Shown: in pieces, positions 1 through 22,848 of the stretch
How the letters are laid out: each line of letters opens with the position of its first letter
Position numbering within the stretch: position 1 is the first letter of the stretch
Virus record (IMG/VR): IMGVR_UViG_3300037119_000529
Span: 1 to 22,848 of that record
DNA length: 22,848 bases
Strand: one strand, 5' to 3'
Origin: a virus
Notes under the pieces: generated by a model
Told to the model about the DNA's origin: nothing
Seen by the model: only the letters and a program-made list of their open reading frames with translations
Database searches by the model: none
Made by a program: the position numbers and the translations under genes

Positions 1-707
1 GCGGCGAGCACCGTCTGGGTGCCGGTGAACGTACCCGTGGAGGTCGCGCCTGCGTTGCGGAAGCGTACCGTCACCTGGACACGCTGGATCTTGGACGACG
101 CCACGTGCACCATCACGTCGTAGGAGGTACCGGCGTTCACGGGGATGCCCGTGTAGTTGGGGCCACCCGACACTGCCGAGGTCGCTACAGTCCACGAGGA
201 ACGGTACGTGTACAGGCCCGAGAGCACGGGAGCCGAGGTGGTGCGAGCGCCGGATGCCGTGCCCGAAGTGCCAGCCGTGGTGGTGTACCCGGTGGCGTTG
301 GTCTCCACGCTGGGGTTCGTGGCCAGGTTGTAGTACGAGCGGGCGACGTTCGGTGCAATGGACGGCCAGCCACGCACGTACAGTCCAGGGGACGCCCAGC
401 CCGCAGGCATCAGGTTCTGGTCGTAGTGCATGGGGTCGGCGAAGAACAGCGGGTAGTCGCTGCTGTCACCGTAGAAGCCCGATGCGAACTTGGTATACAC
501 GTCCAGGCCGGTCAGACCAGCGGCCTCCTGCACGGGGATGTTCAGCGCGAACTCTTTGTGCGTCTGGTGGGTACGCACGATGCCCTTGCCACCGGTCTGG
601 TAGCCGAGCGAGTCCGAGAAGCCGGTGTTCTTGGCCTGCATGCCGGTGGCGGGGGCAGGGGCCCACTGCATGCGCTGCTCGTTTCCGAACCACATCTGGG
701 TAGGCAT
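1..707 (-). CDS. minor tail protein, 3' end cut by window edge
   Basis: The frame is open from an ATG at 707 to the window edge (235 residues visible). The ATG shares one base with the tape measure stop (TAATG), so translation is probably coupled. The N-terminal part (start MPTQMWFGNEQRMQW, with many aromatic residues) resembles distal or minor tail proteins. From about residue 127 the sequence LATNPSVETNATGY begins a beta-rich segment like the carbohydrate-binding modules found in actinophage minor tail proteins. Its place directly after the tape measure fits a tail-tip protein, perhaps with a sugar-binding role at the cell surface. The family is inferred from position and texture and no catalytic motif is visible. 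The rest of the protein lies outside the window. Confidence 0.75.
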   Translation of the reverse strand, partial: MPTQMWFGNEQRMQWAPAPATGMQAKNTGFSDSLGYQTGGKGIVRTHQTHKEFALNIPVQEAAGLTGLDVYTKFASGFYGDSSDYPLFFADPMHYDQNLMPAGWASPGLYVRGWPSIAPNVARSYYNLATNPSVETNATGYTTTAGTSGTASGARTTSAPVLSGLYTYRSSWTVATSAVSGGPNYTGIPVNAGTSYDVMVHVASSKIQRVQVTVRFRNAGATSTGTFTGTQTVLA

Positions 708-3628
708 TATCGGGTATCTCCTGTCGAACGACGCTTCTCGTTTCCGCGCTGCACCGAACGGCTCAGGGCCACATCATCCAGGAGGATGTTGTTCGTCACG
801 TCGCGGGACATCTGTGCCATGGTCTGTGGTCCGAGTTCGACCACACCGCCGAGCATGCCCACGCTCGACCCACCACTGCTGCTGCCGACCTGACCACCGC
901 TGGCGAACTTGGGCACACGCATGTTGTTGATGGCGCTCATCAGTTCGGGGCCGTAGTAGTTTACCGCAGCCGCCTTCACCACGTACTCGCCATTGGACAG
1001 GCGGGTCAGGATCGAGTCCGACGTGCCCGTGCCGGGGCCGACGATCTGACCACCGGTAGCGGCACCGGGAACGAGGTGACCGCGGCCACCCGACAGCACC
1101 GACGACTCGTACACGATGCGCTGGGTGACGGTGAACGTCGCCGTGCGGTTGTTGATGTAGTCGATCAGCGAGTTCACATCGCGGTAGGCACCCGCGGTGT
1201 CAGCGTAGATGCGCGTGGTCTTCGCCTCGGGCACCCGGTTCACCTCGTCCGAATACTGGCGGATGCTCTGCTCTGCCTCGGCGGCGGAACCCAGCACGCG
1301 ATCCGCCCACGCCTCAGCGGTTGCGGCATCCTCGCCCTTGGCGACACGAGCGGCGATGATGGCGTCACGGGCAGCATAGTACTTGCCCATGGCCTCTTCG
1401 ACCGAGCCACCGTTGTCGATGACAGCCACCGCCGAGTTACGCGCGGCCTCTTCCATGTCGAGCATGGACTGGATGTAGTCGCGACTACCCTGCGTGGTCC
1501 CGTCGAGACCCACCGCCGCGTCGGCGGCACCCTGTGCAAGCTCGTCCAGTCCAGCCTTGAAGGCGAGTTCGGCCTCCTCCGCGTTGATGCCGGTCTCGTT
1601 CAGGTTGAGAATCGCGTCCTTCAGGCCGTTGATGGCCTCCTCGGTTGCGCGGGCTGCTTCCTCCGAACCTGCAAGTGCCTCGTCCAGCGTTGCAAACGAC
1701 CCACTGCCCGATGTCGCCGCCCCATCAGCCTCCTTCAGTGCCGAGATGGTGTCCGTGAAGGCCTGGTTGAAGATGGCCGTGTCCTGGCCGCTGTCGCGCC
1801 ACTCTCTACGCAGGTCGTTGAACTTCTGCTTGGCGAGGTCCGCGTTGCCACTCTTGGCCATGTTGGCAAGGCCCTCGTCCACCTTCACCAGGTCCTGGAG
1901 GATGGTGTCGCTGGACAGGCCGCCGAGCGAGCGCATGATGCCCGCCGTGAAGTCGGTCTTGCCGAGCTTGTTGCCCAGTTCCGTTGCGCTCTTCAGCACG
2001 CGGTCGAACGAGGAGTTGAAGTCCTTGTCGAGCCCCTGGGTCTCGTACTTCAGGTTCGCGAGGCCGTCACCGATAAGCCCGAGCACGTCAGGCAGGATGA
2101 GCAGTGCGCCCACGATGGAGATGGCCTTCAGCGCGGTACCGAGCAGCTTGGCCGACAGGCTTGCCGCCTTCATCTCACCCGAAGCGATCAGCGATGCGGT
2201 GCCGGTGCCGAGGATCAGGGCACTCGCGCGAGGGGCAATCGCCACGATGCCCATGAGGCCCTGCTGGAGACCAATGCTCGAAGCGCCGAACAGTGCCATA
2301 GCACCACCGGCAAGACCCAGTACGCCAGCGAACGCCGTGAGTGTCACGATGAGGCCGAGGATGTAGCTGCCCACCTCGGTGGATGCGATGTCGGTGAGCA
2401 TGCCGAAGAAGCCGGACAGGGCGTCCACAATGTCGCCCAGCGGCCCGAGATTCGCGCTGCCCACGGCGTCGAGGAGCGCCATGACATTGTTGACCAGAAT
2501 CTGGAGCTTAGCGGCGGTAGTCTCCGAGATGATGCCGTACTGCTTGGACAGTTCCGTGGCGCTCTGGATTGCGTCAGCCGAGAACTTCAGCTGGTCTCCC
2601 AGCAGGGTGCCAGCGCCCGCGAGGCGCAGCAGCAGCGGGATGTCGCGGCTGGACGTGATGCCCAGTTCCTTCAGCGCGGCCACGGCGTTCCCGCCAGTGC
2701 GGCTGGTGTCGTTCAGGCCCTCGATGAACGACTGGAAGATCGGGCCGAACTTGTCCGTGCCGAACGACTTGGCGAACTCGTCCGTCGAGACGCCAGCGAT
2801 CTTGGCGAAGTTCTCCAGGTCTTCGCCGCCATTGGCGATGGCCTCGGACATCTCCGTGAACAGACGCGTGAACGTACCACGCGAGATTTCAGGGGCGGCA
2901 CCGATCGAGGCGAGCGCACCCGACAGGCCGACAACCTGGTCAGCGGTGAGACCGGCGAACACACCCATCGAGGAAATCTGGGTCGCGATGTTGACGATCT
3001 GCGACTCGGTTGCCACGGACTCCACGCCGACCTTTGCGATGGCCGAACCCAGGGCCTCGTAGTTGCCGTTGACATCAGGCAGCAGGGCGTCAAGGCGACC
3101 GAACGCTGTTGCGGCTGCGCCCACGGTGAGGTTCGTTACGGCGGAGAACTTGACGACGGTTTCGGTGAACGAAGCCACCCGGTCCTGGGCCACACCCAGC
3201 TGACCGGCGAGGGTCGCGACTTCGGTGATGTTCGCGAAGGACGCGGGCATCGTCTGCGCCAGGTCCACGAGGTCGTTACGGAGGTCGCCGACCGCATCGC
3301 CAACGACACCCGTGGTTCGGACTACCTGGGCAAAGTCCCTCTCCCACGCGACGGCGACGGCGGTGGCACCGACCGCGAGGCCGAGGAGTGCACCACCCGT
3401 GACGGCGAGCGTGGATGATACGTCGTAGAGGGCGTAACGCGTGGTGGAGAGGTTCTGGGTGAGGCCCTTGGTGGCACCTCCAGCGCGACCAAGGGACTTC
3501 TCCAGCTTGTTGATGTCACCGTCGAGCCCGGTGGTGTTCGACCGGAGTGCGGTGAGGAAGTTGCCGACCGACGCACGCGCGTTGGTGGCATCGACCTCTA
3601 CAGCAATCTGGAAGGTAGCATCGGTCAC
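707..3628 (-). CDS. tail tape measure protein
   Basis: This 973-residue protein is the longest in the window and sits after the tail chaperones. It would set tail length and line the tail tube. Residues about 95-350 look like the TP901-type tape measure core (alanine, glycine and serine rich, with LAGQLGV and GLSGALASIGAAPEISRG). Hydrophobic segments lie at about 74-95, 421-448 and 501-520, as expected for a protein that inserts in the host membrane during DNA entry. A long alanine/glutamate helical stretch follows. The C-terminus has a GYATGG-like segment (VPGAATGGQIVGPGTG) common in these proteins. The start is GTG with AGGGG about nine bases upstream. The stop overlaps the next gene by one base. 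Confidence 0.93.
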   Translation of the reverse strand: MTDATFQIAVEVDATNARASVGNFLTALRSNTTGLDGDINKLEKSLGRAGGATKGLTQNLSTTRYALYDVSSTLAVTGGALLGLAVGATAVAVAWERDFAQVVRTTGVVGDAVGDLRNDLVDLAQTMPASFANITEVATLAGQLGVAQDRVASFTETVVKFSAVTNLTVGAAATAFGRLDALLPDVNGNYEALGSAIAKVGVESVATESQIVNIATQISSMGVFAGLTADQVVGLSGALASIGAAPEISRGTFTRLFTEMSEAIANGGEDLENFAKIAGVSTDEFAKSFGTDKFGPIFQSFIEGLNDTSRTGGNAVAALKELGITSSRDIPLLLRLAGAGTLLGDQLKFSADAIQSATELSKQYGIISETTAAKLQILVNNVMALLDAVGSANLGPLGDIVDALSGFFGMLTDIASTEVGSYILGLIVTLTAFAGVLGLAGGAMALFGASSIGLQQGLMGIVAIAPRASALILGTGTASLIASGEMKAASLSAKLLGTALKAISIVGALLILPDVLGLIGDGLANLKYETQGLDKDFNSSFDRVLKSATELGNKLGKTDFTAGIMRSLGGLSSDTILQDLVKVDEGLANMAKSGNADLAKQKFNDLRREWRDSGQDTAIFNQAFTDTISALKEADGAATSGSGSFATLDEALAGSEEAARATEEAINGLKDAILNLNETGINAEEAELAFKAGLDELAQGAADAAVGLDGTTQGSRDYIQSMLDMEEAARNSAVAVIDNGGSVEEAMGKYYAARDAIIAARVAKGEDAATAEAWADRVLGSAAEAEQSIRQYSDEVNRVPEAKTTRIYADTAGAYRDVNSLIDYINNRTATFTVTQRIVYESSVLSGGRGHLVPGAATGGQIVGPGTGTSDSILTRLSNGEYVVKAAAVNYYGPELMSAINNMRVPKFASGGQVGSSSGGSSVGMLGGVVELGPQTMAQMSRDVTNNILLDDVALSRSVQRGNEKRRSTGDTR

Positions 3629-3641
3629 TTGACAGCACCCC

Positions 3642-3678
3642 TAAACTCGGATAAGATACGCGCTCTCATCCCAGTTTA
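3642..3678 (-). other. imperfect hairpin between chaperone and tape measure genes
   Basis: The 51-base gap between the chaperone and tape measure genes contains TAAACT pairing with AGTTTA. After one mismatch, GGAT pairs with ATCC around a 15-base loop. There is no T tract, so it is not an obvious terminator. It could be an RNA stability or processing element. Confidence 0.35.
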
Positions 3679-3679
3679 T

Positions 3680-4261
3680 CTAAGTCGCGTCAGCAGCCTC
3701 GGGTTCCATGCCCGCATCGAGGTAGGCCTGCCGGATCCGTTCTTCCTGGCGGCGCTTGCGCTCGATGTTGTCGTCCGCCGTGGGGACGTGTCCACCCTCG
3801 GGCGCACCTCGCTCCAGGGGCTTGGCGTCGTTCTCGACGTTCTGTAGGTACTCCTCGATGGACCAGAACTCGCCCAGCTTCGAGGGGTTCTTCAGGTACG
3901 GCGTGACCCACGGCTCGTCCTGCACTTCCTTGCCAGCCTCGTGCAGATCCTTCAGGGCGTAGTTGACTCGGTGGCCAATCTCCCACATGACATCGGGGTC
4001 CTCGACCAGCCAAGCGGGCTGCTGGGTCTGCCCATCCATGAGGCTGTCGAGAATGGTGATGGCCTCAGTGAGCGCGAAGTCCCAGTCCAGCCACTGCGTG
4101 TGCAGCACGGGATCCGGCACCCACCAGATGTCGTCGTAGTCCCGGTACCCAGCGTACGGGTCGTGCATGATTGCTGCCGTGGGTCGCTGACCGTTCGCCA
4201 GTGCCGTACGAATCAGAGATGCGATGTACGACTGCGTGGGTCGCCGGAGGACCCGGACTAG
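3680..4261 (-). CDS. tail assembly chaperone, frameshift (T) part
   Basis: This frame is made as the C-terminal extension of the upstream chaperone by -1 frameshifting. It is open from the TGA at 4280-4282, across the upstream stop, to 3680. An in-frame ATG exists only at 4168. The residues before that ATG (LIRTALANGQRPTAAI) read like real protein, which favours fusion over an independent start. The 193-residue extension is rich in tryptophan and aspartate (DIWWVPDP, HTQWLDWD) and ends in a charged tail (ERKRRQEERIRQAYLDAG). The fused product would be about 376 residues. The chaperone pair before the tape measure is the standard siphovirus layout. The chaperone role comes from synteny and the frameshift, not from a recognised motif. 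Confidence 0.8.
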   Translation of the reverse strand, partial: LVRVLRRPTQSYIASLIRTALANGQRPTAAIMHDPYAGYRDYDDIWWVPDPVLHTQWLDWDFALTEAITILDSLMDGQTQQPAWLVEDPDVMWEIGHRVNYALKDLHEAGKEVQDEPWVTPYLKNPSKLGEFWSIEEYLQNVENDAKPLERGAPEGGHVPTADDNIERKRRQEERIRQAYLDAGMEPEAADAT

Positions 4262-4809
4262 AAATCCGGCGACTGCGCCTCAGCCTCGTCCGCGTTGAAC
4301 TTCTTGGCGAGGGCTCCCACCGCCTGGTCCACAATCTCGATGGAGAACGCGGGGGCCTGGTCCAGGAACGAGCGCACAACTTCGCGGCGGTTCTCCTCGG
4401 TGAGCACCTGAGCCTGCCCGCTGGGCGATACGATCTTGGTGATGCGCTGCGCGAACGACATCTCGGTGATCAGGTTGTTGCGGTTGCGGGCCTGCTCATC
4501 GTTGTCGCGCCCGTACAGGTCCCGCTTGATGGGGTACTGTGCCAGGGCGGCGGAGATGATGTCCTCGCTCGCGCGGTTCGAGATGGCGCGGATGTGGACG
4601 GTGAACGCCTCATCCAGACGGCGCTTCTCCAGCTTGTCCAGCTGCGCGTCGAGTTCGGCGAGCCGGTCCTTGTCGGTGGTGTTCGAGTGCTCGGCCTTCA
4701 CGGCGTCGATTTCGAACCACACCTCCTCGTCCAGCCACACCTTCACGGAAGTCTCGGGGTACTTGCGTCGAGCCAGCACCTCGCGGATATCGAAAGTCTC
4801 CTCATTCAT
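4258..4809 (-). CDS. tail assembly chaperone, N-terminal (G) part
   Basis: This 183-residue protein starts MNEETFDIREVLARRKYPET and is mostly charged and helical. It would keep the tape measure soluble and help load tail tube subunits during tail assembly, like lambda gpG. It sits between the tail tube genes and the tape measure and ends in TAG next to a likely -1 slip site that yields the longer fused form. The start ATG at 4809 lies six bases after an extended -10 element (TGC-TAGGAT), which fits a leaderless transcript; only a weak AGGA lies upstream. The chaperone family diverges fast, so the call rests mainly on position and the overlapping frame. Confidence 0.85.
   Translation of the reverse strand: MNEETFDIREVLARRKYPETSVKVWLDEEVWFEIDAVKAEHSNTTDKDRLAELDAQLDKLEKRRLDEAFTVHIRAISNRASEDIISAALAQYPIKRDLYGRDNDEQARNRNNLITEMSFAQRITKIVSPSGQAQVLTEENRREVVRSFLDQAPAFSIEIVDQAVGALAKKFNADEAEAQSPDF
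4261..4267 (-). other. candidate -1 programmed frameshift site GGATTTC
   Basis: The overlap of the two chaperone frames is only the stretch between TGA (4280-4282) and TAG (4258-4260). The best slippery site in it is G-GAT-TTC directly followed by the upstream TAG. The A-site phenylalanine tRNA re-pairs from TTC to TTT, while P-site re-pairing from GAT to GGA is imperfect. The adjacent stop codon would slow the ribosome. A -1 shift here joins the two frames without a gap. Confidence 0.55.
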
Positions 4810-4815
4810 ACGAAC

Positions 4816-4824
4816 ATCCTAGCA
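4816..4824 (-). promoter_or_regulatory. extended -10 promoter for tail chaperone gene
   Basis: TGC-TAGGAT on the minus strand is followed by six bases and then the chaperone ATG. No -35 is obvious. The spacing predicts transcription starting at or next to the ATG. Confidence 0.5.
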
Positions 4825-4835
4825 CTGGGCAGACA

Positions 4836-4873
4836 GCAAGAACCCCCCAAGTGACAGCCTGGGGGGTTCTTGC
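4836..4873 (-). terminator. strong hairpin terminator between tail tube and chaperone
   Basis: GCAAGAACCCCCC pairs perfectly over 13 bases with its complement around a 12-base loop. There is no long T tract (TTCTTGCTGTCT follows on the minus strand), and the stem is symmetric, so it may work in both directions. It lies between two genes read in the same direction and is flanked by two extended -10 promoters. Confidence 0.7.
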
Positions 4874-4896
4874 ATTGCCACTACACCAATAGGGCC
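4836..4896 (-). pseudogene. tRNA relic fused to terminator
   Basis: Read on the minus strand from 4896, the sequence starts GGCCCTATTGGTGTAGTGG. It matches the acceptor and D-arm of the tRNA-Glu(CUC) gene at 20798-20871, with one inserted base and one substitution over about 22 bases. Further on, GTCACTTG followed by a G run again resembles that tRNA's anticodon 3' side and T-stem. The middle is replaced by the terminator stem and no 3' acceptor strand is present, so it cannot be a normal tRNA. An extended -10 motif places its predicted first base exactly at the tRNA-like G1. Confidence 0.5.
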
Positions 4897-4903
4897 GGTG
4901 TCG

Positions 4904-4912
4904 ATCCTAGCA
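4904..4912 (-). promoter_or_regulatory. extended -10 promoter before tRNA relic
   Basis: TGC-TAGGAT is followed by seven bases and then the first base of the tRNA-like relic. It is the same nine-base motif as at 4816-4824. It would drive a roughly 60-base RNA ending at the terminator. Confidence 0.45.
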
Positions 4913-4914
4913 CA

Positions 4915-5700
4915 CTAGGAGACGGTGACCGCCGTGGGCGTGCCAGCGGTACCGGTTGCGGGCCAGGTGGCCGTGATGTTGGCCGAGCCCGCCGCGATGC
5001 CCTTCACGAGACCGTTCGCGTCCACGGTTGCCTTGGTGACATCCGAGGAGGTCCAGGTGAACGCACCGGGGTAGCCGTTGGTGGTGACCTGGCGACCCGT
5101 GAGGTATGCGATCATGGGCTTCTTGGTGCCGACGGAGAGGGTGGCACCGCCGTTCATCGACTGGGTGATCGTGACCGCCGTGTTGACGTTCGCGTTGACC
5201 CAGACATCACCCTGAGGCTGGAAGGTGATGGTGTACTTGAAGTTGACCTCGCCGACGTTGACATCCGACCAGCCGTCCGAGATGACCTTGTACACGTGCC
5301 AGAAGTCACCCGCGGTAGCGGTGCGAGTTCCAGCAGGAGTGATCAGGCCGTCCGCCTTCAGGAGAATGTAGCCCAGCGTCCACGGCTGGTCCAGCGCCTC
5401 GAAGGTCTGGCTGTTGGCGTCCGACACGTTGTTGTACGCGCGCGGGTAGAAGAACGAGATGGTTCCGCCGAACTGCGCGAAGCCACGGGTCTGGGTGTTG
5501 CCCTGATCCGCGATGCCCGGGTCGGAAATCTGGTTCGATGCCTGGTTGCCGAACGAGAAGTCCGCCCACGCCACCGAGTCCGTCACGTCGAGCGTGGCGT
5601 TGACTTCCGCGACCGTGGGCTTCTTCCAGTTCGCGAAAGCGCCGGGGAGTGCCCAGCGGACGACGATGTTGCCCGCCGAGGATACCTTAGTGTTTACCAT
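4915..5700 (-). CDS. major tail protein with C-terminal Ig-like (BIG2) domain
   Basis: This 261-residue protein probably forms the tail tube. The N-terminal domain (about 1-170) has the beta-rich, aromatic texture of tube proteins. The C-terminal part (about 175-258) is a bacterial Ig-like group 2 domain, seen in SSDVTKATVDANGLVKGIAAGS, written here as SSDVTKATVDANG then LVKGIAAGSANITATW. Such domains often decorate tails and may bind cell-surface sugars. The start ATG at 5700 has AAGGA eight bases upstream. The N-terminus aligns with the neighbouring 182-residue protein, so the two are paralogues. Of the two, this longer one is likelier to be the annotated major tail protein. Confidence 0.85.
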   Translation of the reverse strand: MVNTKVSSAGNIVVRWALPGAFANWKKPTVAEVNATLDVTDSVAWADFSFGNQASNQISDPGIADQGNTQTRGFAQFGGTISFFYPRAYNNVSDANSQTFEALDQPWTLGYILLKADGLITPAGTRTATAGDFWHVYKVISDGWSDVNVGEVNFKYTITFQPQGDVWVNANVNTAVTITQSMNGGATLSVGTKKPMIAYLTGRQVTTNGYPGAFTWTSSDVTKATVDANGLVKGIAAGSANITATWPATGTAGTPTAVTVS

Positions 5701-5711
5701 GTCTCAGTTCC

Positions 5712-6260
5712 TTACGAAGCCAGCTGGTAGTTCCACACGATGGGCCCGCCAGCGTAGAGGAAGTTCTGTACGAATCGACCCGAGGTGGTCTGCTCCGGGG
5801 CCTCGGCGGGGTAGTCCGTGTTGAAGAGTGCCATCTTGATCTTCTGACCGGTGGCGAATGCTGCGTCCTGCGACGAGTTGGGACCGGTGCGCGAGATGAC
5901 CCAGTAGGGCACGTCCGGGAACGCCAGCCACGCCCACGCCTTGTTGTACAGCGAGGTCAGGTCCACCGTGGTGCCCGATCCGCCCGTGTTCGCTTCCTTC
6001 AGCACCGACCATGCGGCGGTGGGGGACTTGAACGTCGGGGTGGACTCGTTGCCGATGGAGCAGAAGGTCAGCGTGTCGTCGGTCTCCGAGTCGCCGAGGG
6101 TGAGGCTGGTGCCGTCCTCGGTGAGAGCGCAGGAGAACAGCGTGACCAGCGTGGCCGAGTTGAGTTCCGCGGAGGTGGGGGCGAGGGGGTTCGCGAACGC
6201 ATCTGCGTAGGCGAGGGCCCACGTCTGATTCGGGCGAGTGAGTCGCGTGGAGTAAGCCAT
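5712..6260 (-). CDS. tail tube-like protein, paralogue of the next gene
   Basis: This 182-residue protein starts MAYSTRLTRPNQTWALAYAD. Its segment WALAYADAFANPLAPTSAEL lines up with WALPGAFANWKKPTVAEV of the downstream major tail protein (shared W-A-L, A-F-A-N, P-T, A-E, N, A-T-L-V-T). It lacks the Ig-like domain. It could be a second tube subunit, a tube initiator, or the tube proper with the larger copy as a decorated form. The start ATG shares a base with the upstream stop (TAATG), and an 11-base gap separates it from the next gene. Confidence 0.75.
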   Translation of the reverse strand: MAYSTRLTRPNQTWALAYADAFANPLAPTSAELNSATLVTLFSCALTEDGTSLTLGDSETDDTLTFCSIGNESTPTFKSPTAAWSVLKEANTGGSGTTVDLTSLYNKAWAWLAFPDVPYWVISRTGPNSSQDAAFATGQKIKMALFNTDYPAEAPEQTTSGRFVQNFLYAGGPIVWNYQLAS

Positions 6261-6481
6261 TACTTCTTCACGTCCTTAGCTTCCTCGACGGCCTGCTCTG
6301 CGGCTTCGCGCTCAGCTACCTTGTCGTCGGTGGTGGGGTGTCCCAGCACCTCGGGCTTCAGGGCTGCGTCCACAGGGAGGACCTTGTACATGTGTCCCAG
6401 GGGGCCACCAAGGTGTCGCTCTTCGAGTTCGACGCGTACGCCCGAAACCTTGTGCTCAACGAGCACCATCTTTTCGGCCAT
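6260..6481 (-). CDS. small hypothetical protein in tail module
   Basis: This 73-residue protein starts MAEKMVLVEHKVSGVRVELE and ends in an acidic/alanine helix (REAAEQAVEEAKDVKK). I do not recognise a family. It lies between the tail terminator and tail tube genes, a slot often holding small tail or head-tail proteins of unknown role. AGGAAGG lies about 11 bases before the ATG, and an extended -10 promoter about 40 bases upstream would give it a short leader. It is coupled to the next gene by a TAATG overlap. A reading such as FSGVRVEL in many actinophages would fit, but no function is claimed. Confidence 0.75.
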   Translation of the reverse strand: MAEKMVLVEHKVSGVRVELEERHLGGPLGHMYKVLPVDAALKPEVLGHPTTDDKVAEREAAEQAVEEAKDVKK

Positions 6482-6520
6482 GCAAATAGACCCTTCCTAG
6501 GGGTTTGAATTGGTGACTTC

Positions 6521-6529
6521 AGTATACCA
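6521..6529 (-). promoter_or_regulatory. extended -10 promoter of tail tube operon
   Basis: TGG-TATACT (five of six matches to TATAAT, plus the TG extension) lies in the gap 6482-6563, upstream of the small protein and tail tube genes. No good -35 is seen. Confidence 0.5.
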
Positions 6530-6563
6530 TGGCGCGCGGCGGCGAATCCTACCACACTTGGTT

Positions 6564-7016
6564 CTACTCGTCAACCACCAAATTCACAGGCATGCGGAAC
6601 GAAACGTGAGCGATGAACCGACGCGGTTTGGAGGAACTGTCACCGGCCCGCACGAACACCGTGCCACCGCCGTCCTTCATCTCGCCGCTATCGATGGTCG
6701 GCTTGAAGCCGTTGAACACGTCGGTCAGACCGCCCGGGCCGTAGGCGAGGTTGATGGCGTCACCAGGGGTGGCACCCACCGCGAGCATGTCCACGAGGGT
6801 GTAGCGGCCATCGTGACGCGCACCGCCGAACGACTCGTCGCCAGCCGTGGGGTTGGGCGAGTTGAACCGCAGCACCACATACTCGTCCATCACGCCGTTG
6901 GTCGTGGGCTCATCGAGGGCGTCGGGGAAGTCGATTTCGAACACCGAGTCCGTGCCGTACTCAGCTACCGCCTTGGCCTTGATCGCAGCCTGGACGGGGG
7001 TCAGGTCCATGGTCAC
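6564..7016 (-). CDS. probable tail terminator protein
   Basis: This protein of about 150 residues (GTG at 7016, or 148 from ATG at 7010) lies after the HK97-gp10-like neck protein and before the tail tube, the usual place of the tail terminator that caps the tube and joins it to the head. The sequence (DLTPVQAAIKAKAVAEYGTD, LRFNSPNPTAGD, RYTLVDMLAVG) has the small mixed alpha/beta look of such proteins. No diagnostic motif is visible. The GTG start overlaps the end of the upstream gene. Function is inferred from position. Confidence 0.7.
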   Translation of the reverse strand: MTMDLTPVQAAIKAKAVAEYGTDSVFEIDFPDALDEPTTNGVMDEYVVLRFNSPNPTAGDESFGGARHDGRYTLVDMLAVGATPGDAINLAYGPGGLTDVFNGFKPTIDSGEMKDGGGTVFVRAGDSSSKPRRFIAHVSFRMPVNLVVDE

Positions 7017-7441
7017 ATTCTCACGCTCCGAATCGCTGCCCTGATGGCCTTGATGGCCTCGCCGCGGGACTTCTCGCCAGCGTCACGGATGGCGAACGTG
7101 GGCTCGATGAAGTCCCCGCTGATCCAGTGGTTGAAGCCGGTCACGGTCTGGAAGATGTAGTAGCCCGCCACCTCATCAGTGAAGCCGAACTCGGCCACGA
7201 TCTTGGATCCCTCCAGTGACACCTTGTGGTTGATGGCTTCGACCATGGCACCAGTGTCGATACGTCCACCGCCGCGAGAAGTAGGGCGACCACGCTGCGC
7301 CGTGTAGGCACGAGCCGTGATGGCACCCTGTCGGGCAACCTCGTACATGGCCGTCGCTAGGGCGTCGTACAGCTTGTCCTCCGCGCGCTTGATGAAGAGG
7401 GGGAAGTTCTTGTCGATGTTCGTCGTGATCCTCAGGCCCAC
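7013..7441 (-). CDS. HK97 gp10-like neck/tail completion protein
   Basis: I choose the GTG at 7441 (142 residues, starting VGLRITTNIDKNFPLF), which overlaps the upstream gene by ten bases, with a GGGGG run upstream. A longer frame from ATG at 7525 would read through the upstream gene and starts with non-protein-like sequence. The pattern of an N-terminal helix (RAEDKLYDALATAMYEVARQ), then R-A-Y-T-A-Q-RGRPTSRGG with D-TGAM, then a beta stretch ending GDFIEPTFAIRDAGEK and a basic C-terminus, is typical of the HK97-gp10 family, which sits at the head-tail joint. The next gene starts inside its last codon. Confidence 0.8.
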   Translation of the reverse strand: MGLRITTNIDKNFPLFIKRAEDKLYDALATAMYEVARQGAITARAYTAQRGRPTSRGGGRIDTGAMVEAINHKVSLEGSKIVAEFGFTDEVAGYYIFQTVTGFNHWISGDFIEPTFAIRDAGEKSRGEAIKAIRAAIRSVRM

Positions 7442-7941
7442 TGGATACCCCCAGCCCCATCGGACTCGATCTGGAAGTCGTTTCTCCGCTCGGTGTTGGT
7501 GATAGTCTCCAGCGTGCGGATCCACGCCATCGAGGAGTTCATCGACGCATTCACGATGTGCACGTAGTCGGTGATGTAGGGGTCCGGGTAGGGCTCGATA
7601 CCCTCGTCCGGTACGATGGCCGGGTCCACCACGATGACGTAGTAGCCGCTGCGAATCAGCGGGATAGCGCCGTCCTTGTCGAAGTCCAGCTGGAACCGGA
7701 CGGTCTGTGTGGTCGTCGGGTCAGCTGGGACACCCACCGCAATCTCGCGGCGATAGGGCTGTACCCGCGCACGCCCATGCCACACAAGACCGGCTGGCAG
7801 CTTGTTCTTGAAGTTCACCAGGTCCCGCCCCGGATCCAAGATCAGGATGTACGCAGTCTCCCACGGGCGCACAGCATCGCGCATCTCCGCTGAGATTGCA
7901 TTCACATCGACTGCCGCACCGCGACCCTTGAAAACACCCAT
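7432..7941 (-). CDS. head-to-tail stopper
   Basis: This 169-residue protein (MGVFKGRGAAVDVNAISAEM) has the beta-rich look of the head closure proteins of actinophages (DUF6093-like, my judgement). Examples are PWETAYILILDPG, LVWHGRARVQPYRRE, RFQLDFDK and GYYVIVVDPA. It would seal the connector after packaging and bind the neck. It follows the adaptor and precedes the gp10-like protein, but the 532-residue fibre gene lies between it and the adaptor. Its end overlaps the start of the next gene. Confidence 0.75.
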   Translation of the reverse strand: MGVFKGRGAAVDVNAISAEMRDAVRPWETAYILILDPGRDLVNFKNKLPAGLVWHGRARVQPYRREIAVGVPADPTTTQTVRFQLDFDKDGAIPLIRSGYYVIVVDPAIVPDEGIEPYPDPYITDYVHIVNASMNSSMAWIRTLETITNTERRNDFQIESDGAGGIQWA

Positions 7942-7963
7942 ACATGTATTCTCTCATGTCCTA

Positions 7964-9562
7964 TCAGACGACGGCCCAGGCGGACCAGGTGCCAGCGAAT
8001 CCAACCTTGGCCCGCTGGATGGTGACCATGGCATGCGTGGTCGGGTCGGCGAACTTGATGCGCTGGACGTACTGGGTGCCGATGCCGGACTTGAAGGACG
8101 AGTAGTGCTCGACCGCGGGGATGCCCACGAAGACACCGTTGTAGGCCGAGAGGCCCGTGTAGGCCCCCAAGTCGCTGATGCCGTTCGCGATGGCACCCAT
8201 CTTCGTGTCGCCGGTCTCCGCGTCGAATGCCGCAGTGTCCGTCCATGAGCCGACCGCTGCAAAGGTCAGCAGGTTGTCGGCGTACGACTTCGGCACCGCG
8301 TCCCCGTTACCGACGGGGGTACCGACGCGAAGCTTCGAGTTCCACGCCGACCACGCGCCACCATTGAACCTACGCCGCCACGCCTGAATGGTGCCGCTGG
8401 TGGCACTCGGTTCGGCGATGTAGAGGTGCTGGCTCTGTGTGAGCGAGGCCCCCTGAAAGGTTGCCGTGGTGCGGAGAATGGCAGTGCCGCTGGTGTAGCC
8501 GTTGTAGATGGAGTCGTTGATGTACGCACCCCATGAGGCGACGCCGGTGGGAAGCTCCATGTAGTATTCGCCGGTCGTCGTGATCGCGTCGATGGTCGCC
8601 TGCGCCGTCGCAGCCGGGATGAGTGTCGGCCCACCCGCAGGGGGCATCTGGATCGTCCACGCCGTCCACGCGCTCCACGCGAAGGTGACTGGTGCCTGTG
8701 CCCGCCAGCGGCGAATCTGATCGACCGTGCCGTCGAGGTTCGACACCCAGACGTCCTGTACCTGCACGAGCCGGTCGCCGCCTGCGTAGAAGGCATGCGC
8801 AACGTAGTCCATCTGTCCGCCGTACCAGCCGTTGTACTTGGAGATGCCCGTGGCAGTGCCAAGGTTGAAGCCGGTGTCCTGGACATATCCGCGCTGGGTG
8901 TTCGCGTTGTTGAGCGCTTCAAGCTGCGTCCACGTGATGTTCGAGAGTCCCTTGGCATCCACGTAGCTCTTGGGTGCAGCCTGCGCGTTGTCCACAGGGG
9001 TAGGGACACGGGTCGCGTACTGCCACGCCGTCAGTGTTTCCGTGCCACCGACGTTGTTGATCTTCCGCCAGAGCCGCTGGTTGTAGGTATTGCCAGTGCC
9101 GCCCGTGTCAGCGATCGTGAGGTACTGCGTGAGGCCGGGGATGCCGAGGCGACTGGTCATGATCGTCTCAACGAATGCGTCGCCGCTTACGTTGTTCAGC
9201 GCGCTGATGCTGAGGGTCGTCCCCCAGTTGGATGAGTTGACACGTCCCTTCTTCGTGGTGCGCTCTGCCTCGAACGCGGCGAAGTTGGCATAGACGAACT
9301 CGGTCAGATCTGCGCCGGGCGCACCGGGGTCGCCCTTCAGGTCCTCCAGGGCCACCAAGTCGATCCAGGCGGGGTCGCCGATGTAGCGCCACTGGATGTG
9401 GGTGGCATTCGCCTGCAATTCCGGCGTGCGACCGTCCTCTCCCGGGTCGGCGGTCCCGGCGAGCGCAGCAGCCAACGCATCCATCACCGCGGGAGAGAAC
9501 AGCAGCGAGGACTGGTTGATCAGCGGCACGCCATAGCCGCTGGGGATGTCGAAGTCAGTCAT
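7964..9562 (-). CDS. fibre protein with pyocin-knob repeats inside connector module
   Basis: This 532-residue protein has several visible parts. A short N-terminal head (1-55) is followed by WRYIGDPAWIDLVALEDLKG (about 58-77) and a short collagen-like GDPGAPGAD. Next come four repeats ending in a pyocin-knob pattern: LTAWQYATRV near 178, FAWSAWTAWTI near 295, GGAWSAWNSKLRV near 402 and GTWSAWAVV at the end. Linkers KSYVDAKG and KSYADN match those that separate fibre repeats in tail fibres. It is probably a trimeric, receptor-binding or decorating fibre. Its location is odd, between the head-tail adaptor and stopper rather than after the tape measure, so it may be a neck or collar fibre. It overlaps the adaptor gene by eight bases. 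Confidence 0.85.
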   Translation of the reverse strand: MTDFDIPSGYGVPLINQSSLLFSPAVMDALAAALAGTADPGEDGRTPELQANATHIQWRYIGDPAWIDLVALEDLKGDPGAPGADLTEFVYANFAAFEAERTTKKGRVNSSNWGTTLSISALNNVSGDAFVETIMTSRLGIPGLTQYLTIADTGGTGNTYNQRLWRKINNVGGTETLTAWQYATRVPTPVDNAQAAPKSYVDAKGLSNITWTQLEALNNANTQRGYVQDTGFNLGTATGISKYNGWYGGQMDYVAHAFYAGGDRLVQVQDVWVSNLDGTVDQIRRWRAQAPVTFAWSAWTAWTIQMPPAGGPTLIPAATAQATIDAITTTGEYYMELPTGVASWGAYINDSIYNGYTSGTAILRTTATFQGASLTQSQHLYIAEPSATSGTIQAWRRRFNGGAWSAWNSKLRVGTPVGNGDAVPKSYADNLLTFAAVGSWTDTAAFDAETGDTKMGAIANGISDLGAYTGLSAYNGVFVGIPAVEHYSSFKSGIGTQYVQRIKFADPTTHAMVTIQRAKVGFAGTWSAWAVV

Positions 9563-10046
9563 CCACGATCACCCAGTCGCCGTTGATCCACCACTGCCCG
9601 GGGATGTCGGGAAGCTGGAACCCGGGCGATGCTGCGCGACCGATTCTGTTGGGCATGCCCTCGGGGATGAGTTCGAGGTTCGAGCCGGGGCGGGACACCT
9701 CGAAGATGTCCAGCGAGGCGTCGCCTGCGTCGGCAGCTGCGTCGAGGTCCTTGGCCAGATCGCGAAGAGCGCGAGTGATGGCAGGGCCATCCACGGTGAG
9801 GTCGTCGGCGGACCACTTCTTCAGGAGCAGTGCCTGGGATCCCGCCACGGTGCGAAGCGCCTGCGCCCCGGCACGCATGATGCTGCCGCCGAAGAGCGTG
9901 GCCAGTGCTTCGAGTTCCGTGTCCGAGAACCACATGTACTCGCCGGAACCCGCTGAGATGTTGTCTGCGTCCGTGTCCCCGAGGAGCATGCGGATCTGCC
10001 CCGCAGGCGTAGCGAAGTTGGGGGGCGCGACACCAGTGTTAGCCAT
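9555..10046 (-). CDS. head-to-tail adaptor (connector) protein
   Basis: This 163-residue, mainly helical protein starts MANTGVAPPNFATPAGQIRM. It has the pattern of head-tail adaptors that dock under the portal: MLLGDTDADN, WFSDTELEALATLFGG, MRAGAQALRTVAGSQALLLK and a helix ALRDLAKDLDAAADAGD. It follows the capsid gene, as usual. The start ATG has AGGAG four bases upstream, preceded by a likely -10 (TATAGT) in the gap. The end overlaps the fibre gene by eight bases, so the fibre is probably co-translated. Confidence 0.82.
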   Translation of the reverse strand: MANTGVAPPNFATPAGQIRMLLGDTDADNISAGSGEYMWFSDTELEALATLFGGSIMRAGAQALRTVAGSQALLLKKWSADDLTVDGPAITRALRDLAKDLDAAADAGDASLDIFEVSRPGSNLELIPEGMPNRIGRAASPGFQLPDIPGQWWINGDWVIVDD

Positions 10047-10067
10047 CGGTCTCCTAGGGCTCAGTAA

Positions 10068-10073
10068 ACTATA
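10068..10073 (-). promoter_or_regulatory. candidate -10 (TATAGT) for connector operon
   Basis: TATAGT lies 22 bases before the adaptor ATG, with a weak -35 (TTGGGC) 18 bases further up. It would restart transcription after the terminator block downstream of the capsid gene. Confidence 0.4.
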
Positions 10074-10096
10074 TCCAGTCTACCGCACGATGCCCA

Positions 10097-10136
10097 ACGG
10101 GCCGGGGGAGCGATAACCGCTCGAACCCCGACCCGT
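10097..10136 (-). other. long hairpin in capsid-connector gap
   Basis: ACGGGTCGGGG pairs over 11 bases (one G-U) with its partner. After a three-base TTC bulge, GAGCG pairs with CGCTC around the loop GTTAT. The 16 base pairs in 40 bases form one of the strongest structures in the window. There is no T tract. It is an RNA element or DNA cruciform of unknown use. Confidence 0.55.
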
Positions 10137-10143
10137 CGAGTCG

Positions 10144-10175
10144 TAACCGGGAAGGGAGGAGGGAGGTGCCGGTTA
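10144..10175 (-). other. hairpin with C-rich/G-rich loop
   Basis: TAACCGG pairs with CCGGTTA. The loop is CACCTCCCTCCTTC-like on the minus strand, and on the plus strand a run of G tracts (GGGAAGGGAGGAGGGAGG) that could form a G-quadruplex. The minus-strand loop holds CCTCC, which could bind a Shine-Dalgarno sequence. Confidence 0.45.
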
Positions 10176-10203
10176 CTCACCAGTCTAACACAGAAATGGA
10201 CAA

Positions 10204-10239
10204 GACAGAAGCCCCCGTTTCGTGGTGGGGGCTTCTGTC
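10204..10239 (-). terminator. terminator in capsid-connector gap
   Basis: GACAGAAGCCCCC pairs perfectly over 13 bases around a ten-base loop and is followed on the minus strand by TTGTCCATTTC. It lies about 50 bases after an extended -10 promoter, so the two define a very short transcript. Confidence 0.7.
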
Positions 10240-10287
10240 CCTCCTGAGGTAGCGAATCCCAGTTGCAGCACGTCAAGCGCCACGTCT

Positions 10288-10296
10288 ATTGTACCA
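10288..10296 (-). promoter_or_regulatory. extended -10 promoter between two terminators
   Basis: TGG-TACAAT (five of six, with TG extension) follows directly after the capsid terminator. The RNA would run about 50-90 bases to the terminator at 10204-10239. Confidence 0.5.
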
Positions 10297-10300
10297 AATG

Positions 10301-10334
10301 AGGAAGGCCCCCCGCCGAAGCAGAGGGCCTTCCT
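10301..10334 (-). terminator. terminator after major capsid gene
   Basis: AGGAAGGCCC pairs with GGGCCTTCCT around a 14-base loop, 11 bases after the capsid stop. CATTTGG follows. It would end or attenuate the head operon. Confidence 0.75.
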
Positions 10335-10345
10335 GGTGGTGCTGA

Positions 10346-11527
10346 TTACTCAGCGACGTATGCGCCTGCACCCGTGGACCACACCACGAAGCGGTCATCC
10401 CAGAGGATGCCGGTCAGCGGGTAGCGGAGGCGGAGGTCGATCGTGTCGTTCGCGAAGTTACCCTCGAACGGCGAGACCTGGCCACCACCCACGTAGTTAC
10501 CAGCCTGCGCGTCCACGCGAAGCTCGGGAGCCGCGTTGCCGCGGAGGCGTCCGAGTTCCAGCACGGGGCGGCGGACCGCTCCGGGCTTGGGCAGGAGGTA
10601 CCAGTTGGTGCCGGTGACGTACTGCGACTCCACGATGGTGATGGAGCCGATGATGTTCTGGCCGGGGTCGTTGACATCGCGGACGAATCCACGAGCAGCG
10701 GCGGCGGGAACGCTGGAGATGAACGGCTGCTGGAGAGCGAACTCAACCGCAGGAGTTGCACCGATCGGCACGATGAGGTTGTACCCACCGCTGACCTGGA
10801 TGAAGCGACCGTTCACGGTACGCTGCGAGAGGTCCTGCACGGCCTTCAGCACCGCACGACGACCAATGGCCGAGTTCGCGTTGAGGGCTGCGCCGCCGTC
10901 GTAGATCGTGCCACCGGTCAGCTGGCGCGAGGCCTGCGTCGAGAGGAGGGCCTGGTAGACCTCCCACTCCTCGGTGTCGAGAGCCACGTTCAGCATCTCC
11001 TGGGGCAGCGTCGAGAAGAAGTCGATGCCGTCGTTGATGCGTGCTTCCCAGGTGTAGCCCACCTTGAAGCCGCGCTTCTTCAGACGACCGTACGACGCCT
11101 CGACCTGTCCGATGGTCGCGTAGGGGTAGGTCTCAGCCTCAGCCACGACCGGCGCGATGCCAGCCGGGTTGACCTGACCGTTGCCAGCCGCGGTTCCGTC
11201 GCGCTTCAGGCCCTCGAAGCCGCCGAAGATGCCCGTGAGGACAGCGGGACGGAAGTCGGGCAGTTCGCGGGTGCCAGCGATCTGGGTCCACGTGCGAGGC
11301 AGGAGGTCGAACTGGGGCAGCACCTGAATGTTGATCAGGTACGCCGCGTTGAACACTGCGTCGGAGGTGGCGATGGACTCGCTGAACTTCGAGGCCGCGA
11401 TGCGGTCTCCGCGGATACCAGCGTTGAAGAGTTCGCGGATGGCCGCGACCTTCGCCTTGGTGACGCGAGGCATCGACTGCGGGTTGAGTCGCCCGTCGAG
11501 CGTGAAGGTGTCCTTGTACTCAGTCAT
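10346..11527 (-). CDS. major capsid protein
   Basis: This 393-residue protein probably adopts the HK97 capsid fold. I choose ATG at 11527 (MTEYKDTFTLDGRLNPQSM), which shares a base with the upstream stop (TGATG). An in-frame ATG at 11560 lies inside the upstream gene. Typical segments are FNAAYLINIQVLPQFDLLPR, ETYPYATIGQVEASYGRLKK, TWEARINDGIDFFSTLPQEM (a target-binding helix seen in E-loop capsids) and a C-terminal LRLRYPLTGILWDDRFVVWS. Its place after protease and decoration genes, with a terminator right behind it, agrees. It forms the icosahedral shell after cleavage or removal of the scaffold. Confidence 0.93.
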   Translation of the reverse strand: MTEYKDTFTLDGRLNPQSMPRVTKAKVAAIRELFNAGIRGDRIAASKFSESIATSDAVFNAAYLINIQVLPQFDLLPRTWTQIAGTRELPDFRPAVLTGIFGGFEGLKRDGTAAGNGQVNPAGIAPVVAEAETYPYATIGQVEASYGRLKKRGFKVGYTWEARINDGIDFFSTLPQEMLNVALDTEEWEVYQALLSTQASRQLTGGTIYDGGAALNANSAIGRRAVLKAVQDLSQRTVNGRFIQVSGGYNLIVPIGATPAVEFALQQPFISSVPAAAARGFVRDVNDPGQNIIGSITIVESQYVTGTNWYLLPKPGAVRRPVLELGRLRGNAAPELRVDAQAGNYVGGGQVSPFEGNFANDTIDLRLRYPLTGILWDDRFVVWSTGAGAYVAE

Positions 11528-11997
11528 CAGCTGATCCGATCCTGGAAGCGGCCTACCCATACCGAGGTCTCGGTGCCCGAGGTCTCACCGATGAATCGGT
11601 CAACCTTTCCGAACGGCACCGTGGTGCCCGAGGAGGTGAGGGTGAGGCCGGTGACGGCACCAGCCGAAACGGTGGCGTACACGATTGCGCCCGAAGCCAC
11701 GGCGTTGGTAGCACCAACAACCGGGAAGCGGAACGCGCCGTCGATGGCGACAGTGGCCTTGCCCGAGGGGAGGCCCACGCCGCCCGAGGGGATGCCGCTG
11801 ATCGTGTAGGGGCCGACGACGGTGGACTTGGTGTCCGCGCCTTCAGCCACGAGGGTGACACCGGGGATCGTGATCAGTACCGAGTCCGCCTGCGCTGCGC
11901 CGGTGGTCGCCTGTACAACGGCGGCTCCTGCGTCAGTGCCTGCGGGTACGGTCCAGACCTCAGTCTTGGTGTACCGCTGGGTCATGTTGAGGGCCAT
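11527..11997 (-). CDS. capsid decoration protein
   Basis: This 156-residue protein is rich in small residues and beta structure (ALNMTQRYTKTEVWTVPAGT, GGVGLPSGKATVAIDGAF, GAIVYATVSAGAVTGLTL). That layout matches DUF2190-type head decoration proteins, which trimerise on the capsid surface. It lies between the protease/scaffold gene and the capsid gene. Its ATG touches the protease stop (11997 is shared) and its stop touches the capsid ATG, so the three are tightly coupled. The decoration role is a family-level inference. Confidence 0.78.
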   Translation of the reverse strand: MALNMTQRYTKTEVWTVPAGTDAGAAVVQATTGAAQADSVLITIPGVTLVAEGADTKSTVVGPYTISGIPSGGVGLPSGKATVAIDGAFRFPVVGATNAVASGAIVYATVSAGAVTGLTLTSSGTTVPFGKVDRFIGETSGTETSVWVGRFQDRIS

Positions 11998-12383
11998 TAG
12001 TCGAACCTCACTCCATCCATGCCGAAGTCGTCGGCCTGCGAGCCCGAGCCGCCGAAGCGACCAGCGCCTTCGATCAGTCGCTCAGCCTCCTCCGCGATGA
12101 ACTCTTCGCGGAGTGCCTTCTCACGTGCCACTGCGTCGGCGACAGGCTGTCCAGCCTTGACCGACTCCAGCACGCGGGCAACTGCCTTCTCGCTGAGGCT
12201 TTCCTTGGCAACCGAAGTCGCAAGCTCACCCGCCGTGTCAACTGCCTCAACCCGCTCGGGCTGAGCGTCCTTCACGGACTCTACGAGGGAGACAGCGCTG
12301 TCAAGCGACTCCTGGAACTTGGACATCGAGTCGATGACCGGCTTCAGGAGCGCTTCGAGATAAAGCTTCGTGGCTTCATCCAT
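11997..12383 (-). CDS. nested scaffold protein from internal start
   Basis: An in-frame ATG at 12383 (MDEATKLYLEALLKPVID) has GGAAAGGAAAAG about ten bases upstream, a better ribosome site than that of the protease itself. It would give a 128-residue, acidic, helical protein equal to the scaffold domain. Lambda uses this design (protease gpC with nested scaffold Nu3). The Shine-Dalgarno sequence sits exactly at the domain border. It is inferred from sequence only. Confidence 0.6.
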   Translation of the reverse strand: MDEATKLYLEALLKPVIDSMSKFQESLDSAVSLVESVKDAQPERVEAVDTAGELATSVAKESLSEKAVARVLESVKAGQPVADAVAREKALREEFIAEEAERLIEGAGRFGGSGSQADDFGMDGVRFD

Positions 12384-12938
12384 AATGCGCTTTTCCTTTC
12401 CATTACCGGCATCGGCGGGTGCCGTACCGTGCTCAAGTGCCCGAAATGCCTCGGCCACTCGCTCTACGCCGCCACCCCGACCGGGGGCCACGACGAAATC
12501 TACTGAGGTGTAGGGATCGGTGCCGTCGAACGACTCCACGATCCAGTCACCGGTGTCTGCGTCCTCGCGCCCGTCGCCGGATGCGAAGATGGAGACACCC
12601 ACGATGTTGTGGAACTTCTCCAGGAACTTGTCAACCTCGTCGTCAACGATGGCCTCGCCGTACAGGCCAGCCACGCCGTCCACGACCTTGTACTCGATGT
12701 TCGGTCCCAGCTGGGCCTTCATCTCGAACGGGCTGCGCTTCCAGGGCTCATTCGGGTTCTCCGGGTGGTTGCCGAACATGGCACGACCAGCGAAGACATC
12801 CTTGTGGGCTTCGAGGAGTTCACGCGAGTACACACCGGATGAGCCTTTGCCCTCGGTGATAATGCGGATCGGCCAGGTTCCGTGGGCAGTCTTGCCCTCG
12901 ACCAGCTTTCCGGCTTCGTAAAGTCTGCGTGAAGTCAT
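11997..12938 (-). CDS. capsid maturation protease with C-terminal scaffold domain
   Basis: I take the ATG at 12938 (313 residues, MTSRRLYEAGKLVEGKTAHG), which is seven bases after an extended -10 element. A longer frame upstream overlaps the portal gene end. The N-terminal domain (about 1-170) looks like a prohead serine protease: WPIRIITEGKGSSGVYSREL, FAGRAMFGNHPENPNE (His likely catalytic), IVGVSIFASGDG (Ser likely catalytic) and TSVDFVVAPGRGGGV. The rest is a charged coiled scaffold domain starting near MDEATKLYLEALLKPVIDSM. The enzyme would cleave scaffold and capsid delta domains during head maturation. Catalytic residues are inferred from pattern. Confidence 0.85.
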   Translation of the reverse strand: MTSRRLYEAGKLVEGKTAHGTWPIRIITEGKGSSGVYSRELLEAHKDVFAGRAMFGNHPENPNEPWKRSPFEMKAQLGPNIEYKVVDGVAGLYGEAIVDDEVDKFLEKFHNIVGVSIFASGDGREDADTGDWIVESFDGTDPYTSVDFVVAPGRGGGVERVAEAFRALEHGTAPADAGNGKEKRIMDEATKLYLEALLKPVIDSMSKFQESLDSAVSLVESVKDAQPERVEAVDTAGELATSVAKESLSEKAVARVLESVKAGQPVADAVAREKALREEFIAEEAERLIEGAGRFGGSGSQADDFGMDGVRFD

Positions 12939-12945
12939 CAGGTAT

Positions 12946-12954
12946 ATGGTATCA
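12946..12954 (-). promoter_or_regulatory. extended -10 promoter for protease gene
   Basis: TGA-TACCAT is followed by seven bases and the protease ATG. No Shine-Dalgarno sequence precedes the ATG, which supports a leaderless start. Confidence 0.45.
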
Positions 12955-12987
12955 CACCTATTGACAACACCAGGAAAAAGGTCTAGA

Positions 12988-14637
12988 CTACGCGCCCTGA
13001 CTCTTGACCAGTCCGTCAACGATCATCTCAGCCTCGGGGGCGCTGATGTCGAGTTCGAGAACCAGGTGCTCGATCATCGCCTCACGGTTGGTGCGGATGT
13101 CGTCGCTCTTCTGGTCGCCCTGGCCCTGGCCCTGGCCGCTGCCCTGCGTGGGCGTGAACTTGCCGCCGTTCGCGGGGTTGGCACCAGCCGCGGGGGGCGG
13201 TGCGTTGTCCGCAGCGATCTTCGCCTCGGCCTCGATGGTGTTCTCGTTGTTCGGGATCATCCAGCCCTCGGGGACCGGGGTGACCTTCTCCGGGTCGCGG
13301 CCATCGATCTGTGCGTGCATGCGCTTGATTTCGAGGCCGTCGTACAGGCCGGTGCCCATGCGCTGGTCCACGGTCTGTTCAGCGCGGTAACGCTCGGTGG
13401 GGTCGATGATCGGGTCGAACCAGACATCCAGGACATCCTTGTCGGCACCCATCCACAGCAGGACGGCACGATCGAGTTCCGCCTGGTACGTGCGACGAAC
13501 ACGCGTGGACAGCTGCTCAGGGCGCTCCAGCGTCTTCGCTGCACCGTACGAACCACCAGCGTTGCCCGAGTTCATCGACAGGGCCACCACGCTCACGCCG
13601 ATGCCAGCGGCGAACATGGCCAGCAGGGGAAGCAGCTTCTCGAAGTCGTACGCGTTGCCCGCGCTCGGCAGGACGGTCAGAGCGTTCGCGGCACCGTTGT
13701 GCACGACATTGCCACCGCCTGCGACGTTGCCCATCTTCGCGGCGGCGTCCTTCGCACCAGCGACCGATGCGGCCTTGGCCTGCGCCCAGATGCTCGCCAT
13801 CGAGGAGTTCATCTTCTTGCCGTCGAGCATGGCGATGCGGTAGTCGTCGGCCCACGAGATGCCACGCTGCACGTCGGCGATGCCGTAGCTCCAGCCGACC
13901 ATCGGGTTGACCTTCTTCACGAAGAGCCGCTTGTTCTTGTTGATCGGCTCGTTGTGGTTCATGTACCGGATGTACTTCTTGGTGCCGATCTTGTCGTAGT
14001 GCTCATTGACGAAGATCCACTCGCTCTTGACCTCGCGGTCCTGCTCGTTGGTGCCCGGCTTGTACTGGTACCAGGTGCGACGGTAGGCCCAAATCTCCTC
14101 GTCGCGCTCAGGGTTGCGGTAGTCCTCCGTGATCGACTGGAGGGAAATCTGGTACGGCAGCTTGGTGCCACCGGTGTCATCGCCGCAGACGAAGATCATG
14201 CCGTCGTAGTACGCAGCCGCCTGGCGCTCTTTGCGCGCGAGCATGCCGAAGTAGTTGGTCTGGCAGATGTCCGACTCGATGGCATCGCGGATCGCGGCAC
14301 CAGCAGCGGCAGTCGCGGTGGGACGGCCAGCCCTACGCGGGCCCTTGGGCAGACCCAGTTCGTAGTGGACGCCATCGCCCCAGACGTACGAGTGGATCAG
14401 TTCGAGCCCGCCGCCGACGTGAGGGTTCAGGCTCATCTCGCGGTTGCGCTTCGAGGCTTCCTTGATCTGGAGCAGCGTGGGCCCCTCGCGCTCATCGAAC
14501 GCGTCGCCGAAGATCGACTTCCAGCCGCGGTCCATGATGGCGTCGAGCTTGTCCAGAGTCTCCGCGTTGATGCGGCGCGACTCTTCAAGCTCGGCTTCGA
14601 ATGCGCTGACAACTTCGCTTAGGCTCTGTTCACTCAT
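12988..14637 (-). CDS. portal protein
   Basis: At 549 residues, this lies right after the large terminase gene and has portal-like features: an N-terminal helical start (MSEQSLSEVVSAFEAELEES), then NPHVGGGLELIHSYVWGDGV, a wing/stem region with DICQTNYFGMLARKERQAAA and RNPERDEEIWAYRRTWYQYK, and GIADVQRGISWADDYRIAML. It continues with a hydrophobic helix (LLPLLAMFAAGIGVSVVALS) and ends in a Gly/Gln-rich linker (QGSGQGQGQGDQK). Twelve copies would form the DNA channel and the dock for the terminase and connector. The start ATG has no strong Shine-Dalgarno sequence but sits eight bases after an extended -10 motif. Confidence 0.9.
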   Translation of the reverse strand: MSEQSLSEVVSAFEAELEESRRINAETLDKLDAIMDRGWKSIFGDAFDEREGPTLLQIKEASKRNREMSLNPHVGGGLELIHSYVWGDGVHYELGLPKGPRRAGRPTATAAAGAAIRDAIESDICQTNYFGMLARKERQAAAYYDGMIFVCGDDTGGTKLPYQISLQSITEDYRNPERDEEIWAYRRTWYQYKPGTNEQDREVKSEWIFVNEHYDKIGTKKYIRYMNHNEPINKNKRLFVKKVNPMVGWSYGIADVQRGISWADDYRIAMLDGKKMNSSMASIWAQAKAASVAGAKDAAAKMGNVAGGGNVVHNGAANALTVLPSAGNAYDFEKLLPLLAMFAAGIGVSVVALSMNSGNAGGSYGAAKTLERPEQLSTRVRRTYQAELDRAVLLWMGADKDVLDVWFDPIIDPTERYRAEQTVDQRMGTGLYDGLEIKRMHAQIDGRDPEKVTPVPEGWMIPNNENTIEAEAKIAADNAPPPAAGANPANGGKFTPTQGSGQGQGQGDQKSDDIRTNREAMIEHLVLELDISAPEAEMIVDGLVKSQGA

Positions 14638-14645
14638 GATACTTT

Positions 14646-14654
14646 AGGATATCA
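14646..14654 (-). promoter_or_regulatory. extended -10 promoter for portal gene
   Basis: TGA-TATCCT is followed by eight bases and the portal ATG, within the 36-base gap to the terminase gene. Confidence 0.4.
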
Positions 14655-14673
14655 TGCGCTAATTCTGCGTAAT

Positions 14674-16320
14674 TCAAACAGACTCGTAGTAGCCGCCGCT
14701 TCGAACCTCGGCGTACTCGTCCTGGAAATACTCGTCCTCGATCACCGTGCGACCGGTCAGCATCTCGAACTGCGCCGACATGTCCATCAGCACGTACCAC
14801 AGTGCGTCCGCGTGGTCAGGGGACTTGACACCACGCTTCTTCATGTCGTCCTTGGACTCGATCTTGACGCGGCCCTTCGAGTCGTTCTCGAACACCAGGT
14901 CGCCCAACTCCTCCACGAGTTCCTTGTCCTCGGGGTCGATGTCCAGCACCGTGTCGATCATCAGCTTCTTGATCGCGAAGAACTGCTCAGCGCGAGCGTT
15001 CGTGTAGGTACGCGTGTCCACGTCCGTGGTCGAACCGGCGAACAGGCCGAAGTAGAAGTACGGCACGCCGCCGTTCTTGCGCTCGATGTCCTGCAAGCCG
15101 TCCTCCACTGCGCCACCCATGCCCGATACGTCGAACTTCAGGATGCGTGCACCGGTCGCCAGGGCGTGCTGGTGGAACCGCTGCGTGGTACCCAGGTTCG
15201 TCGGGTCGTTGCCGGTGAGCGGGGCCTTGCGCCACTCGTCCAGCTTGCGCACGTAGTAGCCCATGCGGCCCGTGCGGACCAGTTCCACCTCGCCGGTCTC
15301 GTCGTCCTCCACGGACTCCCACACCTCGCCGCGGAACATCTGATACAGCACCGACGAGTCCTTACCGCTACGCGCGATGTCCAGCCCGAACTCGGGCACG
15401 CCGTTGGGATCCGGCAGCACGGTGAGGTTGCACGCCTTGGCAATCTCCTCCGGGGTGAACACGTTGTTGCCAGCGTCGAACGCCCACTGGCCCAGCACGC
15501 GGGCGATGTAGCGAGGGTCGTCCACCCCGCCGTACTCTTTCTTCTTCTGGTCGATGTACTCCTGACCGGCCATACCGCGCTCGGCCATGGCATCGGGGTC
15601 GAAGCCCTCCTCCAGCGTGAGCGTGGGGGCCTCCATGACGGAGATGTGCAGGCGGACCCACTCGGGGTTCTCCTCGCGCCAAATCTTGGCCATGGTGCAG
15701 GTGGGATCGGTCGGGTTCGCGATCAGCAGCTGCCGGTTCAGGCGACCCGTGGCGATGTTACCGAGGGCGTCGATGAAGCCACCAGGCACGCCGACAGCCT
15801 CGTCAGCGATGGCGAGGAGGTACGGTGCGTGGCGACCCTGGAAGGCGACATCCGACTTGTTGTCCGGTGGCTTGCGGCCCTCACCGATCTTGAACCCGTC
15901 GTCCAGCTTCCACGCGTTGTCGCCAGTGATGTACCCCGGCAGCTTGTGGTCGATGAGGCCCTTCTCGTAGCGCTCCTCGATCAGCGCCTTGATGGTGCGG
16001 ATGTTGTCCCACAGGAGGGCCACCTGCGGCTGCGAAGGGGCCGTGGAGGCGATGAACACGTCACGCACGGGGTGCACGTCCACCCACCACGCACAGACGA
16101 GTGCAGCACCGAACGTCTTGCCGACACCGTGGCCAGCCGCTACAGCGGTCGCACGGTTGTCGCGGATGGAGTAGGCGAACTCGCGCTGCTTGGACCACAT
16201 CTTGATCCCGGCGACCTCTTCGGACCACAGCGCAGGGTCACGCCGGTAGGCTTCGGCCTTGGCGTGACGGGTGTAGCGTTCCTTGACATCGCCAAGGAAG
16301 CCGTTGACAGAGTTCGTCAA
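14674..16320 (-). CDS. terL: terminase large subunit
   Basis: This 548-residue packaging motor has an N-terminal ATPase and a C-terminal nuclease. Walker A is AAGHGVGKT at residues 61-69. Walker B is YLLAIADEA at about 167-175, with Asp173 and Glu174. A coupling motif follows near LLIANPTDP (about 198-206). The RNase H-like nuclease shows FGLDIARSGKDS (Asp314), KFDVSGMGG (Asp397) and SPDHADALWY (Asp502), the usual acidic triad. The start is TTG at 16320, overlapping the small subunit stop by four bases (TTGA); the next methionine, at residue 41, would remove part of the ATPase domain. It pairs with the small subunit and docks on the portal. Confidence 0.95.
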   Translation of the reverse strand: MTNSVNGFLGDVKERYTRHAKAEAYRRDPALWSEEVAGIKMWSKQREFAYSIRDNRATAVAAGHGVGKTFGAALVCAWWVDVHPVRDVFIASTAPSQPQVALLWDNIRTIKALIEERYEKGLIDHKLPGYITGDNAWKLDDGFKIGEGRKPPDNKSDVAFQGRHAPYLLAIADEAVGVPGGFIDALGNIATGRLNRQLLIANPTDPTCTMAKIWREENPEWVRLHISVMEAPTLTLEEGFDPDAMAERGMAGQEYIDQKKKEYGGVDDPRYIARVLGQWAFDAGNNVFTPEEIAKACNLTVLPDPNGVPEFGLDIARSGKDSSVLYQMFRGEVWESVEDDETGEVELVRTGRMGYYVRKLDEWRKAPLTGNDPTNLGTTQRFHQHALATGARILKFDVSGMGGAVEDGLQDIERKNGGVPYFYFGLFAGSTTDVDTRTYTNARAEQFFAIKKLMIDTVLDIDPEDKELVEELGDLVFENDSKGRVKIESKDDMKKRGVKSPDHADALWYVLMDMSAQFEMLTGRTVIEDEYFQDEYAEVRSGGYYESV

Positions 16321-16832
16321 TCGCTGACCTCGGGGATGGCTTCAGGGATGGCGTCGAGGATGATCATGTCCACGTCGGCCTGCTCAATCTCGTACCGCTT
16401 CGACATCTCCAGCGCGATGGCGGATCCGATGAACGTGAGGGCGTGGGTGAACTCCGCGGCACGCTGGGCGTTGAACTTCAGCATGATGTCACCGAGCCCG
16501 GCGTTCGCAGTCTCGATCCGCTTGATGATAGCCTCCAGGGTCACGAGCCACACCTTCGCCTCGTCGGGCTTGATGTACTCGCGGGCCTCCATCTGGTCGC
16601 GGAGCTTGCCACGCAGCCAGTAAGCATCCTCCAGCAACAGCGCAAGCTTATCCTTGGTGTCGAGCACGTCCTTGCTCTTGATCAATTTCTGAAGGCGCGA
16701 AAGGCACTGTGCTGGAGTGAGAATGCCGTTCGTCAGTGCAGCCACCTCTTCAGCTGACTTGTTGCCCGCGAATCCGTCGATGATGACCTGATCGAATGGG
16801 CCTCTACCGATGACTGCTACTGACTTGGACAT
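16317..16832 (-). CDS. terS: terminase small subunit
   Basis: This 171-residue helical protein lies directly upstream of the large terminase with a four-base overlap. It starts MSKSVAVIGRGPFDQVIIDG. The segment FAGNKSAEEVAALTNGILTP, with AQCLSRLQKLIKSKDVLDTK after it, looks like a helix-turn-helix DNA-recognition part. A coiled central region (EDAYWLRGKLRDQMEAREYI) would mediate ring assembly. It would recognise the packaging site and regulate the motor. Its role follows from position and layout. The ATG has only a weak ribosome site. Confidence 0.8.
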   Translation of the reverse strand: MSKSVAVIGRGPFDQVIIDGFAGNKSAEEVAALTNGILTPAQCLSRLQKLIKSKDVLDTKDKLALLLEDAYWLRGKLRDQMEAREYIKPDEAKVWLVTLEAIIKRIETANAGLGDIMLKFNAQRAAEFTHALTFIGSAIALEMSKRYEIEQADVDMIILDAIPEAIPEVSD

Positions 16833-16841
16833 GCCTATAGT

Positions 16842-17102
16842 CTACCTGATGGCTTTGATGTTGTCGGGGATGAAGCCCGACCAGTGCCGGGGGCCGTCGC
16901 TGGGCCAGTCGAACGGGAGGACGACCACGGGTGCGGCTGCGTAGCCCATCTTCGTCACGTAGTCGTAGGACAGCTGGTCCTCATCCACCTTGTGTTCGAT
17001 CCAGTGGAAGCCCAACTTGTCGAGCAGTTTCTTGGTCTGTGTACACTGTACGCAGTTGCTCTTGGAGTAGATGACGATGGGGAGTCTATTGCGAGTATCC
17101 AT
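16842..17102 (-). CDS. nrdH: NrdH-type redoxin (glutaredoxin-like)
   Basis: This 86-residue thioredoxin-fold protein carries the redox pair CVQC (Cys17 and Cys20) after the strand PIVIYSKSN, a cis-proline segment (YAAAPVVVLP) and the C-terminal signature HWSGFIPDNIKAI typical of NrdH. It would supply electrons to a class Ib ribonucleotide reductase, host or phage, to raise dNTP pools; no reductase is in this window. It lies between the tRNA array and the terminase genes. GGAAGG precedes the ATG, and an extended -10 motif sits just before that. Alternatively it serves another disulfide substrate. Confidence 0.92.
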   Translation of the reverse strand: MDTRNRLPIVIYSKSNCVQCTQTKKLLDKLGFHWIEHKVDEDQLSYDYVTKMGYAAAPVVVLPFDWPSDGPRHWSGFIPDNIKAIR

Positions 17103-17111
17103 AGACCTTCC

Positions 17112-17120
17112 AGTCTACCA
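17112..17120 (-). promoter_or_regulatory. extended -10 promoter for nrdH
   Basis: TGG-TAGACT is followed by nine bases holding GGAAGG and the nrdH ATG. It lies just after the 3' end of the first tRNA in the array. Confidence 0.4.
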
Positions 17121-17123
17121 GTG

Positions 17124-17190
17124 CGCCCCTGCGAGGAGTCGAACCCCGATTGCTCCGGCCTAGAAAACCTGCATGATCCATTCCAAGGGC
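17124..17190 (-). tRNA. tRNA-like gene, probably tRNA-Arg(UCU), reduced D-arm
   Basis: The acceptor GCCCTTG/CAGGGGC pairs fully (with G-U) and the T-arm CGGGG-TTCGACT-CCTCG has one mismatch. The best anticodon arm is CAGGT-TTTCTAG-GCCGG (four pairs plus one mismatch), giving UCU for AGA. The D-arm is only ATG-GAT-CAT, and the whole gene is about 67 bases. It may be degraded. No CCA is encoded. Confidence 0.55.
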
Positions 17191-17191
17191 T

Positions 17192-17264
17192 TGGAAGCGA
17201 TACCGAGAGTCGAACTCGGACTCAGTGGGTTGCAATCACTGTCTGCCTGCCCGGTCATACCGCC
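17192..17264 (-). tRNA. tRNA-Cys(GCA)
   Basis: The acceptor is GGCGGTA/TATCGCT, the T-arm CCGAG-TTCGACT-CTCGG is perfect, and the anticodon loop is TTGCAAC. U73, the cysteine identity base, is followed by an encoded CCA. The anticodon stem has an A31-C39 mismatch. Confidence 0.82.
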
Positions 17265-17265
17265 G

Positions 17266-17339
17266 TACACGACCAGGGAATCGAACCCTGCTCTAGACAC
17301 GTTATCAGCGTGCCTCTCACAACCAGTGAGATATCGTGC
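17266..17339 (-). tRNA. tRNA-Ile(GAU)
   Basis: The acceptor is GCACGAT/GTCGTGT, the D-stem CTCA/TGAG, and the anticodon arm GCACG-CTGATAA-CGTGT. The T-arm CAGGG-TTCGATT-CCCTG is perfect. A73 is present and no CCA is encoded. Confidence 0.9.
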
Positions 17340-17342
17340 TCA

Positions 17343-17416
17343 GTACCCCCCGAGAATTCCGACATCTCGACCCGCCGATTAAAAGTCGGCTGCTCTGCCT
17401 CTGAGCTAGAGGGGTA
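17343..17416 (-). tRNA. tRNA-Lys(UUU)
   Basis: The acceptor is TACCCCT/GGGGGTA, the D-arm GCTC/GAGC, and the anticodon arm GCCGA-CTTTTAA-TCGGC is perfect. The T-arm is unusual (GAGATGTCGGAATTCTC) and resembles that of tRNA-Lys(CUU) at 18151, so the two are probably duplicates. Confidence 0.85.
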
Positions 17417-17423
17417 TGGGACC

Positions 17424-17486
17424 GATGGGCGCTGGTGGATTCCAGTCGTTTGAGCCTTGCCAGCCTTCTCTAGGCTAAGCCCCATC
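17424..17486 (-). ncRNA. tRNA-slot element, possible degenerate tRNA
   Basis: This 63-base stretch is closed by GATGGG/CCCATC, holds a D-arm-like AGCC-TAGAGAA-GGCT and ends with CTGG-AATCCA-CCAG. No acceptable anticodon arm is found. It fills exactly one tRNA slot between Lys and Gln genes. Confidence 0.3.
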
Positions 17487-17493
17487 AGTCTCG

Positions 17494-17564
17494 CACCAAG
17501 GGCTGGAATCGAACCAACCGCACACCGAGTTCAGAGCCCGGCTGACCGCCTTGATCACCTTGGT
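17494..17564 (-). tRNA. tRNA-Gln(CUG)
   Basis: The acceptor ACCAAGG/CCTTGGT is perfect, the D-arm GATC-AAGGC-GGTC is short, the anticodon arm is CCGGG-CTCTGAA-CTCGG and the T-arm GTTGG-TTCGATT-CCAGC. G73 is present. Confidence 0.9.
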
Positions 17565-17569
17565 AAGTG

Positions 17570-17626
17570 GCTAGAGTCCTTCCCCCGCTTTGCATTGTCG
17601 CGCTATGGCGGCGGGGCTTCTCTAGC
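17570..17626 (-). ncRNA. 57-base structured tRNA-slot element
   Basis: GCTAGAG pairs perfectly with CTCTAGC at the two ends. Inside, CCCCGC pairs with GCGGGG around a loop with a small hairpin CGC-CATA-GCG. It has no T-arm or anticodon arm. It sits between tRNA-Gln and tRNA-Arg with almost no spacing. Confidence 0.35.
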
Positions 17627-17627
17627 C

Positions 17628-17703
17628 TGGTCCCCCTAGAGAGATTCGAACTCCCGGCAACGTAGGTTCGTAGCCTACTGCTCTTCCGCTGAGCTATAGA
17701 GGG
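17628..17703 (-). tRNA. tRNA-Arg(ACG)
   Basis: The acceptor is CCCTCTA/TAGGGGG, the D-arm GCTC/GAGC, the anticodon arm GTAGG-CTACGAA-CCTAC is perfect and the T-arm is GGGAG-TTCGAAT-CTCTC. A73 and CCA are encoded. A34 is normally edited to inosine by the host. Confidence 0.94.
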
Positions 17704-17713
17704 TTGTACTGCG

Positions 17714-17786
17714 TGCCTCTGGCGGGATTCGAACCCACTGCCTCCGTCATACCAAGACGGCATTCATCCATTTGAACCTCAAAGGC
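17714..17786 (-). tRNA. tRNA-Thr(GGU)
   Basis: The acceptor is GCCTTTG/CAGAGGC, the anticodon arm CCGTC-TTGGTAT-GACGG and the T-arm GTGGG-TTCGAAT-CCCGC. A73 is present and no CCA is encoded. Confidence 0.92.
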
Positions 17787-17788
17787 GG

Positions 17789-17861
17789 GGCTCCGTGCCG
17801 GGGTCGAACCGGCGCTTCCTGATTACGAAACAGGCGTGCTGGCCATTGTCACTAACAGAGC
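17789..17861 (-). tRNA. tRNA-Thr(CGU)
   Basis: The acceptor is GCTCTGT/ACGGAGC, the D-stem GTG/CAC and the T-arm GCCGG-TTCGACC-CCGGC is perfect. The anticodon arm CCTGT-TTCGTAA-TCAGG has one U-U pair. Confidence 0.9.
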
Positions 17862-17862
17862 G

Positions 17863-17929
17863 TAGCTCGTCAGGGGATCGAACCCTGCTTAGGAGTGTGT
17901 AGGACTCCGGTGTTCCCAGAACACAAGCC
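17863..17929 (-). tRNA. tRNA-Val(UAC) with C33 and odd D-arm
   Basis: The acceptor is GGCTTGT/ACGAGCT, the T-arm CAGGG-TTCGATC-CCCTG is perfect and the anticodon stem GGAGT/ACTCC is perfect around CCTACAC. The nearly universal U33 is C. The D region can fold as GTGTTC-TGG-GAACAC, which is not a normal D-arm. At 67 bases it is short. Confidence 0.72.
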
Positions 17930-17930
17930 G

Positions 17931-18004
17931 TGGGGCAACAGGGATTCGAACCCTGCCTTTCACTTTGGAAGAGTGATGTGCTATGCCGCTAACACTACTG
18001 CCCT
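17931..18004 (-). tRNA. tRNA-Gly(UCC)
   Basis: The anticodon arm TCACT-CTTCCAA-AGTGA is perfect, the T-arm CAGGG-TTCGAAT-CCCTG is perfect and the D-stem is GTG/CAC. The acceptor AGGGCAG/TTGCCCC has an A1-C72 mismatch. Confidence 0.9.
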
Positions 18005-18012
18005 ATATGATC

Positions 18013-18067
18013 CGCAGGCAAGGACGAAGGCCTTTGTTCGAGGCCGAGCGCATTGCTGACCCCTGCG
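18013..18067 (-). ncRNA. 55-base structured tRNA-slot element
   Basis: CGCAGG pairs with CCTGCG at the ends, and an anticodon-like arm GGCCT-CGAACAA-AGGCC lies inside, but there is no T-arm. It could be a tRNA remnant (a loop reading AAC would be valine, with G33). Confidence 0.3.
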
Positions 18068-18072
18068 TATCG

Positions 18073-18145
18073 TGCGGTAAGGGAGATTCGAACTCCCGCT
18101 AAGACGTTGGCAACGTCCCGTGCTAACCACTAACACTACTACCAC
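18073..18145 (-). tRNA. tRNA-Gly(GCC)
   Basis: The acceptor is GTGGTAG/TTACCGC, the anticodon arm GGACG-TTGCCAA-CGTCT and the T-arm GGGAG-TTCGAAT-CTCCC. The D-stem is GTG/CAC, as in the neighbouring Gly(UCC) gene. Confidence 0.92.
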
Positions 18146-18150
18146 ATGCG

Positions 18151-18222
18151 TGCTCCCAGAGAATTTCGAAATCTCGACCCGAGCCTTAAGAGGGCCCTGC
18201 TCTGCCTCTGAGCTACAGGAGC
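18151..18222 (-). tRNA. tRNA-Lys(CUU)
   Basis: The acceptor is GCTCCTG/TGGGAGC, the D-arm GCTC/GAGC and the anticodon arm GGGCC-CTCTTAA-GGCTC. The T-arm GAGAT-TTCGAAA-TTCTC has U-U in place of the usual G53-C61 pair. Confidence 0.88.
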
Positions 18223-18234
18223 GTATGTACTGCG

Positions 18235-18317
18235 CGGAGCCCGGACTACTCGAAAGCCATCCCAGCGGAACGATCCGGCTAGCAACCGGTCCCGGCACCC
18301 TGGCCGGTTCAGACTCC
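18235..18317 (-). tRNA. tRNA-Ser(GCU), class II
   Basis: The acceptor is GGAGTCT/GGGCTCC with G73. The anticodon loop TTGCTAG lies between CCGG and CCGG. The D-arm is CCGG/CCGG. A long variable region (about 15 bases) marks class II, as expected for serine. The T-loop is TTCGAGT. Confidence 0.85.
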
Positions 18318-18343
18318 ATGTTTCACACTGTTGAGTTGTGCTG

Positions 18344-18428
18344 CGGAAGAAGGACGAATCGAACGCCTGTGCCTGAGACACCCCTGGGTTTCGAAGCCAG
18401 TGCCCTAGCCATTAGAGCCTCATCTTCC
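18344..18428 (-). tRNA. tRNA-Ser(CGA), class II
   Basis: The acceptor is GGAAGAT/TTCTTCC with G73. The anticodon arm CTGGC-TTCGAAA-CCCAG has one C-C. The variable arm GTG-TCTCAGG-CAC gives class II shape. Confidence 0.87.
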
Positions 18429-18434
18429 AAAGAG

Positions 18435-18466
18435 AAATGGCCCCGGGTTTTCACCTAGGGCCACTT
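18435..18466 (-). terminator. terminator upstream of tRNA-Ser(CGA)
   Basis: AAGTGGCCC pairs with GGGCCATTT (one G-U), followed by CTCTTT. It would end transcription from the jelly-roll gene and the micro-ORF unit before the tRNAs. Confidence 0.65.
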
Positions 18467-18481
18467 CCTTGCTGATCTGTT

Positions 18482-18547
18482 TCAGCGTAGCCCGATAGCG
18501 GTGACCGACTGGCCCCCGCGCTTGGACGTGCTGATGATCATGAACAT
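18482..18547 (-). CDS. micro-ORF (21 residues) in promoter-terminator unit
   Basis: The peptide is MFMIISTSKRGGQSVTAIGL plus R. The ATG is seven bases after TGC-TACGAT, so a leaderless transcript is predicted, and a terminator follows 15 bases after the stop. There is no known family. The RNA rather than the peptide may be functional. Confidence 0.35.
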   Translation of the reverse strand: MFMIISTSKRGGQSVTAIGLR

Positions 18548-18554
18548 AGAACCT

Positions 18555-18563
18555 ATCGTAGCA
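18555..18563 (-). promoter_or_regulatory. extended -10 promoter of micro-ORF unit
   Basis: TGC-TACGAT followed by AG. The eight bases TACGATAG recur at the second micro-ORF unit (21412-21419). Confidence 0.45.
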
Positions 18564-18575
18564 TACTTCCCGGGA

Positions 18576-19049
18576 CTAGGGAAGGTCTCCGATGCGGGTC
18601 ACGTTGATGCGGCAGGCGAAGTTCGCGTACACGTTGCCAGAGACCGTCTGGTCCTGGATCACGAGCGTGGATCCGTTGCCGTAGCCGACGAGGCGGATCA
18701 CGTCGTTGGTGTACAGTTCCACGGTCTGCGCGTTGCCGCCGATGGAGGCACCCACCTGGACGATGCCGCCGAGTGCGCGGAGGTCGAGGCCGGTGATGCC
18801 CGTGGACTTGTTGCGGGTGAAGCCGACGATGCCGGAAGCTGCATTGTCCAGGATGAGGGTCCAGTCCAGCAGGTACAGGCCGTCCTCGGGGATGCGGATG
18901 CCGTCGCCCTGAACGTAGTCAGCGAAGACGAACGCGCCAGCCTGTCCGGTGACGTTCCAAGCGCCAGTGGCGTGGAGCGTGCCGTAGGAGCCATTGGGGG
19001 CGGAGAGAGAGTTGATGGTGCCGCGCGAGAGGCGCATTTGCGTAGTCAA
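18576..19049 (-). CDS. jelly-roll (C1q-like) virion or surface protein
   Basis: This protein of about 157 residues looks like a single beta-sandwich: GTINSLSAPNGSYGTLHATG, FVFADYVQGDGIRIPEDGLY, LLDWTLILDNAASGIVGFTR, VELYTNDVIRLVGYGNG and a final FACRINVTRIGDLP. The Y-L-L-D-W-T and D-V-I-R-L pattern resembles C1q/TNF-like domains of phage structural proteins, so it may be a small fibre or decoration protein. I prefer the TTG at 19049, with GGAG five bases upstream; a TTG at 19079 also opens the frame. A -10 (TACAAT) lies at 19086-19091. It is isolated inside the tRNA array, so it is likely a late insert. Confidence 0.7.
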   Translation of the reverse strand: MTTQMRLSRGTINSLSAPNGSYGTLHATGAWNVTGQAGAFVFADYVQGDGIRIPEDGLYLLDWTLILDNAASGIVGFTRNKSTGITGLDLRALGGIVQVGASIGGNAQTVELYTNDVIRLVGYGNGSTLVIQDQTVSGNVYANFACRINVTRIGDLP

Positions 19050-19085
19050 GAGAACTCCATCGTTGGTGGGTTGAACCAACCCTCC

Positions 19086-19091
19086 ATTGTA
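19086..19091 (-). promoter_or_regulatory. candidate -10 (TACAAT) for jelly-roll gene
   Basis: TACAAT matches five of six, and the start site would give a leader of about 30 bases carrying GATGGAG before the TTG start. Confidence 0.4.
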
Positions 19092-19097
19092 CTCCCG

Positions 19098-19421
19098 CTA
19101 TCTGGGATCGAACTGATCGGTGACCACGCGCTCGTCGGTGTGGCCCTTGAATACCACGCGGCTTGCGAAGCCAGCGTTCCGGTAAGCCCTAGCGAACTTC
19201 ACAGCGCGCTTGCGGGGCAGTTCGCGGCTGATATAGAACCAGCCATCCTCAGCCCAGTAGGGCCATTCTGTGACCGTCCGAGAGGTGGCGCGACCTTCGA
19301 CCTCGACGTAGTTAGGGTGGAGCCCCCGCTGATTCTTGCTGCGAGGCTTGGGGAGGTGCCAGTCGTTCGCCGCGATGGGCTTGAACACCTGGACGAAGTG
19401 TCCGGTCCTGCTGTTCGGCAT
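19098..19421 (-). CDS. hypothetical protein inside tRNA array
   Basis: This is a 107-residue basic protein starting MPNSRTGHFVQVFKPIAAND. GAGGAGGG six bases upstream makes ATG 19421 the clear start; a longer frame would run into tRNA-Leu(CAG). It contains ENWPYWAED-like aromatic residues (TEWPYWAEDGWFYISRELPR) and an arginine/lysine-rich helix (RKRAVKFARAYRNAGFASR). I do not recognise a family; the basic helix could bind nucleic acid. It lies 19 bases after a tRNA gene, so it probably shares the tRNA transcript and would be freed by tRNA processing. Confidence 0.75.
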   Translation of the reverse strand: MPNSRTGHFVQVFKPIAANDWHLPKPRSKNQRGLHPNYVEVEGRATSRTVTEWPYWAEDGWFYISRELPRKRAVKFARAYRNAGFASRVVFKGHTDERVVTDQFDPR

Positions 19422-19440
19422 GATGCCCTCCTCGCTATCG

Positions 19441-19514
19441 TGGCCCGTGTGGGATTCGAACCCACAGCATCCCACGGTCTGAGCATGGGTGGTCTACCGG
19501 TTGCCTAACTGGCC
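19441..19514 (-). tRNA. tRNA-Leu(CAG) with short variable loop
   Basis: The anticodon arm is CCATG-CTCAGAC-CGTGG, the T-arm GTGGG-TTCGAAT-CCCAC and A73 is present. The acceptor GGCCAGT/ACGGGCC has one mismatch. The variable region is only about ATGCT, whereas bacterial tRNA-Leu normally has a long arm. Confidence 0.85.
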
Positions 19515-19515
19515 G

Positions 19516-19589
19516 TACTCCGAGTGGGATTCGAACCCACAGCATACGACGCACTCAACATCGTTGGTCTACCGATTGCCTACCGAAGC
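19516..19589 (-). tRNA. tRNA-Leu(GAG) with short variable loop
   Basis: The acceptor is GCTTCGG/TCGGAGT (G-U rich), the anticodon arm CGATG-TTGAGTG-CGTCG and the T-arm GTGGG-TTCGAAT-CCCAC. A73 is present. It shares its D-arm and ATGCT variable loop with its two neighbours. Confidence 0.85.
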
Positions 19590-19590
19590 G

Positions 19591-19664
19591 TGACGATCCT
19601 GGGATTCGAACCCAGAGCATGCGGGGGTTTGAATCCCGCTGGTCTACCGATTGCCTAGACCGCC
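19591..19664 (-). tRNA. tRNA-Leu(CAA) with short variable loop
   Basis: The acceptor is GGCGGTC/GATCGTC, the anticodon arm GCGGGA-TTCAAAC-CCCCGC (one A-C) and the T-arm CTGGG-TTCGAAT-CCCAG. A73 is present and the variable loop is ATGCT. Confidence 0.85.
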
Positions 19665-19668
19665 AAGG

Positions 19669-19714
19669 TGGCAGTTTTGCTCGGACCTGGGGTGAGTACC
19701 GAACGGATCTGCCA
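19669..19714 (-). ncRNA. 46-base structured spacer element
   Basis: TGGCAG pairs with CTGCCA at the ends; inside are CCG-TT-CGG and further short pairings. No tRNA arms are seen. It lies between the Leu and Phe tRNA genes. Confidence 0.25.
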
Positions 19715-19721
19715 ACCGCCG

Positions 19722-19795
19722 TGGCTCCCGGGAGACTCGCACTCCACCCCTCCGGCTTTTCAAACCAGCGCTCCGACTATTAGAGCTTGGGATCC
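19722..19795 (-). tRNA. tRNA-Phe(GAA)
   Basis: The acceptor GGATCCC/GGGAGCC has one mismatch. The D-arm is GCTC/GAGC and the anticodon arm CTGGT-TTGAAAA-GCCGG. The T-loop is TGCGAGT instead of TTCGANT. A73 is present. Confidence 0.87.
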
Positions 19796-19796
19796 G

Positions 19797-19868
19797 TGGC
19801 GCTGGAAGGAATCGAACCTTCTCACGAACGGTTTACAGCCGTAGCCCAGTGAGCCAACTGTCAACGCC
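19797..19868 (-). tRNA. tRNA-Tyr(GUA) with short variable loop
   Basis: The acceptor is GGCGTTG/CAGCGCC, the anticodon loop CTGTAAA lies between ACGG and CCGT, and the T-arm GAAGG-TTCGATT-CCTTC is perfect. Bacterial tRNA-Tyr is normally class II; here the variable region is about six bases. Confidence 0.87.
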
Positions 19869-19869
19869 G

Positions 19870-19948
19870 TGACTAGTACCGGAATCGAACCGGTGTCCTT
19901 TACTGAGGGTGAAAATCTCAGTGCCCCTGCCAGCAGAGCAAACTAGCC
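19870..19948 (-). tRNA. tRNA-Glu(UUC)
   Basis: The acceptor is GGCTAGT/ACTAGTC, the anticodon loop TTTTCAC lies in the CTGAG/CTCAG stem region, and the T-arm ACCGG-TTCGATT-CCGGT is perfect. The variable region is slightly long (eight bases). Confidence 0.88.
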
Positions 19949-20242
19949 AGATGTGAGAGGGCCCTAGAACTGACCCTCTATAGCAGACTTTCGCGCGGCT
20001 TATGTATTACCGGCTTCTCCACGATGTCCCCACCGTATCTGCCATGCCCGGTTGTTAGGACAACCACCCCTTACGACGTGAACTACTCCACAAGATTCGA
20101 TTCGCGAAAGGATGGCCGTCCATCCGCTGCACTACTACTTCGTGAACACCCTTGGCCTTTCGAGCTTCCAGGTGCCTGGATTGGCTTGCGCCTCCAGGAT
20201 TAGGGCACTTTCGCCCACGTCGGGAAGAGAACTTTCGATTTG
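19949..20242 (-). ncRNA. hairpin-rich non-coding region between tRNAs
   Basis: No convincing gene is seen. Minus-strand hairpins include CCTGGA-GGC-GCAA-GCC-AA-TCCAGG (GNRA loop), GGTTGT-CCTA-ACAACC, GGATGG-ACGG-CCATCC and AGAGGG paired with CCCTCT at 19955-19979. A 58-base unit at 20105-20162 is closed by CGAAAGG/CCTTTCG. Frames through it look non-coding. Confidence 0.4.
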
Positions 20243-20314
20243 AATGCAATCAAGGATTTGAACCTTGACACACGGTTTACAGAACCGTTGCTCTGCCAAT
20301 TGAGCTAAATGCCG
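20243..20314 (-). tRNA. tRNA-like gene, Thr(UGU) or Tyr-like, weak acceptor
   Basis: The D-arm GCTC/GAGC, the anticodon stem ACGGT/ACCGT and the T-arm CAAGG-TTCAAAT-CCTTG are good. The seven-base loop TCTGTAA reads UGU (Thr) but with C33. The sequence also equals tRNA-Tyr's arm with two inserted T residues. The acceptor CGGCATT/ATTGCAT pairs poorly. It may be decaying. Confidence 0.6.
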
Positions 20315-20746
20315 TGACGATGGAAGTGCTCTTCCAGAAGTTCCGAACCCTTTGGAGGCCCAGAATGCTTCACTCCCACATAGCTTTCGGTGTCACCCTA
20401 ATCGCACTCTCCGCCGCTACTCCCGACCCGCCGACCGGTTTGACGCCTTCATGGAACCCGCCCTAGGCCGACAAGCCTCGGACTCAGTTCCTTCCTCGTG
20501 GACATCCAATCTCGTTTCCAGATCCACCCCCTGCCGGGAGTGCGTACATAGCCTGTCGGCCCTACGCTTCAGATCGTTGACTCGAAAAGATGGCATCCAG
20601 GTCTTTGGCTCCTGAACGCTCAACCACTCGGTTTGCATGAGATACCATCGCTGGCGGCTGGAAGTCATCCAACCTTTCACCAGGTCGCCCTGGCTTATCC
20701 GTCATGCCGGTTTGGTCATCCCTTGCGGAACTCCCTGTCGTCACCG
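20315..20746 (-). ncRNA. candidate structured ncRNA(s) with own promoter
   Basis: This stretch of about 430 bases has no convincing protein gene, and a promoter sits just upstream. Two helices are unlikely by chance. One is a nine-pair stem at 20641-20649 with 20589-20597 (GATGGTATC/GATGCCATC, with a G-U valid only on the minus strand), enclosing AACC-GAGT-GGTT and CAGG/CCTG as a three-way junction followed by TTTT. The other is a ten-pair stem at 20554-20564 with 20464-20473 (TGTCGGCCTA and its partner). A seven-pair GGTTGGA-TGACT-TCCAGCC hairpin and a final GGAAG-AGCA-CTTCC hairpin add to the structure. There is no known family. Confidence 0.5.
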
Positions 20747-20776
20747 ACTCTAACACGAGGTCAGAGCCGATGTCAA
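20747..20776 (-). promoter_or_regulatory. promoter with -35 TTGACA and extended -10
   Basis: TTGACA (20776-20771) lies 18 bases before TAGAGT (20752-20747), which is preceded by TGT, giving a full -35 and a TG extension. It is the best sigma-70-type promoter on the coding strand in the window. It lies just after tRNA-Glu(CUC) and drives the structured RNA region. Confidence 0.6.
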
Positions 20777-20797
20777 CGCGATTTCCTGAGAAACCGC

Positions 20798-20871
20798 TGG
20801 TAGCCCATGGGGGTTACGATCCCCCGACAAGTGACTGAGAATCACTCGTGTTGCCATTACACCAATGGGCC
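20798..20871 (-). tRNA. tRNA-Glu(CUC)
   Basis: The acceptor is GGCCCAT/ATGGGCT with A73 and an encoded CCA. The anticodon arm is AGTGA-TTCTCAG-TCACT. The T-stem GGGGG/CCCCC is perfect, with loop ATCGTAA. A relic of a related tRNA lies at 4836-4896. Confidence 0.9.
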
Positions 20872-20876
20872 ATGCG

Positions 20877-20949
20877 CGACCATACGGGGTATCGATCCCC
20901 GACCTCTTGCTCGACAGGCAAGCGTGCACGTCCTGTACACCATACGGCC
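20877..20949 (-). tRNA. tRNA-Asp(GUC)
   Basis: The acceptor is GGCCGTA/TATGGTC, the anticodon arm CTTGC-CTGTCGA-GCAAG is perfect, and the T-stem CGGGG/CCCCG has loop ATCGATA. G73 is the aspartate identity base. Confidence 0.9.
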
Positions 20950-20950
20950 T

Positions 20951-21025
20951 TGGGGTGGCGTACGGGGATCCAACCCGCGACTCCAGGTCCACAACCTGGT
21001 GTGTTAGCACTACACTAACGCTACC
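20951..21025 (-). tRNA. tRNA-His(GUG)
   Basis: The anticodon arm CCAGG-TTGTGGA-CCTGG is perfect. The extra G at position -1 pairs with C73, the histidine hallmark, and CCA is encoded. The acceptor has one A3-C70 mismatch. The T-loop is TTGGATC. Confidence 0.92.
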
Positions 21026-21026
21026 G

Positions 21027-21098
21027 TCCGGACTAGAGGATTCGAACCTCTGACTCCATGGTCCCTAACCAAGTCGCTTACCACTCGCGTAAATCCGG
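21027..21098 (-). tRNA. tRNA-Pro(AGG)
   Basis: The acceptor is CCGGATT/AGTCCGG and the T-arm AGAGG-TTCGAAT-CCTCT is perfect. The anticodon arm CTTGG-TTAGGGA-CCATG has one mismatch. Confidence 0.9.
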
Positions 21099-21101
21099 TC
21101 A

Positions 21102-21129
21102 GCATACTATTTTTCTTCACGCCGTATGC
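21102..21129 (-). other. hairpin between tRNA-fMet and tRNA-Pro
   Basis: GCATAC pairs with GTATGC around a 16-base A-rich loop (GGCGTGAAGAAAAATA). It may be a processing signal or a promoter (TAGTAT). Confidence 0.35.
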
Positions 21130-21141
21130 CAGGGTCGCTCG

Positions 21142-21209
21142 TTGCGGAGGAGAGATTCGAACTCTCGACGTGCCGGGTTATGAGCCCAGAGCCCCACCAG
21201 GGCCCCGCG
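21142..21209 (-). tRNA. initiator tRNA-fMet(CAU), short D-arm
   Basis: The acceptor CGCGGGG/CTCCGCA has the C1-A72 mismatch that marks bacterial initiator tRNAs, and the anticodon stem CTGGG-CTCATAA-CCCGG has the three G-C pairs needed for P-site entry. The T-arm GAGAG-TTCGAAT-CTCTC is perfect and A73 is present. The D-arm is only CCC-TGGT-GGGG, so the gene is about 68 bases. Confidence 0.85.
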
Positions 21210-21222
21210 TCGTTGTCTTGCG

Positions 21223-21294
21223 TGGATCGTGTGGGACTCGAACCCACCTGCCTGCCAGCTTGCAAGGCTAGCGCGCTTACCCTGAGCACAACCC
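21223..21294 (-). tRNA. tRNA-Ala(UGC)
   Basis: The acceptor GGGTTGT/ACGATCC includes the G3-U70 pair that specifies alanine. The anticodon arm is CTAGC-CTTGCAA-GCTGG and the T-arm GTGGG-TTCGAGT-CCCAC. A73 is present. Confidence 0.93.
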
Positions 21295-21304
21295 GTGAAC
21301 AGCA

Positions 21305-21336
21305 GAACCCCCGACCAGTTTCCTAGTCGGGGGTTC
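21305..21336 (-). terminator. terminator with GAAA tetraloop
   Basis: A 14-pair stem (GAACCCCCGACTAG with its complement, one G-U) is capped by GAAA. There is no long T tract. It follows the second micro-ORF. Confidence 0.7.
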
Positions 21337-21353
21337 GCAAATGGGTGCGCCGA

Positions 21354-21407
21354 CTAGGCTCCGGGGTCAAGCTCCGGGGCGAAGTGCAGTGCATACATCG
21401 TGGTCAT
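21354..21407 (-). CDS. micro-ORF (17 residues) in promoter-terminator unit
   Basis: The peptide is MTTMYALHFAPELDPGA. The ATG is six bases after TGG-TACGAT, which fits a leaderless transcript, and the terminator at 21305-21336 follows. A longer reading from 21425 would start upstream of the promoter. There is no known family. Confidence 0.35.
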   Translation of the reverse strand: MTTMYALHFAPELDPGA

Positions 21408-21413
21408 GGGACT

Positions 21414-21422
21414 ATCGTACCA
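21414..21422 (-). promoter_or_regulatory. extended -10 promoter of second micro-ORF unit
   Basis: TGG-TACGAT followed by AG. It lies just after the tRNA-Asn terminator. Confidence 0.45.
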
Positions 21423-21443
21423 CATGTTCGGCGGGCAAAGGAA

Positions 21444-21475
21444 AAGACCCCCACCGGATTTCCAGAAGGGGCCTT
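21444..21475 (-). terminator. terminator after tRNA-Asn
   Basis: AAGGCCCC pairs with GGGGTCTT (one G-U) and is followed by TTTTCCTTT. It is the only terminator here with a good T-rich tail. Confidence 0.75.
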
Positions 21476-21483
21476 CGTCCACG

Positions 21484-21556
21484 CTCTTCCACCAGGATTC
21501 GAACCTAGACCACTTGATTAACAGTCAAGCACGCTCGCCGTTTACGCCATAGAAGA
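21484..21556 (-). tRNA. tRNA-Asn(GUU)
   Basis: The acceptor is TCTTCTA/TGGAAGA, the anticodon arm CTTGA-CTGTTAA-TCAAG is perfect and the T-arm is CTAGG-TTCGAAT-CCTGG. G73 fits asparagine. Confidence 0.92.
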
Positions 21557-21995
21557 TCAGGGTGTTTCACGAGGGGCAGGCTAGACCCGGGGTTACCCGG
21601 ACCTCCGTCACCTTTCGAACGAACTCGCCTACTTGTTCACCCGACTTACGATTAGCTCTTTTCTGGGTTAGACCATCCTCGGTTCGACAGGTAGCTTACT
21701 CGTCTAACTTTCCCCGAAGGTACTCGCCAGCATTTCAGCAGGTAGTCTACTAAGACTTTGGTCGCCGCCGTACTCACAGCCGCAACGCGGGTTACTTATT
21801 CAGCGTGCTCTATCTACTCAGATCAGGTGTGCTAGTTACACCAGCCTTGGCCTGTCCTCGCATACAAGTCTATCCCGACAGCCAGCCCCGGAAGAAGGAC
21901 TGAAGGTTAGTGCTCGTACTAGGGCCGCAACAGACAACCGGGTTGCCCGTCTACTCCCCTATGGGAGCCACAGTTCACGTTCAACTGTGACAACG
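21557..21995 (-). ncRNA. hairpin-rich non-coding region, function unknown
   Basis: These 439 bases hold no credible gene. Clear minus-strand hairpins are CACAGTT-GAACGTG-AACTGTG (21969-21989), CTCCC/GGGAG, AGTCT-TAGT-AGACT, ATCT-GAGT-AGAT, CC-TTCG-GG, CCGC-GTT-GCGG and CCGGG-TAAC-CCCGG. A 42-base unit at 21667-21708 is closed by GTTAGAC/GTCTAAC. It could be one long RNA or several short ones. Confidence 0.4.
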
Positions 21996-22062
21996 CGCCC
22001 CGTCGAGGTGTCGCACCCCGCTAGCAGGTTTTGGAGGCCCGCTTGATCCTGGATCACAAGAC
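21996..22062 (-). tRNA. tRNA-Trp(CCA) with mini D-arm
   Basis: The acceptor is GTCTTGT/ACGGGGC (three G-U), the anticodon loop CTCCAAA is canonical for tryptophan, and the stem CGGGC/ACCTG has one mismatch. The T-arm CGGGG-TGCGACA-CCTCG has an altered loop. The D-arm shrinks to GATC-CAG-GATC. G73 fits tryptophan. It is 67 bases long and easily missed. Confidence 0.75.
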
Positions 22063-22206
22063 ATGTGGCAGATTACGTCTGCCAGGCGGATGGTGGGTCA
22101 TCAACCTGTGGGGACTACGCCGCGAGAGCGTACATGGTGGCCTGTCCCGTGGCTTTCATGTTGCGGCTACCAGTGTAACACGCTGAGCCTGAGATTATTC
22201 CCAGTG
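22063..22206 (-). other. gap between surface protein gene and tRNA-Trp
   Basis: This stretch holds the YALAA micro-ORF and a perfect GGCAGA-CGTAA-TCTGCC hairpin at 22067-22083 right before tRNA-Trp. No promoter or T-tailed terminator is clear. Confidence 0.5.
22115..22159 (-). CDS. micro-ORF ending in tmRNA-tag-like YALAA
   Basis: The ORF reads MKATGQATMYALAA and then TAG. Bacterial tmRNA tags end in YALAA or close variants, which ClpXP recognises. From the GCC codon it would give a 12-residue tag, ATGQATMYALAA, a usual length. I found no tRNA-like tmRNA ends around it, so a complete tmRNA is not shown. Confidence 0.35.
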   Translation of the reverse strand: MKATGQATMYALAA

Positions 22207-22848
22207 TCAGTTACCGATCTTCTGCCACTGCGTGGTACCGGTCAGGACGTACCCGGGCTTGGCGCTCGCGACGAGCTTGACCTTGCCGTTCGAATACTTC
22301 GTCTGCGTGTACTTGTACGCATCCGTGTCCGTGTAGATCCACGTGGCGTTGTTCGGGCCAGCCGGGTCACTCCAGGTCGGAGCCTTCGCCGTCACGCTGA
22401 CAGCCGCCTTCGGGAACGACCACTCGTAGTACGTCTGGTCACCCGCGAGCACGTAGCCCGGGTGGCCGTAGGTCGAGGCGACGATCAGCGTCTCCGTCTC
22501 GTACTCGTAGATGCCGTAGAACACACCATCCACCGTCGGCAGGTTGAACGTGCCATCGGCGTTCTGGGTGGGTGCGGGCAGCGGGGTCGGCACGACGATG
22601 TTCTCGCACGGCACGTTCGTGTTCTTCGGGATCACGGTCTTCACGGTGTAGACCCCGTTGAGGTCCGGCTGCACACCCTCGAAGGCGTAGTAGACGCCGC
22701 GGACCACGCCCGTCTGGGCGTAGCCGGTGAGTGTGGTCGGGTCCACGATGCCGGTCGAGTCATCGACCGTGCTCGTGAGGAAATTCGACTGGCCCGTCTG
22801 GCCGGTCGCTCCCTTGACGAGCACGTAGGCGTCGCCGTCGGTGCCGCA
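22207..22848 (-). CDS. surface/fibre-like protein, 5' end outside window
   Basis: The frame is open from the window edge to the stop at 22207 (213 residues visible). A GTG at 22824 is inside a continuing frame (CGTDGDAYVLVKGATGQTGQ), so the gene very likely starts outside. The visible part is beta-rich, with GVYYAFEGVQPDLNGVYTV, a Pro/Thr linker (VVPTPLPAPTQNADG) and two similar modules ending PGYVLAGDQTYYEWSF and PGYVLTGTTQWQKIG. The PGYVLTGTTQW pattern is common in C-terminal repeats of secreted actinobacterial surface proteins. In a phage it may be a fibre or host-derived adhesin domain. The function is unknown. Confidence 0.7.
   Translation of the reverse strand, partial: CGTDGDAYVLVKGATGQTGQSNFLTSTVDDSTGIVDPTTLTGYAQTGVVRGVYYAFEGVQPDLNGVYTVKTVIPKNTNVPCENIVVPTPLPAPTQNADGTFNLPTVDGVFYGIYEYETETLIVASTYGHPGYVLAGDQTYYEWSFPKAAVSVTAKAPTWSDPAGPNNATWIYTDTDAYKYTQTKYSNGKVKLVASAKPGYVLTGTTQWQKIGN

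Follow-up and report, generated by a model that had tools for sequence, protein, structure and literature searches.

A GOLLD-bearing phage tRNA gene array that serves 19, and probably all 20, amino acids

Related arrays in phages and mycobacteria

Phage tRNA gene clusters are recognized by a density of at least two tRNA genes per kb, and a survey of viruses reported eight clusters containing all 20 isotypes (PMC6409571). The tRNAs of the jumbo phage XacN1 likewise serve all 20 amino acids (PMC5852040), in a 385-kb genome with two terminal repeats, each carrying 26 canonical tRNAs, and seven more tRNA-related genes. GOLLD RNAs have been found beside tRNA islands, with tRNAs sometimes held in the GOLLD linker (PMC12286853). 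In the cluster M mycobacteriophages GenevaB15, Rey, Bongo, and PegLeg, at least 20 tRNAs lie around a GOLLD RNA, which in GenevaB15 contains an internal tRNA-like element. A chromosomal counterpart is the 32-tRNA cluster of Mycobacterium aubagnense, in which a GOLLD containing a pseudo-tRNA, with undetectable expression, sits inside the tRNA cluster (PMC6582537).

The array described here occupies part of a 22,848-nucleotide stretch (the window) of IMG/VR record IMGVR_UViG_3300037119_000529, a 22.8-kb genome fragment of a tailed phage. It resembles the cluster M arrays in its tRNAs set around a GOLLD. GenevaB15 differs in gene order (common subsequence, 11), in its unambiguous tRNA-Trp (55.5 bits), and in the tmRNA and RtcB ligase that lie nearby. 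Gene order is conserved in two uncultured phages, L123 (3300028588_000021) and L096 (3300012942_000071), which share with the array the order Asn-Ala-Met-Pro-His-Asp-Glu-Glu-Tyr-Phe-Leu-Ser-Lys ... Arg-Gln-Lys-Cys/Ile. The common subsequence was 18 with L123, where 5,000 shuffles never exceeded 12, and 20 with L096, where the maximum in shuffles was 13. Both differ from the array in showing no GOLLD above the gathering score, and between its Asn and Ala tRNAs L123 carries a manA-like RNA together with an altered-elbow tRNA-Trp. Searches with proteins encoded within the array (18576-19079) and beside it (22207-22848) found no relatives, and among 80 loci retrieved by a terminase search, part of the array was retained only in L004. 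The first-pass annotation called a full set in one phage array rare, a view at odds with the eight surveyed clusters, with XacN1, and with the arrays of L007, L101, and L125, which reach 20 isotypes (ARAGORN -ps90). The present array is a nearly complete, GOLLD-bearing example added to a documented class, both full-set and GOLLD-bearing phage arrays having already been published.

Composition and decoding capacity of the array

Between positions 17123 and 21556 of the minus strand, 26 class I tRNAs scored 31.8 to 62.9 bits (E<=9e-8) with model R2, which was trained on 54 tRNAs, all from other phages; the top R2 score outside any tRNA was 10.2 bits. Addition of Ser(CGA) and Ser(GCT) gives 28 tRNAs for 19 amino acids, and counting Trp(CCA) brings the total to 29, the number and the span first proposed for this single minus-strand array (Table 1). 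At 28 to 29 genes in about 4.9 kb, or about 6 per kb, the array is a phage tRNA gene cluster by density. ARAGORN at default bacterial settings found 21 tRNAs in the array and none in 200 dinucleotide shuffles of it, and it overlooked 8 of the 29 genes. Isotype counts for phage arrays that are based on these defaults may thus be underestimates. Relaxed calls (-ps60 and most of the -ps80 extras) were dropped because -ps80 yields 2.6 hits per shuffled array. Stem pairing is preserved in nearly all of the tRNAs, and the bases at position 73 match isotype identity (C in His; G in Asn, Asp, Gln, Ser, and Trp; U in Cys). Several genes are unusual, with micro-D-arms, a weak Trp, and a broken acceptor stem in Thr(TGT), and decay might account for them.

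Table 1. Features of the array in descending order of position, all on the minus strand
Feature	Position	Evidence or remark
Putative tRNA-Trp(CCA)	21995..22062	68 nt, micro-D-arm, T-loop TGCGACA, G73; ARAGORN -mt only
Noncoding stretch, candidate structured RNA	21557..21994	438 nt; AGTA motifs, low GC
tRNA-Asn(GTT)	21483..21556	62.9 bits; G73
-10-like box, short ORF, terminator-like hairpin	21295..21420	read from sequence; fold z -4.2
tRNA-Ala(TGC)	21222..21294	36.6 bits
Initiator-type tRNA-Met(CAT)	21141..21209	31.8 bits; C1xA72, GGG/CCC anticodon stem, shortened D-arm
tRNA-Pro(AGG)	21026..21098	56.6 bits
tRNA-His(GTG)	20953..21024	55.9 bits; C73
tRNA-Asp(GTC)	20876..20949	49.8 bits; G73
tRNA-Glu(CTC)	20800..20871	61.9 bits
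Promoter-like site TTGACA-18-TAGAGT, before GOLLD	20747..20776	10/12 consensus matches
GOLLD 5' half, extent inferred	20381..20745	nhmmer match (E=1.8e-11) to the region preceding the GOLLD of phage GenevaB15
GOLLD RNA 3' domain, RF02032	19958..20380	186.8 bits (gathering, 150); E 1.9e-51; full length 1-416
tRNA-Thr(TGT)-like element within GOLLD	20242..20314	51.0 bits; acceptor stem 4/7 pairs
tRNA-Glu(TTC)	19869..19948	34.4 bits
tRNA-Tyr(GTA)	19796..19868	34.9 bits
tRNA-Phe(GAA), remodeled elbow	19721..19795	32.4 bits (R2), 30.3 bits (R1)
tRNA-Leu(CAA)	19590..19664	51.4 bits
tRNA-Leu(GAG)	19515..19589	38.5 bits
tRNA-Leu(CAG)	19440..19514	41.8 bits
Protein gene within array	19098..19427	open frame; no PHROG match
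Protein gene within array	18576..19079	open frame; no PHROG match; no relative in viral contigs
tRNA-Ser(CGA)	18343..18428	ARAGORN default; G73
tRNA-Ser(GCT), weaker	18234..18317	ARAGORN -ps80; G73; Ser(GCT) call at same place in L096
tRNA-Lys(CTT)	18150..18222	59.2 bits
tRNA-Gly(GCC)	18072..18145	56.0 bits
tRNA-Gly(TCC)	17930..18004	51.5 bits
tRNA-Val(TAC)	17862..17929	35.9 bits; 68 nt, micro-D-arm GTTC-TGG-GAAC; not found by ARAGORN default
tRNA-Thr(CGT)	17788..17861	55.2 bits
tRNA-Thr(GGT)	17713..17786	57.5 bits
tRNA-Arg(ACG)	17630..17703	60.9 bits
tRNA-Gln(CTG)	17493..17564	37.4 bits; G73
tRNA-Lys(TTT)	17343..17415	52.8 bits
tRNA-Ile(GAT)	17265..17339	36.9 bits
tRNA-Cys(GCA)	17194..17264	33.7 bits; U73
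tRNA-Arg(TCT)	17123..17190	32.1 bits; 68 nt, short D-arm

Whether the array forms a complete subset, with all 20 isotypes as first claimed, turns on Trp. Nineteen amino acids are served for certain, and the Val, Cys, and initiator genes, named at first as the other weak points, held up under R2 scoring. The Trp(CCA) candidate is borderline (11.9 bits, E=0.037 with R2; 12.8 bits, E=0.013 with R1), with 7/7 acceptor pairs, 5/5 T-stem pairs, and a CCA call in 1 of 1,000 shuffles of the segment. Its G73, its position in common with a syntenic array, and a micro-D-arm like that of the confident tRNA-Val make it credible, and despite the weak score it is likely to be a tRNA-Trp, so that all 20 amino acids are probably served. 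Placing it simply in the GGCAGTA T-loop family was unsupported, given its own T-loop and R1 score.

An array can serve every amino acid and still fall short of translational independence; what counts is codon coverage and the absent elongator tRNA-Met. The sole Met tRNA has a C1xA72 mismatch and an anticodon arm, CTGGG CTCATAA CCCGG, with three G-C pairs beside the anticodon loop. Judged by these two bacterial initiator hallmarks, it is of the initiator type, as first proposed; its D-arm is shortened, so positions 11 and 24, which form the A11-U24 hallmark, are not assignable. No elongator tRNA-Met was found in the array, and the 96 internal AUG codons that we counted would depend on the host since the only Met tRNA is initiator type. 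The codons with no elongator tRNA in the array, among them CCG, TCC, and CGG, account for 5.7% of 5,482 codons when wobble is taken generously and up to 17.8% when it is taken strictly. The array is therefore not self-sufficient, and the near-complete translational independence originally suggested for it does not stand. Within the 22.8-kb fragment we noticed no gene for a synthetase, a CCA-adding enzyme, or an RNA ligase.

GOLLD and other noncoding parts

A GOLLD RNA, which the first-pass annotation did not notice, splits the tRNA array. The covariance score lies over the RF02032 gathering threshold, a less conserved 5' region precedes the 3' domain, and the entire region has a fold z of -5.9. 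The promoter-like site before it was the only one of its kind in the region, where 1.7 would be expected by chance. The Thr(TGT)-like element, with its broken acceptor stem, may be no working tRNA, and Thr is covered by two other array tRNAs, (CGT) and (GGT).

A further structured RNA of the array may lie at 21557-21994. This stretch contains nine AGTA motifs versus 3.1 expected (z 3.9), its GC content is 0.55 versus 0.64 in genes, and the fold z over 21557-22207 is -2.0; it had no match in Rfam or phage sequences. A tmRNA, suggested by the one lying between Trp and Asn in GenevaB15, was rejected, as were ROOL and manA, since none gave an Rfam covariance-model match at E<=10. A second search also found no manA there, a weaker test whose first look missed the L123 manA too. 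By eye, the stretch has a short CUGAAUAA...CCCGC likeness to manA. Elsewhere, the hairpin at 17565-17627 resembles abiF RNA by eye, an identity to which Rfam gives no support.

Function of the array and its remodeled tRNAs

The window holds tRNA genes clustered on the minus strand, a GOLLD, and a gene order conserved in two uncultured phages. Our best explanation, which we regard as reasonably likely, is that this cluster of 28 to 29 genes (about 5 kb) with its GOLLD provides broad insurance against the depletion of host tRNAs. The cluster would be transcribed in blocks, with possible internal promoters just before GOLLD (20776-20747) and upstream of 22062, and the transcript would be cut into tRNAs by host RNases. 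CCA ends would be added by the host enzyme, no such enzyme having been noticed in the fragment, and charging would fall to host synthetases. Most codons, including the GC-ending favorites of the phage, would then stay readable when host tRNAs run down through host anticodon nucleases or decay; the host would still be needed for internal Met codons and for part of the Pro, Ser, and Arg codons. GOLLD probably acts apart from the tRNAs, by analogy with the nanocage RNA known in other phages, whose hallmarks are assembly into nanocages and induction at lysis. Phage tRNAs bear anticodon-loop changes predicted to escape host nucleases (PMC10264068) and are able to evade retron and other defenses (PMC11555353). 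On the milder reading, the array may replace host tRNAs that cleavage or decay has removed, a possibility consistent with our data and with this literature.

Codon compensation, in which the tRNAs supplement species scarce in the host relative to phage codon bias, we consider unlikely. The anticodons do suit the GC3-rich codons of the phage, in which CAG makes up 99% of Gln, AAG 96% of Lys, and CTG/CTC 89% of Leu codons, with matching array tRNAs in Gln(CTG), Lys(CTT), and Leu(CAG/GAG), and XacN1 tRNAs prefer codons commoner in phage than in host (PMC5852040). However, a near-complete set exceeds what compensation needs: the array provides Arg(TCT), although AGA/AGG make up 7% of Arg codons, and Lys(TTT), although AAA makes up 4% of Lys codons, yet it has no tRNA for TCC and perhaps none for CCC. 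It is quite improbable that the array is mostly cargo at a recombination hotspot, with tRNAs and GOLLD collected through phage exchange and few of them useful. The two Glu tRNAs that flank GOLLD adjoin each other in L004, and 12 other array loci lack GOLLD, so parts of the array come and go; the broken acceptor of Thr(TGT) also suits cargo. Against it, gene order is retained with L123 and L096, stems are nearly all paired, and discriminator bases are correct for each isotype. Tied to lysogeny, the array would have precedents in the published tRNA-dependent lysogeny of temperate mycobacteriophages (PMC10865867) and in the GOLLD-bearing tRNA arrays of mycobacterial genomes (PMC6582537), yet this is very doubtful, as we noticed neither an integrase nor a repressor in the fragment and the closest terminase relatives among named phages are only 34 to 52% identical.

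A further feature bears on escape from host nucleases. The tRNA-Phe has A8/U14, the D-loop TAATAGTCG, and the T-loop TGCGAGT. It belongs to a remodeled-elbow class of phage tRNAs (A8:U14, A18/G55); among 282 phage tRNAs, positions 18 and 55 covary. The D-arm is a micro-D-arm in Val and Trp and is shortened in Arg(TCT) and Met. Lys is the isotype most represented in our sample of the remodeled-elbow class, and pattern matches in genome contigs were mostly chance-like, L296 and L316 alone passing the structure filter. We tentatively consider it possible that the array, with A18/G55 for G18/U55 in Phe and perhaps Trp, A8:U14 for U8:A14 in Phe, and micro-D-arms in all four of those tRNAs, samples a wider phage class in which an altered D-loop and elbow would keep translation function while hiding the tRNA from any host nuclease that recognizes its D-arm or elbow. 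This class, with its paired 18/55 and 8/14 changes, is the most useful lead from the array, and it offers a testable idea for how phage tRNAs may escape tRNA-targeting immunity.

tRNA genes of the array and its relatives

ARAGORN identified 21 tRNA genes in the array and none in 200 dinucleotide-preserving shuffles of it. An Rfam search of the window added Phe, Lys(TTT), and one Thr(TGT), relaxed ARAGORN settings gained Met, Val, Arg(TCT), and Ser(GCT), and Trp(CCA) was called in mitochondrial mode only. For fair scoring of the weak calls, a covariance model (R2) was trained on 54 tRNAs taken from other phage loci. It gave 26 matches in the window, all on the minus strand and scoring between 31.8 and 62.9 bits (E ≤ 9e-8). 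Next came the antisense of a Leu tRNA (13.2 bits), Ser(CGA) (12.0 bits, a class II tRNA, to which R2 is unsuited), the Trp candidate (11.9 bits), and a match inside a gene (10.2 bits). The 26 matches and Ser(CGA) are firmly tRNA genes and Ser(GCT) is a probable one; with the Trp candidate they make up the 29 counted in the first-pass annotation. Discriminator bases match the isotypes: C73 in His; G73 in Asn, Asp, Gln, both Ser, and Trp; and U73 in Cys.

The window is an entire IMG/VR record, a 22,848-base fragment. Downstream on the minus strand lie a glutaredoxin-like gene and terminase, portal, capsid, and tail genes, and the nearest named-phage terminases are 34 to 52% identical. A Leu-tRNA signature search located arrays of two uncultured phages, L123 and L096, that share tRNA order with the window, with common subsequences of 18 and 20 versus maxima of 12 and 13 in 5,000 shuffles. 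The weaker Met, Phe, Val, and Lys(TTT) calls have same-order counterparts in both and Ser(GCT) in L096, some of these counterparts being likewise seen in the relaxed scan only.

The Met tRNA begins CGCGGGG and ends CTCCGCA-A, giving C1xA72, and has GGG/CCC in its anticodon stem. These are established initiator tRNA hallmarks, and the earlier reading of an initiator-type Met holds. We found no second CAT anticodon in this array, which thus lacks an elongator tRNA for Met.

The Trp candidate has weak points besides its score, namely, a 31-39 mismatch and an unusual T-loop, TGCGACA. In its favour, its acceptor (7/7) and T-stem (5/5) are fully paired and it has G73. In mitochondrial mode, and with Trp sought because it was missing, a CCA call arose in 1 of 1,000 shuffles of its 650-nt segment and 0.01 times per shuffled array. 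Its layout (7-bp acceptor, D-arm GATC-CAG-GATC, 68 nt) is that of the array tRNA-Val (D-arm GTTC-TGG-GAAC, 68 nt, 35.9 bits), and in the syntenic L123 array, a Trp-anticodon tRNA likewise adjoins tRNA-Asn, then a structured RNA. We consider it likely to be tRNA-Trp, with which the proposed 20-amino-acid coverage would be complete.

GOLLD and other elements within the array

With 186.8 bits, GOLLD exceeds its gathering score of 150, and its 5' half was recognized because it resembles the corresponding region of mycobacteriophage GenevaB15 (E = 1.8e-11). A promoter there is weakly indicated by one promoter-like site, versus 1.7 expected by chance. A Thr(TGT) element with 4/7 acceptor pairs lies inside GOLLD; a pseudo-tRNA can likewise sit inside mycobacterial GOLLD (PMC6582537), and tRNAs have been noted in the GOLLD linker (PMC12286853). 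The Glu pair flanking GOLLD in the window is adjacent in a relative with 62% terminase identity (L004), and therefore GOLLD was gained or lost at that point.

The 438-base non-coding stretch has lower GC than the genes and nine AGTA motifs versus 3.1 expected, which suggests a second structured RNA, but it folds only mildly better than shuffles (z, -2.0), and Rfam and phage comparison gave no family or homologue. Elsewhere in the array, the TANNNT-like boxes could be internal promoters or attenuators, judging from sequence. The L123 manA-like element stands within the tRNA array, not in a 5' UTR, and the GenevaB15 abiF RNA may be a decoy of a defence RNA of the host.

Coordinates of array features and remodelled-elbow tRNAs
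Feature	Locus	Positions	Remarks
tRNA genes (ARAGORN)	Window	17192-21556	Minus strand
tRNA-Met	Window	21141-21209	
Trp candidate	Window	21995-22062	
Non-coding stretch	Window	21557-21994	Between Trp candidate and Asn
GOLLD	Window	19958-20380	
GOLLD 5' half	Window	Within 20381-20745	
Promoter-like site	Window	20776-20747	
Stable hairpins	Window	17565-17627, 17416-17492, 19665-19720	In spacers of tRNA genes; folding z-scores, -3.3 to -3.6
TANNNT-like boxes, then short ORFs	Window	22090-22190	
TANNNT-like boxes, then short ORFs	Window	21310-21420, 18440-18560	Strong terminator-like hairpins after ORFs
Two protein genes, no PHROG match	Window	18576-19079, 19098-19427	Within array
manA RNA-like element	L123	3551-3796	34.2 bits, E 2.8e-7, below gathering score
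abiF RNA (RF03085)	GenevaB15 (L007)	8353-8389	42.9 bits; between tRNA genes
Remodelled-elbow tRNA	Rhodococcus phage Grayson (L130)	2994-3064	
Remodelled-elbow tRNA	L123	3477-3546	
Remodelled-elbow tRNA	L137	3999-4069	(-)
Remodelled-elbow tRNAs	Several of L150-L192; L296; L316		

tRNAs with a remodelled elbow

Two Trp tRNAs, one of L123 and one, unannotated, of Grayson, share D-loop TAA(T)AGTG and T-loop GGCAGTA; ARAGORN in bacterial mode reported neither. These loops alone, with a free gap of 22 to 46, matched 60 viral loci; by our own count of spans, 17 listed loci had the tRNA-expected 48 nt versus about 2.4 expected. A structure filter passed 19 distinct tRNAs, 13 with Lys anticodons, and 16 aligned tRNAs showed strong stem covariation, although pairing was itself part of the filter. 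In these tRNAs, A8:U14 stands in place of U8:A14 and A18/G55 in place of G18/U55; G19 and C56 are retained. The class thus described (D-loop TAANAGTG, T-loop GGCAGTA, A8:U14, A18/G55) was undescribed in phages in our literature search, an absence that is not proof of novelty.

Among 282 distinct ARAGORN-default tRNAs with C56 from the viral loci and window, some loci having been fetched with the loop pattern and others not, GG at positions 18-19 was combined with U55 in 262 and AG with G55 in 14; AG never occurred with U55, and a single ambiguous case paired GG with G55. Positions 18 and 55 covary almost without exception. The window tRNA-Phe has A8, U14, AG at 18-19, and G55; G55 is also present in the Trp candidate, whose tiny D-loop contains an AG. 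A Verrucomicrobiales MAG contig (L296:1-8000) bears 13 or more tRNAs, of which many combine AG at 18-19 with G55, as well as a GGCAGTA-type tRNA-Lys. This contig might be of phage origin and have entered the MAG through binning.

In a model, AriB of the PARIS defence contacts U16-U17 in the tRNA-Lys D-loop, and a U16 change impairs its cleavage (PMC12409363); from this, it is a fair guess that remodelled-elbow tRNAs would evade host cleavage.

Codon coverage and function of the array

Arrays of this kind are already known. Eight published tRNA clusters have all 20 isotypes (PMC6409571), as does the XacN1 array (PMC5852040), and GOLLD-bearing arrays are also published (PMC6582537, PMC12286853). 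With ARAGORN at a 90% threshold, we found 20 isotypes in each of the L007, L101, and L125 arrays, and a full set is not the rarity first supposed. Nor did near-complete translational independence stand: among 5,482 codons of window genes, 5.7% (generous wobble) to 17.8% (strict wobble) lack an array elongator tRNA, with AUG (96 codons), CCG, TCC, and CGG uncovered under both rules. The array therefore serves most, not all, of translation. Codon compensation, carriage as cargo, and service in lysogeny are rival explanations of its function. The best explanation is that the array tRNAs would stand in for host tRNAs that decay or are destroyed by nucleases of the host; such replacement has been put forward, and partly demonstrated, for other phages (PMC10264068, PMC11555353).

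What the first reader, a model, noticed from the sequence alone, without database searches (positions are those of the whole stretch)
20315..20776. Candidate new structured RNA with its own promoter
A TTGACA promoter with extended -10 precedes about 430 non-coding bases. They contain a nine-pair helix closing a three-way junction followed by TTTT, and a ten-pair helix enclosing 80 bases with further hairpins. One pair is G-U only on the minus strand, matching the predicted direction. CGCACTC inside the second helix can pair with GAGTGCG outside it, a possible pseudoknot.
Basis: partly seen in the sequence, partly recalled or inferred. Interest (0 to 1): 0.7.

Follow-up and report, generated by a model that had tools for sequence, protein, structure and literature searches.

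The report
Phage GOLLD RNA, 5' domain
The stretch is the front half of GOLLD, a giant phage-encoded RNA already known to build hollow RNA cages, so it is a real structured RNA but not a new kind; its one unusual point is a tRNA-shaped insert that seems built not to work as a tRNA.

Summary
Window 20380-19958(-) matches the complete Rfam GOLLD model RF02032 (186.8 bits; cut-off 150). The finding covers the promoter, the GOLLD 5' domain and the first helices of the 3' domain. The RNA then runs through a tRNA-like linker to about 19958, roughly 780 nt, inside a phage tRNA array. The same full-length RNA, 5' domain included, lies in tRNA arrays of cluster M mycobacteriophages, a mycobacterial plasmid and several mycobacterial genomes. 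The nine-pair helix is chance-level and collides with a conserved GNRA hairpin; the ten-pair (really 13-pair) helix and the pseudoknot are not conserved in place. The promoter match is good but private to this phage. By homology with the solved GOLLD 14-mer, the likely role is the cap of an RNA-only nanocage (inferred). One lesser-known detail: the linker tRNA keeps a covarying cloverleaf but its first two acceptor pairs are open (0 of 12 linker tRNAs have both paired, against 184 of 195 array tRNAs).

The parts
20798..20871 (-). tRNA-Glu(CTC) immediately upstream of the GOLLD promoter
   Evidence: ARAGORN and Rfam
20747..20776 (-). sigma-70-type promoter: TTGACA, 18-nt spacer, extended -10 TG-T-TAGAGT; predicted transcription start about 20740 (not measured)
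   Evidence: not conserved in relatives
20381..20740 (-). GOLLD 5' domain (about 360 nt), homologous to the 5' part of mycobacteriophage and mycobacterial GOLLDs
20699..20710 (-). hairpin 1 of the 5' domain: CCG-GCATGA-CGG; outer two pairs change together (C-G, G-C, A-U), loop GCATGR conserved
20680..20693 (-). hairpin 2: CCAGG-GCGA-CCTGG, all five pairs with double changes
20656..20674 (-). hairpin 3: GGTTGG-ATGACTT-CCAGCC
   Evidence: outer two pairs 98% paired, closing pair C-G/A-U/G-C
20424..20437 (-). 5-pair hairpin near the end of the 5' domain, paired in 23 of 23 sequences with strong covariation
19958..20380 (-). GOLLD 3' domain, full RF02032 model 1-416, 186.8 bits
20244..20314 (-). 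tRNA-like domain in the GOLLD linker (Thr-UGU-like, C instead of U at position 33; acceptor pairs 1, 2 and 6 do not form)
   Evidence: not called by ARAGORN
19869..19948 (-). tRNA-Glu(TTC) that starts 9 nt after the GOLLD 3' end

Best explanation
The finding is the promoter, 5' domain and start of the 3' domain of a GOLLD RNA of about 780 nt (20740 to 19958, minus strand) carried in the tRNA array of a tailed phage. Shown here: homology of both domains to known GOLLDs, covariation of the 5' domain, position in the array and the tRNA-like linker. [quoted passage not shown] Inferred: the RNA is made late in infection, from its own promoter and/or by read-through of the tRNA operon, with the 3' end possibly set when the tRNA 9 nt downstream is processed. 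The final benefit to the phage is unknown in the literature.
For: Rfam GOLLD full-length model match, 186.8 bits against a cut-off of 150. GOLLD over cut-off at the same kind of place in seven Vilmaviridae phages (cluster M phages and an M. abscessus prophage) and plasmid pCBMA213, and in 6 of 297 genomes of the genus of Mycobacterium sp. D16Q14. Full-length nucleotide homology including the 5' domain in about 20 loci. Covariation in a tree-aware test and by pair counts: 96.9% of cells paired, 132 cells changed on both sides against 38 in shuffles, 19 pairs with double changes. Length, two-domain layout, variable linker with tRNA and phage tRNA-island setting agree with PMC12286853. GOLLD transcript seen by northern blot in M. 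aubagnense (PMC6582537).
Against: No transcript data for this phage. Cage formation was shown for env-38 GOLLD only; this lineage lacks one of the two small hairpins that the Rfam consensus has near model positions 246-263, which by rough numbering may be the L21b loop of one half-shell contact. The 5' domain could not be compared with that of env-38 or Lactobacillus brevis.
Confidence: 0.93

Rival explanations
1. A separate, new structured RNA lies at 20315-20776 and only happens to sit upstream of a GOLLD 3' domain.
For: Rfam's model covers only the 3' domain, so the 5' region itself has no Rfam match. It has its own promoter match.
Against: The 5' region is present in the same order directly in front of the 3' domain in 22 relatives, with shared motifs and covarying helices. 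The published GOLLD has a 5' domain of similar size (residues 1-420 of 833; PMC12286853).
Confidence: 0.03
2. The GOLLD copy here is a decaying remnant, as its damaged-looking linker tRNA and long branch might suggest.
For: The 5' domain is 54-61% identical to relatives; the linker tRNA is degenerate at the acceptor end; a 5'-truncated GOLLD exists in locus L034.
Against: The window forms nearly all conserved helix pairs, many through compensatory changes, and the 3' domain matches the full model. The open acceptor end is shared by all linker tRNAs examined.
Confidence: 0.05
3. Short protein genes, as annotated in several phages over the same place (e.g. Aziz gene 105, Rey gene 107).
For: ORFs of 50-87 aa exist on both strands; relatives have annotated 'hypothetical proteins' here.
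Against: Similarity appears in many frames of both strands, indels are not multiples of three, and the variation follows base pairing.
Confidence: 0.01

Closest known systems
GOLLD RNA (Rfam RF02032), cluster M mycobacteriophages and mycobacterial tRNA arrays
   Same: Both domains, order, length, tRNA-like linker, tRNA array setting, flanking tRNA within about 10 nt of the 3' end in most
   Different: Only 54-61% identical in the 5' domain; carried by a phage whose terminase and portal are closest to Pseudanabaena phage Pan2 among the records searched; has a promoter match that the relatives lack
env-38 GOLLD (cryo-EM 14-mer, PMC12286853)
   Same: Two domains of about 400 nt, variable linker, phage tRNA-island origin; the 3' domain fits the Rfam model
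   Different: No tRNA is mentioned in the env-38 linker (nt 497-538); this lineage lacks one small hairpin of the 3' domain; 5' domains not compared
ROOL RNA
   Same: Large phage RNA near tRNA islands that forms an RNA cage (PMC12286853)
   Different: No ROOL match in the window

Membership tests
GOLLD (RF02032) | 3' domain matches the covariance model above the gathering score | tested here: met
   186.8 bits against 150, model 1-416, not truncated
GOLLD (RF02032) | A further 5' domain of about 350-420 nt directly upstream | tested here: met
   Homologous and covarying in 23 aligned sequences; similar size to the published one
GOLLD (RF02032) | Variable linker in the 3' region, sometimes holding a tRNA | tested here: met
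   tRNA-like 20314-20244
GOLLD (RF02032) | Encoded by phage or prophage near tRNA islands | tested here: met
   21 tRNA genes called in the window; tail, portal and terminase genes
GOLLD (RF02032) | 5' domain shares the fold of env-38 or L. brevis GOLLD | not tested
   Those sequences were not on hand
GOLLD (RF02032) | Homo-14-mer nanocage | not testable with these tools
   Needs transcription in vitro and mass photometry or cryo-EM
GOLLD (RF02032) | Expression rises during lysis | not testable with these tools
   No RNA data
ROOL | Match to a ROOL model | tested here: not met
   No such match at gathering level or at E up to 5

The most novel reading that the evidence does not exclude
The tRNA-like domain in actinobacterial GOLLD linkers is a dedicated, non-decoding tRNA mimic. 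Its body is kept by compensatory changes, its anticodon drifts, and its acceptor tip is kept open so that it is not cut out or charged. Up to fourteen copies would hang inside the RNA cage as bait or ligand for a tRNA-binding host factor, for example a tRNA-cutting defence nuclease or the ribosome.
Probability: 0.15. Interest if true: 0.75.

Novelty: new member of a known kind. Interest (0 to 1): 0.33.

Why it matters
It adds a divergent GOLLD from outside the mycobacteriophages, which gives leverage for 5'-domain covariation where Rfam has no model. The linker comparison makes a concrete question testable: whether the tRNA tied to GOLLD is meant to stay attached. As a 'new RNA' claim it is ordinary.

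Tried and rejected
Pattern CGAAAG..CTAAT..GGCG in viral contigs: no hits. Pattern GAGTA..CGNAAGGAGTGG: 28 stretches, of which only one (L042) held GOLLD by Rfam. Terminase neighbours in viral contigs: three short contigs, none with a GOLLD match. Curtobacterium phage Yappy shares the Pro-His-Asp-Glu tRNA order but has no GOLLD match in the stretch fetched. A protein frame was rejected. Intrinsic terminator after the RNA: none found on the minus strand. Morgado 2020 on mycobacterial GOLLD (PMC7549688) is not held, so I could not check whether the open acceptor end has been described.

Full report
What it is. Rfam's GOLLD model (RF02032) matches window 20380-19958 on the minus strand over its full length, 186.8 bits against a cut-off of 150. 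That model covers only the conserved 3' half of GOLLD. Kretsch et al. [quoted passage not shown] The finding (20315-20776) therefore spans the promoter, the 5' domain and the first helices of the 3' domain.

The 5' domain is homologous to that of other GOLLDs. blastn found only partial matches in cluster M mycobacteriophages, but each of the loci fetched, and plasmid pCBMA213, has GOLLD over cut-off in its tRNA array. A profile of the whole RNA aligns end to end in about 20 loci. A search of 297 genomes of the genus of Mycobacterium sp. D16Q14 found GOLLD over cut-off in six. Conserved blocks of the 5' domain include GCATGGC..CATA, GTGAAAGG, CATGCAA, AGTC.GAG and GGGCG....CCATGA.

Covariation. 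On 20 non-redundant rows, a G-test with a null that keeps the tree gave pairs with E near 0 in hairpin 1 (20709:20700), hairpin 2 (20690:20683) and the hairpin at 20437-20424 (my own re-implementation of the R-scape idea, not R-scape itself). Pair counts on 23 rows for nine conserved helices: 96.9% of cells paired against 83.9% shuffled, 132 double changes against 38, 19 pairs with double changes. Three of the nine helices counted belong to the 3' domain, but the 5' hairpins alone carry many double changes. One more actinobacterial GOLLD found later (L069) shows hairpin 1 as GCG-GCATGG-CGC, as the model predicts.

The nine-pair helix uses the 3' strand and part of the loop of a conserved GNRA hairpin (20654-20645) and pairs in only 48.5% of cells. 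Shuffled sequence holds about five stems of that quality. The ten-pair helix is really 13 pairs, the strongest stem in the region, but reached by 7% of shuffles, and relatives do not pair the same columns. It may be real in this phage only; the middle of the 5' domain (about 20640-20470) is poorly aligned and I leave it open. The pseudoknot gains no support.

Promoter. TTGACA-18-TAGAGT with extended -10 is unique in the window and absent from 100 shuffles, but no comparable site precedes GOLLD in relatives. There the RNA can begin right after a tRNA (Bongo, PegLeg: tRNA-Asn ends at locus base 999; conserved core from about 1004). At the other end a tRNA follows within about 8-13 nt in most loci, including a 642-kb uncultured phage. 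Read-through of the tRNA operon with tRNA processing could make the ends without a dedicated promoter; this is inference.

The linker tRNA. In 12 linkers compared, all D, anticodon and T pairs and acceptor pairs 3-7 form in at least 11 of 12, with many compensatory changes, while acceptor pair 1 forms in 3 and pair 2 in 2. Of linker tRNAs called by ARAGORN, 0 of 12 have both tip pairs, against 184 of 195 array tRNAs from the same loci (Fisher p 1e-13, which overstates independence because some linkers are close relatives). Anticodons vary widely (Leu, Ser, Met, His, Gln, Thr-like and unassigned). A study of M. aubagnense called its GOLLD tRNA a pseudo-tRNA and saw no free product (PMC6582537). 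Kretsch et al. note tRNAs in some GOLLD linkers and place the linker inside the cage. Together this suggests a tRNA-shaped body kept for its shape and left attached. It could instead be one old tRNA that lost its tip and drifted; related acceptor sequences in several linkers (CATTT/AATGT) fit shared descent. Several relatives (Aziz, MrMagoo, Reindeer, Bongo, Nanosmite) have no callable linker tRNA at all, so it is not essential to GOLLD. The function is speculation.

Host and phage. Tail, capsid, portal and terminase genes mark a tailed phage. Terminase is 52% and portal 33% identical to Pseudanabaena phage Pan2, then mostly actinobacteriophages. Mycobacterium phages are not among the portal hits and not among the named terminase groups, so the GOLLD-tRNA module seems to have moved between phage lineages. 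The host is unknown.

Verdict. A real, structured, conserved RNA, but a new member of the known GOLLD family rather than a new RNA.

Noticed in passing
window 20244-20314 and linkers of L003, L005, L008, L009, L023, L027, L028, L030-L034, L036, L037, L069: GOLLD linker tRNAs keep the cloverleaf but have open acceptor tips and varied anticodons; some have anticodon loops of abnormal size.
   Followed up: partly
L002:3380-3508, L005:1570-1713, L007:1587-1730, L003:1901-2017, L026:1170-1313: Phage records carry small 'hypothetical protein' genes over the GOLLD 5' domain, probably spurious annotation.
   Followed up: yes
L034:1437-1955: GOLLD with its 5' domain cut off; the sequence upstream has no similarity to the GOLLD 5' domain profile.
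   Followed up: partly
L070:1739-2145: GOLLD (275 bits) in an unannotated 642-kb uncultured phage record (LR756502.1), again followed by a tRNA 10 nt downstream.
   Followed up: partly
window 20095-20135 (approx.) and relatives: All nine GOLLDs aligned lack the second of two small hairpins that the Rfam consensus has near model positions 246-263; it may be the loop of a half-shell contact in the cryo-EM structure.
   Followed up: partly
alignment A1 columns 206-226 (relatives of window 20535-20550): Most relatives have a hairpin with conserved loop TACGTG (palindromic ACGT) on a changing stem, a possible kissing loop; the window has TACGCA without the stem.
   Followed up: no
window 17192-21556 (-): Array of 21 ARAGORN-called tRNAs; the Pro-His-Asp-Glu order matches Curtobacterium phage Yappy at 69% identity.
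   Followed up: partly
L004:2477-2820, L003:2480-2843, L006:2724-3076, L007:2299-2669: tmRNA genes found by Rfam near GOLLD in MrMagoo, Estes, Nanosmite and Reindeer that are not annotated in the records shown.
   Followed up: no

Follow-up and report, generated by a model that had tools for sequence, protein, structure and literature searches.

An initiator-type tRNA(CAU) with a compact D-region in a phage tRNA array

The tRNA array and its surroundings

The 22.8-kb stretch of DNA analyzed here (the window) comes from an uncultured virus catalogued in IMG/VR and has a G+C content of 62%. Its minus strand carries tailed-phage genes for a tape measure protein, a tail assembly chaperone, major tail proteins, a capsid protein, a head-maturation protease, a portal protein, the large terminase and a glutaredoxin-like protein. 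Upstream of these genes, at about 17.1–21.6 kb, lies a tRNA array that covers most amino acids. With 21 to about 28 tRNAs in 4.4 kb beside the terminase, portal, capsid protease and tape-measure genes, it is a phage tRNA array. The features relevant here are the following:

17123..21556, minus strand: tRNA array, with 21 tRNAs (ARAGORN default), 24 (Rfam tRNA model) or about 25–28 (relaxed)
19958..20380, minus strand: GOLLD RNA (RF02032), 186.8 bits
20244-20313, minus strand: tRNA-Thr(tgt), inserted in the GOLLD RNA linker (relaxed ARAGORN)
21026..21098, minus strand: tRNA-Pro(agg), the 3' (downstream) neighbor (default ARAGORN), also the neighbor in phage Yappy
21142..21209, minus strand: initiator-type tRNA(CAU) of 68 nt (sequence, relaxed ARAGORN, initiator and elongator models)
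21222..21294, minus strand: tRNA-Ala(tgc) with a 16-nt D-region, the 5' (upstream) neighbor, also the neighbor in phage Yappy

The nearest cultured relative of the array that was found belongs to Curtobacterium phage Yappy, which has 23 tRNAs in much the same order; by this likeness, the host is probably an actinobacterium. When close relatives were sought with the terminase, three viral contigs matched. Two are near-identical but do not extend far enough, and the third, at 62%, stops short of the tRNA. Searches with the two proteins flanking the tRNA and with a degenerate pattern of the tRNA itself returned none.

Other parts of the window have unusual features of their own. Three tRNA-Leu genes (cag, gag and caa; 19440-19664, minus strand) are 75 nt long and do not have the long variable arm normal in bacterial tRNA-Leu, and the tRNA-Leu genes in the arrays of mycobacteriophage Rey (L004) and of loci L112 and L178 are of similar length. 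A gap of about 1 kb in the array (18501-19430) contains minus-strand ORFs of no known family. Two adjacent minus-strand genes (4915-5700 and 5712-6260) both match phrog_2491, a major tail protein family, and the first also matches Ig-like domains.

A CAU tRNA with initiator hallmarks

The gene runs on the minus strand, and from 21209 down to 21142 its sequence, 5' to 3', is CGCGGGG-CCCTGGTGGGGCT-CTGGG-CTCATAA-CCCGG-CACGTC-GAGAGTTCGAATCTCTC-CTCCGCA-A, with T-arm segments GAGAG TTCGAAT CTCTC and no encoded 3' CCA. The preliminary description, which named no strand, had noted a C1-A72 mismatch and three G-C pairs next to a CAU loop, and both are found at exactly these positions. At 1:72, a C1xA72 mismatch takes the place of a strong pair, and three consecutive G:C pairs (G29-31:C39-41) stand beside the anticodon loop CTCATAA. 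The acceptor stem contains G2:C71, C3:G70 and G4:C69, which are the pairs used for formylation, and the discriminator is A73, a MetRS element.

Default ARAGORN misses the gene, and a relaxed threshold calls it tRNA-Met(cat). The Rfam tRNA model gives 26.3 bits, below its cut-off of 29 bits. An initiator-specific model places the gene well above chance (E 2.2e-10 over 1 kb). The minimum-energy fold, in which acceptor pairs 6-7 are broken, is no better than that of shuffled sequences (z -0.47).

Initiator and elongator identity can be compared using covariance models. Searches over 45 mostly actinobacterial genomes yielded CAU tRNA loci comprising 9 distinct initiators and 26 distinct elongators, from which an initiator model (R1) and an elongator-CAU model (R2) were built. 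As controls, the tRNA(fMet) of phage T5 and the tRNA-Met of Bixzunavirus lean toward the initiator model, and the tRNA-Met of Rey and the Ile2 tRNA of T5 lean toward the elongator model, as they should. The window tRNA scores 44.3 bits with R1 and 37.9 bits with R2. This comparison, which had been proposed beforehand as a check, favors the initiator, with a modest margin of 6.4 bits. Identity over the acceptor and anticodon stems is 88% with host initiators and 51% with host CAU elongators; when only the D-region and variable loop are excluded, the values are 79% and 61%. By its sequence, the tRNA is thus of the initiator type, as first described.

That the tRNA is instead an elongator tRNA(Met), or a lysidine-modified tRNA(Ile), with a mere likeness to initiators is quite improbable. 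Such an identity would fit the fact that neither default nor relaxed ARAGORN finds a second CAU tRNA in the window, since a tRNA set lacking an elongator Met would be incomplete, and the array of Rey does hold an elongator-like tRNA-Met. However, the contig is a fragment and an elongator Met gene could lie outside it, the initiator model outscores the elongator model, and the combination of C1xA72 with G29-31:C39-41 occurs in none of the 26 sampled host CAU elongators. On the model scores and this combination, elongator identity is disfavored.

The compact D-arm

The D-region of the tRNA is much reduced, and two further candidates in the array share this property:

21190..21202, minus strand: compact D-region CCCTGGTGGGGCT of 13 nt (positions 8-26), predicted pairing only
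17862..17929, minus strand: tRNA-Val(tac) candidate with the compact D-hairpin GTTC TGG GAAC followed by ACC
17123..17190, minus strand: tRNA-Arg(tct) candidate with a 12-nt D-region

The shortened D-arm of the preliminary description is thus borne out, at 13 nt versus 20 nt in actinobacterial initiators. In CCCTGGTGGGGCT, a mini-hairpin with GG in its loop is predicted directly after the acceptor stem, with no U8/R9 linker, and 2 nt separate it from the anticodon stem. In the minimum-energy fold, pairing of the mini-hairpin comes at the expense of acceptor pairs 6-7. Thermodynamic support for it was not obtained, and it is not statistically secure, as about 7% of shuffled sequences form an equal stem whose loop contains GG. 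The tRNA has none of the features of an initiator D-arm (U8, a purine at position 9, A11:U24 and a four-pair D-stem), so the claim made here is limited to a tRNA that would work like an initiator with a non-canonical D-arm.

Such short D-regions are rare among phage CAU tRNAs. The anticodon arm TGGGCTCATAACCC occurs in at least 119 stretches of IMG/VR, and 96 distinct CAU tRNAs were parsed from the matches listed. Only three of these 96 have D-regions of at most 14 nt, among them L114, which looks like a partial copy. Directed scans added further compact cases on viral contigs (L127, L157 and L147) and on genome contigs (L193 and L236). Pattern matches on genome contigs with D-regions below 16 nt were not counted as support; truncated copies and host genes containing runs of N are among them. 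In the clearest cases (L112, L127, L157 and L193), the acceptor stem leads immediately into a hairpin of 3-5 pairs whose loop contains GG, and then comes a linker of 2-3 nt. The CAU tRNA of L236 also has the mini-hairpin right after the acceptor stem, and all five, with linkers of 2-3 nt and D-regions of 14-15 nt, resemble the compact form of the window tRNA. L236 differs in that its loop does not have GG and its tRNA has a C1-G72 pair, unlike the C1xA72 of the window tRNA. The compact hairpins of the other viral and mobile arrays also differ in sequence from that of the window tRNA. L236 itself (4986-6726, plus strand) is a 14-tRNA array in the genome of Labedaea rhizosphaerae with three compact D-arm tRNAs (Trp, Ala and Met).

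The short D-arm is therefore rarer than a non-standard 1:72 pair among phage CAU tRNAs, yet it recurs in other mobile arrays. Because it occurs in other isotypes (Ala and Trp in L236, Val and Arg(tct) in the window), it is not tied to initiation. The compact D-arm is a shrinkage common to other tRNAs of such arrays and not a device that biases initiation. The function of the Val candidate is doubtful, as its position 33 appears to be C. Tentatively, and with rather low probability, mobile arrays of actinobacterial phages and elements may contain a recurrent, functional compact D-arm form. It would serve several isotypes, the initiator among them, and might allow escape from nucleases that recognize the tRNA elbow. 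In this form, the 8-9 linker would be gone and a hairpin of 3-5 pairs, often with GG in the loop, would sit on the acceptor stem. In mycobacteria, array tRNAs are reported to diverge from their chromosomal counterparts in places that include the D-arm (PMC12803027).

Leaderless starts and initiation

Leaderless mRNAs are common in actinobacteria, where the ordinary host initiator reads them. In the window, the motif TANNNT lies 4-9 nt upstream of 5 of 13 manually chosen minus-strand gene starts (17102, 16832, 14637, 12938 and 4809), compared with 2.3% of positions in general, and leaderless-type promoters are therefore likely real. The earlier suggestion that many leaderless starts fit a phage-supplied initiator is likely right about the starts themselves, but nothing ties them to the tRNA. 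The related proposal, that the tRNA or its short D-arm could bias initiation, is not supported: the anticodon loop is identical to that of host initiators, and the short D-arm is present in elongator tRNAs of this and other arrays as well. As the anticodon stem also differs from that of host initiators at only one position (42), start-codon choice should not change. That a phage supplies its own initiator is in itself unsurprising, since this is known from T5 and others.

Proposed role and alternative explanations

The tRNA is probably a phage-encoded initiator tRNA(fMet) of the actinobacterial host type, likely captured, that serves as a spare initiator in a near-complete phage tRNA set. Its hallmarks, its place in the array and its similarity to host initiators are read directly from the DNA, and from these its capture, expression, charging, formylation and use can be proposed. 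The gene would most likely have been taken from a host-type initiator gene of an actinobacterium. Host MetRS would be expected to charge the tRNA (CAU, A73), and host Fmt to formylate it (no 1:72 pair; G2:C71, C3:G70, G4:C69). The three G:C pairs of the anticodon stem would place it in the P site. Such a spare may sustain the initiation of phage translation in late infection, once host tRNAs are degraded or cut by tRNA-targeting defenses. Defenses that cut tRNAs are documented (e.g., PMC12851939, PMC13096335). Escape from a toxin by mutation of the anticodon loop was rejected for this tRNA: its unchanged loop, CTCATAA, is the same as in the sampled host initiators and argues against this route.

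This initiator role is favored by the acceptor strand CGCGGGG and the CTGGG-CTCATAA-CCC segment, both of which also occur in host initiators, and by synteny with Yappy, whose tRNA-Met also leans initiator. Against it stand the Rfam score below the cut-off, the missing U8, purine 9 and A11:U24, and a fold like that of shuffles. These same observations are what a decaying former initiator would present, with its D-arm lost and its nonfunctional gene tolerated in a large redundant array. Odd members of the array, such as the Val candidate with C33 and Arg(tct), point in the same direction. Decay is the main rival explanation, although an unlikely one: the anticodon arm, T-arm and acceptor stem are intact and all formylation pairs are kept, whereas loss would be expected in those arms as well as in the D-arm. 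In addition, a similar compact D-arm occurs with intact arms in unrelated arrays.

The preserved formylation pairs also argue against a decoy or structural RNA outside translation (such as a sponge for a toxin that cuts tRNAs, or GOLLD-particle cargo), which would not need them. A GOLLD RNA with an embedded tRNA does lie about 0.8 kb from the CAU tRNA, GOLLD cages have been proposed to hold phage tRNAs (PMC12286853), and toxins are known to target initiator tRNA (VapC, as cited in PMC10264068), but such a role is very improbable. An attachment site, in which an integrating phage carries a piece of a host initiator gene, is scarcely credible. Copies of the 3' half seem to occur among the listed IMG/VR matches (e.g., L114, L117 and L118), but the window tRNA sits inside a tRNA array and its T-arm and 3' half diverge from those of host initiators (GAGAG/CTCTC versus GCAGG/CCTGT). 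This origin was rejected because the 3' half is unlike host initiators.

If the phage initiator is functional, the usual D-arm is dispensable for a bacterial-type initiator tRNA. It would also mean that replacement initiators are often supplied by phages, making translation initiation itself a possible target of attack and counter-attack in infection.

Comparison with known initiator tRNAs

A phage-encoded initiator tRNA is not new; the class is known, and the D-arm of the window tRNA is a variant. Among the matches listed for the shared anticodon stem, 71 of the 96 distinct IMG/VR CAU tRNAs have a non-standard 1:72 pair and 48 of 96 have A11:U24. A non-standard 1:72 pair was found in 7 of 133 control tRNAs of the arrays examined, counted on ARAGORN predictions. 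Thus, the 1:72 and anticodon-stem hallmarks go together in phages, and initiator-type tRNAs are frequent there. Many of them are annotated simply as tRNA-Met or escape tRNA finders run with default settings. Nocardia phage NTR1 (MF477236; L006 1483-1556, plus strand) contains an unannotated initiator-type tRNA with C1xC72 and CCGGG-CTCATAA-CCCGG.

Annotated examples include the tRNA(fMet) of phage T5 (AY543070 32428-32505), the initiator of which was described in 1975, as cited in PMC4810235, which also places initiator tRNA in cyanophages. A tRNA-fMet has also been listed for an Erwinia jumbo phage (PMC7760394) and a Sinorhizobium prophage (PMC12429752). Like the window tRNA, T5 tRNA(fMet) is encoded in a phage tRNA array and has a non-standard 1:72 pair (U-U) and a CTCATAA loop. 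It differs in its 20-nt D-region with A11:U24 kept and in its CUAGU/GCUAG anticodon stem, which does not have the three G:C pairs. The tRNA-Met of Bixzunavirus mycobacteriophages (e.g., Erdmann, KX721256) likewise sits in the tRNA array of an actinobacterial phage and has A1xC72 and CCGGG-CTCATAA-CCCGG, but its D-region is the full 20 nt with A11:U24, and it is annotated only as tRNA-Met. In Yappy (PQ868972), the tRNA-Met occupies the same syntenic place between tRNA-Pro and tRNA-Ala and leans toward the initiator model (64.2 versus 58.4). Its 1:72 pair is U1-A72, however, and it has U11-A24, a GGG shifted by one position (28-30) and a normal D-region. Actinobacterial host initiators share with the window tRNA the CGCGGGG acceptor strand, CTGGG-CTCATAA-CCC, A73 and a C1 opposite A, U or C, and differ from it in a 20-nt D-region with A11:U24 and in another T-arm.
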